A stretch of 64,000 bases of DNA from Rhizobacter sp. OV335. GTDB lineage: Bacteria; Pseudomonadota; Gammaproteobacteria; Burkholderiales; Burkholderiaceae_C. The translations under genes were made by a program, and so were the position numbers. The notes beneath the pieces are model-generated. The model saw only the letters and a program-made list of their open reading frames with translations. It searched no databases and was not told the DNA's origin. Positions 1 through 64,000 of the stretch are shown piece by piece (position 1 is the stretch's first letter; each line of letters begins with the position of its first letter). The stretch spans positions 1 through 64,000 of the forward strand of contig NZ_FRCQ01000016.1 of assembly GCF_900142965.1 (NCBI RefSeq). The letters run 5' to 3'.

Positions 1-413
1 GAAGGCATCTGGAACAGGGTGAACATCGGCACGGCGCCCATGGCCGCGACGTCGTTGGAGAAGACCGTGATGACGCCACCGTCCGGATAGTTGTATTGCC
101 ATTGAGGCCATGCGTTACCGCCGCCAGCGTTGAAACCCGTGACCGCCACGAGATAGGTATCGATGATGTCCGGAGCGATCTGCTGGGCCTTCATGTCCGC
201 GAAAGTACTGGCCGCGCCGAGGCCCACGAGGAGCCGGCCGGGCTTGCCGAGGGCCGTCGTGATCGAAGGTGCGGGCGCAGGCGCGGGCGCTGACCCGACC
301 GGTGCTGCAGCGGTGCCCGAATCACGGCCTCCGCCGCAGGCAGACAGCACCATGGCGCACAGCAGTGCGCTTGTCGCCGTGGCGAGTCCGGGGCGTTGGC
401 TTGGCATGCTCAT
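1..413 (-). CDS. Partial secreted lipoprotein, N-terminal 137 codons, function unknown
   Basis: The gene runs off the left edge, so only the N-terminus is visible. It starts MSMPSQRPG, has a short hydrophobic stretch ending in a lipobox (LSAC), then a Gly/Ala/Pro linker with four Ala-Pro pairs. The visible mature part begins near GRLLVGLGAAS and is rich in aromatic residues (WPQWQYNYPDGG), in the style of a carbohydrate-active enzyme, but no catalytic motif is visible and I do not assign a family. The first 50 codons and the upstream leader are nearly identical to those of the GH30 gene starting at 5573, so the two genes share a duplicated promoter and secretion module. It is transcribed away from the GH62 gene behind it and probably belongs to the same polysaccharide response. 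That an open frame exists is certain; the function is unknown. Confidence 0.75.
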   Translation of the reverse strand, partial: MSMPSQRPGLATATSALLCAMVLSACGGGRDSGTAAAPVGSAPAPAPAPSITTALGKPGRLLVGLGAASTFADMKAQQIAPDIIDTYLVAVTGFNAGGGNAWPQWQYNYPDGGVITVFSNDVAAMGAVPMFTLFQMP

Positions 414-536
414 CGTGAAGATCCTGTTGCGTCAAAGTAAGTGCGGCGCGCCCGTGTCACTCGACATGCGGCGCCCTCGATTTCTGCCAGTGTGTGGGTC
501 GCGATGTCGGGAAAGCTGACCAAACTTGCGGAGTCG
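289..536 (-). repeat. Duplicated leader plus lipoprotein-signal module, copy A
   Basis: About 248 bp, covering some 120 bp upstream of the start at 413 and the first ~42 codons, matches 5449-5697 with few differences. Both copies lie on the minus strand. The match includes the non-coding leader, so promoter and secretion signal were copied together. Confidence 0.9.
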
Positions 537-570
537 CCTGTGAGCATTTCACGGGTTTGCGCGGGACGAC

Positions 571-2106
571 TCAGCAGGGCGAGTTGGTCTGCGTGAGCAC
601 GCCGAGACGGTACGGCAGCTTCTCGTAGCTGTCCTTCGCTCCAGGCGTCAGCCCCTGGTAGAGGAAGCGCATGTTGCAGGCACTGATCTCGACGTTCTGG
701 TCGTACCCGCTGCGCAGCATTTCGCCGTGGCTGATGCCCTGGCTCCACTTGCCGGTCGGGAAGCTCACGTTGGCGTCGCCGGCAAACGGGCTCGACTCGG
801 TCGCGGCCAGTGGCGTCCAGGTTCCGCCCAGGCTGCTCGCGGTCCACGAGCGGAAGTACCGGCCGCCGCTGCCGATGGCCTCGACGATGAGCAGGTACTG
901 CCCGGTCTCGCGCACCTTGTAGACCTGCGGTGCTTCGAAGACCTTGTTGCGGTCGGCGTCCTGCAGCGCGATCACCGTGTTGCCGAAGCCGTTCGGGAAG
1001 TTCGCGAGCGTGGTCTGCGAACGGTAGATCTGCCCGTTGTCGCCGGCGGAGAACAGGTGGCAGTCGGCCGCATCGCAGGCCACGGCAAAGTCCAGCCAGT
1101 TGCCGTTGCCGCCAGCGGTGTTCTGCTGGACGATCTGCGGCACGCTGCCGTAGAAGGTCTTCAGCGCGCTCCACCCACCCGGGTTGCCGATGTCGGGGTT
1201 GGTCGAGTAGGCGGCGTTGCCGTTCTGGAACACCAGGTACCACAGCCGCGAAGGCGCATGGAAGAACACGAAGGGCGCAGCCCGGTACCCGCCTCCGATG
1301 GCGGTGGAGTCGAGGAAGTAGGGCGTTGCTGCCCCGGCGTTCGACCAATCCGTGAACGAGCGGTACTCGAGGCCCCACCCGTTGCCCTTGGCCTGGGTGG
1401 AGAACACGTGCCACAGGCCGTTGTAGTACACGACCGACGGGTCCTTGATCGCCACTTCCGGGAACTGCGCGGCCGGCTTGGCCGCCATCAGCGCCGCGCT
1501 CGAGGTCCAGCGGAAGCTGGACGGCAGCGCCACGTTGCCGGTTCCGCCACCAGGCGGCGGCGTGGTGGCGCCGACGGGCACGAGCGCCCAGGTCTGGTTG
1601 CGGCCGCTGTAGTCGGTGTACTGGGTGACGTCGCCACCATCGGCGGTGGACGCGCCGGCGACTTCAAGCACCTTGCCCGAATTGCGATTGATGAAGCGCA
1701 CCGCGTTGTTGTCGGAGCCGACCAACTGCCACTGCTGGTTGACGCCATCGTGGTCGGTGTACTGGTTGACGGCGGCCCCGTCGGCCGTCGAGAGGTTCCA
1801 CACGTCGACGACCTTGCCCGAGTGCCTGTTCTTGAGCCGGTAGTAGCCGTTGCCGGAGCTGACCAGCTGGAACTGCTGGTTGGCACCGTCGTGCCGGCTC
1901 CACTGGCGGAACTCGGCGCCGTCGCCGGTCATCCAGTTGTAGAGGTCGAGCGCCTTGCCGCTGTTGACGTTGACGAGGGTGTACCAGGCGTTGCCGTCGA
2001 CCGTGACGGCGGCGTGCGCCGGAGCAGCGGCCCCCAGGGTGAGCGCCGGCAGCACGAAGGCCGCCAGCGTCGACAGAACCTTGCGAAGTTTCATCGTGTT
2101 CTTCAT
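571..2106 (-). CDS. CBM13-GH62 alpha-L-arabinofuranosidase, secreted
   Basis: A 511-residue exported enzyme predicted to remove arabinofuranosyl side chains from arabinoxylan. A signal peptide ends near residue 32 (AHA-AV). Residues about 33-178 form a ricin-B-like CBM13 trefoil: three repeats each with a Q-x-W/F pattern (NQQFQL, NQQWQL, NQTWAL). A Pro/Gly linker (about 180-190) leads to a GH62 module with the invariant IKDPSVVYY motif, whose Asp222 would be the catalytic base, and a KVFEAPQVYK segment bearing the acidic partner. The start at 2106 has an AAAGGAGA ribosome site eight bases upstream. It lies 30 bp behind the GH10 xylanase and should be cotranscribed with it and the GH30 gene. 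GH62 is best known from fungi and actinobacteria, so its presence here is notable. Confidence 0.9.
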   Translation of the reverse strand: MKNTMKLRKVLSTLAAFVLPALTLGAAAPAHAAVTVDGNAWYTLVNVNSGKALDLYNWMTGDGAEFRQWSRHDGANQQFQLVSSGNGYYRLKNRHSGKVVDVWNLSTADGAAVNQYTDHDGVNQQWQLVGSDNNAVRFINRNSGKVLEVAGASTADGGDVTQYTDYSGRNQTWALVPVGATTPPPGGGTGNVALPSSFRWTSSAALMAAKPAAQFPEVAIKDPSVVYYNGLWHVFSTQAKGNGWGLEYRSFTDWSNAGAATPYFLDSTAIGGGYRAAPFVFFHAPSRLWYLVFQNGNAAYSTNPDIGNPGGWSALKTFYGSVPQIVQQNTAGGNGNWLDFAVACDAADCHLFSAGDNGQIYRSQTTLANFPNGFGNTVIALQDADRNKVFEAPQVYKVRETGQYLLIVEAIGSGGRYFRSWTASSLGGTWTPLAATESSPFAGDANVSFPTGKWSQGISHGEMLRSGYDQNVEISACNMRFLYQGLTPGAKDSYEKLPYRLGVLTQTNSPC

Positions 2107-2136
2107 GACAGGTCTCCTTTCAGATCAGGCAGGGGC

Positions 2137-3465
2137 TCACAGGTCGCCGAAGCCGATGGCGCCGTTGCAGTGCAGCCATTCGCTGCGGCCGCTGCCGCCA
2201 CCGCACCGGCCGTTCTGGTACACGCCGGTGTTGTAGGTCTGGTTCTCGGCCTGCCGGACGCTGCCGTTCACGCTCAGGTAGTCGACCTGGACGTCGCGGC
2301 CGGCGGCGTCGTTGCTGAACTCCACGGTGCTGCCGCCCGACAGGCTGGTCGTGAACGTGTAGTTGGTCATGGTCTTGCCGAGCGTCCAGCTCTGCACCGC
2401 GGTGCCGCCGACGCGCAAGGTCACGCGCTCCTGGCCCGAGGTTCCCCGTGCACGCACGACGATGGACTTGCCGGGCATGCCGCCGCCACCGCCGCCGGTG
2501 TTGCTGCGCACGTAGTTGCCGAGCCAGGTCAGCGCGGGCCGCTCGCTGCCATCGCGGCGCACGAGGTGCGAGTTGGCCACCCAGGTCTGGCCTTCGATGT
2601 AGCCCCACAGCGTGACGCCCGCGACGCCCGGGTGCGTCCACAGCAGCGGGAACTTCTGTTGGTAGCGCGCCAGCTGCGTGGCGTCGTCACCGGTCATGTC
2701 CAGCTCCGACACGTAGATCGGCAAGCCGGCCTGGGCCAGCGAGTCCAGGTTCTGCGTGATCGTGGCCGGCGCCAGGTTGTCGATGCTGAAGTAGTGCGTC
2801 TGGATGCCCACGCCGTCGATCAAGCCGCGCGACTTCAGGATGTTGACGATGCCCTTGTAGCGGTTCAGCGCGTTGGCGTCGTTGATGATCCCGTACTCGT
2901 TGATCAGGAGCTTGGCGTTGGGGCAGTGCTGGCGGGCCTTCTGGAACGACCAGACGATCCAGTCCCAGCCGGTCGAGCCCGCGCCGCCGAGGGCCTCGCG
3001 GTAGCTGGCCGGTGCATGCAACGGCTCGTTGACCACGTCGATGTACTGCGTCTGCGGGTAGCGCTGGCAGTACTGGCGCATGAAATCCTCGACCTCGGCG
3101 GCTTGCTGCGGCGCGCTCAGCCCGTCGATCCAGTTCGGCGCCTGCGAACCCCACACGAAGGTGTGCTGCTTGAACGGAAAGCCGTTGGAGCGCGCGTAGT
3201 TGTAGGCGGCGTCGAGCTGGCTCCAGTTCATCTGGCCGCGCACCGGCTCCACCGACTCCCACTTGCCGGCGTTCTCCGGCGAGACCTGGTTCCAGTAGGT
3301 GCTGAAGTTGCCCGGCGGATTGCCGGCAATGATGTTGCCGAGGAACTTGGGCTTGCCGACGGCGATCTGCGCGTGGGCCAGGCCGGCTGAACCCAGCAGG
3401 CCGAGTGCTGCCGTGGTGCAGACCATGGCGCGATGGATGGACTTGACGATGTGTTCGGTGTTCAC
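2137..3465 (-). CDS. GH10 endo-1,4-beta-xylanase with C-terminal CBM60-like xylan-binding domain
   Basis: A 442-residue secreted endoxylanase. The signal peptide ends near residue 32 (AHA-Q). The GH10 barrel (about 36-325) has the acid/base in DVVNEPLH (Glu147) and the nucleophile in VSELDM (Glu254); the usual HTLVWHSQ reads HTFVWGSQ here, as in short GH10 forms. A Gly-rich linker (324-329) precedes a domain of about 108 residues with SIVVRARG, GRDVQVDYLSVNG and a Cys-rich CGGGSGRSEWLHCNG end, which resembles the calcium-dependent CBM60 (or the related CBM36) xylan binders. The gene starts 20 bp after the GH30 stop and ends 30 bp before GH62, forming a tight xylan operon. Confidence 0.93.
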   Translation of the reverse strand: MNTEHIVKSIHRAMVCTTAALGLLGSAGLAHAQIAVGKPKFLGNIIAGNPPGNFSTYWNQVSPENAGKWESVEPVRGQMNWSQLDAAYNYARSNGFPFKQHTFVWGSQAPNWIDGLSAPQQAAEVEDFMRQYCQRYPQTQYIDVVNEPLHAPASYREALGGAGSTGWDWIVWSFQKARQHCPNAKLLINEYGIINDANALNRYKGIVNILKSRGLIDGVGIQTHYFSIDNLAPATITQNLDSLAQAGLPIYVSELDMTGDDATQLARYQQKFPLLWTHPGVAGVTLWGYIEGQTWVANSHLVRRDGSERPALTWLGNYVRSNTGGGGGGMPGKSIVVRARGTSGQERVTLRVGGTAVQSWTLGKTMTNYTFTTSLSGGSTVEFSNDAAGRDVQVDYLSVNGSVRQAENQTYNTGVYQNGRCGGGSGRSEWLHCNGAIGFGDL

Positions 3466-3485
3466 GGTTGCGTTCCTTTGGAGGG

Positions 3486-5573
<2,088 letters not shown>

Positions 5574-5842
5574 CGTGAAGATCCTGTTGCGTCAAAGTGG
5601 GTGCGGCGCGCCCATCTCATTCGACATGCGGCGCCCTCGATTTCGGCGCTAGTGTCTGAGTCGCGATGTCACGAAAGCTGACGAAACTTGCGGAGTCGAC
5701 GGATGCCACGCGGGGCGTTGGCGCAGCGAGACGCAGTGCAACAGGATGCAAGTTCACCGCACCCGATTTACATCGAATCGGCTGCGTGCTTCGCCTGCGT
5801 CAGGGGGTCACATGAAACGTCGCATGCCGGGCGTCGAGCCTT

Positions 5843-6088
5843 TCATCGCCGGGGTGTCTCGACGGGCCGCCCACCCTCGGCGGGCTCGGTACCCGCCGCG
5901 CGTGCGCGCTCCTTTTCATAGTTGGCGAACTCGGGCAGCACCGGGCACGGTGGGTCGGCCGGCTTTCGACTCAGCCGGCATTGCTGCGCCGTGTTGCGCT
6001 GACCTTCGTACAAGGCGCGCTCCCAGTTGACGTCCGCGCACCCGGCCAGCAGGGCAAGCGTGATGCAGACAGCACGACGATTCAGCAT
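5843..6088 (-). CDS. Small lipoprotein, unknown function
   Basis: 81 residues: a short charged N-terminus, a hydrophobic stretch and a lipobox (LLAGC) near residue 17, then a soluble Cys-containing tail. AAGGAA precedes the ATG at 6088 at good spacing. It resembles the many small outer-membrane lipoproteins of Burkholderiales; no function can be read. It is divergent from the DUF2975 gene and separated from it by an AT-rich region. Confidence 0.7.
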   Translation of the reverse strand: MLNRRAVCITLALLAGCADVNWERALYEGQRNTAQQCRLSRKPADPPCPVLPEFANYEKERARAAGTEPAEGGRPVETPRR

Positions 6089-6194
6089 GCAATTTCCTTG
6101 TGCTCAGTTCGTTGAGAAAATTTCTGTCTTGCATTGTTTTATTATTGTTTTACAGAAATATATGGCAAACTGAAACCCTCGACAAGGGGGCTGC
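6089..6194. promoter_or_regulatory. AT-rich divergent promoter region
   Basis: This is one of the few AT-rich stretches in the window (around 6120-6165), lying between the small lipoprotein (leftward) and the DUF2975 gene (rightward). AAGGGGG just before the ATG at 6195 is a strong ribosome site. It probably holds promoters for both directions; no individual -35/-10 pair was fixed. Confidence 0.5.
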
Positions 6195-6758
6195 ATGAAG
6201 AGTTCGCAAAGCGCAATTTCGCCGGTCGGCGCGCGGTTCAACGCGTTGCTTGCGCTCGCATGCCTCGCGATGGTGATTGCCATTCCGGCCCTCACGCTCT
6301 ACGGGTTGTGCACGACACCGCCCGAGATCTGGCTGGAGCGTCTGGGCAGCAAATCGGCATTTCCGGCAGGTCAGCCCGGTTTGCAGATCGCTGGGTGGCA
6401 GTCCGGTCTGGTGGTGCTGGCAGGCATGCTGCCGGCGTGTGCGATGGCCTATGGCCTGTTCCGCGCGCGCTTTTGTTTCCTCGGTTTCGCGCGCGGCGAA
6501 ACATTCAGCCTGGGCACGGTGCGGCACCTGCGCGGCTTCGCGGTCGGCATGTTCGCTGCAGCGCTTGGCGGGCTCGTGTCGTCGGCGCTGATCGGCGTGC
6601 TCCTGACGCTGGGCGCGCCTCCCGGCAAACGCCCACTCGGTCTGGCCATCGGCTCCAGCGAATTGCTGATGCTGCTGTTCGCAGGCATGGTCTGGCAAAT
6701 CGCGCACGTCATGACGCAAGCTGCCGAACTTGCCGATGAGCACGCGCAGATCGTCTGA
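6195..6758 (+). CDS. DUF2975 family inner-membrane protein
   Basis: 187 residues with four hydrophobic segments (about 17-37, 73-90, 115-138 and 154-172), the layout of DUF2975 membrane proteins. These are nearly always encoded directly before a small Xre/YozG-type regulator, exactly as here (next gene 15 bp downstream), and the pair is thought to act together in an unknown stress or developmental switch. A strong AAGGGGG ribosome site precedes the ATG. The function of the membrane protein is not established in the family. Confidence 0.8.
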   Translation: MKSSQSAISPVGARFNALLALACLAMVIAIPALTLYGLCTTPPEIWLERLGSKSAFPAGQPGLQIAGWQSGLVVLAGMLPACAMAYGLFRARFCFLGFARGETFSLGTVRHLRGFAVGMFAAALGGLVSSALIGVLLTLGAPPGKRPLGLAIGSSELLMLLFAGMVWQIAHVMTQAAELADEHAQIV

Positions 6759-6773
6759 AGCGGGACGCCCACC

Positions 6774-6995
6774 GTGCCCATCGTCGTCCGGCTCGACATC
6801 ATGCTGGCCGAGCGCAAGGTGAAGTCGAAAGACCTGGCCGAGTACGTCGGCATCACCGAAGCCAACCTGTCCTTGCTCAAGCAGGGCAAGGTGAAGGGCG
6901 TGCGCTTCGACACCTTGCAGCGGATCTGCGAGTACCTCGACTGTCAGCCTGCAGACCTGCTCGTCTCGAAACCTGATGGCGAGTCGAACCGCTGA
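6774..6995 (+). CDS. Small Xre/YozG-type HTH regulator paired with DUF2975
   Basis: 73 residues, essentially one helix-turn-helix domain: LDIMLAERKVKSKDLAEYVGITEANLS, then a second helix and CEYLDCQPADLL, the signature end of YozG-like Cro/C1 regulators. GTG at 6774 was chosen because the family normally begins P-I-V/I-V-R/N-L-D. It lies 15 bp after the DUF2975 gene and probably controls that operon. Its stop directly abuts the stop of the convergent GH26-like gene. Confidence 0.85.
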   Translation: MPIVVRLDIMLAERKVKSKDLAEYVGITEANLSLLKQGKVKGVRFDTLQRICEYLDCQPADLLVSKPDGESNR

Positions 6996-8039
6996 TCAGC
7001 GCCTCGTGGTGGTGATGGACAGCAGCGCGTTCCCGTTTCCGCGAATGGACGCGCGGCGAAGGCCCTGGATGGCGGCGAGCCAGCTGTCGTTGCCGGAGGT
7101 CAGCGCCCAGCTGGTCTCCTTGATGACGTCGAACCAGGTGAAGGCCCGCACGTTGGGCAGCGTCTCGATGTCGCTGAACATGCGCTCGATCCAGGCGGCC
7201 TTGTCGCCGCCGGTTTCGGAGCAGCCGAGTTCGGCCAGCACGATGGGCTTGGACGGCGCGATCTCGCGGGCCATCCCGACCGCGCGGCCGAAGACCTGGC
7301 TGAAGGGCGTCCAGTGCGACCAGCTCTGGCTGGTGCCGAAGTTGTAGCCGTCGATACCGATCCAGTCGACGTACTCGTCGCCAGGGTAGGCCGCGCGCGG
7401 GTCGTTCCACGACTCCGCGGGCGTGCTGTCGTTGTTGAAGCACCAGACCCAGCGGACCTTGTTTGCGCCGGCCGCCCGAAAGCGCTCGACGATGTGGCGG
7501 TGGGCCTGCGCGAAGAGCTGGGGCTGGCGGCCGTTCTTCACCAGGCACCAGGGGTACCAGTCGCCGTTGAACTCGTGGCCCACGCGCAGCATGAAGGGGT
7601 GGTCGACACGCGCCGCGCCTTGCGCCCAGGCGTCGATGGTCGCGTCCCACTTGCCTGCGACGATGTCGGCGAGCGCCACCGGGCTGTTGTCGAAGCCCCA
7701 GGGCTCCCAGGTCACTTGCGCCGCCACGCCGCGCTGCGCGAGGTAGCGGATCTGCGACTCCGGGAACGCCGCGCCGAAGCGGGTGAACCACATCGCGGCC
7801 GCGGGCTGGCGGCGCAGGTCGTCCTGCACGTCGATCAGCATGTCGGGCAACGCGCTCTCGCGGAAGATGCCGAAGAAGATGCCGCGGCTGCTGTCCTCGT
7901 CGCGGTCGGCAAGGACCGGCAAGGCCAGGCCGTCGTCGAGCGCCGACGCCTTCTTCGGCGCACTGCCGCAGGCCGGCAGGCCCACGCCGAGCGCCGAAGC
8001 GGCGAGCAGGCGGCGGCGCAGGCGTTGGTCGGGCCTCAT
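6996..8039 (-). CDS. GH26-like secreted glycoside hydrolase
   Basis: 347 residues. The N-terminus (RLRRRLLAAS...LPAC) looks like a lipoprotein or Tat-type signal with Cys near residue 24. The catalytic module has the GH26 acid/base motif as LRVGHEFNGDWYPW and a late VLAELGCSE strand with the nucleophile Glu; WVWCFNND and DWIGIDGYN fit the barrel. GH26 contains mannanases, beta-1,3-xylanases and lichenases, and the substrate cannot be chosen from sequence. The ATG at 8039 overlaps the stop of the upstream hydrolase (ATGA), which implies translational coupling and a shared substrate. Confidence 0.8.
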   Translation of the reverse strand: MRPDQRLRRRLLAASALGVGLPACGSAPKKASALDDGLALPVLADRDEDSSRGIFFGIFRESALPDMLIDVQDDLRRQPAAAMWFTRFGAAFPESQIRYLAQRGVAAQVTWEPWGFDNSPVALADIVAGKWDATIDAWAQGAARVDHPFMLRVGHEFNGDWYPWCLVKNGRQPQLFAQAHRHIVERFRAAGANKVRWVWCFNNDSTPAESWNDPRAAYPGDEYVDWIGIDGYNFGTSQSWSHWTPFSQVFGRAVGMAREIAPSKPIVLAELGCSETGGDKAAWIERMFSDIETLPNVRAFTWFDVIKETSWALTSGNDSWLAAIQGLRRASIRGNGNALLSITTTRR

Positions 8040-9364
8040 GGCACCAGCTCCAGCCGGACGATCGCCATCGAACGGGCGGGCAGGGTGATCGTGCGTCCGG
8101 CCTGCGCGGCGAGCGGCTGCAACGGCTTCTCCTCTTCCGCGATGCCCGCGTCGAAGTAGCGTGCATCCTTGAGCGTCAGCGCGGCTTGGCCGTCGATGCG
8201 CACCGGCTGGGGCTGCGTGCGGGTGTTGAACAGCACGAGCTGAAGCTGCGAACCCTTCTTCGTCGCATGGGCCCACAGCATCGCGTCGCTGCTCGCCGCG
8301 TCGACGAAGGCGCCGTCCAGCTCGCTCAGCAGGCCGAAGCCGTAGTAGGTCGGGCGCGGTACGCCCCCCGTGTCCAGCAGCCCGTGGAAGCCGGTGCCCA
8401 TGTAGGCGAAGTAATGGGCCAGGTTCAGCCCTTGCTGCGCCATGCGCAAGGCCGATTCGGCCGCCCACATCGCGCCCACCTGGTCGGACAGGAAGCGCGG
8501 CCGGTCGGTGCGCCACGACAGGCCGTATTCCGTCACGCCGAACCGGATGCTCCGCCCGTGGCCGAGCGGGTTGCGCGAGCGGTCCTTCCACAACGAGGAG
8601 AAGCGCGCGATCGAGCGGTCGACCTCGGCCACCGTGGCGAGCGCGGCCTCTTCGGTGCCATCGCCTTCGGTGGGGTAGATGTGCCAGGTGAGCACATCCA
8701 CGACGTCGCCGCACAGCTCGACGAAGCGCTCGAGGAAGAGCGGTGCGCCGGGCTGGGCACCGGAGACGGCGGGGCCGGCGATCAAGGCCTTCGGGTCTTC
8801 GCGGCGAATCGCCGCGGCCTGCGCGCGGAAGACCTCGCAATAGCGCGGGACCGTCCAGCTCGCGTCGCCGCGCACGGTGCTGAAGAGGTCGGGCTCGTTG
8901 CCGATCTCCCAGATCCTGACGTTCAGTCCGCGGGCGCGGGCCATGCGCACGGCACGCGCCGCGTCCTGCGGCGTGTTGGCGGCGGGGCGGTCGGGCCGCC
9001 CCTGGAACACGCGAGTCTGCACGAGCAGTTCGCGTTCGCCCGCGACCTGCGACAGCAGCGACTTGAAGGCGTCCAGCGTCGGCTCGTCCATGTCGTGGTC
9101 GTCGCCGATGTTGCCGCCGGGAAAGCGCAGCGCAGCGGCCGGAACCTTGGCCAGTTCATCGCGGAATTCCGTCACCGACATCCAGTTGCCGAAATTGAAA
9201 CCGGACAGCACCTGCCGATTGACGGCCGGGCCGACGCGCGAGGCGTCGATGCGCACCGTGGCGACCTGCGCGTTCGCCCAGGTCGCCACCGTGAGGGCGA
9301 AGACGCCGACGCAGCGAGCGGCCGAGCGGAGGGGGGTGGGGTGAGGGCTGTCTTTCGGCTTCAT
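8036..9364 (-). CDS. Secreted clan-A glycoside hydrolase, GH39/GH51-like
   Basis: 442 residues. The signal peptide ends near WANA-Q. A TIM barrel shows a WEIGNEPDLF acid/base motif, a FGVTEYGLSW nucleophile motif and a C-terminal beta-sandwich (ARSMAIVRLELVP), as in GH39 xylosidases and GH51 arabinofuranosidases; the exact family is uncertain. The start was placed at 9364 (MKPKDSP) rather than at longer options because a perfect LacI-type palindrome at 9386-9399 lies just upstream and would otherwise be coding. It is coupled to the GH26-like gene and divergent from LacI regulator 1, its likely controller. Confidence 0.78.
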   Translation of the reverse strand: MKPKDSPHPTPLRSAARCVGVFALTVATWANAQVATVRIDASRVGPAVNRQVLSGFNFGNWMSVTEFRDELAKVPAAALRFPGGNIGDDHDMDEPTLDAFKSLLSQVAGERELLVQTRVFQGRPDRPAANTPQDAARAVRMARARGLNVRIWEIGNEPDLFSTVRGDASWTVPRYCEVFRAQAAAIRREDPKALIAGPAVSGAQPGAPLFLERFVELCGDVVDVLTWHIYPTEGDGTEEAALATVAEVDRSIARFSSLWKDRSRNPLGHGRSIRFGVTEYGLSWRTDRPRFLSDQVGAMWAAESALRMAQQGLNLAHYFAYMGTGFHGLLDTGGVPRPTYYGFGLLSELDGAFVDAASSDAMLWAHATKKGSQLQLVLFNTRTQPQPVRIDGQAALTLKDARYFDAGIAEEEKPLQPLAAQAGRTITLPARSMAIVRLELVP

Positions 9365-9385
9365 GGCTGGCACGATAGCCTGCTG

Positions 9386-9399
9386 TGCAAGCGCTTGCA
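9386..9399. promoter_or_regulatory. LacI-type operator TGCAAGCGCTTGCA upstream of the GH39-like gene
   Basis: A perfect 14-bp palindrome with the central CG step typical of LacI/PurR operators, 22 bp before the hydrolase start. The same palindrome recurs at 10663-10676 before the transporter; the divergent LacI regulator between them is the obvious ligand. Confidence 0.85.
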
Positions 9400-9440
9400 A
9401 CATGCTGACCTGACCGTTCTTGCGAATCAACGGTGGCAAG

Positions 9441-9462
9441 CGGGAAACCCCGGGGTTTCCCG
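9441..9462. promoter_or_regulatory. 22-bp perfect GC-rich palindrome in the divergent promoter
   Basis: CGGGAAACCC followed directly by its mirror image, a perfect inverted repeat without a spacer, between the GH39-like gene and lacI-1. It is unlike the LacI operators and may bind another factor or form a cruciform. A short GGGT...ACCC pair follows it. Confidence 0.6.
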
Positions 9463-9510
9463 GGTGTGATACCCGAATCGGTGGGTCTTTCCCCTTCCAC
9501 GGGCAAGTTG

Positions 9511-9524
9511 CGCAAGCGCTATCA
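9511..9524. promoter_or_regulatory. Degenerate LacI operator at the lacI-1 start
   Basis: CGCAAGCGCTATCA matches the local operator at 11 of 14 positions and ends seven bases before the lacI-1 start codon, where binding would block ribosome access or elongation. It suggests weak autoregulation. Confidence 0.45.
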
Positions 9525-9531
9525 TCCGGCC

Positions 9532-10554
9532 ATGCCCATCGAAAACACCAGCGTCACGCTCGAAGAGGTGGCGCGCCTGGCCGGGGTTTCCACGAGCACG
9601 GTGTCGCGCTACCTGAGCGGCACCCACGTGGTCGCCGAAGAGAAGGCGACGGCCATCGAGAGCAGCATCAAGCGCCTGAACTACCGGCCCAACCTGGTCG
9701 CGCGCGGGCTCGCCAAGGGCCGCACGATGACCGTCGGCGTCCTGACGCAGGAGATCTCCAGCTCGTTCTTCAACGAGGCCATGCGTGGCGTCGAGGATGG
9801 GCTGGCCAGCCACCATTACGAGGCCATCTTCGTGAGCGGCCACTGGAACAAGGTCGAGGAAGAACAACGGCTGATGTCGCTGATGGGCCGCCGGGTCGAC
9901 GGCGTGATCCTGCTGGTGGCCGAACTGGACGACGAGCTGCTGGATCGCCATGCGCAAGGCGTTCCCACGGTGCTGCTCGGGCGGCAGTCGGCGTCGATGC
10001 GGGTGCATTCGCTGTGCTTCGACCACTACGCCGGCGCCTGCGAGGCGGTGCGCCACCTCCTCGAACTCGGCCATCGCAGGATCGCCTTCATTGCCGGCCC
10101 GCCGGGACGCCAGGATGCTGAAGAGCGCTTGCGCGGCTACCGCGACACCCTGGTCGCGGCCGGGCTGCCCTTCGACGAGGGGCTGGTGGCGCCGGGCGGC
10201 TATGTGGAGACGGGGGGCGTGACGGCGATGAACATGCTGCTCGATCGCGGCCTGCCGTTCAGCGCGGTGTTCGCCGCCAACGACGACTCCGCCTATGGCG
10301 CGATGCTCTCGCTGTACAGGCGCGGCATGCGCGTGCCGGACGACATGTCCATCGTCGGCTATGACGACCTGTCCCATTCCTCCTTCTCGCTGCCTCCGTT
10401 GACCTCGGTGAGGCAGCCGCTGCGCGACCTCGGCCGGGAGGCCGCGGGGGCGGTCGTCGCGCTCATCGACGGCCGCAAGCCGCCGCGCGCGGCGATGGCG
10501 AAGCTGGAGTTGATCGTCCGCGAATCGACCAAGGCGGTCCCCGTCACACGCTGA
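9532..10554 (+). CDS. LacI-family regulator 1 of the polysaccharide locus
   Basis: 340 residues: an N-terminal HTH (VTLEEVARLAGVSTSTVSRYLSG), a hinge helix (RPNLVARGLAKG) and a periplasmic-binding-like effector domain ending in FAANDDSAYG and IVGYDDL. The start at 9532 follows the domain boundary; an upstream extension would be non-homologous. It sits between two copies of TGCAAGCGCTTGCA, one before the GH39/GH26 pair and one before the sugar ABC importer, so it probably represses both until a released oligosaccharide binds. The two residues before TVSR that read the operator are Thr-Ser here and Ala-Ser in LacI regulator 2, whose operator differs at matching positions. Confidence 0.92.
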   Translation: MPIENTSVTLEEVARLAGVSTSTVSRYLSGTHVVAEEKATAIESSIKRLNYRPNLVARGLAKGRTMTVGVLTQEISSSFFNEAMRGVEDGLASHHYEAIFVSGHWNKVEEEQRLMSLMGRRVDGVILLVAELDDELLDRHAQGVPTVLLGRQSASMRVHSLCFDHYAGACEAVRHLLELGHRRIAFIAGPPGRQDAEERLRGYRDTLVAAGLPFDEGLVAPGGYVETGGVTAMNMLLDRGLPFSAVFAANDDSAYGAMLSLYRRGMRVPDDMSIVGYDDLSHSSFSLPPLTSVRQPLRDLGREAAGAVVALIDGRKPPRAAMAKLELIVRESTKAVPVTR

Positions 10555-10661
10555 CACGGGGCGCCCCATCCGGGTGCGCGACAAGCCGCGAAACCGCAAG
10601 ATCGGCTAGGTCGTTCAGGGTTCCCCCCGGGCCGGTGCCGACACCCAGTTCATACACTGCC

Positions 10662-10677
10662 ATGCAAGCGCTTGCAT
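10662..10677. promoter_or_regulatory. LacI operator before the sugar ABC importer
   Basis: ATGCAAGCGCTTGCAT is a perfect 16-bp palindrome, 55 bp before the GTG start of the binding-protein gene. It contains the same 14-bp core as 9386-9399 and is predicted to be bound by LacI regulator 1. Confidence 0.88.
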
Positions 10678-10732
10678 GAGCGTTGTCACGGACACGACAG
10701 GCGCTTCGTCGGACCACCCCAGAGGAGTTGAA

Positions 10733-11977
10733 GTGAAATTCGCAACCAGGCTCAGTCTCGCCACGCTGCTGGCATCGGCCACGGGCCTTGCCTCGGCACA
10801 GACGGTGCTGACCGTCGCATCGTTCAAGGATCTCGACCGCTCGGTGCAGGCGGCGATCCCGCTGTACAAGAAGGTCCACCCCGAGGTCGAGATCAAGCTG
10901 GTCGCGCTCGGCTACGGCGACCACCACAACGCGATGACGACGGCGCTGGCCACCGGCGCGAACCTGCCCGACGTGATGGGCATCGAGATCGGCTTCGTCG
11001 CCAAGTTCGCCGAAGGCGGCGGCGTGGAAGACCTGTCCAAGCCGCCCTACAACGCGCTGCAGTACAAGGACAAGTTCTTCAGGTTCACGGTGGCGCAGGC
11101 CACCAGCCGCGGCGGCATCTTCGCCGCGATGCCGGCCGACATCGGCCCGGGTGCGCTGTTCTATCGCAAGGACCTGATGGACAAGGCCGGCGTCACCGAG
11201 GCGCAGCTCACCCAGTCGTGGGCCTCGTTCATCGATGCCGGCAAGGCGCTCAAGGCGAAGACCGGCGCCTACCTGATCCCGCATGCCGCGGCGATCAAGG
11301 ACATCGTGATCCGCTCGGGCCTGAAGGACGGCGAAGGCATCTACTTCGACAGCAAGGGCAGGATCCTGGTCGATTCGCCGCGCTTCGTGGAAGCCTTCGA
11401 GACCGCCAAGCTGGCGCGTGCGGCCGGCATCGACGCCAAGGTCGGCGCCTGGAGCAACGAGTGGAGCGAAGGCTTCAAGCGCGGCACCATCGCCTCGGAG
11501 ATGATGGGCTCCTGGCTCGCCGGCCACCTGAAGAACTGGATCGCCCCGGACTCCAAGGGCCACTGGCGCTCGGCCGGCCTTCCCGGTGGCGTGAACGCCT
11601 CGTATGGCGGCAGCTTCTACGCGATCCCGAAGGGCGCGAAGAACAAGGAACTCGCCTGGGACTTCGTGAAGTTCATGACGACCAGCAAGGAGGTGCAGAT
11701 CGCCGCCTTCCGCGAACTCGATGCCTTCCCGGCGCTCGTCGAGGCCACCACCGACCCGTTCGTCGACCAGCCGATGGACTTCCTCGGCGGCCAGAAGGCG
11801 CGCCAGGCCTGGAAGGCCACCGCGGCGAAGATTCCCGCCACCGAAGTGGACAAGCTCGACCCGGTGGCCGCCGAGGTCGTCAGCGCCGAGTTCGACAAGG
11901 TGCTGGAGCAGGACAAGGACGTGAAGACGGCGCTGGCCGACGCAAAGAAGGCGATCGAACGCCGCGTTCGCCGCTGA
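10733..11977 (+). CDS. Periplasmic sugar-binding protein of an ABC importer (family 1)
   Basis: 414 residues. A signal peptide ends at LASA-Q; the mature part opens VLTVASFKDLDRSVQAAIPLYKKVHPEVEIKLV, the standard start of extracellular solute-binding family 1, and keeps the ATALATGANLPDVMGIE and GGSFYAIPKGAKNK regions. GTG at 10733 was chosen because GAGGAG sits five bases upstream and the signal peptide begins there; the upstream reading adds unrelated sequence across the promoter. With the two following permeases it should import xylo- or gluco-oligosaccharides released by the neighbouring enzymes. Confidence 0.92.
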   Translation: MKFATRLSLATLLASATGLASAQTVLTVASFKDLDRSVQAAIPLYKKVHPEVEIKLVALGYGDHHNAMTTALATGANLPDVMGIEIGFVAKFAEGGGVEDLSKPPYNALQYKDKFFRFTVAQATSRGGIFAAMPADIGPGALFYRKDLMDKAGVTEAQLTQSWASFIDAGKALKAKTGAYLIPHAAAIKDIVIRSGLKDGEGIYFDSKGRILVDSPRFVEAFETAKLARAAGIDAKVGAWSNEWSEGFKRGTIASEMMGSWLAGHLKNWIAPDSKGHWRSAGLPGGVNASYGGSFYAIPKGAKNKELAWDFVKFMTTSKEVQIAAFRELDAFPALVEATTDPFVDQPMDFLGGQKARQAWKATAAKIPATEVDKLDPVAAEVVSAEFDKVLEQDKDVKTALADAKKAIERRVRR

Positions 11978-12001
11978 TCCCCCGAGACCGGAAGTCCCCC
12001 C

Positions 12002-13033
12002 ATGTCCGCAGTCCCCGCCCCGCACGGAACGCCGCTGAAGAAGACGAGGCGGCGCCGGCTCAAGCCGTGGCGCTTCATGCCCTACGTGTTCGTCGCACCG
12101 TTCTTCATCCTCTTCCTGACGTTCGGCCTGTTTCCGCTGCTGTTCTCCGCGTATGCGTCGTTCTTTCGCTGGGAGTTGACGGCGGGCCTGGGGGGCATGA
12201 AGTGGGAGGGCCTCGGCAACTACGCCTTCGTCCTGCAGTTCGATGACCTGCCCTGGTCGCAATTCTTCTCGGGCCGGTTCTGGTCGGAGCTGTACGCGCG
12301 CGACTTCTGGCGCGCGATGTACAACACCTTCTGGCTGGGCATCGTCTCCGGACTGCCGCAGCACCTGATCGCGGTGCCGCTTGCGTTCTTCATCCACACG
12401 AAGTTCCGCCGCGCGCGCAACCCGGTGATCGCGATGTACTTCCTGCCGTACATCACCAACACCGTGGCGATCACGCTGGTGTTCTCCTCGCTGTTCTCGC
12501 GCGACTTCGGCGTCGTCAACCAGGTGCTCACCGGCCTGGGCCGGCTGGAGATGTTCGGCCTGCATCCGCTCGCCTGGCTGTTTCCGGTGCAGAACGTCGA
12601 CTGGGGGCGGCCGGAGTACACGCGGCCCATCGTGTCCTTCATTGTCTGGTGGCGCTTCGTCGGCTGGAACACCGTGCTCTACCTGTCGGCCCTGCAGACC
12701 ATCCCGAAGGACCTGTACGAAGCCGCGACCATCGACGGCGCCGGGCTGTGGCAGCAGTTCCGCTACATCACGGTGCCCTTGCTGCGCCCGATGATGCTGC
12801 TGGCCGTCACGCTGACCATCATCGGCAACCTGCAGCTCTTCGAGGAGCCCTTCATCCTCACCGGGGGCACCGGCGGGGTGGGGCAGGTGGCCGAGACGGT
12901 GGCGATGCAGATGTACAAGGTGGGCCTCAACGATGGCGACTTCGGCACCGCGTCGGCCGTCGCCTGGCTGATGTTCATGGTGATCGCCGCGCTCACGTGG
13001 CTCAACAACCGCACCCTCGGGCGCAAGGATTGA
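12002..13033 (+). CDS. Sugar ABC importer permease, MalF/UgpA-like
   Basis: 343 residues with a basic cytoplasmic start (KKTRRRRLKPWR), about six membrane spans and the EAA loop that contacts the ATPase (YEAATIDGAGLWQQFRYITVPLLRP). An insertion of polar sequence between the early spans (around residues 175-205, LHPLAWLFPVQNVDWG) is slightly unusual. It lies 24 bp after the binding protein and 6 bp before the second permease. No ATPase gene is present; such importers often borrow a shared MsmK/UgpC-type ATPase encoded elsewhere. Confidence 0.92.
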   Translation: MSAVPAPHGTPLKKTRRRRLKPWRFMPYVFVAPFFILFLTFGLFPLLFSAYASFFRWELTAGLGGMKWEGLGNYAFVLQFDDLPWSQFFSGRFWSELYARDFWRAMYNTFWLGIVSGLPQHLIAVPLAFFIHTKFRRARNPVIAMYFLPYITNTVAITLVFSSLFSRDFGVVNQVLTGLGRLEMFGLHPLAWLFPVQNVDWGRPEYTRPIVSFIVWWRFVGWNTVLYLSALQTIPKDLYEAATIDGAGLWQQFRYITVPLLRPMMLLAVTLTIIGNLQLFEEPFILTGGTGGVGQVAETVAMQMYKVGLNDGDFGTASAVAWLMFMVIAALTWLNNRTLGRKD

Positions 13034-13039
13034 CCGGCC

Positions 13040-13942
13040 ATGACCGCATCGCAACTCACCGCCCAGGCCATCGCCAGGGCACCCGCCTCGGGCAGCCGGC
13101 GCGCACGGCTGCTGCGCAAGCTCAGGCCCTCCGGGTGGTTGCCCTACGCCATCGTGATGATGGGGGCGCTCATCATGCTGGCGCCGTTCTACTTCATGTT
13201 CGTCTTCGCGACGCACACCAACAGCGACATCCTCTCGATGCCGCCGCCGCTGTGGTTCGGCTCGGCGCTGGCCGACAACATCCACCAGCTGGTCGCGCTG
13301 CGCCCGCACTTCTGGCACAGCCTGGGCCTGTCGCTGTGGGTCGCCGTGGCGGCCACCGCGCTCAACCTGTTCCTGTGTTCGCTGGGCGGCTACGCCTTCG
13401 CGATGTACGAGTTCCCGGGGCGCGACACGCTGTTCGCCGGCCTGATGGCGACGATGCTGCTGCCGGCCTTCGTCGGCATGATCCCGTTCGTGCTGCTGAT
13501 GAAGGAGATGGACTGGCTCAACAGCACGCGCGCCCTCATCGTGCCCGGCGCCTGCTCGGCGTTCGGCGTGTTCATGATGCGCCAGTACATCGGCTCGGCG
13601 CTGCCGCGCGAGCTCGTCGAGGCGGCGCGCATGGACGGCTGCGGCGAGTTCGGCATCTACTGGCGCGTCGTCGTGCCGCTCATCGGGCCGGCCATGGGCA
13701 CGCTGGGCCTCGTCACCTTCATCGGCTCGTACAACAACTTCGTCGGCGCGCTGCTCGTGATGAGCCAGCAGGAGATGTTCACCGCACCGCTCGTGCTGCG
13801 CTCGCTGCAGGGCACCGGCCAGACGCCCTGGGGCGCCATCAGCGCAGGCTCGGCCATCACGGTGCTGCCGCTGCTGATCCTCTTCGCCGCCTCTTCACGC
13901 CGCCTCATCGAGGGCCTGTCCGCAGGCGCCGTCAAGGGATGA
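13040..13942 (+). CDS. Sugar ABC importer permease, MalG/UgpE-like
   Basis: 300 residues with six predicted membrane spans and the EAA loop VEAARMDGCGEFGIYWRVVVPLIGP. It is the usual second permease of family 1 sugar importers and begins 6 bp after its partner. Its stop overlaps a possible start of the AraC-type regulator (ATGA), so the operon probably continues. Confidence 0.92.
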   Translation: MTASQLTAQAIARAPASGSRRARLLRKLRPSGWLPYAIVMMGALIMLAPFYFMFVFATHTNSDILSMPPPLWFGSALADNIHQLVALRPHFWHSLGLSLWVAVAATALNLFLCSLGGYAFAMYEFPGRDTLFAGLMATMLLPAFVGMIPFVLLMKEMDWLNSTRALIVPGACSAFGVFMMRQYIGSALPRELVEAARMDGCGEFGIYWRVVVPLIGPAMGTLGLVTFIGSYNNFVGALLVMSQQEMFTAPLVLRSLQGTGQTPWGAISAGSAITVLPLLILFAASSRRLIEGLSAGAVKG

Positions 13943-14922
13943 GGCGCCCTAGTTGCCCGATGAACACGAACCTCCTGGTCGCCGACGCCGCCGCGCAGCT
14001 CCGTTTTGCGCAAGGTCTTCCGCCCGCCGGCGCCGGCCCGCTGAAGGCGCTCGTGCGCCCGCGTGAACAACCCTCGCTGCGCAGCCACCACCTGCGGCGC
14101 ATGGAGCAGGTGCTGGACCACGTCGAGACGCACTTGTCGAAGGACCTGAGCCTGGAGCGGCTGAGCGACTGCGCGGCGTTCTCGCCGTTCCACTTCCACC
14201 GGCTCTTCCTCGCCTGGACCGGCGAGACGGCGAAGGAGTTCGTGCGCCGCCGCCGGCTCGAGACGGCGGCCGGCCGGCTGCGCCACTGCCCGAACGAGAA
14301 GGTCACGGCCGTCTCGCTCCACTGCGGCTTCGCCTCGCCGGAAGCCTTCGCCCGCGCCTTTCGCGAGCACTTCGGCATGACGCCGTCCCGCTGGCGTTCG
14401 GGCGGGTGGATCGGCTGGCGAGCGCCGGCCGACGACAGGCGGACCGCCACCAACTGCCGTGTCGAACTCAGGCACTTCGAGGCGAGGGAATGCCTCTACA
14501 TGCGCGAGCGCGGCGACTACGGCCACAGCTCTGAGGTCCTGCACACGCGCTTCGTGCCCTGGGTCGACAGCATGGGCTTGTCGGACCGGCCGATGCTGTC
14601 CATCGGCCTCGACGACCCGGCCATCACGCTCGCAGCGCAGTGCCGCATGGACGCCTGCGTCGAGCTGCCCGCCGGCTGGCAGGACCCCGGCCTGCGGGCC
14701 ATGCGCAAGAGCCTGCCGGCGCACTGGGCGGCCTGCCTGCGGTACGAAGGCCCGTCGAGCGAGATCGGGCGCGGCTGGAACAGCTTGCTCACCGAATGGC
14801 TGCCGTCATCCCCCTTCAAGCTCGCGGAGGGACATTTCATCCAGCGCTGCGAACCCGGTACGCCGCCGCCCGGTTCGCCGTTCGTGCGCTGCGAGCTGTG
14901 CATGCCGGTCAGCGCGGCATGA
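13939..14922 (+). CDS. AraC-type regulator with GyrI-like effector domain
   Basis: About 327 residues (320 if the ATG at 13960 is used; neither start has a convincing ribosome site, and 13939 overlaps the permease stop). A two-helix AraC DNA-binding domain occupies about 40-150 (RMEQVLDHVETHLSKDLSLERLSDCA through FREHFGMTPSRWR), followed by a GyrI/SbmC-like small-molecule-binding domain (VELRHFEARECLYMRERGDYG to the end). This is the Rob/BmrR layout, with the HTH first. It is embedded in the transporter/GH16-like operon and may add a second layer of sugar control, though GyrI-like domains often sense drug-like ligands. Confidence 0.85.
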   Translation: MRRPSCPMNTNLLVADAAAQLRFAQGLPPAGAGPLKALVRPREQPSLRSHHLRRMEQVLDHVETHLSKDLSLERLSDCAAFSPFHFHRLFLAWTGETAKEFVRRRRLETAAGRLRHCPNEKVTAVSLHCGFASPEAFARAFREHFGMTPSRWRSGGWIGWRAPADDRRTATNCRVELRHFEARECLYMRERGDYGHSSEVLHTRFVPWVDSMGLSDRPMLSIGLDDPAITLAAQCRMDACVELPAGWQDPGLRAMRKSLPAHWAACLRYEGPSSEIGRGWNSLLTEWLPSSPFKLAEGHFIQRCEPGTPPPGSPFVRCELCMPVSAA

Positions 14923-16400
14923 AGCGCGCAGCGTGGTGCCTGGCGGCGCTTGCCGCGGCGTGGCTGTCCGTGCCGGCCTGGGGTGCCGACGCACCGTCGG
15001 TGGTGTGGGCCGATTTCAGGACGCCTCCGGCCGGCCGCGAGCGGCCGCCGGTGACGCTTCTGCAGATCTCCGAGAAGCCCGGCGATGTCGCGGCCGACGC
15101 GCTCGGCGTCTACGACGGCGGGGTGCGGGTGTCCGGCCGCCTGGGCCGTGCGCATGGAAGCACCTGGACCACGCTGGGGGTGGACGTGGGGGCGGGCCGC
15201 GGCGGGGCGGCGGTCGACCTCTCGGCCTTCCGGAACCTGCGCATCCGGCTCGTGTCACCGACCGAACAGGTGCTTCGCATCCGGATCAAGGGCACCGACA
15301 CGAAGCTGCAGAACACCGGCTGCTACCCGGTGCTGCTGCAGCGGGTGCGGGGCACGATGGACCTCGACATCCCGCTGGCGGTCTTCGAGCCCGAGCCCTA
15401 TTGCGCCGGCAACGGCGCGAGCATCGCGCAGACCTTGCCGGCCGTCGCGAGCGTGGAGGTCACGGCCAACGAACCGTCGCAGGAGCCGGTGCGCTTCGAG
15501 CTGGGGCGCATCGAGTTCCTGAATGCCGCGGGCGACGTGGCGGCCGTGGCGGCGCCGCTGCCGCCGGCGGTCATTCCGCGCGAGGCGCGGGACGGCGCAT
15601 GGCGGCTCGCCTGGGCCGATGAATTCGACGCGGCGGCGACCGTGCGGGTCGACGAGAAACGCTGGCGCGTGCACAAGGCCCCCGGCGGCGCGAGCCCGCA
15701 GCTCGACGGCCATGGCCGCTTGCTGCTGCCGCCCGCGAGCAGCCTGCGCGTGCGGCCGACGGGCGCGATGATCTACGGCCGCATCGAGCTGCGCGTGAAG
15801 CTGCCGGCCGGTGCCGCGCGCGTCTCGTTGCAGGGCGCACCGCTGACATCGCTCGACTGGCTGGAAGCCGGCGAGATCGCGTTGATCGAGAAGGACGGGG
15901 CCGACCTCCATCTCGGCCTGTATGCGCCGGGCATCGGCGACGAGCCGGCTTTCCATGCGCCGGTGGAACTGACGCCTTCGAGCGATGGCTTCCACCGCTT
16001 CTCGCTCGAATGGGACCCGGTGAAGATCCGATGGGCTCTCGACGACGTGGTGGTGAAAGCGGTGCTCCGCGCCGAGGTGCCCACCGGTGCGCGCGAGGTC
16101 TTCGAGCAATGGCCCTTCCTGCTGAACCTGGAAGCCGGACCGGGCAGCGAGCCGATGCTCGTCGACCATGTCCGCATCTACCAGAAGGACGAGCTGGCCG
16201 CCTTGTCGCGCCAGCGGCTCGCGACCTGGAAGACGGCGTACGAGTCGGTGAACGACTCGGCGAACGCCGCGGTGCCGGTCTCCCGTCGCGTGGCGAGGCC
16301 GACGCCACCGCGCAAGGTGGCCGAGCCGGCGACGCCGGCCGCGCGCACGCGCGTCGTCACCTGCGAGCGCAACAAGTTCGGCTTGATGATGTGCTTTTGA
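14919..16400 (+). CDS. Exported two-domain protein: two-Cys beta-sandwich domain plus degenerate GH16-like domain
   Basis: 493 residues. A signal peptide ends at AWGA-D. Residues about 25-210 form the two-cysteine domain shared with four proteins downstream (ISEKPGD, then GCYPVLL to EPYC). Residues about 225-430 resemble GH16 (LAWADEFDAA, MIYGRIELRVKLP, FHRFSLEWDPVKIRWALDD), but the catalytic E-x-D-x-x-E motif reads EIALIE: both Glu are in place and the middle Asp has become Ala. It may therefore bind rather than cut glucan. A Pro/Ala-rich tail ends in a short Cys-bearing peptide. The ATG at 14919 overlaps the regulator's stop (ATGA). Confidence 0.82.
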   Translation: MKRAAWCLAALAAAWLSVPAWGADAPSVVWADFRTPPAGRERPPVTLLQISEKPGDVAADALGVYDGGVRVSGRLGRAHGSTWTTLGVDVGAGRGGAAVDLSAFRNLRIRLVSPTEQVLRIRIKGTDTKLQNTGCYPVLLQRVRGTMDLDIPLAVFEPEPYCAGNGASIAQTLPAVASVEVTANEPSQEPVRFELGRIEFLNAAGDVAAVAAPLPPAVIPREARDGAWRLAWADEFDAAATVRVDEKRWRVHKAPGGASPQLDGHGRLLLPPASSLRVRPTGAMIYGRIELRVKLPAGAARVSLQGAPLTSLDWLEAGEIALIEKDGADLHLGLYAPGIGDEPAFHAPVELTPSSDGFHRFSLEWDPVKIRWALDDVVVKAVLRAEVPTGAREVFEQWPFLLNLEAGPGSEPMLVDHVRIYQKDELAALSRQRLATWKTAYESVNDSANAAVPVSRRVARPTPPRKVAEPATPAARTRVVTCERNKFGLMMCF

Positions 16401-16498
16401 GCCCTGAGCGCAAGAACGGCACGGTCAAACGCAAAGACGCGACTGCGCCGACGGCAGCGTGAGAACACCATCCACGGGTCACTTCACAGGAGACCTCA

Positions 16499-17203
16499 GT
16501 GGATCAGATCTATCGGCGTTCATGCACCGCCCTGACGGCGCTCTTCAGCGCGGTGGCGCTCACGGCTTGCGGCGGGGGAGGGAGCAGCACCCCCACGCCG
16601 GCGGCCTCTGCGCCGCCGTCGACCCCCGTTCCATCACCGCCCGCGGGCCCGTCGTCGAGCGATGTCGCATTCGCGACCCCTTCGAGCGCGACGGACACCA
16701 GCGAGGCCGGCAAGATCGAGACCTACGCCTTTGCCGAGAAGGGCAACGAACTCGTTGCCGGTGCGCCGACGTATGCACCGAGCGAGGCGAGCTTCAGCGC
16801 GACGCTGTCGGGCAGCCAGGCCTACGCCGGTGCGGCCATCCGGCTCTACGCGCCCGGCAACACCGGCGCGGCACCGGTCACCGCCTTCAATGCCGCGGGT
16901 TTCACCAGGCTGAAGATCCAGCTGAAATCGTCGAGCGACGGCGTGTTGTCGATCAAGCTCCAACCGAGCCCGGTGGCGGGCGACGGCTGCACGGCAACGG
17001 CCCAGGCCATCGTCAACTCGACCCTGTCCGAACTCGTCATCGACCTGAACGACACGATGTTTCCGCTGCCGGACTACTGCAATGGCATCGGCTCGAAAGT
17101 CGGGACCATCCAGGCCGGTCTCTTCGCGGTCGACGTGATCAACGCCGCGACCACCACGGGCGCGCACAACCTGAGCGTGGGCACCGTGAAGCTCGCCCCC
17201 TGA
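16499..17203 (+). CDS. Lipoprotein with two-Cys beta-sandwich-like domain
   Basis: 234 residues from a GTG start with CAGGAGA six bases upstream. Lipobox LTAC near residue 24, then a Pro/Ser linker and one two-cysteine domain (about 55-234; YAFAEKGNEL, GDGC...LPDYC). It is closely related to the domains of the proteins at 14919, 20562, 21823 and 22534. The fold looks like CBM11/CIA30-type beta-sandwiches, so glycan binding at the cell surface is inferred, not shown. It precedes the EIDLE-type glucanase by 33 bp. Confidence 0.78.
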   Translation: MDQIYRRSCTALTALFSAVALTACGGGGSSTPTPAASAPPSTPVPSPPAGPSSSDVAFATPSSATDTSEAGKIETYAFAEKGNELVAGAPTYAPSEASFSATLSGSQAYAGAAIRLYAPGNTGAAPVTAFNAAGFTRLKIQLKSSSDGVLSIKLQPSPVAGDGCTATAQAIVNSTLSELVIDLNDTMFPLPDYCNGIGSKVGTIQAGLFAVDVINAATTTGAHNLSVGTVKLAP

Positions 17204-17236
17204 TCGCGCACGACAACCCACAACGAGGAGACAAGC

Positions 17237-17947
17237 ATGATCACTTCCATCGTCAAGGGCGCCTTCGCCCTGGTGCTGGCCATGGGCCTGCACCTGAACG
17301 CGCAGGCCACCAGCTTCTTCGACGGGTTCGACGGCACGGGCGGTCCCAACGGATCGACCTGGGAGACCGCCAACTGGGCCAATGGCGACATCTTCGGCTG
17401 CACCTTCGCCTTCAGCGAAGCGTGGCTGACAGGGTGGGGCGGGCTGGACCTGAACGTCAACGGCAGCAACCGCAACGCGGTGAAATGCGCCGAGGTGCGC
17501 ACCTGGCAGAGTTTCCAGTACGGCAAGTTCGTGACCCGCATGCAGCCGGGCACCATTCCCGGCGGCAACAGCTCGTTCTTTCTGTTCACCGGCAACGCGG
17601 GCACGTCCAACCACTTCGAAATCGACCTCGAGTTCATCAAGGGGGGCACCGTCCTGCACACCAACGTGTGGACGGCGGGCCAGCAGAACTTCCAGCAGTT
17701 CGCCATCGCCACCGGCTGGCGGACCATCGGCTTCGAATGGCGGCCGACCTACGTGCGCTGGTTCCACGTCAGCGATGCCGGCGTGGAGATGGAATTCCGG
17801 CGCGTCAACACCGCGTTCTCGGCCCCGATGCGCCTGATGCTGAACCACTGGGTCGGCAACAACTCGGCGAACGCCGTCGGCTTCGTGGGCACCTACAACG
17901 GTGGCGGCGGTCCGGCCTACTACGACTGGGTGAGGGTCTCGGATTGA
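17237..17947 (+). CDS. GH16 endo-beta-glucanase, EIDLE (lichenase/XTH) type
   Basis: 236 residues. Signal peptide to QATS; mature part SFFDGFDGTG onward. The catalytic motif HFEIDLEFI is the beta-bulge-free E-I-D-x-E form found in bacterial lichenases and plant xyloglucan enzymes, with nucleophile, assisting Asp and acid/base all present. WRTIGFEWRPTYVRWFHV and MRLMLNHWVG match the substrate-cleft strands. Predicted to cut mixed-linkage beta-glucan or xyloglucan outside the inner membrane. Its 3' end overlaps the convergent lacI-2 gene by 28 bp. Confidence 0.88.
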   Translation: MITSIVKGAFALVLAMGLHLNAQATSFFDGFDGTGGPNGSTWETANWANGDIFGCTFAFSEAWLTGWGGLDLNVNGSNRNAVKCAEVRTWQSFQYGKFVTRMQPGTIPGGNSSFFLFTGNAGTSNHFEIDLEFIKGGTVLHTNVWTAGQQNFQQFAIATGWRTIGFEWRPTYVRWFHVSDAGVEMEFRRVNTAFSAPMRLMLNHWVGNNSANAVGFVGTYNGGGGPAYYDWVRVSD

Positions 17948-19014
17948 GCCGTGTCTTCAGGCGGCGGTGCCGTGGTACCCCGCACCATCAGCTGCAGATC
18001 CAGCGACCCGATCGGGGCCTCGTTCAGCTGGTTCACGCCCAGCAGCCGAAGCAATTCCCGGGCGGCGGTGCAACCCATCTCGTAGATGGGTTGCCGGACG
18101 GTGGTGGTCGGCGGCACGGAATACTCGGAAGCAGGCAAGCCGTCGAACCCCACCAGCGAGATCTGGCCCGGCACCTCGATGCCGCGATTGAACAAGACCA
18201 GCCGCGCGCCATTCAAGCTCTGGTCGTTCGCCGCGAAGACCGCCGTCAACCCGATGCCGGAGTCGAGCAGGGCCTGCATCGCCCGCACGCCACCCGGCTC
18301 GGAAAAATCGCCATGCACGATGAGGCGCTGGTCCACCGAGAGACCGGCATCGCGGTGCGCATCCATGTAGCCCTGCATGCGGGCGATCGCATCGGGCTGG
18401 TACTCGATCCCGGCGATGTGGGCGATTCGCCGATGTCCCAACTCGATCAGGTGACGGGTTGCCATGTAGCCGCCCTGGCGCTGGTCGACATCCAGCGAAC
18501 GCAGGCGGGGGCCGTGGCAGTCGCGGCCGATCGCGACGATGGGCTGCAGTTCGGAGAGATCCAGCAACTGCTCGTTGCTGAGCCGTCCCCCGATGACCAC
18601 GATGCCATCGATCTTGCGCGACATCAGCACGCGCACGCGCTCGGTTTCGTCACCGGTGCGATTCCAGTGGCCCGAGATCACGATGGGGGTGTAGCCACCG
18701 CTCATCAACTCGTCTTCCACGCCCTTGGCTGCACGCGAGGTATAGGGGTTGTCGAAATCCTGCGTCAGCACGCCAATGGCCATGCTCACGCCACTGCGCA
18801 GGCTCTTCGCCACGAGGTTCGGCTTGAAGCGCAGCTTCTTGATCGCGGCGTCGACGGCCTCGCGCCTGGGCGAGTCGACCTGGCCGTTCAGGATGCGCGA
18901 CACGGTGCTGGCCGACACCCCGGCCAGCCGAGCCACATCCTGCAGGGTCGAACTCTGCTCCGACGCGCCTCGGTTCGCCAGGGCGCCGTGCCTTCCTTTG
19001 GTAGGGCTGGTCAT
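17920..19014 (-). CDS. LacI-family regulator 2 of the GH5/GH16 cluster
   Basis: 364 residues. After a polar N-terminal extension of about 22 residues comes the HTH (STLQDVARLAGVSASTVSRILNG), hinge (KPNLVAKSLRSG) and effector domain (VFAANDQSLNGARL, LVGFDGLPASEYSV). The start was set at 19014 (MTSPTKG) because a palindrome at 19052-19065 matching the cluster operator lies just upstream; the longer reading from 19083 would make that operator coding. Predicted to repress the divergent GH5 gene and itself through TGCAATCGATTGCA-type sites. Confidence 0.9.
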   Translation of the reverse strand: MTSPTKGRHGALANRGASEQSSTLQDVARLAGVSASTVSRILNGQVDSPRREAVDAAIKKLRFKPNLVAKSLRSGVSMAIGVLTQDFDNPYTSRAAKGVEDELMSGGYTPIVISGHWNRTGDETERVRVLMSRKIDGIVVIGGRLSNEQLLDLSELQPIVAIGRDCHGPRLRSLDVDQRQGGYMATRHLIELGHRRIAHIAGIEYQPDAIARMQGYMDAHRDAGLSVDQRLIVHGDFSEPGGVRAMQALLDSGIGLTAVFAANDQSLNGARLVLFNRGIEVPGQISLVGFDGLPASEYSVPPTTTVRQPIYEMGCTAARELLRLLGVNQLNEAPIGSLDLQLMVRGTTAPPPEDTAQSETLTQS

Positions 19015-19051
19015 TGAGATGCTTGCCCGAAGGGCGCTCCTTGGCGGTTCC

Positions 19052-19065
19052 TGGAATCGATTGCA
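19052..19065. promoter_or_regulatory. Operator-like site at the lacI-2 promoter
   Basis: TGGAATCGATTGCA, one mismatch from the perfect palindrome found twice on the GH5 side. It lies 38 bp upstream of the lacI-2 start, consistent with autoregulation. Confidence 0.7.
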
Positions 19066-19220
19066 CCAAGCATCTTCCAGCAAACGGTTGCTTCGTTTCG
19101 CGAATCGATGCTGGCGTGGCGAAAAGAGTCGCCCATCGCTCAGTAATTCACGTTATCCCGATCATAAGGCATTGACCCGTTGACACGACTAGTAACCTTG
19201 CTGCAACATTCTCCTCAGCT

Positions 19221-19234
19221 TGCAATCGATTGCA
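19221..19234. promoter_or_regulatory. LacI-type operator TGCAATCGATTGCA before the GH5 gene
   Basis: A perfect palindrome 37 bp upstream of the GH5 start. It differs from the LacI-1 operator only by the symmetric change GCGC to TCGA in the centre. Confidence 0.87.
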
Positions 19235-19270
19235 CGCACATTCCACACCTCATGACCGGAAGTTGAACGA

Positions 19271-20452
19271 ATGATGAAGACGGAAGCAAATTCGGCCAGT
19301 GGCGCCCCTGATAATCCTTCTCCAGGCCTTCGTTCCCCATCGTTGCAATCGATTGCACGACTCGCCGTGACCGCGATCCTGCTCTGCGCGGGGCTGGCGG
19401 CGTGCGGTGGGGCCGGCGGCGCAACGGCGTCCGACGCGCCAACGCTGGCCGACTATCCCGCGGCGGCGGCGGGCACCCCCCCTGGCGCCTCGGCGCGAGC
19501 CAACAGCGCTGCGGCTGCGTTCGGCCGTGGGGTGAACTTCGGCAACATGCTCGAGCCGCCGCGAGAAGGCGACTGGGGGCTGACCGTGGAGCAACGCTTC
19601 ATCGATCTGCTCGATGGCGGCACCTTCGACAGCGTCCGGCTGCCCGTCCGGTGGAGCAATCACGCCTCGGCCGATGCGGCGGCAGTGATCGACCCGGCCT
19701 TCTTCGCCCGCGTTGACAGCGTGGTCGACCGCCTGCTGGACAAGGGTGTCTACGTGCTGCTCGACATGCACCACTATCGCCAGCTGGACGGCGACGTGCT
19801 GGACGCCAACGAACGCGCGGTGGACCCCGCCGTGCTGGAAGTGCGCTTCCTCGCGATGTGGCGCCAGATCGCGGCTCGCTACAAGAATCGCAGCGACCGG
19901 TTGATCCTGGAGGTCTACAACGAGCCGCACGGCAACCTGACCGATCGCTGGAACGACCTCATGGCGCGGGCTGTCGGCGTGATTCGCCGCGACAACCCGC
20001 AACGCCTGATCGTCGTCGGCCCGACCAGCTGGAACAGCGCAGCCGACCTGTCCAAGCTCGTGCTGCCCAACGACGCCAACCTGGTCCTCACGGTCCACAA
20101 CTACGAACCGTTCAACTTCACCCACCAGGGCGCCACGTGGGTCACACCTGCGCTGCCGGTCGGGCAGGGCTGCTGCACGGCGGACCAGCTGTCGCGAATG
20201 ACCTGGGGCCTGGACCTCGCGAAGGCCTATGGCACGCAGGTCGGCTACCCGGTCTTCGTCGGCGAGTTCGGGTCGTACTCGGCCGCGGACAGCGCCTCGC
20301 GGGTGCACTACTCGCGTGCCATGCGCGACCTGATCGAAGCCCGCGGCATGAGCTGGCACTACTGGGAGCTGGCCTCGAGTTTCGGCGTCTACGACCCCTC
20401 GGGTGCCGGTGCGTTCCGTACCGACCTGAGAGATGCCCTGTACGGCCGATGA
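19271..20452 (+). CDS. GH5 endoglucanase-like lipoprotein
   Basis: 393 residues. The N-terminus is long and polar for a lipoprotein (about 25 residues) before a hydrophobic stretch and lipobox (LAAC, about residue 45). The GH5 barrel begins GRGVNFGNMLEPPREGDWG and holds FDSVRLPVRWSNH, the acid/base in ILEVYNEPHG and the nucleophile in VFVGEFGSY. LLDMHHY and VHNYEPFNFTHQG match endoglucanases, so cellulose or mixed-linkage glucan is the likely substrate. Codons about 25-29 contain a second perfect TGCAATCGATTGCA palindrome, so the coding sequence doubles as an operator. Confidence 0.9.
   Translation: MMKTEANSASGAPDNPSPGLRSPSLQSIARLAVTAILLCAGLAACGGAGGATASDAPTLADYPAAAAGTPPGASARANSAAAAFGRGVNFGNMLEPPREGDWGLTVEQRFIDLLDGGTFDSVRLPVRWSNHASADAAAVIDPAFFARVDSVVDRLLDKGVYVLLDMHHYRQLDGDVLDANERAVDPAVLEVRFLAMWRQIAARYKNRSDRLILEVYNEPHGNLTDRWNDLMARAVGVIRRDNPQRLIVVGPTSWNSAADLSKLVLPNDANLVLTVHNYEPFNFTHQGATWVTPALPVGQGCCTADQLSRMTWGLDLAKAYGTQVGYPVFVGEFGSYSAADSASRVHYSRAMRDLIEARGMSWHYWELASSFGVYDPSGAGAFRTDLRDALYGR
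19344..19357. promoter_or_regulatory. Intragenic LacI operator inside the GH5 signal region
   Basis: Second perfect TGCAATCGATTGCA, 123 bp downstream of the first and within the GH5 coding sequence (encoding LQSIA). The spacing would allow a repression loop between the two sites. Confidence 0.8.
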
Positions 20453-20561
20453 GCGTCTCCAGCTTGATTTCCCGCGTTGCGCCACGTCGCGGCACAACGC
20501 TGATCCGTCCGCCCGCCACGTGCAGGCAATCGTCTACCACCCCCACAGCAAAGAAGTCCCC

Positions 20562-21791
20562 ATGAACATCGACAACTCCCATCGCATGGCCGCCGTCTCG
20601 ACCCTGTTCCTGCTGCTCGCAGCCTGCGGCGGCGGGGGCACCCCGGTGCCGGGCCCGGCGCCTGCGCCTGCACCGGCGCCCTCCGTGCCGGTCACCATCA
20701 ATGGACAGGTCGTTGCGTCGTTCACCGCGGCCGACGGCAGCACCGACCAGGGGCGAACGGCCTCGGCATTCGCCTATGCCGAAAAGCCGGGCGACTTGCC
20801 CGCCCTGCCGGTGCTGGGTGTCAGCGGCAACATCCTCAATGTCACCAGCAGCTTCAGCAACGCCGGCGCCAGCACCTTCGGCGGCGTGGGCATCGACATC
20901 CCGCTGCGCGATGCCGATCGCAACCAGGTTCAGTCCGGCGCGACCAAGCTGCAGTTCTCGCTGGCATCGACCGGCACCAACAAGACGCTCAAGCTCAAGA
21001 TCAAGGCGCTGGGCTCGACACCCAACGGCTGCGTGCCGGCGGCCAGCGTGACCGTCACGGCCACCCAGACGAACTACGAGCTGGCGCTGACCGATGCCAA
21101 CTTCAAGCTGCCCGACTTCTGTGCCGGCGCCACCGTCACCAACCCGGCGCTGGCCGGCACGCTGGCCAACATCGGGGCCATCGAGGTGTCGGACGAGGCC
21201 TTCCCGACCACCGGCTCCGCCACCGTGGCGATCCATGTGGGAAGCATCGCCTTCGCGCCCAAGCCTGCCACACCGGCCACGTCGGCCGTGTCGATCACGG
21301 GCCCGTTCTCGTTCGAGTACGGCACCGGTGCCACGGGAAATGCCATCGCCGAAAACAGCTCGGCGTACACGCTGACCGGCAACCGGACGGCCGCCACCGA
21401 GTCGTGGGCTGCCACCGTGGCCGTGCTGCCGCTGACGGCGACGAGCGACGTGTCTGGCTGGCCCGCATTGAGCATCAACCTGGCCTCCACCAGCAACAGC
21501 CAGGTCGTGCTCATGCTGCAGTCGGCCGATGCGGTCGATGACGGCTGCTTCCCGAGCTATGTGGTCACCGGCCTGAGCGGCACCGCCGCGACGCGCGTGA
21601 TTCCCTTCTCGTCGTTCAGCCTGGCCAACAACCCCGATGCCAGCTGCGCTGCTGCGAGCGCCACGCGTCCTGACACCGCACTGGCGCTGACCAAGCTCAA
21701 GCAGTTCCAGATCCGCGAGCTCAAGGGCAGCGCGGGCCTGGACGCGGTGTCGGTGGTCATCGGCAAGCCTGTCCTGCTGTCGGGTCAGTGA
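20562..21791 (+). CDS. Lipoprotein with two tandem two-Cys beta-sandwich-like domains
   Basis: 409 residues. Lipobox LAAC near residue 22, a Pro-Ala stalk, then two copies of the shared domain: copy 1 about 50-235 (FAYAEKPGDLPALPVLGV, NGCVP to LPDFC) and copy 2 about 245-409, more divergent (AENSSAYTL, DGCFPSY to DASC). The start at 20562 follows AAGAAG and the lipoprotein signal. It follows the GH5 gene by 109 bp and is the only member with two domains. A surface glycan-binding role is inferred from context. Confidence 0.78.
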   Translation: MNIDNSHRMAAVSTLFLLLAACGGGGTPVPGPAPAPAPAPSVPVTINGQVVASFTAADGSTDQGRTASAFAYAEKPGDLPALPVLGVSGNILNVTSSFSNAGASTFGGVGIDIPLRDADRNQVQSGATKLQFSLASTGTNKTLKLKIKALGSTPNGCVPAASVTVTATQTNYELALTDANFKLPDFCAGATVTNPALAGTLANIGAIEVSDEAFPTTGSATVAIHVGSIAFAPKPATPATSAVSITGPFSFEYGTGATGNAIAENSSAYTLTGNRTAATESWAATVAVLPLTATSDVSGWPALSINLASTSNSQVVLMLQSADAVDDGCFPSYVVTGLSGTAATRVIPFSSFSLANNPDASCAAASATRPDTALALTKLKQFQIRELKGSAGLDAVSVVIGKPVLLSGQ

Positions 21792-21822
21792 TCGACGCGG
21801 ACCCAACCAACAAGGAGATGAC

Positions 21823-22518
21823 ATGAAGTTCGGCCCCTTCCTCGCCCCGGCGGCATGCGCCGTGCTGGGCGCTTGTTCTCAGTTCCCGGGCGGCTCGCCC
21901 GCCGAGCGGGCACCCAAGCCCATGGTCGTGCCGCTCGCGTCGCAAGCCGCGGCGCCCAACGTGCAGGCCGACTCGGCCGATCGTTTGTGGGTGACGACGT
22001 TCAAGAGCCCGTCACGCACGCCGGAGGGAGGCGTGATCACCAGTTTCGCCTTCTCCGAGAAGCAAGGCGATGCGCTGGTGTCGCCGCTGGCCGTGCAGGG
22101 CGATGTCCTCGCCGTGACCGGGCAATTCTTCGGCAAGGGCGCCAGCGCGTGGGGCGGTCTCGGGGTCAACATCGGCGCGCCGAGATCGATGCCGGTGAAA
22201 GCCGGCGACTACAGGTTCCTGACGATCCGGCTCAGCTCGGCCACCAGCACCCGCCTGCGGGTGCGGCTCGTCGGGCCGGACGAGGCCACGCAGCGGCTCG
22301 GCTGCTACCCGATGGTGTGGCAAGCCGTGAAGCCCGAAGCGGCCGAGTACCGGATTGCGCTGGAGCGCTTCGCGCCCGAAGGCTATTGCGGCCCCAAGGG
22401 TGTCGCGCTCAAGCCCACGCTGGAGAGCCTGACCGGCATCGAAGTGGCCGAAGCCGCGGCGCCGATGCGTGACCGCACCGTGAGCTTCGGCGTGGGTGCC
22501 ATCGGGCTGGCTCGCTGA
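21823..22518 (+). CDS. Lipoprotein with single two-Cys beta-sandwich-like domain
   Basis: 231 residues with a strong AAGGAG ribosome site. Lipobox LGAC near residue 18, a short linker, then the domain at about 55-231: FAFSEKQGDALVS, VTGQFFGKGASAWGGLGVNIG, LRVRLVGPD, GCYPMVW to EGYC, and a closing VSFGVGAIGLAR. It is among the closest relatives of the protein at 22534, with which it shares LESLTGIEV-type endings. No catalytic motif is seen. Confidence 0.78.
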   Translation: MKFGPFLAPAACAVLGACSQFPGGSPAERAPKPMVVPLASQAAAPNVQADSADRLWVTTFKSPSRTPEGGVITSFAFSEKQGDALVSPLAVQGDVLAVTGQFFGKGASAWGGLGVNIGAPRSMPVKAGDYRFLTIRLSSATSTRLRVRLVGPDEATQRLGCYPMVWQAVKPEAAEYRIALERFAPEGYCGPKGVALKPTLESLTGIEVAEAAAPMRDRTVSFGVGAIGLAR

Positions 22519-22533
22519 GTCGAGGGGGCAGCC

Positions 22534-23445
22534 ATGCGCCACCTGAATCACACCACCTTGCTCACCCGCGGGCTGGCCACCGCGTTGGCTGCGCTCGCCC
22601 TGGAGGCGACGGCACAGGTGCCGGCTCACATGCCGAATCCGGACAAGGCCGACGAGCAGGCCAAGCGGCTGGCCGAGAGCCCGTTCCGCCGCATCCTGGA
22701 AGCGGGCCGGGTCGAGGTCAAGCTGCGCCGCGAGGTCGAAGCGCCCGCTCCCGCAGCCGCAACGTCTCGACGCGTCACCGCTGCGGCGCCGCCAGCAGCG
22801 AAGCTGCAGGCGCCCCGGGCGGCGGGCGAGGCACCGGCCCCGTTGCTGGCATCGATCCCGGCGACCACCGCGGCGGCGGTTTCCCCTCCACCGGTGACGG
22901 TGGCCGGGGTCGAGCGCCTCTGGGCCGCCTTCAACGGCGCGACGGCCGTGGTGGAGGGGGGCTCCATCGAGGGGACGGTCTATTCCGAAAAGCCTAGCGA
23001 CGCGATCTTGGGCGACATCTCCGTTGGCAACAACGGTGTGCTCAACGTCACGGGGCAGTTCAACACGCGCGGCGGGAGCCAATGGGCCGGCGTCGGGATC
23101 GTGGTGATTTCGCCACGACCTGTGGTTGCCTCCGCGTACAAGGCGTTGAAGGTTCACCTGGCGGGCCATACGGTGGGCAAGCTGCGCCTGCGCATTCTGG
23201 GCGATGACACGGCCATTCAGCAAAGGGGCTGTTATCCGGTCGTGATGTTGCCGGTGAAGCCGCAGGTCACGGAGTACCGCGTCGAGTTTTCGCAATTCGC
23301 AGCGCCGGAGTACTGCGGTGCCGATGGCGTCGACGTCAAGACCACGCTGGAGTCACTCACCGCCATCGAGATCATCGACGCGGCAGAACCCGTGCGTGAT
23401 CGCGCGGTGAGTTTCAACGTTGGCACGCTGTCGTTGCTGAAGTAG
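22534..23445 (+). CDS. Exported protein with C-terminal two-Cys beta-sandwich-like domain
   Basis: 303 residues. A signal peptide (LAALALEATAQ) without a lipobox, a charged segment (about 25-75), an Ala/Pro-rich linker (about 75-120), then the domain at about 125-303 (VYSEKPSDAILGD, VTGQFNTRGGSQWAGVGIV, LRLRILGDD, GCYPVVM to PEYC, LTAIEIIDAAEPVRDRAVSFNVGTLSLL). The gene lies 15 bp after its paralogue and is the last member of the cluster. Its non-lipidated form suggests a soluble periplasmic or secreted binder. Confidence 0.75.
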   Translation: MRHLNHTTLLTRGLATALAALALEATAQVPAHMPNPDKADEQAKRLAESPFRRILEAGRVEVKLRREVEAPAPAAATSRRVTAAAPPAAKLQAPRAAGEAPAPLLASIPATTAAAVSPPPVTVAGVERLWAAFNGATAVVEGGSIEGTVYSEKPSDAILGDISVGNNGVLNVTGQFNTRGGSQWAGVGIVVISPRPVVASAYKALKVHLAGHTVGKLRLRILGDDTAIQQRGCYPVVMLPVKPQVTEYRVEFSQFAAPEYCGADGVDVKTTLESLTAIEIIDAAEPVRDRAVSFNVGTLSLLK

Positions 23446-23494
23446 GAAGCCCGCGGCACGCGCCAGCCGCGAGCGTCAACGGGCTTGACACAAC

Positions 23495-24490
23495 ATGATC
23501 GCTACCGACGACATCCCACGCCGCTACGACCCCGCGTTGGCTGAACGAGTGCGACATGGCATTGGCCAGATGCCCGGCTCGGGCGGCGTGCACAGCTGCG
23601 TCGGGTTCCTGGCCCAGAAACTTGCACAGATCCAGGGTTCGGCCCGGCCGCAGCTGGAGAAGCCTCAGCTGGTGGTTTTCGCCGCCGACCACGGCATCGT
23701 GGCGCGGACGGCTTCGGTCTATCAGGCGGATGTGGCGACGCTGCGGGTGCGCAACATCCTGGCCGGCAACACGGTCGCGTCGATGTTTGCTCGCCGGAAC
23801 GGTCTGGCGTTGACGCTGATCGACTGCGGCTTGCGCGCCGATTTCGAGCCGCACCTGCAGTTGGTCCGGATCAAGATGGCGCGGGGCACCTTGGACAGCA
23901 GCCGTGGTGCCGCCATGACGGTCGGGCAATGTCGTGCCGCGATCGAGCGCGGCACACGCCTGGTCACCCGCCTGCCGGGCAATGTGTTGCTGCTGGGAGA
24001 GACGGGCATGGGCAACGAGGCTGCTGCATTGTTGATGAGCCGACTCACCGGCGTGCCGGTCGCAGACTGCGCGGGCTTCGGCAACGTGGGTCAGGCGAGG
24101 GAGCTCGCGGTGCTGCAGGGGGCACTTGATCTGCATGTCGGCATCTCCAACCCGGTGGCGGCCCTGACGGCACTGGGGGGCCTGGAGATCGCTGCGCTCG
24201 TCGGGGCGGTTCTTCAGGCTGCGCGACAGCGCCGCGTGATCGTTGTCGGTGGTTTCGTCACGACGGCGGCTGTGGCTGTTGCCGCCAAGCTGGCACCGGC
24301 ACTTCTGGAGTGTTGTGTTTTCTCGCATGGCTCGCAGGCGAACGGGCACGCACGGTGGTTGCAGTTGTTGGGCGCCGAGCCCCTGTTCGATGCAGCCGTG
24401 TGCACGAGTGAAAGCTGCAACGCCGTGCTCGCCTGGCCCTTGTTGAAATCAGCTGAACAGCTGCTCAGCGCAGTGGCAGAGGCCCAGTAG
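23495..24490 (+). CDS. Divergent CobT-like phosphoribosyltransferase
   Basis: 331 residues, CobT-like throughout: VVFAADHGIVA, VRNILAGNTVASMFAR, LALTLIDCGL, a nucleotide-loop region and ALTALGGLEIAALVGA. CobT activates the lower-ligand base of cobalamin by transferring phosphoribose from nicotinate mononucleotide. Two hallmark motifs are altered: GEMGIGNTT-type becomes GETGMGNEA, and the LGEGTGA-type loop carrying the catalytic Glu becomes TSESCNA, although a Glu remains at the matching place. No other cobalamin gene is near. It may use another base or have lost activity. No clear ribosome site precedes the ATG. Confidence 0.75.
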   Translation: MIATDDIPRRYDPALAERVRHGIGQMPGSGGVHSCVGFLAQKLAQIQGSARPQLEKPQLVVFAADHGIVARTASVYQADVATLRVRNILAGNTVASMFARRNGLALTLIDCGLRADFEPHLQLVRIKMARGTLDSSRGAAMTVGQCRAAIERGTRLVTRLPGNVLLLGETGMGNEAAALLMSRLTGVPVADCAGFGNVGQARELAVLQGALDLHVGISNPVAALTALGGLEIAALVGAVLQAARQRRVIVVGGFVTTAAVAVAAKLAPALLECCVFSHGSQANGHARWLQLLGAEPLFDAAVCTSESCNAVLAWPLLKSAEQLLSAVAEAQ

Positions 24491-24601
24491 ACCCGGCGCT
24501 CCCTCGCGGTCCGTCAAGCGGATCGGAAAGTGTTCGGTAAGGATCGATTGCGGAGCATGCCTGCCTTCCTGCGCGTTCTGATGCCCAGGTATAAAAAGGT
24601 C

Positions 24602-25288
24602 ATGAACCGAATCTTGTTGATTGAAGACAACCTGGCGTTGGCCGGGTTGATCTCCAACGCGCTGGCTGCGGCAGGCGTGGCCGCCGATGTGTTTGACCGC
24701 ATGGATGCGGCGAAGGCGGCCATGCGCCATGTCGACTATGGCGCGCTGGTGCTGGATCGCGGACTGCCGGATGGCGACGGGTTGGTGCTGCTGCGCAGCC
24801 TGCGCTCGGCCGGATCGCAGCTGCCGTGCCTGGTCCTCACCGCGCGCGACGCGTTGCACGATCGGGTGGATGGACTGGAAACCGGCGCGGACGACTATCT
24901 CCCGAAGCCGTTTGCCATGGATGAGCTGGTGGCGCGCATACGGTCGCTCCTTCGCCGGCCCGCGAGCACCTGGCGCAGCCTGGAGCCGGTGTACGGCGAC
25001 CTGAAGCTGCGAACGCGGGCCTGCCAGCTGCAATGCCGCGAGCAGCAGATCGTGCTGGCGCCTGCCGAGCTGCAGATCATGCTGCAGCTGGTCCAGGCGG
25101 CTGGGGACACGGTACGCCGCAACAAGCTCGAAGCCGCCGCGTGGGGCCTGTCGGAGGCCGTCACGCCCAACGCGCTCGACGTGGCACTGCACAGGCTGCG
25201 CCGCAAGCTGGGTGTCATCGGCGCTGCCGTCGAGATCGTCAACATGAGAGGGCAGGGCTATGCGCTTCGTCAGACCGGACTGGGTTGA
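24602..25288 (+). CDS. OmpR/PhoB-family response regulator
   Basis: 228 residues. Receiver domain 1-118 with the acidic pair Glu8-Asp9, phospho-acceptor Asp52 (LVLDRGLPDGDG), Thr80 and Lys102 (YLPKPF); winged-helix output domain from about 130 (VTPNALDVALHRLRRKLG, VNMRGQGYAL). It resembles QseB/TctD-type regulators. The ATG at 24602 follows AAAGGT; the upstream in-frame ATG lacks homology. Its last 29 bp overlap the kinase gene, so the two are coupled. Targets cannot be read from the sequence. Confidence 0.92.
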   Translation: MNRILLIEDNLALAGLISNALAAAGVAADVFDRMDAAKAAMRHVDYGALVLDRGLPDGDGLVLLRSLRSAGSQLPCLVLTARDALHDRVDGLETGADDYLPKPFAMDELVARIRSLLRRPASTWRSLEPVYGDLKLRTRACQLQCREQQIVLAPAELQIMLQLVQAAGDTVRRNKLEAAAWGLSEAVTPNALDVALHRLRRKLGVIGAAVEIVNMRGQGYALRQTGLG

Positions 25289-26618
25289 CAGCCTGTCGTT
25301 CCGCGTCGTGCTGGCCCATCTGCTGGGCAGCGTGCTGAGCCTGGGCCTGGTGGCCGGCGTCCTGGTGTCGGTCCTCGGGCAGCCGCTGATGTCCGAGCGC
25401 AGCGTGGCGATGGCCGACCTGATCGGCGCGCTGCAGTTCGACGCGCAGGGGCACCCGGTGGAGGTGGCTCACTCCGAGCAGTTCGCGTGGATGTATCGCA
25501 GCATGGGATCGGAAGTGACCTACCGCGTGCTGGATCCGGCCGGCGCGGTGGTCCTGTCGCCGAGTGCGGACCGGCGCCCGCTGACCTCGTCGGTCGAGGA
25601 GGGCGTGTTCGCGGCCAACCTGGATGGTGTCGCGCTGCGCGGCCGGGCCGTGGCCGTGATGCACGGCGGACAGCGGTGGCTGGTGCAGTTCGCCGCCAGC
25701 CAGCGCCTGAACGACCGCCTGCGCAACGACCTCTGGCTGCCCCTCGTCGGCTCGGGCGCGTTGGTCGGCGGTGGCGTGCTGCTGGTGGTGGTCACGGTCA
25801 TCACCAGCATCACGCTGGCGCGGCTGCTCAGGCCCTTGGTCCAGACCTCGGCACAGGTCGCCCGGATCACCCCCGAGGCGCTCGATGCGCGGCTGGATGA
25901 AGCCCGGGTGCCGTCGGAGATCCGTCCCCTGGTCCACAGCTTCAACAGCGCGCTCGAGCGGCTGGAGCGTGGGTTCGAGCTGCAGCAGGAGTTCCTGGCG
26001 ACCGCAGCGCACGAACTCAAGACACCGCTGGCGATGATCAGTGCGCAGATCGAGGCTGAGCCCCATCTCGTGGGTCGGGCCACGTTGCTCAGGGATGTGC
26101 AACGCATGGCTCGCCAGGTGCAGCAGCTGCTGATCCTGACCGAGACGCGCGAGGCACAGAACTATCGCTTCGGCAGCGTCGAGCCGCGCCTGCTCCTGGA
26201 CGAGATCGGCAGCTACCTGCAGCGCCTGGCGGATGTGGCGGGTGTGGACATCGCGTTGCAGGTGCCGACCGGCCTCCCACCGTGGCGAGCCGATGGCGGC
26301 GCCTTGTTCACGCTGCTGAAGAACCTCGTGGAGAACGCCATCCAGCATGCGCCGCGCAACACGGTGGTGCGCGTGCAGGCGACGCACGACGGGCTGTGCG
26401 TCAGCGACGCCGGGCCCGGTGTTGCCGCGGAGGACCTGCCGAAGCTCTTCGCGCGGTTCTGGCGCGGCGACACGCGGCGCAACGACGGAGCAGGTCTCGG
26501 CCTGTCGATCTGCCGGCAGATCGCCGAGGTGCACGGCGGCACGCTGACGGCTCACCGTGGTGCACCTGGATTGCGGGTTTGCCTGCATCTTCCGGCAGAT
26601 GCTGCGCTCGCCCGCTAA
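25260..26618 (+). CDS. Two-component sensor histidine kinase, partner of the OmpR-type regulator
   Basis: 452 residues. Two membrane spans (about 15-40 and 163-187) flank a periplasmic sensor of roughly 120 residues. A HAMP-like linker leads to the phospho-acceptor His251 in ATAAHELKTPLAMI, then a HATPase domain with N box (LLKNLVENAIQHAP), DAGPG and GAGLGLSI motifs. It overlaps the response regulator by 29 bp. The signal sensed is unknown. Its stop overlaps the stop of the convergent diguanylate cyclase by four bases. Confidence 0.92.
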   Translation: MRFVRPDWVDSLSFRVVLAHLLGSVLSLGLVAGVLVSVLGQPLMSERSVAMADLIGALQFDAQGHPVEVAHSEQFAWMYRSMGSEVTYRVLDPAGAVVLSPSADRRPLTSSVEEGVFAANLDGVALRGRAVAVMHGGQRWLVQFAASQRLNDRLRNDLWLPLVGSGALVGGGVLLVVVTVITSITLARLLRPLVQTSAQVARITPEALDARLDEARVPSEIRPLVHSFNSALERLERGFELQQEFLATAAHELKTPLAMISAQIEAEPHLVGRATLLRDVQRMARQVQQLLILTETREAQNYRFGSVEPRLLLDEIGSYLQRLADVAGVDIALQVPTGLPPWRADGGALFTLLKNLVENAIQHAPRNTVVRVQATHDGLCVSDAGPGVAAEDLPKLFARFWRGDTRRNDGAGLGLSICRQIAEVHGGTLTAHRGAPGLRVCLHLPADAALAR

Positions 26619-29600
26619 GCGCGCCCCCTTTCGACAAGGCGAAGCGCCACCTGGACGTTGTTGCGGCCCGCGCCTTTGGCCTGGTAGAGCATCACGTCCG
26701 CCTGCCTGACGAGCGCGTCGACGGTCGTGGCGTCACCCTGGTAGAACGCCAGGCCGATGCTGGTGGTGACATCGATCGTCTGCTGGTCGATCGCGAACGG
26801 CGTCCTCATGGCGTGGACGATCTTGGCGGCGACGGTGGAGGCCACCTCCGGCGTCGGCAGGCCTTCCATGATCACCGTGAACTCATCGCCGCCCAGGCGG
26901 GCGACGGTGTCGCTGGAACGCAAGGTCCGGGACAGCCTGCCCGCGAATTCCCGCAGCAGTGCGTCTCCCGCGTTGTGTCCGTACCGGTCGTTGATCTGCT
27001 TGAACCGGTCGATGTCGAGGTACATCAGCGCCATCAGTGCACCCGTGGTGCGGCAGCGCTCCATCGCCTCGGCGACGCGCAACTCGAAGCCGGCGCGATT
27101 GACAAGGCCCGTGAGCGGGTCCACGCGCGCCAGCTCGATCAGCCGCTTCTCTTCGAGCTTCTGGCGGGTGATGTCGCTGACCACGGCGTGGAAGCCGAGC
27201 ACCGTGCTGCCGTCGGCGGCAAGCTGCGGGATGTACTGCGCCTCGTAGCAGACGTGGCTGCCGTTGGTCATCTCGCTCTGGAACGTGACAGCCTCTCCCC
27301 GCAACGCGGCGCGAATGTGCGGTTCGATCGCGCTGTACGCCGCATCGCCCAGCAGCGCGCGCACGGTCTGCCCCTGGAGCTCGTCGCGCGGCCGGCCGAA
27401 GCCTCGCTCGTAGGCCAGGTTGTTGAATCGGTAGCGCTCGTCGGCGTCGATGTAGGCCACGCGCATCGGCAGTGCATCGGCCACCGTGCGCAAACGGGCC
27501 TCGCTCTCCTGGAGTGCTCGTTGCGCTTCGCGGTACGAGGTGACGTCGGCGACGAGGGTGTACAGGCCGACGACCTTGCCTTGCTCGTCGCGATCGGGAA
27601 CGGCCGTGACCTGCACATGGCGACGGCCTTCGGGGCGCACCATTTCCCGGTCGTACGCCACCTCCTGCCCCGCCAGGGCGGCCCGCAGCCGGGGCTCGAT
27701 CTCCGCCCAGGCCTGCTCGCCATAGAACTCCCGCACGCTCGTCCCGATCTGCGGCGCCGCTTCATCGCCGAACCATTGCTGATACGTCCGGTTGACGAAG
27801 CGGAAGCGCAGGTCGCAGTCGAGGTAGGAAATCAGTGCCGGCAGGTGGTCGGTCACCATGCGCAGCCGATGCTCGCTCTCGCGCACGGCCTGTTCTGCGG
27901 CCTTGGCGGCCGAGATGTCGCGCATGAGTGCCGAGAAGTACTCGACCTTGCCCTGTTTGTCGCGGTGGCAGATGACGATGTGGCTGACCGGGAACTCGCG
28001 ACGCTCTGCATCCCAGACCAGCGATTCGCCCACCCACACGCCGGTGGCCACCGCTGTGGGCCAGACCTCCGACATGAAGCGCTCGAGGGTTTGAGGCGGG
28101 TTGAAGTCGGCCATCGTCAGGTGCTCGATCGACGCGTCGAGCGCGACCCCGGTGCGCCCGCGTGCGGCCGGATTCATGTAGGTGAGCCGGCCCTTCGGGT
28201 CGAGCTGCACGACGTAGTCGGTCGTTGCGTCGAAGACGGCGCCCAGCGTGCGATGCGCCCGGTCGGCCCGCATGCGCTCGGTCACGTCGCGACCGACCGA
28301 ATGAAGCATCGGCCGACCCGACGGGTCGAGCTGAAGGCTGTCGGTCCACGAAATCCAGCGCTCGGCGCCGTTGGCCGTCTTGATGCGGTTCTCGCCGGTC
28401 GCCGTCTTGCCCGTCGACAGAACGTCCGACATGACCTGTCGAACGATCGCGTGTTCCGCCGGCTCGACGTAGTCGAACAGATTCCTGCCCACCATCTGCG
28501 CGGGTGTCAGGCCGAACTGCCGCGCATAGGCCGGGTTGACGTAGCTCAGTTCGCCGTCGGGCTGGACGAGCGACACGAGTTCGGACTGGTCATCGAGGAT
28601 GGCTTTCACCATCTGCTGGCTCGCGACCAGTTGCCTGAGCACCGGCCTCACCTCGCTGTGCTGGACATAGATGGCCAGCGCGACGATGCCGACAAGCGCC
28701 AGCGCAAGAAGGTTCAGGCGCGACCTCATCGGCGCATAGAGCGTCTCGACATCGGTTCGCACCGCGAACCCGAGCCCGAAATCCTTGATCGGCGCGAAGG
28801 CCGACAGGACAGGGCTGCCGCGCCGGTCATCGAGGAACTGCACGCCCTGTTCGCCGAGCACGGCCCTTGCCACCGGAAGGGCGGGACCGCCCGCCGCGTC
28901 GAACATCGGCAGTTCGAATCCGGACGGCCTGAACCGGTTCGGCGCACAGACCAGCTTGTCCTGGTCGCGGCCGCAGATCGCCACGTCGGAGGTGTCGCGG
29001 GACGACCGGATGTCCTCCAGCAGGCGATCGAACAGCGGCATGCGCTGCTCGGTGACCACGCGTCCGACGGTGCGCTCCCCGACGAGGACATCGGTTGCCG
29101 TGAGGAGCAGGTAGCCGTCCTTCCAGGCCAGGATGGTCGTCGACCCGGTGTTCGACAGGCGCTGGATGACTTGCATCTTCGCCGATGTCATGGAGCCCGC
29201 CTGCGCCACGCGCGTGGCATTTGCGGCGTAGAACTCCACACCCGTCAGGTCGGTGGTCAGGATGCTGTCGGCAACCCTCTGCAGGAACTCCTTGGCCACC
29301 GCGTCGTCGGGCGCCGTGCTCAGCCTGTCCAGGGCCTGGCGCGCGGCCGGCCGCGTTGCAACGGCTCTCGGGAACCACAGGCTCACCTCGATGGTGTGGG
29401 CCAGCGAAGTCGCGTTCGTCCTGGCGATGAGCAGCATGTCCTTCGCGACCGAGCGCTCGAAGGTATCGCGCATCACCCCGAACCCCGCGACGCCACCCGC
29501 CAGGGCGACCAGCGTGATGACCGCGATCGAGCGCCGCTTGATGCGCTGCTCGGTCCTTTGCAACACCTTGGGTTCAAGCGCCTGGGATGCTTCATGGAGC

Positions 29601-30205
29601 ATCCACAGGCCAGCGCCGACGACCGAGAGCCCGAACGCGGTGACCGGCAGCATCCCGTTGAGGCTCGCCACCCGGTACAGCGTCTCCAGGCCCACGAAGT
29701 GACCGACGAGTCCGGCCAGGCCGATGAGGGAAACGGCCAGGGACAGCGCCAGGAAGATGAGCTGGCGAGGCCGGGTGGCGCGTTGCCTGTTCAGCCAGAA
29801 GCCGATGCCGGCGAGCAGGAATGCCAGGCTCGCGTTCGCGGACAGCCGGCCGGGATGGGGATGGGTCGCCGTGGAGACGGTGCCGGCACGGACGATGTCG
29901 ACGCCCAGGCCGATGCCTGTCGCTCCTTCGAACAGGTAGGCCAGCGGCAGCGCGATCAGGGCGGCGATGCAGAGGGCAGAGAGTCGGGTGAGCCAGGCGG
30001 CCGGGCTGGAGGGGCGCGAGGCGTTGAACAGGCAGATGCTCGCCGCGACGAAGAGCAGCGGGTTGACGATGCCTGCGTGCTCGGAGCCGGGGATGAGGCG
30101 CGCGACGACGTCCACCTGAAACACCCAGCGAACGGCCAGGGTCACGCCGAGCAGCCCGACGGCGAGGCCTGCCACTCGCGCGGTTGAAAGGGCCGATTTC
30201 TGCAT
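26615..30205 (-). CDS. Membrane diguanylate cyclase with extracytoplasmic sensor and four PAS domains
   Basis: 1196 residues. The N-terminus has six or more hydrophobic spans (to about residue 240), followed by a large extracytoplasmic Cache-like region and another span (about 515). Four PAS/PAC units follow (starting near VKAILDDQSEL, LGAVFDATTDY, RMVTDHLPALI and LRTVADALPMR), then a GGDEF domain with an intact active site RLGGDEFTVIME. No EAL domain is present. It should make cyclic di-GMP in response to an extracellular or redox/light-type cue. The start was set at the ATG at 30205, just before the hydrophobic region; an upstream reading adds 24 unlikely residues. Confidence 0.9.
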   Translation of the reverse strand: MQKSALSTARVAGLAVGLLGVTLAVRWVFQVDVVARLIPGSEHAGIVNPLLFVAASICLFNASRPSSPAAWLTRLSALCIAALIALPLAYLFEGATGIGLGVDIVRAGTVSTATHPHPGRLSANASLAFLLAGIGFWLNRQRATRPRQLIFLALSLAVSLIGLAGLVGHFVGLETLYRVASLNGMLPVTAFGLSVVGAGLWMLHEASQALEPKVLQRTEQRIKRRSIAVITLVALAGGVAGFGVMRDTFERSVAKDMLLIARTNATSLAHTIEVSLWFPRAVATRPAARQALDRLSTAPDDAVAKEFLQRVADSILTTDLTGVEFYAANATRVAQAGSMTSAKMQVIQRLSNTGSTTILAWKDGYLLLTATDVLVGERTVGRVVTEQRMPLFDRLLEDIRSSRDTSDVAICGRDQDKLVCAPNRFRPSGFELPMFDAAGGPALPVARAVLGEQGVQFLDDRRGSPVLSAFAPIKDFGLGFAVRTDVETLYAPMRSRLNLLALALVGIVALAIYVQHSEVRPVLRQLVASQQMVKAILDDQSELVSLVQPDGELSYVNPAYARQFGLTPAQMVGRNLFDYVEPAEHAIVRQVMSDVLSTGKTATGENRIKTANGAERWISWTDSLQLDPSGRPMLHSVGRDVTERMRADRAHRTLGAVFDATTDYVVQLDPKGRLTYMNPAARGRTGVALDASIEHLTMADFNPPQTLERFMSEVWPTAVATGVWVGESLVWDAERREFPVSHIVICHRDKQGKVEYFSALMRDISAAKAAEQAVRESEHRLRMVTDHLPALISYLDCDLRFRFVNRTYQQWFGDEAAPQIGTSVREFYGEQAWAEIEPRLRAALAGQEVAYDREMVRPEGRRHVQVTAVPDRDEQGKVVGLYTLVADVTSYREAQRALQESEARLRTVADALPMRVAYIDADERYRFNNLAYERGFGRPRDELQGQTVRALLGDAAYSAIEPHIRAALRGEAVTFQSEMTNGSHVCYEAQYIPQLAADGSTVLGFHAVVSDITRQKLEEKRLIELARVDPLTGLVNRAGFELRVAEAMERCRTTGALMALMYLDIDRFKQINDRYGHNAGDALLREFAGRLSRTLRSSDTVARLGGDEFTVIMEGLPTPEVASTVAAKIVHAMRTPFAIDQQTIDVTTSIGLAFYQGDATTVDALVRQADVMLYQAKGAGRNNVQVALRLVERGRA

Positions 30206-30307
30206 GGGGTGTACTCGATCCGGTGCTTGCCGCCAGGCGATGTTGTGGCGCACAACCTCTCGACGGGCAGGCGACACCGGAGCAAGCGCTACGCCGCAGA
30301 GTACGCC

Positions 30308-30967
30308 TCAGCGGGAGTGCCGAAGACCGGAAGTGGACCCGCGCGGGATGCCAATTCGAGTTTCGAAACCGTGAACGATGGCCTCTCGCACCCACCTCTG
30401 CCCCGCATGCCCATGCCCCCGCTCGTGCCAGACCATCCCCACCGCGAACCCTTCGACGGGAAACGGCGGCTCAATGAGCAGCAGCCTGTCCGCTCGGTCC
30501 CGCACCAGCAGCTCCGGCACCAGGGCCACGAAGTCCGACCCCGCCACGATCTCCGGCAGGAACAGGAACGAAGCCGCCGACAGCACCACCGTGCGCTTGT
30601 GCCCCAGCGCCGCCAGGGTGCTGTCCACCGGCGTGACGAAGTCGGCCCCGCGCAGCGAGACGATCACATGCTCCAGCTGCGCAAACCGCGCCACGGAGAT
30701 CTTGCGCCGCAGCCGTGGATGGCCCCGCCGGCCGATCAGCACATAGCGCTCATCGAACAGGTGCCGCGTCCGCAGGCCCGGTGGCGCGACCTCCGGCGTC
30801 ATCAGCGCCAGGTCCACGTCGCCCCGCGCCATCTGCGCTTCCAGCTGCGGCAGCTCCAGGTTCCGCAGCGCCACGCGCACGCCGGGTGCCCGGGTGCGCA
30901 GTTCCACGACCAGCGGCTTGACCACGGCCGTCTGCAGGAACGGGTCGTCGAACGCGTCGCGCAGGCG
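30308..30967 (-). pseudogene. LysR-family regulator remnant lacking its DNA-binding domain
   Basis: Only the effector-binding half of a LysR protein survives: from about DDPFLQTAVVKPLVVELRTRAPGVRV through DLALMTPEVAPPGL, the hinge and IVAGSDFVALVPELL to a normal C-terminus. Upstream in frame the sequence is the antisense of a quinone-reductase remnant and codes nothing LysR-like, so roughly 90 N-terminal residues including the HTH are gone. The frame is still open. This is one side of a deletion scar; see the adjacent reductase remnant. Confidence 0.75.
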
Positions 30968-31294
30968 GCTCTCGAGCAGTTGCTCTTCCCCATCACGCAC
31001 GGCTCGCTCCATTTCCTCGGCTTCGATGTGCTGCCCACCTTCGCCGTCTATGGCACGGGACGCATCGCTGCGGAGGAGGTCGCTGCGGCCAGGCAAGCCT
31101 GGCGCTCGCGCGTCGAACGCCTCTTCGAAGAAGCTCCCATCCCCTTCCGGCCGCAGAACGGTGGCGACTATCCGGACGGCCACGTCCTGGCAGCGCATGT
31201 CGCGGCCGGCCAGAGTGGGCTGGTGGCGCACATCGCCGGCACGGAAACGGTCGCGCCATCAGTCGATCCGAGGATCGGCACTCGGCGCCCGTGA
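30968..31294 (+). pseudogene. NAD(P)H quinone reductase remnant, C-terminal part only
   Basis: In the rightward frame the segment LEQLLFPITHGSLHFLGFDVLPTFAVYGTGRI through VERLFEEAPIPFRPQNGG matches the C-terminal third of KefF/YwrO-type flavodoxin-fold NAD(P)H oxidoreductases. The first roughly 130 residues, including the flavin site, are missing and no start is available. It abuts the LysR remnant head to head, as expected if one deletion removed the 5' ends of a divergent regulator-reductase pair. Confidence 0.7.
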
Positions 31295-31334
31295 AAGGGC
31301 CGGCAGAGCGGCGACAGCGGGCAGAATCGGCCCG

Positions 31335-31841
31335 ATGAACCCGCCGCCCCACCGCCTCGTCCCGCAGCCGCTGACATCCGCAGCCTTCGCGCCCTACGGC
31401 ACCGTGCTGCAAGCCCCCGGCGGCACGGGCAGGCCCATCAACGGCGGCACGTCGCAGCGTTTCGACCTGGTCGACGACCTGCAGCTCCAGCGGCAGGGTG
31501 GGCGGCCGGCGCTGGCGATCTTCCGCGCCACGGCCCGGCGCTTCCCGCACAGCGTCGACGAGATGGAACGGCACGCACTCGGCAGCCAGAGCTTCGTGCC
31601 GCTCGGCGCGCGCCGCTTCGTGATCGTGGTGGCAGCCGCCGGCCCGCTGCCCGAGGCGCCGGACCTGGCGGCCTTCATCACGGATGGCGAACAGGGCGTG
31701 ACGCTCGCGCCGGGCACCTGGCACCACGCGCTGCTGGCCGTCGATGCCGGTGACTTCGTGGTGCTCGAACGGGCGGCGCCGCAGGTCGATTGCGACGTGC
31801 ACCGACCGGCCCGGGCGGCCCTCGTCGATCAGGCCTGGTGA
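31335..31841 (+). CDS. allA: Ureidoglycolate lyase
   Basis: 168 residues, a one-domain cupin-like enzyme that splits ureidoglycolate into glyoxylate and urea at the end of allantoin breakdown. Family marks include [12 protein letters not shown] near the start, INGGTSQRF, the [15 protein letters not shown] strand and [14 protein letters not shown]. The length is normal for AllA. It converges on the peptide-type importer (39 bp between stops) whose gene set also includes an M20 amidohydrolase at 37657, giving a plausible ureide pathway. No strong ribosome site precedes the ATG at 31335. Confidence 0.88.
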
Positions 31842-31880
31842 GCCAGGCGTACGGCCAGCGCAACAGGCGCATCGCCGGAT

Positions 31881-32879
31881 TCAAGGCAGCGCGCTCACCA
31901 GCCCGGCCGCGGCATCGGTGCGCAGGCAGCGCGCCTGGTGGCCCGGCGACAGCAGCACCGGCTCGGGTTGGAGGCTGCGGCATTCGGCCATCGCGAGCTT
32001 GCAGCGTTCGGCAAAGGCACAGCCCGGCGGCAAGGCCGACAGGTCGGGCGGCGCGCCGCCGATGGTCTCGAGCCGGGTGCCGCGCACCAGCGCGCCATGG
32101 GCCCGGCTGCTCAGCAAGGCGATGGTGTACGGATGGCGCGGCGAGCGGATCAGCTCGCGGGCGCTGCCCTCCTCGACGATGCGGCCGGCATACATCACCG
32201 CGATGCGATCGGCCACCTCGACCGCCGCGCCGATGTCGTGGGTGACGAAGATCACCGACAGCCCGAGCTCGCGCTGCAACTCGCGCAGCAGCAGCAGGAT
32301 CTGGATCTGCACCGTGGCATCGAGGGCGGTGGTCGGCTCGTCGGCCAGCAGCAGTTGCGGCCGGCACGCCAGGGCCAGCGCAATCATCGCGCGCTGGCGC
32401 ATGCCGCCCGACATCTCGTGCGGGTAGGCCGCCAGCCGGCGCTCGGGGCTCGGGATGCGCACCTGCTCGAAGAGCGCCAGCGCGCGCTGTTTCGCGACGG
32501 CCGCCGACACCTTCTCGTGCCGCCGGATGGATTCGACGATCTGCGCGCCCACCGAGTACACCGGGTCGAGCGCGAGCAGCGGCTCCTGGAAGATCATCGA
32601 CGCGACCTTGCCGCGGAACGCCGCCAGCTCGCCGGCCGACATCGCCAGCACGTCGCGGCCCGCCACCCGCACGCTGCCGCCGATGCGGGTGCGCCGCTCG
32701 GGATGCAGGCGCAGCAGCGTGCGCAGCGTGACGCTCTTGCCCGAACCCGATTCGCCGATCAGCGCCAGCACCTGCCCGCGCTGCACCTGCAGGCTGACGC
32801 CGCTGACGGCCTGCACCGGCGTGCGTCCGCCGGAGAAGACGACGCCCAGGTCACGCAGTTCCACCATCGGCTCTTCCAT
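31881..32879 (-). CDS. Peptide-type ABC importer ATPase, DppD/OppD-like
   Basis: 332 residues. Walker [10 protein letters not shown] loop ([12 protein letters not shown]), signature [15 protein letters not shown], Walker B ([13 protein letters not shown]) and H loop (IFVTHD), then the oligopeptide-family C-terminal extension with a Cys-rich region (CAFAERC...CRSL) that may bind an iron-sulfur cluster. AGGA lies seven bases before the ATG. Last gene of the five-gene importer operon. Confidence 0.92.
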
Positions 32880-32888
32880 CGCTTGTTC

Positions 32889-33923
32889 CTAGGTTGCCGC
32901 CGGGTGGCCGCTGCCCGGTTCGTGCATCAGGCAGGCCACGGTGTGTGCGCCACGCCGCGCGGCCAGCACGGGCGCGCGCTGGCCGCACACCGGCGCGGCA
33001 TCCGGGCAGCGCGGATGGAAGCGGCAGCCCGCGGGCGGGTCGATCGGGTTCGGCGGATCGCCCGCCAGCAGCGCCCGTTCGGTGCGGTGGTCCGGGTCCA
33101 TCGACGGCATCGACGACAACAGCGCCCGGGTGTAGGGGTGCAGCGGCCCGGCGTAGAGAGACTCCGACGGCCCGAGCTCGGCCACGCGGCCCAGGTACAT
33201 CACCATCACGCGATCGCTCAGGTAGCGCACCACCTGCAGGTCGTGGCTGATGAAGAGGTAGGTGAGGCCGAACTCGGCCTTCAGGTCGAGCAGCAGGTTG
33301 ATGACCTGCGCCTCGACCGACTTGTCGAGCGCCGACACCGCCTCGTCGAGGATCAGCAGCCGCGGCTGCAGCGCCAGCGCGCGGGCGATGTTGACCCGCT
33401 GGCGCTGCCCGCCCGACAGCTCGTGCGGATAGCGTTCGGCGAAGCGCTGCGGTTCGAGCCCGACGCGGGCCAGCAGGTCGCGGGCCCGTTGCACCGCCGG
33501 CCGGCGGCCGCTGCCGTGCACCTGGGGCCCGAAGGCAATCGAGTCCTCGATCGTCAGACGCGGGTTCAGCGAGGCATAGCTGTCCTGGAACACCATCTGG
33601 ACCTGGCGGTGGAACTGCTTCAGCGGCAGATCGCGGCCACCCACGGTGCGGCCGTCGAACACCACCTCGCCCGCGGTCGGCCGGATCAGCTGCATCAGCA
33701 GCCGCGCGGTGGTCGACTTGCCGCAGCCCGACTCGCCCACGACGCCGAGCGTCTCGCCCTTGCGCACCTCGAAGTCGATGCCATCGACGGCACGCACGCT
33801 GCCGCCGCCGCGACCCAGCAAGCCCTTGGCCAGCGGGTAGTGCTTCTGCAGGCCGCGGATGGTCAGCAGCGGCTGCGCCGGCCCGCCGACGTCGTCGTGC
33901 ACCGGGCGGAGGGGCTCGTTCAT
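32889..33923 (-). CDS. Peptide-type ABC importer ATPase, DppF/OppF-like
   Basis: 344 residues. Walker [10 protein letters not shown], the Q-loop segment [13 protein letters not shown] typical of DppF, signature [15 protein letters not shown], Walker B ([14 protein letters not shown]) and H loop (ISHD). C-terminal Cys-rich peptide-importer extension ([14 protein letters not shown]). The ATG at 33923 overlaps the stop of the upstream permease (ATGA), which fixes the start. Confidence 0.93.
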
Positions 33924-34810
33924 GCCTTGTTGTCCATCGCCGAGCGCAGGCCGTCGGAAAGCAGGTTGAAGGTGATCGACGTGATGAAGATCATCGCGCC
34001 CGGCAAGGCGGCCACCCACGGCTGCACGTAGATCGCCGTGCGCAGCGTGTTGAGCATCAGTCCCCACTCGGGCTCGGGCGGCTTCACGCCCAGGCCGAGG
34101 AACGACAGGCCCGAGGCCAGGATCATCGAGACCGCGATCAGGCTGGTCGCGTACACGAAGATCGGCCCCAGCACGTTGCCCAGCACGTGCACGCGCACGA
34201 TCGTGAAGGCGCCCGCGCCCGATGCCCGCGCCGCCTCGACGTAGTCGCGCCCGCGCACCTGCGTCGTGACGCTTTCGGCGACGCGCGCGATCTGCGGAAT
34301 GAACACGATCGTCAGCGACACCAGCGAATTGAAGACGCCCGCGCCCAGCGTGCCCGACAGCGCGATCGCCAGCAGCACCGACGGGAAGGCGTAGAACACG
34401 TCGACCGTGCGCATGATCGCGGTGTTGACGAAGCCGCCCGCATAGCCCGCGACGATGCCGATGGACGCGCCGAACAGGAAGGCGCACAGCACCGGCGTGA
34501 TGCCCATGAAGAGCGACAGCCGCGCGCCGACGACCAGGCGCGACAGCATGTCGCGGCCGAGCTCGTCGCTGCCCAGCGGCAGCCCCGGCGTGCCGATGGG
34601 CTTGAGCCGCTGCAGCATCGAAGCCTGGTACGGATCGGCCGGCGCGAGCCAGGGCCCGAACAGCGCGAGACCCAGCCACAGCAGCACGACGATGGCGGCG
34701 CCGACGGCCACCGGATCGCGCAGGAAGCGGTGGCCGACCGAAGCCCAGTAGCCGCGCGAACGCCGTGCGGGCGAGGCCGCGGACGACATGACAAGGGTGC
34801 TCACGGCCAT
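33920..34810 (-). CDS. Peptide-type ABC importer permease, DppC-like
   Basis: 296 residues, with the PWLAPADPYQASMLQRL segment of DppC permeases, LGSDELGRDMLSRLVVGARLSL, about six membrane spans and the EAA loop YVEAARASGAGAFTIVRVHVLGN. The ATG at 34810 was preferred over an upstream GTG (34834) because GAGGAAAG sits five bases before it. It begins 16 bp after the DppB-like gene. Confidence 0.92.
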   Translation of the reverse strand: MAVSTLVMSSAASPARRSRGYWASVGHRFLRDPVAVGAAIVVLLWLGLALFGPWLAPADPYQASMLQRLKPIGTPGLPLGSDELGRDMLSRLVVGARLSLFMGITPVLCAFLFGASIGIVAGYAGGFVNTAIMRTVDVFYAFPSVLLAIALSGTLGAGVFNSLVSLTIVFIPQIARVAESVTTQVRGRDYVEAARASGAGAFTIVRVHVLGNVLGPIFVYATSLIAVSMILASGLSFLGLGVKPPEPEWGLMLNTLRTAIYVQPWVAALPGAMIFITSITFNLLSDGLRSAMDNKA

Positions 34811-34826
34811 CCTTTCCTCACTTTCC

Positions 34827-35780
34827 TCACCCACGCGCGATGCGCGGATCGAGCAGCGTCTGCAGCATGTCGACCAGCAGGTTCAGCAGCACGAAGAACA
34901 TCGCCAGCACCAGGATCGTGCCCTGCAGCAGCGGCAGGTCGCGCTGGAAGATGGCGGAATTCAGCAGGAAGCCGGTGCCCGGCCACGAGAACACCGTCTC
35001 GATCAGGATCGAGCCGCCGAGCAGGTAACCCAGTTGCAGGCCCATCACCGCCAGCGCGGTGGGCGCGGCGTTCTTCACGACGTGCCGGAAGATGCCGAAG
35101 CTCGTCAGTCCCTTGGCCCGCAGCCCGACGACGAACTCCTGGTCGAGCAGCTCCGAGACCAGCGCCCGCACCGTGCGCGCGATGATGCCCATCGGGATCA
35201 CCGACATCGTCAGCGCCGGCAGCAGCATGTACTGCAGGTGCGCCCCGTCCCAGGCCCAGTCGTCGGAACCGCTGGGTCCGGCACCGGTGGCGGGCAGCCA
35301 CATCAGCTGCGACGAGAACACGATCACCAGGACCATGCCCAGCCAGTAGTGCGGCACGCTGACGCCCAGCACCGACAGCATCGATGCCAGCCGGTCGATG
35401 AACGAGCGGCGGAAGTAGCCCGCCACGAAGCCGAACAGGCAGCCCAGCGCGAAGCCGATCAGCGTGGCCACCACCGCCAGCCGCAGCGTGTTGACCACGG
35501 CCTTGAGCACCTCGCCGATCACCGGCCGGTTGGTCGCGATCGACACGCCCAGGTCGCCGTGCAGGGCCCGCCACAGCCAGGCGACGAACTGCTCGGGGTA
35601 GCTGCGGTCGAAGCCGTACAACTGCCGCAGCTGCGCCTGCAGCTCGGCCGACGCATCCGGCGGCAGGATGGACACCAGCGGATCGCCCGGCGCCAGGTGC
35701 ACCAGCGCAAAGCACACCAGCGCGACGCCGAGCATGATGGGCAGCGCAAGCACGATGCGCCGGGCCAGGTAGGCAAGCAT
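34827..35780 (-). CDS. Peptide-type ABC importer permease, DppB-like
   Basis: 317 residues: MLAYLARRIVLALPIMLGVALVCF and HLAPGDPL at the N-terminus are standard for DppB/OppB, followed by LYGFDRSYPEQFVAWL, six spans and the EAA-loop region (VVGLRAKGLTSFGIFRHVVKNA). It starts 2 bp after the binding-protein stop. Confidence 0.93.
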   Translation of the reverse strand: MLAYLARRIVLALPIMLGVALVCFALVHLAPGDPLVSILPPDASAELQAQLRQLYGFDRSYPEQFVAWLWRALHGDLGVSIATNRPVIGEVLKAVVNTLRLAVVATLIGFALGCLFGFVAGYFRRSFIDRLASMLSVLGVSVPHYWLGMVLVIVFSSQLMWLPATGAGPSGSDDWAWDGAHLQYMLLPALTMSVIPMGIIARTVRALVSELLDQEFVVGLRAKGLTSFGIFRHVVKNAAPTALAVMGLQLGYLLGGSILIETVFSWPGTGFLLNSAIFQRDLPLLQGTILVLAMFFVLLNLLVDMLQTLLDPRIARG

Positions 35781-35782
35781 GC

Positions 35783-37453
35783 TCAGTCCATCGTCATCGT
35801 CGCGATGTCGATGAACCAGCTCTTCGGCTGCACGACGTTCTTCACCTTGGGCGACATCGCGCGCGGGCCGACGTCGTGCGCGATCCAGACGAAGGGCGCG
35901 TCGTCGACGATGTGGGCGTGCAGCCTGGCCAGTGCCGCGTTGCGCGCCGTGTCGTCGAAGGCGGTGCGGGCATCGGCCACCAGCTTGTCGACCTCGGCAT
36001 TGCCGTAATAGCCCCAGTTGTTGGACACCGGCGGGAAGGTCTTGGTGCTGACGAAGCGCACCATCGCGAAGAACGGGTCCATCGCCGCGAAGCTCACGTT
36101 GACGGCGCTGGCGCCGTTGGCCGACGGGTCCTTCGCGCCCTTGCGCCAGTTGGTGAACAGCGTGTTCCACTCGATCACGTCGAACTGCACATCGAAGTAG
36201 CACGCCTTCAGCGACTGCTGCACGAACTCGTTCATCGGCAGCGGCTGCATCTGGCCCGAGCCCGAGGCCGAGATCTGCACCTTGACCTTCAGCGGCTTGG
36301 CGGCCGAGTGGCCGGCCTGTGCCATCAAGGCCTGGCCCGCCTTGAGGTCGTAGCGGATGTCGAACGTCGGGTTGCCCCACCACGGATGGCCCGGCGGCAC
36401 CGTGCCCTTCGGCTCGGCCATCATGCCGCCCAGCAGCTGCTTGAGGCCGCCGCGGTCGACGCACAGGTTGGCGGCCTGGCGCACGCGCTTGTCGAGCCAG
36501 GGCGAGCCTTCGGCGAACGACAGCTGCCACGGCCAGACGTGCGGCTGCGCGTTCGAGTAGATCTTGAAGCCGCGCTGCTGGATCTGCGGCATCGCATCGG
36601 GCGAGGGCGCCTCGATCCAGTCGACCTGGCCGCCCAGCAGCGCGGCGGTGCGCGCATTCGCCTCGGGCATCGGGATCAGCACCACCTTGTCGATCTTCGG
36701 CGTGCGCTTCGCATCCCAGTAGGCCTTGTTGGCGGCCAGCTCCAGTCGCTCGCGCGAGACGAAGCGCGTGACCTTGAACGGGCCGGACCCCGAAGGATCG
36801 GCGGCAAAGGCCGTCCAGGCCTGCCTGGTGCGCTCGGCGGCATCGGCGGTGGCGGCAGGCACCGCCTTGAGCTTGGCGTCCCAGTGCGCGGGCGAGGCCA
36901 TGAAGAGGTTGGTCAAGTTGATCGGCAGGAAGGAATCTGGCTCGCTGGTGGTGAGCTCCACCGTCAGCTCGTCGAGCTTCCTCGCGCTGCGCAGCGTGGG
37001 CATGCGCGAGGCCGTCACGCCGACCTGGCTGGCATCGAACTGCGGCGCCGACTTGTCGAGCACCTTGTTGACGTTCCACACCACCGCGTCGGCATTGAAC
37101 GCCGAGCCGTCGTGGAACTTGACGCCGGAACGCAGCTTGAACACCCACTTCGTCTTGTCCTTGGCATCGACCGCCCAGGACGTGGCCAGCGCCGGGATCA
37201 GCACGCTCGGGGCATCGGCCTTCGACAGGTCCCATTGCGTGAGCGAGTCGTAGATCGGGATGCCGGTGAAGCGGTTGCCTTCGAAGCCCTGGTCGGGCTG
37301 ACCCAGCGTGCGCGGGATGTCGGCCGCCGTCATCGCGATGCGAAGCACCTTCTCCTGCGCCATGGCGGCTGCGCCGCACAGCAGCGAGACGGCCATCGCG
37401 GGCACGACCATGCGATTGCGCAGGCGCGAAGACAACAACGGGTTCGGGCTCAT
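35783..37453 (-). CDS. Periplasmic substrate-binding protein, DppA/OppA type (SBP family 5)
   Basis: 556 residues. Signal peptide ending AAMA-Q, then IAMTAADIPRTLGQPDQGFEGNRF and the family 5 patch WVFKLRSGVKFHDGSAFNADAVVWNVN. It leads the importer operon and sets its specificity. The linked M20 amidohydrolase, AllA and IclR genes favour a ureide, N-carbamoyl amino acid or modified peptide over a plain dipeptide. It is divergent from the amidohydrolase gene across about 200 bp that hold a candidate operator. Confidence 0.9.
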   Translation of the reverse strand: MSPNPLLSSRLRNRMVVPAMAVSLLCGAAAMAQEKVLRIAMTAADIPRTLGQPDQGFEGNRFTGIPIYDSLTQWDLSKADAPSVLIPALATSWAVDAKDKTKWVFKLRSGVKFHDGSAFNADAVVWNVNKVLDKSAPQFDASQVGVTASRMPTLRSARKLDELTVELTTSEPDSFLPINLTNLFMASPAHWDAKLKAVPAATADAAERTRQAWTAFAADPSGSGPFKVTRFVSRERLELAANKAYWDAKRTPKIDKVVLIPMPEANARTAALLGGQVDWIEAPSPDAMPQIQQRGFKIYSNAQPHVWPWQLSFAEGSPWLDKRVRQAANLCVDRGGLKQLLGGMMAEPKGTVPPGHPWWGNPTFDIRYDLKAGQALMAQAGHSAAKPLKVKVQISASGSGQMQPLPMNEFVQQSLKACYFDVQFDVIEWNTLFTNWRKGAKDPSANGASAVNVSFAAMDPFFAMVRFVSTKTFPPVSNNWGYYGNAEVDKLVADARTAFDDTARNAALARLHAHIVDDAPFVWIAHDVGPRAMSPKVKNVVQPKSWFIDIATMTMD

Positions 37454-37533
37454 CGGGTCACCATCCGGGTGGGGTTGAGGGATTCACGGGCTCGACGCCG
37501 GATATGCAAGCGCTGTGCCAAACGGTTTGTCGT

Positions 37534-37550
37534 GTATCGATAGTCGATAC
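37534..37550. promoter_or_regulatory. Inverted repeat GTATCGA-N3-TCGATAC between importer and amidohydrolase
   Basis: Two seven-base arms with a three-base spacer in the divergent promoter region; a further TCGATAC half-site follows near 37565. The TCGAT words recur upstream of the IclR gene (39760-39772), so this is the likely IclR operator. Confidence 0.6.
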
Positions 37551-37656
37551 AACAAGACTCGTTTTCGATACTTGATGACTGTTTGTCCATACCATTGGCT
37601 CGCAAATTGCTGTCCGCCAGGCGCTGCCGTTCAACCCTTCCACCTGCACTCACCCC

Positions 37657-38916
37657 GTGAACAACACCCTTCCCGCACCCACCGCGCTCCAGGTCGATGG
37701 AGCACGCCTGTGGCAATCGCTGATGGACCTGGCGCACATCGGCGCGACGCCCAAGGGCGGCGTGCGCCGCATCGCGCTGACCGACGAAGACCGCCAGGGC
37801 CGCGATCTCGTGCTGCACTGGTTCCACGAGGCCGGCATGGCGGTGCGCATCGACGAGGTGGGCAACGTGTTCGCACGACGTGCCGGCACCGACCCCGCCG
37901 CGCGCGCGGTGGCCACGGGCAGCCACATCGACACGCAGCCTTCGGGCGGCAAGTTCGATGGCAACTTCGGCGTGCTCGCGGGCCTCGAAGTGGTGCGCAC
38001 CCTGAACGATCGCGGCATCCGCACGCGCGCACCGATCGAGGTCGCGTTCTGGACGAACGAGGAGGGCACCCGCTTCACGCCGGTGATGATGGGCTCGGGC
38101 GCGTTCGCCGGCGTGTTCGACGTCGCGCGCATCCTCGGCGAGAAGGACCTGGCCGGGTTGGCGGTGGGCGACGAACTCGAGCGCATCGGCTACCGCGGCA
38201 CGCAGGCCTGCGGCGAGGTCCCGGGCGGCATGTTCGCGGCTTACTTCGAGGTGCACATCGAACAGGGGCCGGTGCTCGAGGCGCAGGGCCTGCCGATCGG
38301 CGTGGTGCAAGGCGCGCTCGGCCAGCAGTGGTACGACGTGACGGTGACCGGCATGGACGCACACGCCGGCCCCACGCCGATGGGCCTGCGGCACGATGCG
38401 ATGCTGGGCACGGCGCGCATGGTCGAGGCGGTCAACCGCATCGCGCTGGCGGAAGCGCCCGACGGCCGCGGCACGGTGGGCTTCGTCCAGGTGACGCCCA
38501 ATTCACGCAACGTGGTGCCCGGCGAGGTGCGCTTCTCGGTGGACTTCCGCCACGCGCAGCAGACGGGCCTGGACCACATGGACGCCGCGATGCGGCGCGA
38601 GTTCGCGGCCATCGCCGATGCCGGCCGGCTGCAGGTGGCGATCGCCCAGGTGGTGAAGTTCGACCCCTGCGCGTTCGACGCGGCCTGTGTGGGCAGCGTG
38701 CGCCGGGCTGCCGAGGCCCTCGGCCTGCCTTGCATGGACATCGTCAGCGGCGCCGGCCACGATGCCGTCTACGTGGCCCGGGTGGCCCCCACCGGCATGA
38801 TCTTCGTGCCCTGCAAGGACGGCATCAGCCACAACGAGATCGAGGACGCGCTGCCCGAGCACATCGCGGCGGGCGCCAACGTGCTGCTGCACGCGATGCT
38901 CGACAGGGCGACGTGA
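37657..38916 (+). CDS. M20-family N-carbamoyl amino acid hydrolase / allantoate amidohydrolase
   Basis: 419 residues. Zn-ligand motifs of the family are present: GSHIDTQPSGGKFDGNFGV, WTNEEGTRF, FEVHIEQGPVLE and the late SGAGHDAVY; the lid/dimer domain holds TGMDAHAGPTPM. The split between AllC (allantoate) and HyuC/AmaB (N-carbamoyl amino acids) cannot be made from motifs alone; the linked AllA gene favours ureide use. GTG at 37657 has no good ribosome site, so the start is tentative. Divergent from the importer operon and convergent, without a gap, with the IclR gene. Confidence 0.88.
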   Translation: MNNTLPAPTALQVDGARLWQSLMDLAHIGATPKGGVRRIALTDEDRQGRDLVLHWFHEAGMAVRIDEVGNVFARRAGTDPAARAVATGSHIDTQPSGGKFDGNFGVLAGLEVVRTLNDRGIRTRAPIEVAFWTNEEGTRFTPVMMGSGAFAGVFDVARILGEKDLAGLAVGDELERIGYRGTQACGEVPGGMFAAYFEVHIEQGPVLEAQGLPIGVVQGALGQQWYDVTVTGMDAHAGPTPMGLRHDAMLGTARMVEAVNRIALAEAPDGRGTVGFVQVTPNSRNVVPGEVRFSVDFRHAQQTGLDHMDAAMRREFAAIADAGRLQVAIAQVVKFDPCAFDAACVGSVRRAAEALGLPCMDIVSGAGHDAVYVARVAPTGMIFVPCKDGISHNEIEDALPEHIAAGANVLLHAMLDRAT

Positions 38917-39738
38917 TCAGTGGGCCATCGCGTGCGAGATCGCGCGCGCACACTCGATGACCATCGGCGCCAGCTGCTTCTGCGCCTCGTCCATCGTCCA
39001 GCGGCTGGTGGGCGGCGACACGTGCACGGCGCCCACCGGGCGGCCGGCACTGTCGATCACCGCAGCCGCCAGGCCCATGTCGCCGAGGAACAGCTCCTCG
39101 CAGTTGGTCGCGTAGCCGACCTTGCGGCACAAGGCGACGCGCTTCATGATCGCGTCGACATCGGTCAGCGTGGCGGCGGTGCGCCGCTCGCGCGCCGAAG
39201 CCTCCAGCAGCGTGCGGGCCTGCGCTTCCGACAGGCGGCTCAGGAAGGCCCGGCCGGAGCTGGTGCAGTACATCGGGATGCGCATGCCCACCGGCGTGAG
39301 CACCGGGATGAACTTGGGCGCCAGCAACTGGGCCACGTAGACCATCTCCTGGTCCACCGCCTCGGTGAGGCTGGCCGTCTCGCCGCTGGCATTGGCCAGC
39401 TGCGACAGGTAGGGATGCGCCGCGCGGATCAGCGGATGCGCGGCCAGGTAGTTGAACCCGATCTCGATGACCCGGGGCAGCAGCTGGAAGCGGCGCGTCT
39501 GCGGGTGCTTGCCGATGTAGCCCAGCACCTGCAGCGTGTGCACGGTGCGCTGCACCGACCCCTTGCTCATGCCGGTGAGGGCGGCCAGTTCGACCATCGT
39601 CATCGTGCGATGCGCGGCATCGAATGCCCGCAGCACCTGCAGGCCCTTGTCGAGCGACACGTTGTAGAGCGCGTCGGCCGGCGGCGGTTCGGCGACGCGG
39701 GGCTTCTTCTTCGGAGGTGTTTTCCTGCTCGTTGCCAT
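38917..39738 (-). CDS. IclR-family regulator of the importer/amidohydrolase locus
   Basis: 273 residues. A basic Lys/Pro-rich tail of about 24 residues, a winged HTH (KGLQVLRAFDAAHRTMTMVELAALTGMSKGSVQRTVHTL), then the IclR effector domain (YLSQLANASGETASLTEA, GMRIPMYCTSSGRAFLS, GYATNCEELFLGDMGLAAAV). The start at 39738 fits the family; a longer open frame upstream runs through the promoter. TCGAT-containing repeats lie before this gene and between the two target operons, suggesting it controls both. Confidence 0.9.
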   Translation of the reverse strand: MATSRKTPPKKKPRVAEPPPADALYNVSLDKGLQVLRAFDAAHRTMTMVELAALTGMSKGSVQRTVHTLQVLGYIGKHPQTRRFQLLPRVIEIGFNYLAAHPLIRAAHPYLSQLANASGETASLTEAVDQEMVYVAQLLAPKFIPVLTPVGMRIPMYCTSSGRAFLSRLSEAQARTLLEASARERRTAATLTDVDAIMKRVALCRKVGYATNCEELFLGDMGLAAAVIDSAGRPVGAVHVSPPTSRWTMDEAQKQLAPMVIECARAISHAMAH

Positions 39739-39759
39739 GCGGCTCGGGCCCGGCTGGAT

Positions 39760-39772
39760 ATCGATGATCGAT
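39760..39772. promoter_or_regulatory. ATCGAT-G-ATCGAT repeat upstream of the IclR gene
   Basis: A six-base palindrome doubled around one G, 22 bp before the iclR-type start, similar in its TCGAT words to 37534-37550. A probable autoregulatory site. Confidence 0.55.
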
Positions 39773-39938
39773 TCTAGATGTCCGACGTTGCCGATCCGCA
39801 CAAACCCGTCCTCTCGCGGTGGGATGGATCCGCATGGGGAAGAGGCCCTGGCTGCACGGGCTTGCGGTGCGTCCTCAATCCATGGGAGGCGCGCCGCGGC
39901 TGCGCTCGTAACAATGAGCTCCTGCGGGAGGGCTTCCC

Positions 39939-42900
39939 ATGGACGCTCATTCAGACGAGGGTGCGGCGCGCTCGCTCTGCGAGGTGTTGGAGGCGGAGGT
40001 GGTGCTGCTGTTTGGCGAGGCACAGCCCGCCTTCGTGCCGGACGCCGGCGCGCCATCGCTTGAGCGCCTGACGGCGCTGAACCGCCGGCTCGACACGCTC
40101 GACGGCGATGACGTGCCGACCGCGCTGTGCCTGTCCGGCGGAGGCATTCGCAGCGCGACCTTCTGCCTGGGGGTGATCCAGGGACTCGCGCGCGCCGGCC
40201 TGCTGAAGGACTTCCACTACCTGTCCACCGTCTCCGGCGGAGGCTACATCGGCGGTTGGTTGTCGAGCTGGATCCATCGTGATGTCGGCGGGCTGGACGG
40301 CGTCGTCGACACCCTGCAGCACGAGAGTGCCCACCCGCCGGTCACCCGGACCCCTCCCGACTTCGTGGGCCCGCCCCGGCCGGAGCACCGGGTCAACCGC
40401 CATTGGCCGGTCGACCGGCTGCGTGCCTACACCAACTACCTCAGCCCGGTCTGGGGTCTGTCGACCGATGCCCTGACGCTGGTCGCCACCTTCGTGCGCA
40501 ACCTGGTGCTGAACTGGATGGTGATGCTGCCCTTGCTGGCGGCCGCAGTCCTGCTGCCGCGATGGCAGGTGGCGATGGTGGGGGTGAAGGGGGTGGCGGC
40601 AGGGCACGTCACTCTGCTGGCAGTTGCCGCCTTGCTGCTGGTCGCGGGCGCCGTGGCCTACATCGCCGCTGACCTGCCGGGGCCGCCGCTCGACGCAGAT
40701 CAAGCGCCACGACGCAAACCGCACAACCACTTCCTGACCTTCTGCATGCTGCCCCTGGGCGTGGCAGCGCTGCTGCTGAGCTGGGCCGGTGCGTGGGCCT
40801 GGCAGGATGCCGAAACCACCTGCAACAGGTTGTTCCAAAAGCCGTGGTATTGGCTCTGCGGTGGCTTCTCCCTGGCCGGACTGCTGCTTCACGTGGCCGG
40901 TGCCCGGGTGGGATGGTGGTTGCGCCCGCTGCGTGGGCTGGAGGCCTGGCGCGCGACCTTCCGGGGAACGGCCTATGCGACAGCGTCGCTGACCGGTGTG
41001 ATCGGTGGGTTGGGGCTGGCGGGCTTCGCGTCGTTCAGCTGCAGCCATGGTGCGCTGCTGCATGGCTCGTGGCGGGACGCCTATGCGGTGCTGGCCGTCC
41101 CTGCGCTGCTTGCCGTGTTCTGGGCCACGGTGACCCTCCACGTGGCAGGGGCCAGGCGCTTCACGACCGAGGACGATCGCGAATGGTGGTCGCGGGCGTC
41201 GGCGGTATCGCTGGGTTTCACGCTCGCCTGGGTTGTCTTCGCCTGGCTGGTGATCTGCGCACCCGGCCTGTTGTTGTCGGCGCCGTTCTTGCGCGGCCAG
41301 GCCGAGGCCGGCGGGTGGGTGGGCGGGGGCACGGTCCTCCTGGGCGTGCTGACCAGCGCCTTCGGCTACTGGAGCAAGCGCGGAGCGGCACTCAAGGCCG
41401 ATGCCGAAACCTGGGCGTCGCGGCTGGGCGTGCGCGTGCTGGACCTGGCCGCGCTCGGCTTCGGGCTGCTGCTGGTGGTGGCGCTGAGCCTGTCCGTTTC
41501 GGCCGCGTTGGCGATCGGGGACCGCAGTCTCGCGGCGGAGCTCGATGCACGGCGGCCCAAGTTCGAGGTGGCGCTGCGCACCGAGGAGTCGATCTGCGTC
41601 ATGGCGGCAGAGCACGCATCGCGTCGGACCGCGGCACAACGCGCCTGCCCTGCGCTGCTGCCCGACCCGCCGCGGGCCCCCGTCGATTCGGTGCCGGCCG
41701 CGACCTATCGGTGGGTGCTCGACCGGAGTACACCGCTCGAACTTCTCGGCGCTGCGGCGGTGCTCGCCATCGTCGGTGTCGTCGTCACCGTCTTCACCGG
41801 GGTGAATGCCTTCTCCCTGCACAACATGTACGGCAACCGCCTGGCGCGGGCCTATCTCGGGGCCACGCATCGCAAGCGCCGGGCGCATTGGTTCACCGGG
41901 TTCGATCCCGAGGACAACCTGCCGATGGCGGACCTGATGCCCAACGGCCGCAAGCGCATGTTGCACGTGGTCAATGTCGCACTCAATCTCGCGCAGGCGG
42001 CCGGCAACCGGCTGGAATGGCAGGAACGCAAGGCGGCCCCCTTCACGATCACGCCCTTGCACTGCGGCAGCCCGACCCTGGGCTATGCCAGGACGCACCA
42101 ATACGGTCGAAAGCCGCTGCCGGACAGCAGCACATCACCGGGCCAGTCCACCCCGGCGCCAACGGGTGGGCTGACGCTCGGACGGGCCGTCGCGATCTCG
42201 GGCGCGGCGGCGTCGCCGAACATGGGATACCACACGTCGAAGATCGTCGCCTTCGCGATGAGCTTCTTCAATGTGCGCCTGGGCTGGTGGTTGCCCAACA
42301 CCGATCCGCGCTTCCGGAAGGTCTGGCTCTCCGATGAGCCGGATTTCGGCTTGGGCAGCGTGCTGAGGGAGGCCGTCGCCGGCACGAGTTCGGACAAGAG
42401 CTTCGTCTACCTGTCCGACGGCGGACACTTCGAGAACCTGGGCCTCTACGAGATGGTGCGGCGGCGCTGTCGGCGCATCGTGCTGGTCGATGCAACCGAG
42501 GATCCGGAGTTCCTGTATGCCGACCTGGAGAGCAGCGTCCGCAAGATCCGCATCGACCTGGGGGTGGAGGTGCGCTTCGATGATGGCTTGCCATCGTCCG
42601 ACCTGGCGAAGAAAAACGGGCGCCACCATGCCATCGGCCGCGTCCTGTACGGCCAGGGCGTCGAAGGCACGATCATCTACCTCAAGCCGGTGCTGAGCGG
42701 TGACGAGCCGATGGACGTGCAGCGCTATGCGGCGGCGGCGATCGAGAAGGTCAAAGGCAGGCGCAAGGACGTGTTCCCGCACGATCCGACCTCGAACCAG
42801 GCCTTCGACGAGGCGCAGTTCGAGAGCTACCGCATGCTGGGGCTGTTCAGCGTCCAGCAGACATTCACGGGGGACGGGCGCTGGGACCCGCAGGAGCAAC

Positions 42901-43577
42901 CGGAGCGCTGGACACCGGTGATCGGGCCGATGGGGCCGGCGGGTGGGCCGTTGTTGGCACCCGCCGGGGCCGGCGGCAGGCCGGAGGAGCCGGCCGCCAA
43001 GGAGAAGCTGGGGACCGCCGTTGCATTTCCGTTGGCCATGGGCAGCTCCTGGAGCACGCTGGCCACCACGGCCGTGCTGGCGGGGTCGGTGGCGGTGACC
43101 GGTACCGTGGTGCTGAAGGACAGCACGGTGACGCTGAAGGAAGGCACCACGGTCAGCCTGGCGGACAACACGCTCAAGCTGGTTGGCGAGCGGAACCTGC
43201 CGGGCCTGGATGCCGAGCAAGTGGTGGCCTTGACCGAGGCGATCGGCAAGCTGGCTGCAGTCGTCCACGACCTGGGAATCGGGGATCCGGGCAGGGGGAA
43301 CGGAGACTGGCGGCGCGAGATCGCCCGACTCGACGAGGAGCTGAGGCGACTGCGGGACCAGCTCAAAGGCACGCCGGTGCCACCGGCGCTGGTGACGGCC
43401 GTGGAGCGCACGGCCTCCGCTGTCGAACGCGTGGCGCGGGTGCAGGAGGCGGCGCGCCCGGCCTCGGCCGTCGTCACGGCTCACGATGTCAAGACAGCGC
43501 TGGAGACGCTGGACGAGGTCCGCAAGGCGATCGTCAACAGCGCGCCGCGGCGCAATGTCAGCGGACAGAACCCATGA
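39939..43577 (+). CDS. Large membrane patatin-like phospholipase
   Basis: 1212 residues. The patatin core is split: oxyanion loop LCLSGGGIRSATF (about 64-76) and nucleophile Ser99 in TVSGGGYIGGW at the N-terminus, and the catalytic Asp in YLSDGGHFENLG (Asp827) far downstream. Between them lies a region of eight or so hydrophobic spans (about 180-640). The C-terminal part (about 990-1210) is Gly/Pro-rich, then has a repeated VLKDSTVTLKEGTTV stretch, a membrane-like segment and a coiled coil. Predicted serine lipase acting at the membrane. GGGAGGG precedes the ATG, and the next gene overlaps by ATGA. Confidence 0.85.
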   Translation: MDAHSDEGAARSLCEVLEAEVVLLFGEAQPAFVPDAGAPSLERLTALNRRLDTLDGDDVPTALCLSGGGIRSATFCLGVIQGLARAGLLKDFHYLSTVSGGGYIGGWLSSWIHRDVGGLDGVVDTLQHESAHPPVTRTPPDFVGPPRPEHRVNRHWPVDRLRAYTNYLSPVWGLSTDALTLVATFVRNLVLNWMVMLPLLAAAVLLPRWQVAMVGVKGVAAGHVTLLAVAALLLVAGAVAYIAADLPGPPLDADQAPRRKPHNHFLTFCMLPLGVAALLLSWAGAWAWQDAETTCNRLFQKPWYWLCGGFSLAGLLLHVAGARVGWWLRPLRGLEAWRATFRGTAYATASLTGVIGGLGLAGFASFSCSHGALLHGSWRDAYAVLAVPALLAVFWATVTLHVAGARRFTTEDDREWWSRASAVSLGFTLAWVVFAWLVICAPGLLLSAPFLRGQAEAGGWVGGGTVLLGVLTSAFGYWSKRGAALKADAETWASRLGVRVLDLAALGFGLLLVVALSLSVSAALAIGDRSLAAELDARRPKFEVALRTEESICVMAAEHASRRTAAQRACPALLPDPPRAPVDSVPAATYRWVLDRSTPLELLGAAAVLAIVGVVVTVFTGVNAFSLHNMYGNRLARAYLGATHRKRRAHWFTGFDPEDNLPMADLMPNGRKRMLHVVNVALNLAQAAGNRLEWQERKAAPFTITPLHCGSPTLGYARTHQYGRKPLPDSSTSPGQSTPAPTGGLTLGRAVAISGAAASPNMGYHTSKIVAFAMSFFNVRLGWWLPNTDPRFRKVWLSDEPDFGLGSVLREAVAGTSSDKSFVYLSDGGHFENLGLYEMVRRRCRRIVLVDATEDPEFLYADLESSVRKIRIDLGVEVRFDDGLPSSDLAKKNGRHHAIGRVLYGQGVEGTIIYLKPVLSGDEPMDVQRYAAAAIEKVKGRRKDVFPHDPTSNQAFDEAQFESYRMLGLFSVQQTFTGDGRWDPQEQPERWTPVIGPMGPAGGPLLAPAGAGGRPEEPAAKEKLGTAVAFPLAMGSSWSTLATTAVLAGSVAVTGTVVLKDSTVTLKEGTTVSLADNTLKLVGERNLPGLDAEQVVALTEAIGKLAAVVHDLGIGDPGRGNGDWRREIARLDEELRRLRDQLKGTPVPPALVTAVERTASAVERVARVQEAARPASAVVTAHDVKTALETLDEVRKAIVNSAPRRNVSGQNP

Positions 43578-44086
43578 GGCCGGCCCTGCATGCGACGACA
43601 CGCCGCTTCGCCGGCGCCATTTGCCTGGTCGCCCTGCAGGGCTGTGCCTCGTTCGATGCCAAGTGGTACTACGTCGATGCCGGAGCCGCAAAGCAGGCGG
43701 AGAACGGTGTCCGCGTGGCCGTGTTGAACCGGGGCGAACGCACGTGCGCCATCAGGTCCATCGGCCTGAACGCGGAATCGGGCCGGAGCGCAGACCAGCA
43801 TGACAGCGTGGTGAAGTGGAAGCCGGAGACGCTGGACGGCAAGGAGACTGCGGTCGAATTGCTGCCGGGCGAGGTGCTCGTGCTGTCCCTGGAGCAGTTC
43901 AGCCGCGAGGACGGGACGGTGCCGGGGCTCTGCCTGATGCCCATGGAGGTCAGCGTCGAAGCCGACAAACCCTGCGGCCTGGCCGGCGCCACCGGCAAGG
44001 TCCGGGTCGGCATGCCGCCGCAGTTGCCCCATGAGCTTCCGGACAGCTGGCTGCACTGCCGGGTCAAGCGCGTGGTCGCGCCATGA
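43574..44086 (+). CDS. Lipoprotein coupled to the patatin gene
   Basis: 170 residues. Signal peptide with lipobox (LQGC) near residue 24, then a soluble domain with Cys residues (RTCAIRS, PGLCLMP, DKPCGL, LHCRVK), probably a small beta-sandwich. Its ATG overlaps the patatin stop (ATGA), so the two are translationally coupled and probably act together; it could be a chaperone or an inhibitor of the lipase. No family recognised. Confidence 0.72.
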   Translation: MRPALHATTRRFAGAICLVALQGCASFDAKWYYVDAGAAKQAENGVRVAVLNRGERTCAIRSIGLNAESGRSADQHDSVVKWKPETLDGKETAVELLPGEVLVLSLEQFSREDGTVPGLCLMPMEVSVEADKPCGLAGATGKVRVGMPPQLPHELPDSWLHCRVKRVVAP

Positions 44087-44147
44087 GCGCGCTGGAACGA
44101 CGACAACAGCCTGGCCTGGGTGCAACGCTTCAATCACCGCTGAGCCC

Positions 44148-44174
44148 GCAGGTCAACGCGCCGCGTTGACCTGC
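44148..44174 (+). terminator. Strong inverted repeat after the patatin-lipoprotein operon
   Basis: GCAGGTCAACGCG, one base, then its exact reverse complement. It lies 62 bp after the lipoprotein stop and would form a stable hairpin, but there is no T-run behind it, so it could also be a protein-binding site. Confidence 0.55.
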
Positions 44175-44354
44175 CGGAGCGCATTCGGGTAGCGGCAAAA
44201 CAATGCCCGCGACTTGAGCTTGCGCGATCTCGATGCGAATCGGGCGAAAAACCGACGCGGCCCATGCTGGCAGTGCGAGGTCATTTGCGATATCCAATGG
44301 CATCGTCTCCTGGCACGATCCGCATCTCAAACAAGAAGCGACAGGGAGAGCCAG

Positions 44355-44459
44355 ATGATTTCGATCGACGACATCCGCGACCAGGACATCCGCTTCTCGT
44401 GCGGATCGGGGGCGTCACGTCATCCCACCGTCGAAGGCGAGCGACAGCAACCCGTCTGA
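44355..44459 (+). CDS. Possible 34-residue open frame (MISIDDIRDQDIRF...)
   Basis: Preceded by AGGGAGA at good spacing and encoding a short acidic start (MISIDDIRDQDIRFSCG), then a less protein-like tail. It may be the 5' stub of a gene cut by the events that brought in the IS3 fragment, or a chance frame. No homology recognised. Confidence 0.3.
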   Translation: MISIDDIRDQDIRFSCGSGASRHPTVEGERQQPV

Positions 44460-44704
44460 TTCAGACCTGCGCTTCGCAGCGACAACGGACTCTCATCCTC
44501 TCCGAGCACGGAGAGAACGTCGTAAAGAGACCGGCACGTCGGGTTGTCTCCCTTTATGAGACCGAGATCCATGACGCATTGCGACACAGCAATATCACCG
44601 GCTCATGTGGATCAATTGCTGAGCCAAGGCTATCCGCTTGCCGCATTCCACCGCATCAAGTCCCCCGCCGTCGTTTCACCGACTGGCCCCAACAGGTATT
44701 AGTC

Positions 44705-45060
44705 TCAGTGGGTCAGTTCGGCTTGACGCTCATGCTCGACAGGCGAGCGATAGCCGAGAGTGGAATGGAGCCTGACGGGGTTGTAGAAGCAGGCGATGTA
44801 GTCGGCGACATCGATCATCGCTTCGGCGTGATTGGCGTAATCGCGCTGCCAGACGCGTTCCATCTTCAGGTTCAGGAAGAAGCGTTCCATCACGGCGTTG
44901 TCCCAGCAGTTGCCCTTGCGGCTCATGCTGGCAACCAGGTTGTTGCTCGCGATCAAGGCGGCATGCTCGCTGCCGGCGTAGTGGCTGCCGCGATCGGAAT
45001 GCCTGGCCACGGCCTGGGGCCAGCTGACCTGAGCCGCCAGGCCGGATCCCGCCGCAGCGC
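44705..45060 (-). mobile_element. IS3-family transposase (OrfB) C-terminal fragment
   Basis: The last roughly 115 residues of an IS3-family DDE transposase: HSDRGSHYAG, SMSRKGNCWDNAVMERFF with the final catalytic Glu, and FYNPVRLHSTLGYRSP. The N-terminal half and OrfA are absent, and the frame runs on into the neighbouring glycosyltransferase remnant, so the element is a dead 3' piece. Terminal repeats were not identified. Confidence 0.88.
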
Positions 45061-45063
45061 CTC

Positions 45064-45412
45064 TCAGGCCTCGCGCCGTGCGCGCTTCGGCCCGACCAGC
45101 CGCTGCAGCATCGCGATCGCGAGCAGCCCGAAGAAGCCCATGTCCTCGATGAAGTAGCGCCTGAACATGCGGCGCGGCTCCTGCAGGAAGCGGTAGAACC
45201 ACTCGAGGCCGCTGCGCTGCATCCAGCGCGGCGCACGCCGCGTCAGGCCGGCCATCACGTCGAAGGTGCCGCCGACGCCCATCGCAAAAGGCACGCGCAT
45301 CTCGCGCTGCCAGCGCGCGAGGAATTCCTCTTGCGCGGCGAGTTGATCGCGACGAACAGGATGTCCGGCCGCGCCTGCGCGATCGCCTCGACCACGGCCG
45401 GCTACCGGCGAG
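45064..45412 (-). pseudogene. WecG/TagA/CpsF glycosyltransferase fragment
   Basis: C-terminal piece of a WecG/TagA-type sugar transferase: one frame reads VVEAIAQARPDILFVAINSP and the next frame continues QEEFLARWQREMRVPFAMGVGGTFDVMAGLTRRAPRWMQ, so there is a frameshift near 45330 in addition to the missing N-terminal half. These enzymes build exopolysaccharide or O-antigen repeat units. The right edge meets the MFS remnant and the left edge the IS3 fragment, showing several rearrangements. Confidence 0.8.
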
Positions 45413-45447
45413 TTCATCGGGTTCGGGGATGACCAATCAACTCATGG

Positions 45448-46060
45448 TCACGCGAGTGCCGGGCGCTGCTCGCCCGTCAAGGGCGAAACCGTGAGGCTGC
45501 ACTGGCCGGGGAGTGCGATCAGGATGGCATCGCCGCCGGCCACGATCGACACCCAGAATCCCTGGCCTGGTCCGAAGGCGTCGATGACCCAGCCGGAGGC
45601 GAACGAGCCGATGTCCATGCCGATGCCGGTCATCACCCAGGTGATGCCTTCGGTGAGCTTGGCGGCAGGGACCAGGCGTTCGACCAATCCGAAAGCCGTG
45701 ATGAAGGTGGGCGAGATTGCCGCGCCGCTGACGAACAGCGCGAATGCCAGCATCGGAATGTTGCCCACGAACAGCAGCGGCACTGTCGTTGCCGCCGCGA
45801 TGGCGATTGCCGTTGCGAATTGGCGCGAGAGCTGCGTGCTGAGCTTCAAGGCGCCGAACAACAACCCGACGAAGAGAGAGCCGACGGCATATCCGCCCAG
45901 CACCAGGCTGGCGGCGGCTGCAATATTCGCCGTGGGTGCGGGACAGCATGGCGACGATGCCGATCGTCGCCATGGCAATCGGCAGGCGAGCAAAGAAGCC
46001 GGCCGCAGCAAAACCCTTGGCTCCGGGCGGTCTGAATATCTCACCGTAGGGGTTGGACAT
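45448..46060 (-). pseudogene. MFS transporter with internal deletion and frameshift
   Basis: The N-terminus (MSNPYGEIFRPPGAKGFAAAGFFARLPIAM, first span) is intact to about residue 46; near 45920 the frame shifts and the sequence jumps to the C-terminal half (SLVLGGYAVGSLFVG through FGLVERLVPAAKLTEGITWV and GWVIDAFGPGQGFWV). About 180 residues covering roughly five spans are missing. It was divergent from the TetR gene, a usual efflux pump-repressor layout. Confidence 0.85.
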
Positions 46061-46090
46061 CGGAGACTCATTGCTTTCGAGACGATGGCG

Positions 46091-46102
46091 ACGTATATAC
46101 GT
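46091..46102. promoter_or_regulatory. 12-bp palindrome ACGTATATACGT between the MFS and TetR remnants
   Basis: A perfect palindrome in the short divergent region, flanked by GCG/GTGGCGC. Probably the operator of the now truncated TetR regulator. Confidence 0.6.
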
Positions 46103-46116
46103 GGCGCGACGCCGAA

Positions 46117-46551
46117 ATGTCGCACCGTCTGCACGCCATCTCTTCGAAGGCGAAGGATCCCTGGCGCGGCTTCGTCGATGAGAACATCGCCTATATCGAG
46201 ATGGCCCTGGAGCCGGAGATCCAGCGCATCTTCTTGCGCGACGGCCCTGCGGTGCTGGGCGACCCCTCGTCCTGGCCTTCGCAGAGCGAGTGCAACCGCT
46301 CGATGACTGAAAACCTCGGAAGGCTGAAGAAGGACGGCGTCATCATCGATGTCGATCCGGAAGGTGCCGCCCGCCTGCTCAGCGGAGCCGCGCTGCACGC
46401 GGCGCAGTGGATCGCCCATGCGGACAATCCGGCCGCGACGTCGAAGCACGCGGTGAAGGCGTTCAAGGCCTTGCTGGACGGGCTTCTGACGCGCGCGAAA
46501 CAAGGCCCGGCTCGCGTTTCACGCGCCGGTCGACTGGAAAGAGGAGATTGA
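46117..46551 (+). pseudogene. TetR-family regulator lacking its HTH domain
   Basis: 144 codons. After a few unrelated residues the sequence DPWRGFVDENIAYIEMALEPEIQRIFLRDGPAVLGDPSSW and WIAHADNPAATSKHAVKAFKALLDGLL is the ligand-binding domain of a TetR repressor. The DNA-binding helices (about 60 residues) that should come first are absent, the ATG lying directly behind the presumed operator. The frame is open, so a non-binding protein could still be made. The next gene follows after one base. Confidence 0.72.
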
Positions 46552-46552
46552 C

Positions 46553-47008
46553 TTGACACGCACCGCAGGAGAGACCGTTCGTGAGCTGGTTGACCGCGTG
46601 ACCATGTTGAGGAACGGGGACCACAGTCAGATCGAACCATTGGCAGGCCTGTACGCCCTGGATGCCTACGTCACCCATCCTCTTCACCCGGAACATGCCA
46701 ATTCGGCAACCGCAGGTCGAGAGGCCCTGAGAGCCCACTTTTCACGGCTGCCGCAAGCGGACGTGTCGGTTGCATCAAGCGTTGAAGACTTTCGATTGCA
46801 CACGACCGCCGATCCGGAGGTCGTCATTGTCGAGTTTCGCTACGCAGGTCGTGTTGGCCAGCGGGCCTTGAATACCCGATGCATCTTTGTCGTGCGCGTG
46901 GTCGCCGGCCTCATTGTCGAATCCCGAGACTACATCGACCATTTGGCGTCTGCCCGGGCCTATGGAGTGCTGCCAGAGGTACTTGCTCGGCTTGGCGCTG
47001 GGCTTTGA
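46553..47008 (+). CDS. SnoaL/NTF2-like protein
   Basis: 151 residues starting at TTG (46553) with GAGGAG six bases upstream, directly behind the TetR remnant. The pattern (TVRELVDRVTMLRNGD, LYALDAYVTHPLHP, a central hydrophobic strand VVIVEFRYAGRV and VAGLIVESRDYID) is that of SnoaL-like alpha+beta cones, a fold used by isomerases, hydrolases and binding proteins. A substrate cannot be assigned. It was probably in one operon with the intact TetR gene. Confidence 0.75.
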   Translation: MTRTAGETVRELVDRVTMLRNGDHSQIEPLAGLYALDAYVTHPLHPEHANSATAGREALRAHFSRLPQADVSVASSVEDFRLHTTADPEVVIVEFRYAGRVGQRALNTRCIFVVRVVAGLIVESRDYIDHLASARAYGVLPEVLARLGAGL

Positions 47009-47024
47009 GGCCTTGGCTGCGGCA

Positions 47025-47702
47025 ATGCACCGGTACCTCGCAGGGCTGGTACTCGTACCCCTTGCGGCCTTCTACGTTCCGTTCGTCTCGCCGTACTGGA
47101 CTGTTCCTGTTGGCGCGGTATTGGCGATCGTGATGGTTCGGCTCAAACCAGGGTCGCCCATCGCCGAGTTGGGACTGGGGCCACCTCGCAGATGGGGGCA
47201 TGCCGTCGTACTCGGTGCTGCCGCGGGAATCGGGCTGGTATTGTTGAGTCGTCTTCTGCTGAGCCCCGTCATCGAGCACCTCACCGCGACTCCTCGCGAC
47301 CTGAGCGGGTTTGACCACTTGCGTGGCAACTGGCGCTCGCTGCTGCCGCTTTTGCCGACGGTCTGGATATCCGCCGGAGTTGCCGAGGAAATCGTCTACC
47401 GCGGCTATCTCATTTCTCAAGCTGCAGAGCTGTTGGGAAACTCGGTGCCGGCGCGATTCGCTGCCGTCTTGCTGGCCGCGATCCTCTTTTCTCTGGCGCA
47501 CGGACATCAGGGTCCGAGCGGCATGCTGCTTGCCGGCACCTTGGGTCTGCTGTTTGGCTTGCTCTTTCTCCAGCAACGCGGGAACCTCTGGGCCAACATG
47601 GTGGCTCACATCGTGGGCGATACGGCGAGCCTGGTGGCAATCACCCTGAACTGGGACCTGTGGCTCGATCATCTCGGACGCCATCTGTTTTTCGCGCGAT
47701 GA
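47025..47702 (+). CDS. CPBP-family intramembrane metalloprotease
   Basis: 225 residues with six to seven hydrophobic spans. The family motifs are complete: motif 1 VAEEIVYRGYL (the EExxxR signature), motif 2 FSLAHGHQG and motif 3 NMVAHIVGDT, whose Glu and His residues bind zinc. Such Rce1-like proteases can act in bacteriocin self-protection or membrane protein processing. The ATG at 47025 is chosen at the first span; it begins 16 bp after the SnoaL-like gene. Base composition is less GC-rich than the flanks. Confidence 0.82.
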   Translation: MHRYLAGLVLVPLAAFYVPFVSPYWTVPVGAVLAIVMVRLKPGSPIAELGLGPPRRWGHAVVLGAAAGIGLVLLSRLLLSPVIEHLTATPRDLSGFDHLRGNWRSLLPLLPTVWISAGVAEEIVYRGYLISQAAELLGNSVPARFAAVLLAAILFSLAHGHQGPSGMLLAGTLGLLFGLLFLQQRGNLWANMVAHIVGDTASLVAITLNWDLWLDHLGRHLFFAR

Positions 47703-47953
47703 ACGTCGGTCAGCACGGTTTTCGCGGGCAAATTCAGCGTCTGGCACTGCGTCGATCATCTGCAGGCCCCGCCTCCATGAGCTGGACGGACTACTGACGT
47801 CCCCGCCGACACATCGCGGCCCAAGACTGCGCCGCTGCTCCCGGTGTGTCTCCGGGCTTGTCTACGCCGCGCCTCCTGCTGTCGGTCAAGCCGACGGCCG
47901 GGCAGGGCGGGCAGCTGTTCTCGTGGGACGGGTTGCCGGCACCGCCCGCTGCA

Positions 47954-48259
47954 TCAGCAAGCGAATACGAACGCCCCGAAAAAGATGCCGATTCCACCGA
48001 CCCAAACGGCCAGCATGCCGGCTCCTCCCAACAGCAGTGCGGGGAGTCGGTGCCAAAGTTTCCAGCGGCGCGTGCGCTTGACGACAAGGTACATCAGCGC
48101 AATGCCAGCCACCAGCGCCAGAAGCAGCAAGCCCCAGCCGACCATCATGAACCCGTCCGACTTCTTCCCGAATTCCGGTGGGCACTGCCTGGTGGCAAAC
48201 GCCGGCGCCATGACGCTCATCGCGAGAATGCCGATCGACATATTCGAGGTGACAGTCAT
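47954..48259 (-). CDS. Small membrane protein downstream of DUF3592
   Basis: 101 residues: a cleavable signal (APAFA-TRQC), a periplasmic stub with a Cys, then two membrane spans (VGWGLLLLALVAGIALMYLV and ALLLGGAGMLAVWVGGIGIF) separated by a basic loop. The ATG overlaps the DUF3592 stop (ATGA). Unknown function; it probably forms a membrane complex with its neighbour. Between it and the CPBP gene (47703-47953) I see no gene. Confidence 0.72.
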   Translation of the reverse strand: MTVTSNMSIGILAMSVMAPAFATRQCPPEFGKKSDGFMMVGWGLLLLALVAGIALMYLVVKRTRRWKLWHRLPALLLGGAGMLAVWVGGIGIFFGAFVFAC

Positions 48260-49026
48260 CGATTTCTTTTCGGTGTGAGCAGCATCACCAGCAGAGGCAG
48301 CAGCGCCAAGGTGAACAGGGTGCACAAACAGGCGACCCAAAGCGGATGGTCGTCCGGGTTGCCCAAGGCGAAGTATTTGAGCGCCGCGTAGCCCAGGGCC
48401 AGCACCATCAGCAACGTGATGCCCGGCAAAAGAAAGCGGAACAGGAACGCCATGCCGAAGGCCGCTACGCCTTTCATCGGATGGCCCAGTGCGTACCAGA
48501 CCGTGGCCCACAAACAATAGCCGAGGATGAACAGCATGACGCTCGCCCCGAGCCACAGGCCCACGCTGCGGGCGCTGAGCTCTGCGGCCACCCGGTCCCC
48601 CGGGGCGTACACCACCGTCACCGATGCCCCTTCGAGGGGAACCTCGGTCGATGCCACCGAGCTGGGCAACTCCAGCGGTTCACCATCGGGACCCACGAAC
48701 CGCACCTGGGCGGTGTGCATCAAGCGCTGGCGGGTGACGGTGCGATCTCTGGCGTCTTTTTCCTGATAGTCGCGGTACTCGGAGGTGTACCCCACCACGG
48801 TCGCGCTGTACCTGGGTTTGGTGGCAAGGGCGTGAAGCGCCTGGCCGGTCCAATAGCTGAAGGGCACGAACAAGGAAATCAACGCAAAGATGATGACCAC
48901 CACCAGCGCGTTGGTCCCCGTCCCGGGTCGCAGGCGCTGCGAGACGCGCCGCCCCACCCAGACCGAGGCACCAAGGAACACCGCGCTGCTGGCAAGCAGG
49001 GTCTGGCCCGCAGTTGTCAGCCCCAT
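48256..49026 (-). CDS. DUF3592-like membrane protein
   Basis: 256 residues: two N-terminal spans, then a soluble beta-rich domain (about 75-150, YSATVVGYTSEYRDYQEKD, AQVRFVGPDGEPLELPSS, VTVVYAPGDRVAAEL) characteristic of DUF3592, then three more spans and a short basic tail. DUF3592 proteins are widespread and uncharacterised. Coupled to the small membrane protein behind it. Confidence 0.78.
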   Translation of the reverse strand: MGLTTAGQTLLASSAVFLGASVWVGRRVSQRLRPGTGTNALVVVIIFALISLFVPFSYWTGQALHALATKPRYSATVVGYTSEYRDYQEKDARDRTVTRQRLMHTAQVRFVGPDGEPLELPSSVASTEVPLEGASVTVVYAPGDRVAAELSARSVGLWLGASVMLFILGYCLWATVWYALGHPMKGVAAFGMAFLFRFLLPGITLLMVLALGYAALKYFALGNPDDHPLWVACLCTLFTLALLPLLVMLLTPKRNR

Positions 49027-49178
49027 GGGCCGGGCTCCGAATGCGATGCATGGAAAGCAGGAGAGAAATGGGCGTCGGTCATGGTCGGGGCAGTCTAAGG
49101 TCTTGGTGCCGCGAGCAGGCTGCTCAAGGCTGAACAGGCGACCCTGCTGGCGGCGGGTCTGTGGCTGACCGCGCTTCC

Positions 49179-49877
49179 CTACGCCGTGAAGTAGTCCGGA
49201 TGCGCCAGGCGGATTGCGTCGATCTGCCCCAGCGTGCCGGAGAGGTGATCGCGCAAGCTCGCCTGCGCCGCGGCGGCGTCGCCGCTGGCGATGGCGTCGA
49301 CGATGCGGCGGTGGTCGCGCACGATCGTGCGCTGCTTGCCGAGGGAGGGCAGGTTCAGCATGCGCAGGCGGTCGACGTGGCCGCTGTGCTTGCGCACCAG
49401 GTCAAACAGGTCCGGCACGCCAGCGGCGACATACATCAGCCGGTGGAACGCCCGGTCGGCCGCGATGAAATCGAGGTACGCCGTACTGCCCGTCAACGCC
49501 GTCTGCACGTCGATCTGCGCGCGCAACTGGCTGAGCAGCACGGCGTCGGCATGCCCGGTCAGGGTGAGCACCACCTCGGCCTCGATGGAGCGGCGCAGGA
49601 ACTGCGCCTGCGTGGCGGCCGCCGCATCGATGCGGCTCACGACCGTGGCGTGCTGCGGAAAGATGTCCACCAGGCCCTCTTCGCCGAGCTTGATCAGCGC
49701 ATCGCGAACCGGCGTCTGGCTGAGGCCGAAGTGCGCCGCCAGGTCGGCACGAGAGAGCACCGTGCCAGGGGCCATCTCCAGCGACAGGATCAGGTCGCGC
49801 AGGCGCTCGAAGACCTGCGGAGCCGCATGGCGCGAGCGATCCAGGGCGGCGGAACGGCTGGGGGACGAGGCAGGCAT
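49179..49877 (-). CDS. GntR/FadR-type (FCD) regulator of the glucarate module
   Basis: 232 residues (start 49877; ATG at 49886 equally possible). Winged HTH (VFERLRDLILSLEMAPGTVLSRADLAAHFGLSQTPVRDALIKLGEEGLV) and an all-helical FCD effector domain (RRSIEAEVVLTLTGHAD, DRAFHRLMYVAAG, DHRRIVDAIASGD) with the metal/ligand His residues. Divergent from the Bug receptor and glucarate dehydratase genes, with a perfect 16-bp palindrome between them. Probably senses glucarate or a related acid. Confidence 0.88.
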   Translation of the reverse strand: MPASSPSRSAALDRSRHAAPQVFERLRDLILSLEMAPGTVLSRADLAAHFGLSQTPVRDALIKLGEEGLVDIFPQHATVVSRIDAAAATQAQFLRRSIEAEVVLTLTGHADAVLLSQLRAQIDVQTALTGSTAYLDFIAADRAFHRLMYVAAGVPDLFDLVRKHSGHVDRLRMLNLPSLGKQRTIVRDHRRIVDAIASGDAAAAQASLRDHLSGTLGQIDAIRLAHPDYFTA

Positions 49878-49913
49878 GGAGCGCATTCTAGCGGTGGGGT
49901 CGGTGCATTGACA

Positions 49914-49929
49914 CACTAATATATTAGTG
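49914..49929. promoter_or_regulatory. GntR operator CACTAATATATTAGTG
   Basis: A perfect 16-bp AT-rich palindrome in the divergent region, 37 bp from the GntR start and 67 bp from the receptor start. It is well placed to control both directions. Confidence 0.82.
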
Positions 49930-49995
49930 CTTCACTTCGGGTCAACGGGCCGAGCCGATGCAGCGCGGCCCACCTTGCCACCACCGGAGACTGCC

Positions 49996-51006
49996 TTGAA
50001 TCGTCGAACCCTCGTGTCCTTCCTGTCGTTGCCACTGTCGTTGCCACTGTCGTTGCCACTGTCCCTGGCCCTCGCCGGCACCGCCACGGCCCAGACGCCG
50101 GAGTGGCCGCAGGCCAAACCCATCACCTACATCGTTCCCTTCACGGCCGGCGGTTCCACCGACGTGGTCGGGCGTGTCCTCGCAGAGAAGCTGCAGCTCG
50201 CGCTGAAGCAGACCGTGGTCGTCGACAACAAGCCCGGGCAGGGCGGTGGCATCGGTGCGAGCTTTGCCGCCAAGGCCGCACCCGACGGGTACACGCTGTT
50301 CGGCGGCACCATCAGCACGCACGCGATCAACGCCAGCCTCTACAAGAACCTCGCCTACGACCCGGTGAAGGATTTCGAGCCGGTGGCCCTGGTGGCCACG
50401 CTGCCCAACGTGCTGCTGGTCGACCCGGCGCTCGGCGTGAACTCGGTGGCGGAGCTGATCGCCTTGCTCAAGAAGGACGAGAAGCGGCGCACCTTCGCGT
50501 CGTCCGGCGCCGGCACCTCCACCCACCTGGCGGGGGAGCTGTTCGCCGACCTGATCGGCGTGCCGCTCACGCACGTGCCGTACAAGGGGACGCCGCCGGC
50601 GATGGTCGACGTGTCCGCAGGCCAGGTCACCTTCATGTTCGACCAGATGACGGCTGCGCTGCCGCTGCTGCAGTCCGGCAAGCTGAAGCTGCTGGCGGTG
50701 ACGACGGGCAAGCGCATCGCGCTGTCGCCGAGCACGCCGACGATGATCGAGTCGGGCGTGCCTGGCTTCGAGATGTCGTCGTGGCAGGCGGTCTACGCCC
50801 CCAAGGGCACGCCCAAGGCCGTCGTGCACCGGCTGCATGCCGAGATTGCCAGGGCGCTGAAGATGCCCGACGTGCAGGCCAAGCTGGGCGGGCAACTGGG
50901 CATGGAGCTCGTCGGCGGCACGCCCGAGGAGCTGTCGGCGTTGATGGCCCGGGAGATCCCGCGCTGGGGGGCGCTGGTGAAGAAATCCGGTGCCACCGCC
51001 AACTGA
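49996..51006 (+). CDS. Bug-type tripartite tricarboxylate transport receptor
   Basis: 336 residues from TTG at 49996, chosen because CCGGAGA lies five bases upstream and the signal peptide begins there (LNRRTLVSFLSLP). Mature part: PITYIVPFTAGGSTDVVGRVLAEKL, GGGIGASFAAKAAPDGYTL and HVPYKGTPPAMVDVSAGQV, all Bug-family marks. These periplasmic receptors capture carboxylic acids; with glucarate dehydratase next door, glucarate or galactarate is likely. No TctA/TctB membrane partners are nearby. The signal peptide contains a 12-bp tandem repeat. Confidence 0.9.
   Translation: MNRRTLVSFLSLPLSLPLSLPLSLALAGTATAQTPEWPQAKPITYIVPFTAGGSTDVVGRVLAEKLQLALKQTVVVDNKPGQGGGIGASFAAKAAPDGYTLFGGTISTHAINASLYKNLAYDPVKDFEPVALVATLPNVLLVDPALGVNSVAELIALLKKDEKRRTFASSGAGTSTHLAGELFADLIGVPLTHVPYKGTPPAMVDVSAGQVTFMFDQMTAALPLLQSGKLKLLAVTTGKRIALSPSTPTMIESGVPGFEMSSWQAVYAPKGTPKAVVHRLHAEIARALKMPDVQAKLGGQLGMELVGGTPEELSALMAREIPRWGALVKKSGATAN
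50023..50058 (+). repeat. Three tandem copies of CTGTCGTTGCCA in a signal peptide
   Basis: Three perfect 12-bp units encode repeated Leu-Ser-Leu-Pro in the hydrophobic core of the Bug receptor's signal peptide. Slippage would change signal length by four residues without a frameshift. Confidence 0.9.
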
Positions 51007-51026
51007 GTTCCCACCGAGACCCCGCC

Positions 51027-52301
51027 ATGACCCGAGACATCCGCATCACCGACGTCCGCATCACGCCGATCGCCTTCCGCGACGGCCCGCTGCTCAATGC
51101 CGCCGGCATCCACGAGCCATGGGCGCTGCGCTCCATCGTCGAACTCGAGACCAGCGACGGCCGCGTCGGCATTTCGGAGACCTATGGCGACGAGCCGATG
51201 CTGCGCGTGCTGGCGCAGGCGAAGGCGCTGGTCCTGGGCCTGTCGCCGTTCGACCTCAACCGAATGGAAGAACGCGTGCGCGCCACCATCCGGCCCAGCC
51301 CGGGCGCCATCGAGTTCGAGCTGGCGCCCGGTTCGCACACCGCGAAGAACGCCGCCAAGGTGACCAGCACCTTCGAAGTGGCCATGCTCGACCTGCAAGG
51401 GCAACTGCTCGGGGCGCCGATCGTCGACCTGCTGGGCGGTGCCGTGCGCGACACCGTGCCCTACAGCGCCTACCTGTTCTTCAAGTACGCCGAACACATC
51501 GAGCGGCCCTATGCGGCCGACGCCTGGGGCGAGGGCATCAGCCCGGCGCAGATCGTTGCGCAGGCGCAGCGCATGATCGACGCGTACGGCTTTCAAAGCA
51601 TCAAGCTGAAGGGGGGCGTGTTCGAGCCCGCACACGAGATCGCCTGCATGCGAGCGCTGCGCGCGGCCTTTCCCGGCCTGCCGCTGCGGCTGGACCCGAA
51701 CGCCAACTGGTCGCTCGAGACCAGCATCCGGGCCGCGCCCGAGCTCGACGAGCTGCTCGAGTACTACGAAGACCCGACGCCGGGCTTGAAAGGCATGGCC
51801 GAGCTCGCCCGGCACACCCGCCTGCCGCTGGCCACCAACATGGTCATCACGACGCTCGACGACTTCCGCAAGGGGGCGGAAACCGGCGCGGTCAGGGTGC
51901 TGCTGTCGGACCATCACTACTGGGGTGGGCTGCGCGTGACGCAGACGCTCGCGCGCATGTGCGCGCTGTGGGATCTGGGCATGTCGATGCATTCGAACTC
52001 GCACCTGGGCATCAGCCTGATGGCGATGACCCACGTGGCGGCCAGCATCCCGAACCTGACTTATGCCTGCGACACGCACTACCCGTGGCAGGAAGAGGAG
52101 GTGATCCGGGGCGGCCGCGTCGCCTTCGAGAACGGCGCGGTGCGCCTGCCCGGCACGCCGGGGCTCGGCGTCGAACTCGACCGCGGCAAGTTGGCCGAAC
52201 TGCATTCGCAGTACCTGGCCTGCGGCGTGCGCAGCCGCGACGACCTGGCCCAGATGCGCAAGTACGACGCCGGCTTCTCGGGGCGCACGCCGAGGTTCTG
52301 A
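51027..52301 (+). CDS. Glucarate dehydratase (enolase superfamily)
   Basis: 424 residues, predicted to dehydrate D-glucarate to 5-keto-4-deoxyglucarate. Marks: SIVELETSDGRVGISETYGDE at the lid, catalytic Lys in SIKLKGGVFEP, metal ligands starting in LRLDPNANWS, LLSDHHYWGG and the catalytic His in SMHSNSHLGIS. Length is normal for GlucD. It follows the Bug receptor by 20 bp. Glucarate can arise from the glucuronic acid released from glucuronoxylan, which links this module to the xylan locus at the left of the window. Confidence 0.9.
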   Translation: MTRDIRITDVRITPIAFRDGPLLNAAGIHEPWALRSIVELETSDGRVGISETYGDEPMLRVLAQAKALVLGLSPFDLNRMEERVRATIRPSPGAIEFELAPGSHTAKNAAKVTSTFEVAMLDLQGQLLGAPIVDLLGGAVRDTVPYSAYLFFKYAEHIERPYAADAWGEGISPAQIVAQAQRMIDAYGFQSIKLKGGVFEPAHEIACMRALRAAFPGLPLRLDPNANWSLETSIRAAPELDELLEYYEDPTPGLKGMAELARHTRLPLATNMVITTLDDFRKGAETGAVRVLLSDHHYWGGLRVTQTLARMCALWDLGMSMHSNSHLGISLMAMTHVAASIPNLTYACDTHYPWQEEEVIRGGRVAFENGAVRLPGTPGLGVELDRGKLAELHSQYLACGVRSRDDLAQMRKYDAGFSGRTPRF

Positions 52302-52326
52302 GCGAGGTTGCGAGTCCCGTCCGCGC

Positions 52327-53157
52327 TCAGCGCGGGCCCGATGCAGCGGCCGGCACCGTGATCAGGCGCCGCAGCTCGCGCAGCTTCGCCTTGATGCGCC
52401 GTTCGTTGACCGGCCCGGTGCGCAGCATCAGGCGCTGGCCGGCACTCAGCGCCTGCAGCGCCGGGTCGTTGAACTCGTACAGCACCCACGGCCGCGTCGG
52501 CTGCACCGGGCTGTTGACGGTCGGCAGGTGCACGCCGATCGACACGGCGGGGTCGGGCGTGACCAGCAACTGGTCGATCACCGCGACCAACCGGTCGTTG
52601 AAGTACACGCCCGGGTAGCCGAGGTCTTCGTAGGCTTGCTGGAACTGCGGGTAGAACGCCGCGTAGAGCGCGACGGCCTGCCGCAGGTCCACCTTCTCCA
52701 GCAGCAGCACGTACGGCGTGTAGCGCTGGCCGTTGTCGGCGCTGATGGTGTCGCCGTCGCCATGGCGCTCGACCGTGAAGCGGCCTGCGGCGGGACTGAG
52801 CGGCCACAGGCGCGGGGACGCCTGCTCGCGACCCAGGCCATCCACCGTCGCAGCCACGCGATGGGGCAGGTCGTTCATCTGGAACAGCGCCAGCACCGCC
52901 TCGCGACCGAACAGCGCCGTCACCGCCGAAGGGAGGTCGGCCGGGGCCGCTGCGGGGTCGGCCTGCAGGTTCTCGATCGGGTGCTGGATGCTCGAGCTGG
53001 CCGCCTGCGGGGCGGCAGCCACCTGGGCGGGCGCGGGCTGCGGCGGTGCCGTGGCTGCAGGAATGACAGGGGCGGGGCGCGCCAACCAGAACCAGGCGGC
53101 CGCAGCGGCGAGGCCGAGGGCCCCGAGCGTGAGAGCGATCTTCAAACCGAGCTTCAT
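52327..53157 (-). CDS. DUF3014 protein with N-terminal membrane anchor
   Basis: 276 residues. One membrane span (about 5-25), a Pro/Ala-rich linker, then a soluble domain: LPSAVTALFGREAVLALFQMNDLPHRVAATVDGLGR, YTPYVLLLEKVDLRQAVALYAAFYPQFQQAYEDLGYPG, matching DUF3014. The family is common in gammaproteobacteria and Burkholderiales and has no known function. It converges on glucarate dehydratase with 25 bp between stops. Confidence 0.82.
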   Translation of the reverse strand: MKLGLKIALTLGALGLAAAAAWFWLARPAPVIPAATAPPQPAPAQVAAAPQAASSSIQHPIENLQADPAAAPADLPSAVTALFGREAVLALFQMNDLPHRVAATVDGLGREQASPRLWPLSPAAGRFTVERHGDGDTISADNGQRYTPYVLLLEKVDLRQAVALYAAFYPQFQQAYEDLGYPGVYFNDRLVAVIDQLLVTPDPAVSIGVHLPTVNSPVQPTRPWVLYEFNDPALQALSAGQRLMLRTGPVNERRIKAKLRELRRLITVPAAASGPR

Positions 53158-53224
53158 GCCTCAGCTTACCTCTGTCATTCTCGATCAGCCGGAAGAACAG
53201 GGTTTGCGCCCATGCAGTACTCGT

Positions 53225-55414
53225 CTAGATCTGCGCCCGTGCCGTGTGAATCTTGCGATAGCTGTCCATCAGGCGCTGGTGCCTGTCGAGGCCTTCAAGT
53301 CGCATGCTCGTCGGCGTGAGCCCGAAGAAACGCACGCTGCCATCGACCGACCCCATCACGGCATCCATGCGCGCGCTGCCGAACATCCGCCGGAAGTTGA
53401 ACTCGTAATCGTCCAGCTCCAGGTCCTCGTCCAGCATCACTTCCAGGACGGCATCCATCGCTTGGTAGAACAGCCCACGCTCGACGGTGTTGTCGTTGTA
53501 TTGCAGGAAGGCGCCCACCAGCTCCTGCGCTTCTTCGAACTGCTTCAACGCCAGACGGGTCAGCAGCTTCAGCTCCAGCACGGTGAGCTGGCCCCAGACC
53601 GTGTTTTCGTCGAACTCGATTCCGATCAGGGTGGCAATGTCGCCATAGTCATCCAGCTCGTTGTTCTCCAGCCGCTCGAGCAGCAATGCCAGGCTGGCAT
53701 CGTCCAGCCTGTGCAGATTCAGGACATCGGCGCGGAACAACAGCGCCTTGTTGGTGTTGTCCCACACCAGGTCTTCCACCGGATACACCTCCGAATAACC
53801 CGGCACCAGGATTCTGCAGGCGGTCGCGCCCAGTTGGTCGTACACGGCCATGTACGCCTCCTTGCCCATCTCCTCCAGGATGCGAAACAATCCGGCCGCT
53901 TCGTCCGCATTGGAATGCTCGCCAGCGCCGGAGAAATCCCATTCGACAAACTCGAAGTCGGACTTGGCGCTGAAGAAGCGCCAAGACACGATGCCGCTGG
54001 AATCGATGAAGTGCTCGACAAAGTTGTTGGGTTCGGTCACCGCCTTGCTGTTGAAAGTTGGCCGCGGCAGATCGTTCAGGCCTTCGAAACTGCGGCCCTG
54101 CAGCAGCTCGGTCAGGCTGCGCTCCAGAGCGACCTCCAAACGAGGATGGGCGCCGAACGAAGCAAATACACCGCCTGTGCGAGGGTTCATCAAGGTGACG
54201 CACATCACGGGATATTGCCCGCCCAATGAGGCGTCCTTCACCAGCACGGGGAAGCCCTGCTCCTCCAGGCCCTTGATGCCGGCAACGATCCCGGGGTATT
54301 TCGACAGGACCCGGTCCGGCACATCCGGCAGCGCGATTTCCTCGTTGAGGATCTCCCGCTTGACCGCGCGCTCGAAGATCTCCGACAGGCATTGCACCTG
54401 GGCTTCGGCCAGCGTATTGCCCGCGCTCATGCCGTTGCTGACGTAGAGGTTCTCCACCAGGTTGCTGGGGAAATACACCTCCTCGCCGTCCGACTGCCGG
54501 ATGTACGGCAGCGCGCATATGCCGCGCTGCACATTGCCGGAATTGGTGTCGTGGAGGTGCGAGGCACGCAGCTCGCCTTCGGGATCGTAGATTTCCAGGC
54601 AGTGGTCATCCAGGATTCCTGCCGGTAGCGCGTCGTCGGCGCCGGGTTGGAACCAGCGCTCGCCGGGATAATGCACGAATTCCGCGTTGGCGATGTCCTC
54701 ACCCCAGAACTGGCCGGCGTAGAAGTGGTTACAGCTCAAGCGCTCGATATATTCCCCCAGGGCCGACGCCAAGGCGCTTTCCTTGGTCGACCCCTTGCCA
54801 TTGGTGAAGCACATGGGCGAATGGGCATCGCGGATATGCAGTGACCACACATTCGGAATGATATTGCGCCAGGATGCAATTTCAATCTTGATGCCCAAGT
54901 TCGCCAATACGCCGGACATATTGGCGATGGTCTGTTCCAGGGGCAAATCCTTGCCGAGGATACAGGTGTTCGCGTCAGCGGCCGGATTCACCGTCAGCAG
55001 CGACTGGGCATCGGCATCCAGATTCTGCACTTCCTCGATCACGAACTCAGGACCGGCCTGCACGACCTTCTTTACCGTGCATCGCTCGATGGAGCGCAGG
55101 ATGCCCTGACGGTCTACGGCAGAAATTTCCGCCGGTAGTTCGACCTGGATCTTGAATATCTGCTTGTACCTGTTTTCAGGATCGACAATATTGTTCTGCG
55201 ACAGGCGAATGTTTTCCGTTGGAATATCTCTGGTGACGCAATACAGCTTCACGAAATAGGCCGCACACAAGGCCGACGAGGCCAGAAAATAATCGAATGG
55301 GCCTGGCGCCGAGCCGTCCCCCTTGTAGCGGATGGGTTGGTCTGACACCACCGTGAAATCATCGAACCTGGCTTCGAGACGGAGCTTGTCGAGAAAATTG
55401 ACCTTGATTTCCAT
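53225..55414 (-). CDS. OsmC-YcaO fusion protein
   Basis: 729 residues. The first about 140 form an OsmC-like domain (FDYFLASSALCAAYFVKLYC holds the conserved first Cys), followed by a full YcaO domain (about 150-729) with FTNGKGSTKESALASALGEYIERL, whose Glu and Lys residues belong to the ATP/Mg site, and EAQVQCLSEIFERAVKRE. It matches the OsmC-YcaO type related to E. coli YcaO, linked to ribosomal protein S12 methylthiolation (RimO), rather than azole-forming cyclodehydratases; no peptide substrate gene is nearby. GGAG lies before the ATG. Base composition is more AT-rich than its neighbours. Confidence 0.88.
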   Translation of the reverse strand: MEIKVNFLDKLRLEARFDDFTVVSDQPIRYKGDGSAPGPFDYFLASSALCAAYFVKLYCVTRDIPTENIRLSQNNIVDPENRYKQIFKIQVELPAEISAVDRQGILRSIERCTVKKVVQAGPEFVIEEVQNLDADAQSLLTVNPAADANTCILGKDLPLEQTIANMSGVLANLGIKIEIASWRNIIPNVWSLHIRDAHSPMCFTNGKGSTKESALASALGEYIERLSCNHFYAGQFWGEDIANAEFVHYPGERWFQPGADDALPAGILDDHCLEIYDPEGELRASHLHDTNSGNVQRGICALPYIRQSDGEEVYFPSNLVENLYVSNGMSAGNTLAEAQVQCLSEIFERAVKREILNEEIALPDVPDRVLSKYPGIVAGIKGLEEQGFPVLVKDASLGGQYPVMCVTLMNPRTGGVFASFGAHPRLEVALERSLTELLQGRSFEGLNDLPRPTFNSKAVTEPNNFVEHFIDSSGIVSWRFFSAKSDFEFVEWDFSGAGEHSNADEAAGLFRILEEMGKEAYMAVYDQLGATACRILVPGYSEVYPVEDLVWDNTNKALLFRADVLNLHRLDDASLALLLERLENNELDDYGDIATLIGIEFDENTVWGQLTVLELKLLTRLALKQFEEAQELVGAFLQYNDNTVERGLFYQAMDAVLEVMLDEDLELDDYEFNFRRMFGSARMDAVMGSVDGSVRFFGLTPTSMRLEGLDRHQRLMDSYRKIHTARAQI

Positions 55415-55574
55415 GGAGAACTCCAGAATGACGCTTCAAATGATTTGCTTGTGATTGCCGGTGCGCAGCGAAGCGCATTCAACCATGCCGACACGACTGA
55501 AGCGCTGCGCCAGAGTAATCCGACAAGAGTTGGTGACCAGTTTCCGCCCATCCACGCCCGGTAGGCGAGACTGA

Positions 55575-56477
55575 CTACCAGGCCTCGCGGTCCAGGTAGC
55601 GTTGCAACCACGCCAACGTGGCGCCGCCGTCCTCGCCGAACCGCCCGGCAAATTCGCCGTGCTGCCGGAGCTTGATCCCGGCGACAGCAGCTTCTACCGC
55701 GGCCACCTCGGTTGGCCATGCGTTTCGGTTGCGGTCTCCCAACACCGGATGGTCGCCGGCCCTCACCACCACCCCCTGCGACAGCCGCGCGATGTCGGCA
55801 TGTCGTCCGACCGCCTGCCATGATTCCGGCGTCACGCGTTCGGCCAGGGCCGAGCCCAGCAATGTCAGCCAGTTCGCACCCTTGATGCCCTCCAACATGT
55901 GCGGCAGCGTGACGTTGAGGTCTTCGACCTCGAGGCCAGGGTAGCGTTTGGCCCAGGCGTAGATCTGGTCGAAGGCGGTGGCCTTGAGGTCGGCGTTGAA
56001 GACGGCGCCGAAGCCCGCGTGGCCGGAAAGAAACGCCGTGCTGTCGGCCAACTCGCACGCCATGCGAGCCATGACGGTCGGCGCAACGTCGTTCGGCATC
56101 ACGACACGGCAGAACGACGCGCATTCGGCGCCGTCGCGCAATGGCGCGCCTTGAATGGTCAGCGACCAGCTTTCGCGCAGCTGGCCATCCCACACCATCA
56201 GCCCGATATCGCGGCGCCGGTCCATCCGGGCCATCACCCGGGCCGCCAGCGTCTGCCCGAATGCTTCCGTCAGCGGGGTGAAGGCTGGCGCATCACCGCC
56301 CGTGACGAACCTCACCCGGTCGGTCGGACAATGCGCACGGTAGACCTCGATGATGCGCCGGGCCACCGCCTGGGTCGGCGCGTCTCGAAGGTAGAGCGTC
56401 AACGTCGGCGTCACGTAGCAGAGCCAGTGGCGGTGGTGTGCGACCCGAAGCGCGGAAACATCCTGCATGGCGGCCAT
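55575..56477 (-). CDS. TsiV/DUF3396-like type VI immunity protein
   Basis: 300 residues, matching DUF3396-type immunity proteins: TLTLYLRDAPTQAVARRIIEVYRAH, FTPLTEAFGQTLAARV, IQGAPLRDGAECASFCRVVMP and FNADLKATAFDQIYAWAKRYPGLEVEDLN. Family members protect against type VI nuclease effectors. Here it is the last gene of the effector cassette, 5 bp after the SMI1-type gene, so it probably neutralises the HNH-like toxin or an effector lost from the locus. Confidence 0.78.
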   Translation of the reverse strand: MAAMQDVSALRVAHHRHWLCYVTPTLTLYLRDAPTQAVARRIIEVYRAHCPTDRVRFVTGGDAPAFTPLTEAFGQTLAARVMARMDRRRDIGLMVWDGQLRESWSLTIQGAPLRDGAECASFCRVVMPNDVAPTVMARMACELADSTAFLSGHAGFGAVFNADLKATAFDQIYAWAKRYPGLEVEDLNVTLPHMLEGIKGANWLTLLGSALAERVTPESWQAVGRHADIARLSQGVVVRAGDHPVLGDRNRNAWPTEVAAVEAAVAGIKLRQHGEFAGRFGEDGGATLAWLQRYLDREAW

Positions 56478-56482
56478 CGCGC

Positions 56483-57010
56483 TCAGCGCTGGTTGGCGCG
56501 CTCGTCGGCGATGAACTTGTCGAGTGTCTTCTCGTAGTCCGCCAGGTAGTCGGTGAAGCTCGCATAGCGCTCCAGCACACGCTTGTTCCAGTACACGACC
56601 TCCAGACGCCCGGACTGGGCCTGGCCCGCACGATCGAAGTACGAAAAACGCGTCGTGAACGACGCTTCGAAGATCAGGCCCTGGGACAGCGCGTTCTCGC
56701 CGCCCGCCTGCATCTCCTCCTGGAAGCCGGTCACATGGTCGTGCAGTTCGCCGTCGCTCATCTCCGCGATCGACAACAACGCGTTCTCGCCGCTGAAGTT
56801 GCCCCAGCCGTCGTGAAGGCGAAGGAAGGCCTTGTAGTCGTCGGGAAGCGTGAAGCCGATGCGGCGCTCGAAGTCGGCGATGTCAGCGGGAGATGCCGGC
56901 GCTCCGAGCGGGTGGTCCATCTCGAATTCGGTCAACTGGTCGAGCTCGACCAACTTTTCCGAGATGCGCGAGACCAGCGCGGCAATGGTGGCAGTGGGAT
57001 CAGGGGTCAC
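56483..57010 (-). CDS. SMI1/KNR4-family immunity protein
   Basis: 175 residues with the SMI1/KNR4 core: IADFERRIGFTLPDDYKAFLRLHDGWGNFSG, then a strand-rich region and YASFTDYLADYEKTLDKFIADE. This superfamily is one of the commonest immunity types in bacterial toxin loci. It follows the toxin by 44 bp, the classic effector-immunity order, making it the first candidate for neutralising it. Confidence 0.85.
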   Translation of the reverse strand: MTPDPTATIAALVSRISEKLVELDQLTEFEMDHPLGAPASPADIADFERRIGFTLPDDYKAFLRLHDGWGNFSGENALLSIAEMSDGELHDHVTGFQEEMQAGGENALSQGLIFEASFTTRFSYFDRAGQAQSGRLEVVYWNKRVLERYASFTDYLADYEKTLDKFIADERANQR

Positions 57011-57054
57011 GGTTGGGTTTCCAGGGTCAAGCGGCCAAGGTCAAGGGGCCAAGA

Positions 57055-57606
57055 TCAGGCGGCAAGAATGTTCTCGGTGTCGTCCTTGCTCGGCGGACAG
57101 TGAGTTTCCTCGGCAGGACAGCAGTCGGCCGAGACTCCGCCCGGATGCTGATCCGGGTCGTAGGGCGTCAGCGTCTGGCCGAGGGACTTGTTGACGCTGG
57201 ATGACAGCCACTTGAAGTTCTTGAAGTCGGTCGCCGCGCCGCCGAATTGGAGGTCGTGGACATGGTCCGGGTTCCAATCCCGGGTGTTCATCTGGAACTC
57301 GGTCGCAGCGGCCCGCCTGAACGCGCACGGGTGATAGAACTTGTGCTGGATCGGCTGCCAAGCCAGTGGCGCTTCATTCCAGCGCTGCCGGAACAGTGCT
57401 TCGCCGCGCGCCGCATTCCGGTCCTGGATCCTGGCCGGATCGGTGGTGAGCTTGCCCCACCCGCCCAGCTCGTTGATCGAATCGAGCTTGGCACAGAACT
57501 GCTTCAGGTCGCAGCAATCCCAATTCCTCTTGGCGCTGGTGTTGACCTTGCACTGGATCTCGCAGACCGCGGGGGCATCGCCGACGACAGCGGACTCGAT
57601 GTTCAT
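57055..57606 (-). CDS. Probable HNH-like nuclease toxin of the type VI effector cassette
   Basis: 183 residues. The N-terminus is Cys-rich (CEIQCKV, DCCDLKQFCAKLD), possibly metal-binding. The C-terminal half holds NPDHVHDLQFGGAATDFKNFKWLSSSVNKSLG: an Asp-His-x-His core followed by a conserved Asn, as in HNH/endonuclease-VII-like toxin domains. The ATG overlaps the stop of the DUF4150 gene by one base (TGATG), so adaptor and toxin are coupled as separate proteins rather than fused. The assignment is by motif and context; no exact family was recognised. Confidence 0.65.
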   Translation of the reverse strand: MNIESAVVGDAPAVCEIQCKVNTSAKRNWDCCDLKQFCAKLDSINELGGWGKLTTDPARIQDRNAARGEALFRQRWNEAPLAWQPIQHKFYHPCAFRRAAATEFQMNTRDWNPDHVHDLQFGGAATDFKNFKWLSSSVNKSLGQTLTPYDPDQHPGGVSADCCPAEETHCPPSKDDTENILAA

Positions 57607-57995
57607 CAGAGACTCACCGTGTTCTCGTTGTTGCTGGTCATCTTGTCCGACAAGCGGCACGCGGCCTGGCCTTCCAGCTTCACGTTCATGGAGTACGAAA
57701 TCCACTGGGCTGCCTTCATGTTGACGCCCGACTTCACGCCACCGGCCGTGCCCGCCTCGTCGCCGTTGCTGCTGGCGTACTTCGAGCCCTTGTTCGCGCA
57801 CATGTTGCCGCCGTCGGCCTTCACCGTGGTCGTGCCGTCGGTGAGGCTCGCGGAGCGGGCGATGTTCGGATAAGGGATCGGCACCGGGCCCCCCGGGGAG
57901 GGGGTCTTGCAGACATCGGGCACGGTTGCCGCGGCAATGCCGTTGGCGCCCTTGTGCGACAAGGAAAGCGAGTTGACCGAGACAGTGACGCTCAT
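57606..57995 (-). CDS. DUF4150 PAAR-like protein
   Basis: 129 residues, a complete PAAR-like tip protein: ATVPDVCKTPSPGGPVPIPYPNIA, a central NMCANKGSKYASSNGDEAGTAGG segment and SYSMNVKLEGQAACRLSDKMTSNNEN. DUF4150 proteins cap the type VI spike and carry effectors, often as fusions; here the toxin follows as a separate coupled gene. It overlaps the upstream ketoacyl-synthase-like gene by ATGA. Confidence 0.92.
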   Translation of the reverse strand: MSVTVSVNSLSLSHKGANGIAAATVPDVCKTPSPGGPVPIPYPNIARSASLTDGTTTVKADGGNMCANKGSKYASSNGDEAGTAGGVKSGVNMKAAQWISYSMNVKLEGQAACRLSDKMTSNNENTVSL

Positions 57996-59047
57996 GCACG
58001 ACTCCTTTGTGGTGTTTCAAGGTCCAGCAGCGCGGCAGTCCGCAGGCCACTCTCGGACCCCGTCCATACCAATACGTGACCGCCGTGGTCCGGGGCGCGC
58101 GTGGCGGCCATCGCAGCCAGCCCGACGAAGAGCGTTCCGGAGGCTGCACCGACGTCGCCCCAGCTTTCCGCCGGCGTCAGGAAGGCGCCGGGATCGGACA
58201 GCACCCGCGAGAGGCGCACGCGGGTGTAGCCGTACTCGTCGGCACGGTAGGGCTCGCCGTTCAGGTCGCAGACCATGCGATCGACGAGACGGCCTTCGGG
58301 CAACCGGCTGAGTGCACCGCGCAACGCGTCGGTCAGGCCCTGGCCCAGGCACACCTGCTCGGTCTTGATGAGGTTGTGCTCGACCGCAGCACCGCAGGAC
58401 AGCAATCGACCCCAACTGGGCAACTGCAGGTGGGACACAAGCCGCTGCGAGCCCAACAGGACGGCACCAGCAGCCTCACCGGGAATGAAGCCCCATGGAT
58501 TGCCGTCGTGGTAAAGCTGATGGCCTTGCTCCAGCCACTCCAGCGCATCGGCGGTCAGGTACGAGTCGGCAGCCACCACCAGCACCAGCGCTTGCGGATC
58601 GTCGTGCAGCAGGCTCAGGCCACCTGCCAAGGCCCGCAGTGCACCCGCATGACCCTCGGCGACGACGCTGCGCGAGCGGTAGACGACTTGCCCTTGCAGC
58701 GCCGCGTCGATGGCCGCCCAGACACGCTGAGCCAACCCGGGTTCCACGCCCGGCCGATCCGGCGGCGGCAGCGCCAGCATCACGTGGACGGGGCACCCGG
58801 CCGGCAGCGATTGCGTGGCCTCTTGCGCGGCAGCGCTGCACATCTCGCCCAGGCGGTCAGTCAACGGCATGTCGGCCGGCAGCAGTGCGTCTGCGGCCAC
58901 GAGCACCGGTGCACCATGCGAATCGACCATGTAGGCGTGATCACCGAATACCGCGATGCCCGCGCGCACCGCGGCGCTCGCCGCCGGAAGCGACAGCCCT
59001 ACCGGCGTTCGTGCTCCCAGCCCGACGAGGTGTGCCGATTCAGCCAT
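57992..59047 (-). CDS. Beta-ketoacyl-synthase-like protein of type VI cassettes
   Basis: 351 residues with a thiolase/ketoacyl-synthase-like fold (LVLVVAADSYLTADALEWLEQGHQL, WGFIPGEAAGAVLLGS, SWGDVGAASGTLFVGLAAM) but without an evident Cys-His-His active site, as in the KS-like proteins found next to DUF2169 and DUF4150 genes. Its role is unknown; an adaptor or loading factor is likely. ATG at 59047 chosen over an upstream TTG; it overlaps the end of the DUF2169 remnant by eight bases. Confidence 0.8.
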   Translation of the reverse strand: MAESAHLVGLGARTPVGLSLPAASAAVRAGIAVFGDHAYMVDSHGAPVLVAADALLPADMPLTDRLGEMCSAAAQEATQSLPAGCPVHVMLALPPPDRPGVEPGLAQRVWAAIDAALQGQVVYRSRSVVAEGHAGALRALAGGLSLLHDDPQALVLVVAADSYLTADALEWLEQGHQLYHDGNPWGFIPGEAAGAVLLGSQRLVSHLQLPSWGRLLSCGAAVEHNLIKTEQVCLGQGLTDALRGALSRLPEGRLVDRMVCDLNGEPYRADEYGYTRVRLSRVLSDPGAFLTPAESWGDVGAASGTLFVGLAAMAATRAPDHGGHVLVWTGSESGLRTAALLDLETPQRSRA

Positions 59048-59997
59048 GCGCAACCGCTCGCGAAGGAAGCGATGCGAGCGTGACGCGTGGCTTGCGCAGC
59101 ACGACGGTGCGCTCCAGCCGATATTTCTTGCCGTGGCAGGGCAAGGCCGAGGCCCAGAGCATCACGAGGCGCGACACGTCGGGCTCCAGCACCACCGCGT
59201 ACAGCTGGGCAGGCTGGTCGACGAGCGCACCGTCGAGGCGGGAGCGGAAGACCAGGCGGCTGTTGGTCGGCCGGCGCGCTCTGGTGGAACCGCAGATCAA
59301 AATCCAGAGGCCTCAGTGGAAAGCGTTCTTGCTCCCATGCCAGGTCGAAGGTGCCCGCATGTCCGGCGCGAGGCTGCCAGTGGCGGGCCACCGGGCCGAA
59401 ACCCGCCGGTGCCGGGCGATCGTCCCAGCGTGCAAACTCGTGGCCTGCGTATGACACGTTGGCCACCGGCTGCCCATGCATGCCCTCGGCGTGGCGCGCA
59501 AACCCCGTGCCGACGGGATTGCGAGGCTCGAATTGTGTCGGCGAGCCTTGTTCGCGGCCGCCGAACGCACGCTCGTAGGTGATCGGCATCGTCACGAACA
59601 GCACGGGCGGGCCGGGACGCGGTCCGAGCAGTCCGGATTTCCACACCCGATCCCCGACGACGCGCAACGCCTTGCGCACCGGACCGACCTGCATCGACAC
59701 CTCGACCTCCGTGCAGGGAACGCCGCCGGGCGCGTGAGCCGAGCCGACGAGCAGCACGTCGGTGGTCCGCTTCGGGAAATCCAGGTCGCTTTCGGACAGC
59801 AGCGATGAGACGTGCGGATCGCCGCGAAAACGAGGCTCGAAGAACACAGGCAGTTGCTGCGGATCCACCTCGGTGCGACCGTCAGGCATCAGCTGATAGC
59901 TGGCCTTCACGAGCACCAGCATCACATCGGCACCGCGTTCGTCGGTCACGAAGGTGCGTTCGGCCGCGAAGGGCGTTTGGTTGATCAGAGTCCACAT
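59040..59997 (-). pseudogene. DUF2169 type VI adaptor, frameshifted
   Basis: From MWTLINQTPFAAERTF the frame is good through DVMLVLVKASYQLMPDG, VTMPITYERAFGG, NPVGTGFARH and DFDLRFHQSAPADQQ; near 59260 it changes frame and continues LVFRSRLDGALVDQPAQLYAVVLEPDVSRLVMLWASALPCHGKKY to a stop at 59040. A short part between (the usual GxLxG-E-x-V-E-L region) also seems lost. DUF2169 proteins load effectors onto PAAR-type tips, so this cassette may lack a working adaptor unless a second one acts in trans. A sequencing error could mimic the shift. Confidence 0.78.
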
Positions 59998-60516
59998 CCC
60001 CGAGTGCGCAAACGATACTGCGACGGAGTCTAGGTACTCGGGCGGTCCCTCCAAGTGACGTAAGTCAGCGTGGTGGTGTGCAGCGCCCCCGTGCGATGTC
60101 CGAATCCCCGTGGAGATCCCGATGGAGACCTTGGCCAATCTCGAGGCCACCGACCACGTCGATCCGGGGACGGGCACAGCAACGTGCTCCGTTCGGGGCG
60201 ACTGACTAGGGTGGTTGCCGGAAGCAGTGGGAATTTGCGAATGCCTGCTTGTGGCTGGACACCGAATGCTGCCAATTGGCAGGAGTAGCAATCGGTGGAC
60301 AGGTCTGCGACGCGCAGCGGACTTTCACGTGCGCAGCGTTCTCGGCTAGGGTCAGCCAGTCGCAAGCGCACAGCGAAGTCATGTTGACCCGATCCATGCA
60401 ACGCAGGAGCCTTGCGCCCGCCGATGAAGCCACTGAACAAGTTGGCCGGTCAGCGGCAGCCCCCATGAGCCTGATTCAGCCGGCCAAGCTGAATGGACAC
60501 GACCCGTACGCCTTCC
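59998..60516. other. 519-bp region without a supported gene
   Basis: Open frames on both strands look random and lack ribosome sites. It lies between the effector cassette (leftward) and the 3' end of the metallophosphoesterase gene (leftward), and presumably holds the cassette promoter. No insertion element or tRNA was recognised. Confidence 0.55.
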
Positions 60517-62580
60517 TCAGGGCCGTGCGCGAGCCGTCAGCCACTGTGATGGCGGCAATGGCTTGGCCACAATGCGGACCTCGCCCATGCCACCCAGGAA
60601 TCCGCCCCCGGGGCCATTGCCCTGGTAGTAGCCTGCCCCCACCACCCAAGGCAAACCTTGCGAGGCCAGGCCGACGGTGTCGATGGTGTTACGCAGGACG
60701 GGCGCGCCCTCCACATACAGGGTCGTCTCCTTGGCGACCGGGTCGTTGACGACGGCAACATGCAGCCAGCTGTCCAGCAGGATCTCGCCGGACCAGTTGG
60801 CACGCGCCGAATCCGGTGCCGGCAGTTGGGGAATGACCTCGAACTGCACCTCCTTCAGGTTGGAGATGGCAAATTGCACGGGCGGCGAGGCATCCCATCC
60901 CTGGAATTCCGGGAAATTGCGGTTCCACCCGCCTCGCGTCATGATGTTCATCCAGGCATTGCGGGTGGTCCAGGACTTGTCGAGCTTGATGAATGCCTCG
61001 ATGGTGTAGCCGGTCGCGTCGAAGGTGGCGCTGTTCAAGGCCGCCGCGGCATCCGTCATGAAGTAGCTCAGGCGCGAACCCTCCGTGTTGCTGAAGTGCA
61101 CGCTCCCGGTGGCCGACGACAGCCGGTGGTGGTCGTGGCTCCACTGGAGATCCGACAATTGCGCCGCATTGCCGGCAGGCTCGGTCAGCACCGCCCGCGT
61201 CAGGTGGGTGGCACGGCCCGAGGCATCGGCGATGACCTGGCGGTCGGCAAGCGCCGTGCCGTCGGTGCCACCGAAGAAGCGCCAGTGAGCAACCGTCTCG
61301 GCCACATGCGGATAGTCCTCGACGTTCGCAGGCGCAACGGCCGGCACCTCGACAATGCCCTTGAAGCCATCGAGCATCATCGACGTGGCCACGGTTGCGA
61401 GCGATGTGGCGCTTGGCGCGGCGACCTTGAAATCCGGCGCGAAGCCCGCAAAGCGGCGGGCAAAGTCCATCTTGATCACGAACTCGTTGTTGCCGTCGCG
61501 CAGCATCACCTGGTCGAAGGCATTCAGGGTGGCGGAGGGCTTGTTCCGGACCCAGGGCGAGAAAGACAGGGCCTTGATCTCGTTGTGGGTCAGGTCGAAT
61601 TCATAGAAGCGCAACAGCCCATTGCCGCCCTGATAGGCCATCTGATAGTCGACCACCATTTCTTCGACGGCGTTTCCGAAGTCGTTGATCTTGGTCTTGC
61701 GGGCCGAGCCGTGAAAGTGGCCGTTGACGGTCATGAAGATCTGGTCGTTGCGCTTGATCAGTTGCTCCCAGAGCATGAGCCCGTAGCCGACCTCGAGCGG
61801 GGAAACGCCGTCCGCGTCGATCCGGATCAGTTCGTGGTTGACCAGGATGGCCGGCAAGGTGGGATTCGCCTTCAACACGCCGTTGGCCCACGCGATGCCG
61901 TTGTCGGAGGCGCGCCATGACATCGACAACACCAGAAAGCGCTGCCCCTCGGCGGCGAAGACGTGGTACTCGTGGAAACCACTGGGGTCACGTGCGCCGA
62001 ACGTGCTTTGCTTCTTCGCACGCTCGGTGCCGAACCATTGGAGATACGGCTCATCGGTCAGTACGCGTTGGGCATCGGTGCCTGCGGATTGGTCGCCTTC
62101 GTAGCCGATGTCACTCAGCACGTCGTGATTGCCAGCCAGGATCGAATACGGCAGCTTCTTGTCCTCCAGCACCTTCATGGCCCGATCCGCGACCTGCCAT
62201 TGCTGCGGCTTCTGAACTTGATCGACGACATCGCCCACGTGGATGACGAATGGGATCTTCAGCGCGGCTGCGTTGTCGACGATCCACTGTGTCTGCGCCA
62301 GGTAGGGCGTGCTGCCGTAGCGCTTGTCGAACTGGTTGCCGGTCTCCTCGGTTGCATAGCGCGAGTAGAACTGGGTGTCGGGCAGCACGACGAGCCCGAA
62401 GCTGGAAACCTGCCGGGACGCAGGCGGCACGGTGTCCGTCGAGTCGGAACCGCCCCCGCATGCGGCAAGGAGCGAACCGGCGCTGAGGGCGGGAAGAGCC
62501 AGTCCCATCTTGATCAACTTGCGTCGATCCGGGTCCAGTGGGCGCTGCGCGGTGTGGGGTCGAGTGGAAGAATCTGACAA
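60517..62580 (-). CDS. Exported calcineurin-like metallophosphoesterase with LamG-like domain
   Basis: 687 residues. A Tat-like signal (DRRKLIKMGLALPALSAG) plus lipobox (LAAC) predicts export as a folded lipoprotein. Metal-site motifs: VLPDTQFYS, HVGDVVDQV, LAGNHDVL, LVNHELI and VNGHFHGSA, complete for a binuclear phosphoesterase with the DTQ variant of the first motif. The C-terminal third (about 480-687) is a LamG/concanavalin-like sandwich (DATGYTIEAFIKLDKSW, LDSWLHVAVVNDP, TTLYVEGAPV). TTG at 62580 was chosen because GGAG lies six bases upstream. Substrate unknown; phosphodiesters or phospholipid heads are likely. Confidence 0.87.
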   Translation of the reverse strand: MSDSSTRPHTAQRPLDPDRRKLIKMGLALPALSAGSLLAACGGGSDSTDTVPPASRQVSSFGLVVLPDTQFYSRYATEETGNQFDKRYGSTPYLAQTQWIVDNAAALKIPFVIHVGDVVDQVQKPQQWQVADRAMKVLEDKKLPYSILAGNHDVLSDIGYEGDQSAGTDAQRVLTDEPYLQWFGTERAKKQSTFGARDPSGFHEYHVFAAEGQRFLVLSMSWRASDNGIAWANGVLKANPTLPAILVNHELIRIDADGVSPLEVGYGLMLWEQLIKRNDQIFMTVNGHFHGSARKTKINDFGNAVEEMVVDYQMAYQGGNGLLRFYEFDLTHNEIKALSFSPWVRNKPSATLNAFDQVMLRDGNNEFVIKMDFARRFAGFAPDFKVAAPSATSLATVATSMMLDGFKGIVEVPAVAPANVEDYPHVAETVAHWRFFGGTDGTALADRQVIADASGRATHLTRAVLTEPAGNAAQLSDLQWSHDHHRLSSATGSVHFSNTEGSRLSYFMTDAAAALNSATFDATGYTIEAFIKLDKSWTTRNAWMNIMTRGGWNRNFPEFQGWDASPPVQFAISNLKEVQFEVIPQLPAPDSARANWSGEILLDSWLHVAVVNDPVAKETTLYVEGAPVLRNTIDTVGLASQGLPWVVGAGYYQGNGPGGGFLGGMGEVRIVAKPLPPSQWLTARARP

Positions 62581-62959
62581 GCTTTGCTCCGTCGGGAGGG
62601 AAAGCCGCAAGCCTATGCGGGCGCCATGTCGCCGCTGTGAACATGCCCCTGAAACGCGGGCACCGCAGCCTCGCGATGACAGATCAGTCCGTGACCCTGC
62701 TTCGCGGCCCCGCGTTCAACCGGCCCAGTACGTTCAGGACGTGCTCGACGCTCACTCGCCCGCGTCGCGTGCCCTCCAGCGCCACCAGCACCGCGGACAG
62801 GTCGCTTCGCATGAGCGAAACGACACGAACAGTCGGCGGCCGTCACGGGACCTTCTGCCAGCGGGCCGTCCAGAAGCGAAAGCACCCGATGCAGAGTACC
62901 GGGTGTCCCCACCGGCTGAACCGGCCACTACTGCCCGCATCTCCACGCGCCAGGACCAC
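62581..62959. other. 379-bp region without a supported gene
   Basis: This stretch lies between the start of the metallophosphoesterase gene and the stop of the dockerin-bearing gene, both leftward. No credible gene or clear terminator was seen. It should hold the promoter of the metallophosphoesterase. Confidence 0.5.
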
Positions 62960-64000
62960 TCACCGACAGTGCATGTGCGGCGGAAGCAGCTGCAGAACAG
63001 CAAGCACATCGCGCATCTCCACGAACCCATCCTGATCCAGGTCGGCGTTGCGGAGATAGCCATGCTGACCCGCGCGCTTCCAGAGCGAGCTTGCCGCGGC
63101 CGATGCATCGGCGCACGTCAACTGGCCGTCACCGTCCACATCGCCCGGAAGGTACGGCTGGATCTCGAAGGCGTACAGCTTGACGCCGCTGCCCTCCTGC
63201 GTACTTCCCGCCTGCAGGGCGACGAACCCGCCCACCGAGCCCTGCCGTTGGCTGATGGCGTTGTTCGCGTCGCGGTTCGGCGTGGTGCCGTCAGCCACTT
63301 CGTTCAGCACGTAGTGCTGCGGGCTGGCGCTGCTGCCGGCGTACTGGAACATCTTCATCTCACCGGTTCTCGGGTCGACAGGCGTGTTGAACCACACCGC
63401 CTGGTCCAACACCCGTTCGGCGATCTGCGAACCCTCCTGGCCGTTCGTCTGTCGAGTGATCAGCGAATACTGGCCCGCCACCACCGTGCCAGTGGCGCCG
63501 TTGCCCCTGAATAGGAGGTGCGGGTACACGTTGGAGCCGTGGATGTAGCTTTCCATCGTGTGACCGGTCTCGGCCGCATACGGTCCGGCGGCGGGGCTCT
63601 TCGACTCCTCGAAGACGAACTTGTGGTTGTCCTGGGCCAGCGCCGGCTCGCTCGTCGGCGCATTCGAGTTGCGCAACGGAAGCAGCGTGTCGCCACGCAG
63701 CACGACGGGCGTGCGGGACAGCGATTCGGGCGAGGTGCTCGTCGCCGGCTTGCTCCTGTTCGTCAGCACGTTCGTCCGGAGTTCTCCGGTGTCATGCGGT
63801 GCCGTCGTCGCGGACGCCACCATGTAGGTCCTGCCGGGTTCGAAGCGCTTCACGAGCCGCCAGGCCTTCTCGGTCGACGGGTCCTTGGCCAAGCGAAGTC
63901 CCAGGGGCCCGGAGATGGGATCGTGCGGCGACAGGATGAGCGTCTCGCGACCGTGTTTCTGCACCACTATCACGTCGCGCGCACCGGATGCCCGTGCCAT
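62960..64000 (-). CDS. Partial secreted protein with C-terminal dockerin-like domain
   Basis: At least 346 residues, running off the right edge; the methionine at 64000 lacks any signal peptide and is probably internal. The N-terminal part (VASATTAPHDTGELRTN, HKFVFEESKSPAAGP) does not match a family I recognise. The last about 65 residues form two calcium-binding repeats, GDVDGDGQLTCADASAAASSL and ADLDQDGFVEMRDVLAVLQLL, the duplicated EF-hand-like pattern of dockerin type I. No cohesin is in the window. Probably a large secreted enzyme or surface protein. Confidence 0.72.
   Translation of the reverse strand: MARASGARDVIVVQKHGRETLILSPHDPISGPLGLRLAKDPSTEKAWRLVKRFEPGRTYMVASATTAPHDTGELRTNVLTNRSKPATSTSPESLSRTPVVLRGDTLLPLRNSNAPTSEPALAQDNHKFVFEESKSPAAGPYAAETGHTMESYIHGSNVYPHLLFRGNGATGTVVAGQYSLITRQTNGQEGSQIAERVLDQAVWFNTPVDPRTGEMKMFQYAGSSASPQHYVLNEVADGTTPNRDANNAISQRQGSVGGFVALQAGSTQEGSGVKLYAFEIQPYLPGDVDGDGQLTCADASAAASSLWKRAGQHGYLRNADLDQDGFVEMRDVLAVLQLLPPHMHCR

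Follow-up and report, generated by a model that had tools for sequence, protein, structure and literature searches.

Five genes at positions 14919-23445 of a 64 000-nucleotide stretch of Rhizobacter sp. OV335 DNA (referred to here as the window) encode exported proteins that share a domain with two cysteines, which raises the question of what this domain is and what it does. All five genes are open frames, and between them they carry six copies of the domain. The export signals, read by eye, are lipoboxes in the proteins starting at 16499, 20562 and 21823 and ordinary signal peptides in those starting at 14919 and 22534.

14919-16400, + strand: exported protein (signal peptide) with a CBM11-like domain, a degenerate GH16-like module and a conserved C-terminal tail, CERN..LMMC
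14985-15524, + strand: CBM11-like two-Cys domain, copy A
15717-16079, + strand: GH16-like module (Pfam match to residues 267-387), with the motif GEIALIE in which the aspartate of ExDxxE is replaced
16362-16394, + strand: conserved C-terminal tail CERNKFGLMMC
16499-17203, + strand: putative lipoprotein (lipobox LTAC) with one domain, copy B (16649-17200)
20562-21791, + strand: putative lipoprotein (lipobox LAAC) with tandem domains at 20682-21260 and, divergent, 21264-21770
21823-22518, + strand: putative lipoprotein (lipobox LGAC) with one domain, copy D (21967-22515)
22534-23445, + strand: exported protein (signal peptide) with a Pro/Ala-rich linker and domain copy E (22900-23442)

A domain shared by these five proteins in six copies had been proposed from the sequence alone, and blastp, profile and own-genome searches bear this out. 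The five clear copies match one another with pairwise blastp E values of 2e-52 to 1e-3 at 21-45% identity. When the own genome was searched with the 22534 protein, the four other proteins came up (E of 3e-45 to 8e-6), all from this locus, together with one chance-level match elsewhere (E of 0.395) that covers the linker only. The second copy in the 20562 protein is weak in pairwise comparison (best blastp E of 9e-4) and is recovered at an E of 2.5e-6 by a profile that had no second copy among its sequences; second copies in three relatives score E values of 6.5e-8 to 3.3e-7 with the 22-row domain profile, from which second copies were left out. The own-genome search, the pairwise comparisons and the profile match to the left-out copy rule out a chance resemblance among the copies. 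The motifs also match their earlier description. Exactly two Cys residues, a Gly preceding the first of them and an aromatic residue (Trp, Tyr or Phe) at the W-x-G site are found in all 50 distinct copies counted, and the second Cys lies 27 to 33 positions after the first (27, 28, 28, 30, 30 and 33 in the window copies). The invariant pair would probably be oxidized to a disulfide after export.

Confinement of the domain to its own genome is ruled out by matches in relatives. The domain profile finds it in nine of 349 sampled family genomes, belonging to five of 141 genera, and the 22534 protein alone has a match at E <= 1e-4 in nine of 60 sampled relatives, a count that includes genome G010, in which the match spans the N-terminal linker only; the own genome is included in both figures. 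In the wider samples of 300 order and 398 phylum genomes, in which few first-look candidates were scored per genome, the own genome stands alone. No match to the 22534 protein was found on plasmids, nor to the 14919 protein in phages.

Comparison with sequence libraries leaves the domain unnamed. The five whole proteins have no CBM or CIA30 match in Pfam at E <= 1, and CBM_11 (PF03425) matches none of 22 separate domains at this threshold. The lack of a strong match to any CBM family is one of the outcomes that the sequence-only reading had named as support for its proposal, and the domain is indeed the only recognizable one in four of the five proteins (16499, 20562, 21823 and 22534). CIA30 (PF08547) is reached by two of the 22 domains, both of A type and from relatives, with 18.6 and 16.0 bits; the Pfam cut-off of 24 is exceeded by none of the 22 domains and by none of the five whole proteins. 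An own-genome search for CIA30 gave no match at E <= 1, and the controls likewise gave none. NCBIfam and PDB sequence searches with the domain returned nothing meaningful, and none of the matches listed in full-text literature searches, judged by title and the start of the abstract, concerns the two-Cys domain. In a profile-profile comparison with hhalign, the domain profile aligns with CIA30 over 93 columns (probability 91.2, score 47.56), a similarity beyond chance as gauged by 100 column shuffles (maximum 16.96) and by reversal (17.33). The corresponding alignment to the CBM11 of Clostridium thermocellum (CtCBM11) is weak (probability 3.9) and sets a profile against a single sequence.

The predicted structure points to the same superfamily. 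The AlphaFold2 model of copy E (22903-23442; pLDDT 94.1, pTM 0.90) has CtCBM11 as its best Foldseek match (E of 8.7e-8, TM of 0.63/0.66, 16% identity). The first four PDB matches are all CtCBM11 entries (E of 8.7e-8 to 5.6e-7), two of which are, by their titles, complexes with a beta-1,3-1,4-linked tetrasaccharide. The fifth match is 7zkq, a complex I assembly intermediate in which the matched chain is presumably the CIA30/NDUFAF1 protein, and the xylan binder CBM86 is found among the lower-ranked matches. The model of the most divergent copy, which is weaker, also has CtCBM11 in first place (E of 3.4e-5, TM of 0.51/0.51). Both modelled copies are therefore predicted to adopt the anticipated beta-sandwich, and one of CBM11 type. 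The relationship to CBM11/CIA30 had been described as distant at most; it is firmer than that, both in the Foldseek E value and in the hhalign score (47.6 against 17.0 or less for the shuffles). In a global MAFFT alignment the register of CtCBM11 differs from the by-eye register that we favour, in which the W-x-G aromatic may correspond to Tyr53, one of the ligand-binding aromatics of the CBM11 cleft along with Tyr22, Tyr129 and Tyr152.

Because the domain is unnamed in the standard libraries and its predicted shape matches that of a mixed-linkage beta-glucan binder, it probably represents a new branch among the modules that bind sugars. The earlier proposal of a new CBM stands as far as the predicted beta-sandwich and the lack of a strong CBM sequence match are concerned; for carbohydrate binding itself we infer from fold and gene context. 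We regard the domain as a candidate for a new family of CBMs that belongs to the CBM11/CIA30 superfamily, mostly stand-alone and probably binding beta-glucan. The reading that we favour, and consider reasonably likely, is that of a new sequence family of CBM11/CIA30 beta-sandwiches that works as a glycan-binding module at the envelope, with mixed-linkage beta-glucan as the likeliest ligand. If binding were confirmed, a new CBM family would be founded, for which CBM112 provides a precedent (PMC13357471); proteins now left without a domain would gain a library model, and there would be a hint of how Rhizobacter-group bacteria retain beta-glucan at the cell envelope.

The genes surrounding the domain-bearing genes bear on the choice of ligand.

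9433-10554, + strand: LacI-family regulator
10676-13942, + strand: sugar-type ABC transporter (solute-binding protein and two permeases)
14062-14922, + strand: AraC-family regulator with a GyrI-like domain
17237-17947, + strand: GH16 enzyme of beta-1,3-1,4-glucanase (lichenase) type, EIDLEF motif intact
17920-19083, - strand: LacI-family regulator
19271-20452, + strand: GH5 enzyme (cellulase family), lipobox LAAC by eye

The presence of GH16 and GH5 enzymes beside the domain genes, noted earlier, is upheld by Pfam (E of 1.2e-14 for 17237 and 2e-52 for 19271), and the best PDB matches of the 17237 GH16 are beta-glucanases, 1,3-1,4-beta-glucanases among them. Since three of the four stand-alone proteins are putative lipoproteins, these three may retain plant-wall beta-glucan at the envelope, close to the lichenase-type GH16 and the GH5. 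The ligand would most likely be mixed-linkage beta-1,3-1,4-glucan, and the glucan so held could then be taken up by the ABC transporter of the locus.

The same fold could also serve a true glycan-binding module for xylan, arabinoxylan or another hemicellulose, with copies specialized for different glycans. In its upstream part the window is geared to xylan, with GH10-CBM60, GH62 with a ricin-type lectin and GH30, so that xylan could be the ligand, and the window copies may differ in ligand because the five clear ones are so divergent in sequence (21-45% identity); CBM86 among the fold matches points the same way. However, in the window it is the lichenase-type GH16 and the GH5 to which the copies are closest, and the neighbours scanned in the loci of four relatives (10 proteins) suit beta-glucan: GH1 in four, GH16 in one, and GH26 and a LamB porin in one, which also has a MalK-type ATPase. 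A GH39-like gene is present in two of these loci. We consider hemicellulose binding unlikely, though it is the strongest competitor of beta-glucan binding.

A less probable explanation still is that sugar binding has been lost and that the domain is a protein-protein module, a scaffold or assembly factor resembling CIA30/NDUFAF1, which keeps the enzymes of the locus together. CIA30 is of the same fold class (7zkq and 7zkp rank fifth and tenth), and in mitochondria CIA30/NDUFAF1 is an assembly factor for complex I. The similarity at the level of sequence profiles is to CIA30 and hardly to CBM11, an unequal comparison of a profile with a single sequence. Most of the window proteins are moreover stand-alone, and the sole fused copy has a GH16-like module without the motif aspartate. 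On the other hand, CBM11 is the best fold match of both models, the W-x-G aromatic is kept in every copy and the genes are placed among glycan-degrading enzymes. The domain further differs from CIA30 in its context, in scoring below the Pfam cut-off and in its constant Cys pair, which CIA30 lacks (zero to four Cys per row in 11 aligned sequences).

Least probable, by a little, is that these are ordinary CBM11 members under-scored by current models, since despite the top fold match to CtCBM11 (from Lic26A-Cel5E; PDB entries 1v0a, 6r31, 6r3m and 2lro), a beta-sandwich of similar length, identity over the fold alignment is about 16%, PF03425 is unmatched, the two invariant Cys have no counterpart in the CtCBM11 domain sequence, which contains none, and CBM11 is a module inside a cellulase whereas the new domain is mostly stand-alone in the window.

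The putative lipoproteins favoured here as beta-glucan binders recall the surface glycan-binding proteins (SGBPs) of Bacteroidota, which are non-catalytic lipoproteins with a glycan-binding type of fold encoded in a polysaccharide locus; the window proteins, too, belong to such a locus, are predicted to have a fold of this type and show lipoboxes by eye. They differ in that the present locus is betaproteobacterial and has an ABC transporter; no SusC/D was found among 30 proteins scanned in the window and the relatives' loci. More tentatively, the locus might be what betaproteobacteria have in place of the surface glycan-binding array of Bacteroidota: a single lineage-restricted CBM11-like family would have expanded to several stand-alone envelope lipoproteins per locus, which would capture mixed-linkage beta-glucan without SusC/D, and the GH16 enzyme fused in one member would have decayed into a further module, non-catalytic and used for binding or sensing, with a conserved two-Cys tail of its own.

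The fusion of a GH16-like module to the domain in the 14919 protein, another feature of the sequence-only reading, is confirmed by Pfam (E of 5.7e-8; PF00722, 32.9 bits against a cut-off of 22). The module aligns with PDB entry 2hyk, a GH16 beta-1,3-glucanase, over 178 residues (E of 6.7e-12). It differs from such enzymes in that the ExDxxE motif is incomplete: GEIALIE is aligned with GEIDIME of 2hyk, and in all six fused homologues a text pattern shows the middle aspartate replaced (by A, A, T, T, T and V). Because the motif aspartate is absent from all six, the module is probably no longer catalytic, and the fused protein would offer an instructive example of how an enzyme becomes a binding module.

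Two candidate sorting motifs were rejected. The CERNKFGLMMC tail as a general sorting signal is unsupported, with one match in the own genome; across 299 genomes of the family, its own among them, there are eight matches, of which seven lie inside A-type proteins by their coordinates and the eighth, in genome G273, is 35 bases long, which makes an in-frame motif impossible. Eight of 11 genus genomes contain some match at E <= 5 to the segment at the N-terminus of the 22534 protein. Beyond three orthologues the best is a TonB-C-like protein in G010 (E of 0.012), and the ten remaining matches are off-frame or of low complexity by appearance.

LacI-type operators had also been reported for the locus. 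An alternative operator pattern, TGRNANCGNTNYCA, has no match within the window. The pattern TGCAANCGNTTGCA has the following sites.

9386-9399, unstranded: LacI-type operator TGCAAGCGCTTGCA
10663-10676, unstranded: LacI-type operator TGCAAGCGCTTGCA, ahead of the transporter operon
19052-19065, unstranded: LacI-type operator TGGAATCGATTGCA, one mismatch
19221-19234, unstranded: LacI-type operator TGCAATCGATTGCA, ahead of the GH5 gene
19344-19357, unstranded: LacI-type operator TGCAATCGATTGCA, inside the called GH5 ORF at its 5' end

With up to one mismatch allowed, these five window sites compare with 0.18 expected for a pattern composed after two of its sites had been seen, and none of 100 shuffles reaches five, which supports the operators.

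All five genes named by the sequence-only reading are open frames, and export signals were recognized by eye in all five encoded proteins. The copies of the domain within these proteins are located as follows.

Domain copies in the window
14985-15524, copy A, in the 14919 protein
16649-17200, copy B, in the 16499 protein
20682-21260, copy C1, in the 20562 protein (tandem with C2)
21264-21770, copy C2, in the 20562 protein
21967-22515, copy D, in the 21823 protein
22900-23442, copy E, in the 22534 protein

Pairwise comparison links D with E (45% identity, E 2e-52), A with D (35%, 1e-23), C1 with D (31%, 2e-16), B with E (26%, 9e-10) and A with B (21%, 1e-3). The pairwise matches of C2 are weak (best E 9e-4); it was recovered at E 2.5e-6 by a profile made from the other five copies. 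The proposed six-copy domain in five genes is therefore borne out, and the copies are homologous by sequence. Searched against its own genome, the profile gave six matches, every one inside the 14919-23445 locus. In the linker of the 22534 protein (22534-22900), a short segment weakly resembles one in a congener's protein (L014/L099; E 0.012) that was labelled TonB-C-like by eye.

None of the five whole proteins matched a CBM or CIA30 family at E<=1, and their weak matches to other families (for example Bbp16, 0.028) are far under the cut-off. When 22 domains were searched, two, both A-type copies of relatives (homologues of copy A), touched CIA30 (PF08547) with 18.6 and 16.0 bits, short of its cut-off of 24; a single match each to Cas6 and to Dodecin had an E above 0.1. 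There was no match for the domain near the NCBIfam cut-offs, and none at E<=10 in a profile search of PDB sequences. A strong profile match to an existing CBM family was thus not seen in the libraries searched, within which the family is undescribed by sequence; among the papers listed by the literature searches, none deals with it, judged by title and start of abstract.

The fold was assessed by modelling copies E and C2, with A, B, C1 and D tied to E by sequence homology. Built from an alignment of 18 rows, the copy E model reaches a mean pLDDT of 94.1 and a pTM of 0.90; strands make up most of it, along with three short helices. Foldseek ranked the CBM11 of Clostridium thermocellum (CtCBM11) first (1v0a, E 8.7e-8, TM 0.63/0.66, 16% identity), followed by a complex I assembly intermediate (7zkq, E 2.8e-6) and then by agarases and other CBM sandwiches. 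The model of C2, the most divergent copy, is weaker (pLDDT 73.4, pTM 0.72), and CtCBM11 is again top-ranked (E 3.4e-5, TM 0.51), so that unrelated folds were not found among the modelled copies. Compared profile to profile with 11 bacterial CIA30 sequences, the domain gave a probability of 91.2 and a score of 47.56 over 93 columns, against 17.33 for a reversed profile and a maximum of 16.96 in 100 column shuffles. Taken together, the models and comparisons indicate that the domain almost certainly has the CBM11/CIA30-superfamily fold. It is not classed as CBM11 (PF03425) or CIA30 because both sequence tests failed, and stands as a candidate for a new CBM family within a superfamily already known. 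As hhalign of the domain profile with the single CtCBM11 sequence is weak (probability 3.9) and the MAFFT register differs from that read by eye, no conserved ligand residues are claimed.

Conservation was counted over 50 distinct copies in the window and in relatives; the genomes are related and the copies not independent of one another. Ten cut, split or weak matches were excluded. There are exactly two Cys, the first preceded by Gly, in 50 of 50. Two and only two Cys in exported proteins suggest a disulfide. Their spacing is 27 (five copies), 28 (24), 30 (17) or 33 (four). The second Cys is preceded by Y in 31 copies, F in nine, H in five, S and N in two each and W in one. The W-x-G position is W in 33, Y in 10 and F in seven; the S/A-E-K glutamate is kept in 45, with a gap in three others, Asp in one and Ala in one.

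Eleven A-type proteins (homologues of the 14919 protein) were seen. A GH16-like module follows the domain in six (15717-16079 in the window, aligned to 2hyk); its motif reads GEI(A/T/V)(L/M)(I/V/L)(E/D), and by text pattern the ExDxxE aspartate is absent from all six. The remaining five have a 62-72 residue tail instead. The module is therefore dispensable and is probably a non-catalytic pseudoenzyme. C-E-R-N...M-M-C-x is the C-terminal end of 10 of the 11 proteins, and this two-Cys tail (CERN..LMMC; window 16362-16394 and relatives' loci L063, L037, L061, L036, L065, L031, L054, L066 and L055) is retained even where the module is missing. The odd one, L039, has a different C-terminal end, possibly from a frameshift. 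Among 299 family genomes the tail pattern had eight matches, seven in A-type proteins.

Carriers of the domain number nine of 349 sampled family genomes and five of 141 genera, own genome included. In the order (300 genomes) and phylum (398) samples the own genome was the sole carrier found; these searches score some first-look candidates only, so distant members may be missed. An A-type query gave 85 pattern matches and six confirmed loci, in Rhizobacter (SG703, Root1238, Root1221 and a MAG), Methylibium rhizosphaerae and Albitalea terrae. One further, more distant genus (G311) has divergent copies, including a tandem of two in a lipoprotein-like protein (L056:1165-2532). Two relatives have a further minus-strand domain gene (L031:7714-8994 and L033:5751-7028), upstream of the LacI side of the locus and without equivalent in the own genome.

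The locus is placed in a glucan/hemicellulose setting. Upstream on the minus strand are genes for a GH62 with ricin-type lectin, a GH10 with CBM60 and a GH30, which form a xylan-degrading cluster at 574-5573, and a GH39-like gene. These are followed by LacI, an ABC transporter of sugar type and AraC, and then by the domain genes, interspersed with GH16, LacI and GH5. The GH16 encoded at 17237 belongs to the lichenase type (motif EIDLEF; best PDB matches 3o5s beta-glucanase and 1,3-1,4-beta-glucanases). The 10 proteins scanned from the loci of four relatives include GH1 in four loci, GH39-like in two, GH16 in one and, in one, GH26 with LamB and a MalK-type ATPase. It is likely that the domain binds glycan, and mixed-linkage glucan is somewhat favoured as its main ligand. 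The lipoproteins 16499, 20562 and 21823, together with the exported proteins 22534 and 14919, would hold glucan chains at the envelope, where the lichenase-type GH16 and GH5 could cut them, with the oligosaccharides taken up by the ABC transporter under LacI control.

LacI-type operators of the form TGCAA(G/T)CG(C/A)TTGCA occur at five sites from 9386 to 19357, one with a mismatch. That at 19344-19357 falls inside the GH5 coding sequence, in its 5' part and downstream of the called start. A perfect 22-base palindrome (CGGGAAACCCC/GGGGTTTCCCG, 9441-9462) stands at the 5' end of the LacI frame, which is called from GTG 9433. It may be an operator of a second type, or it may mean that LacI really starts further downstream.
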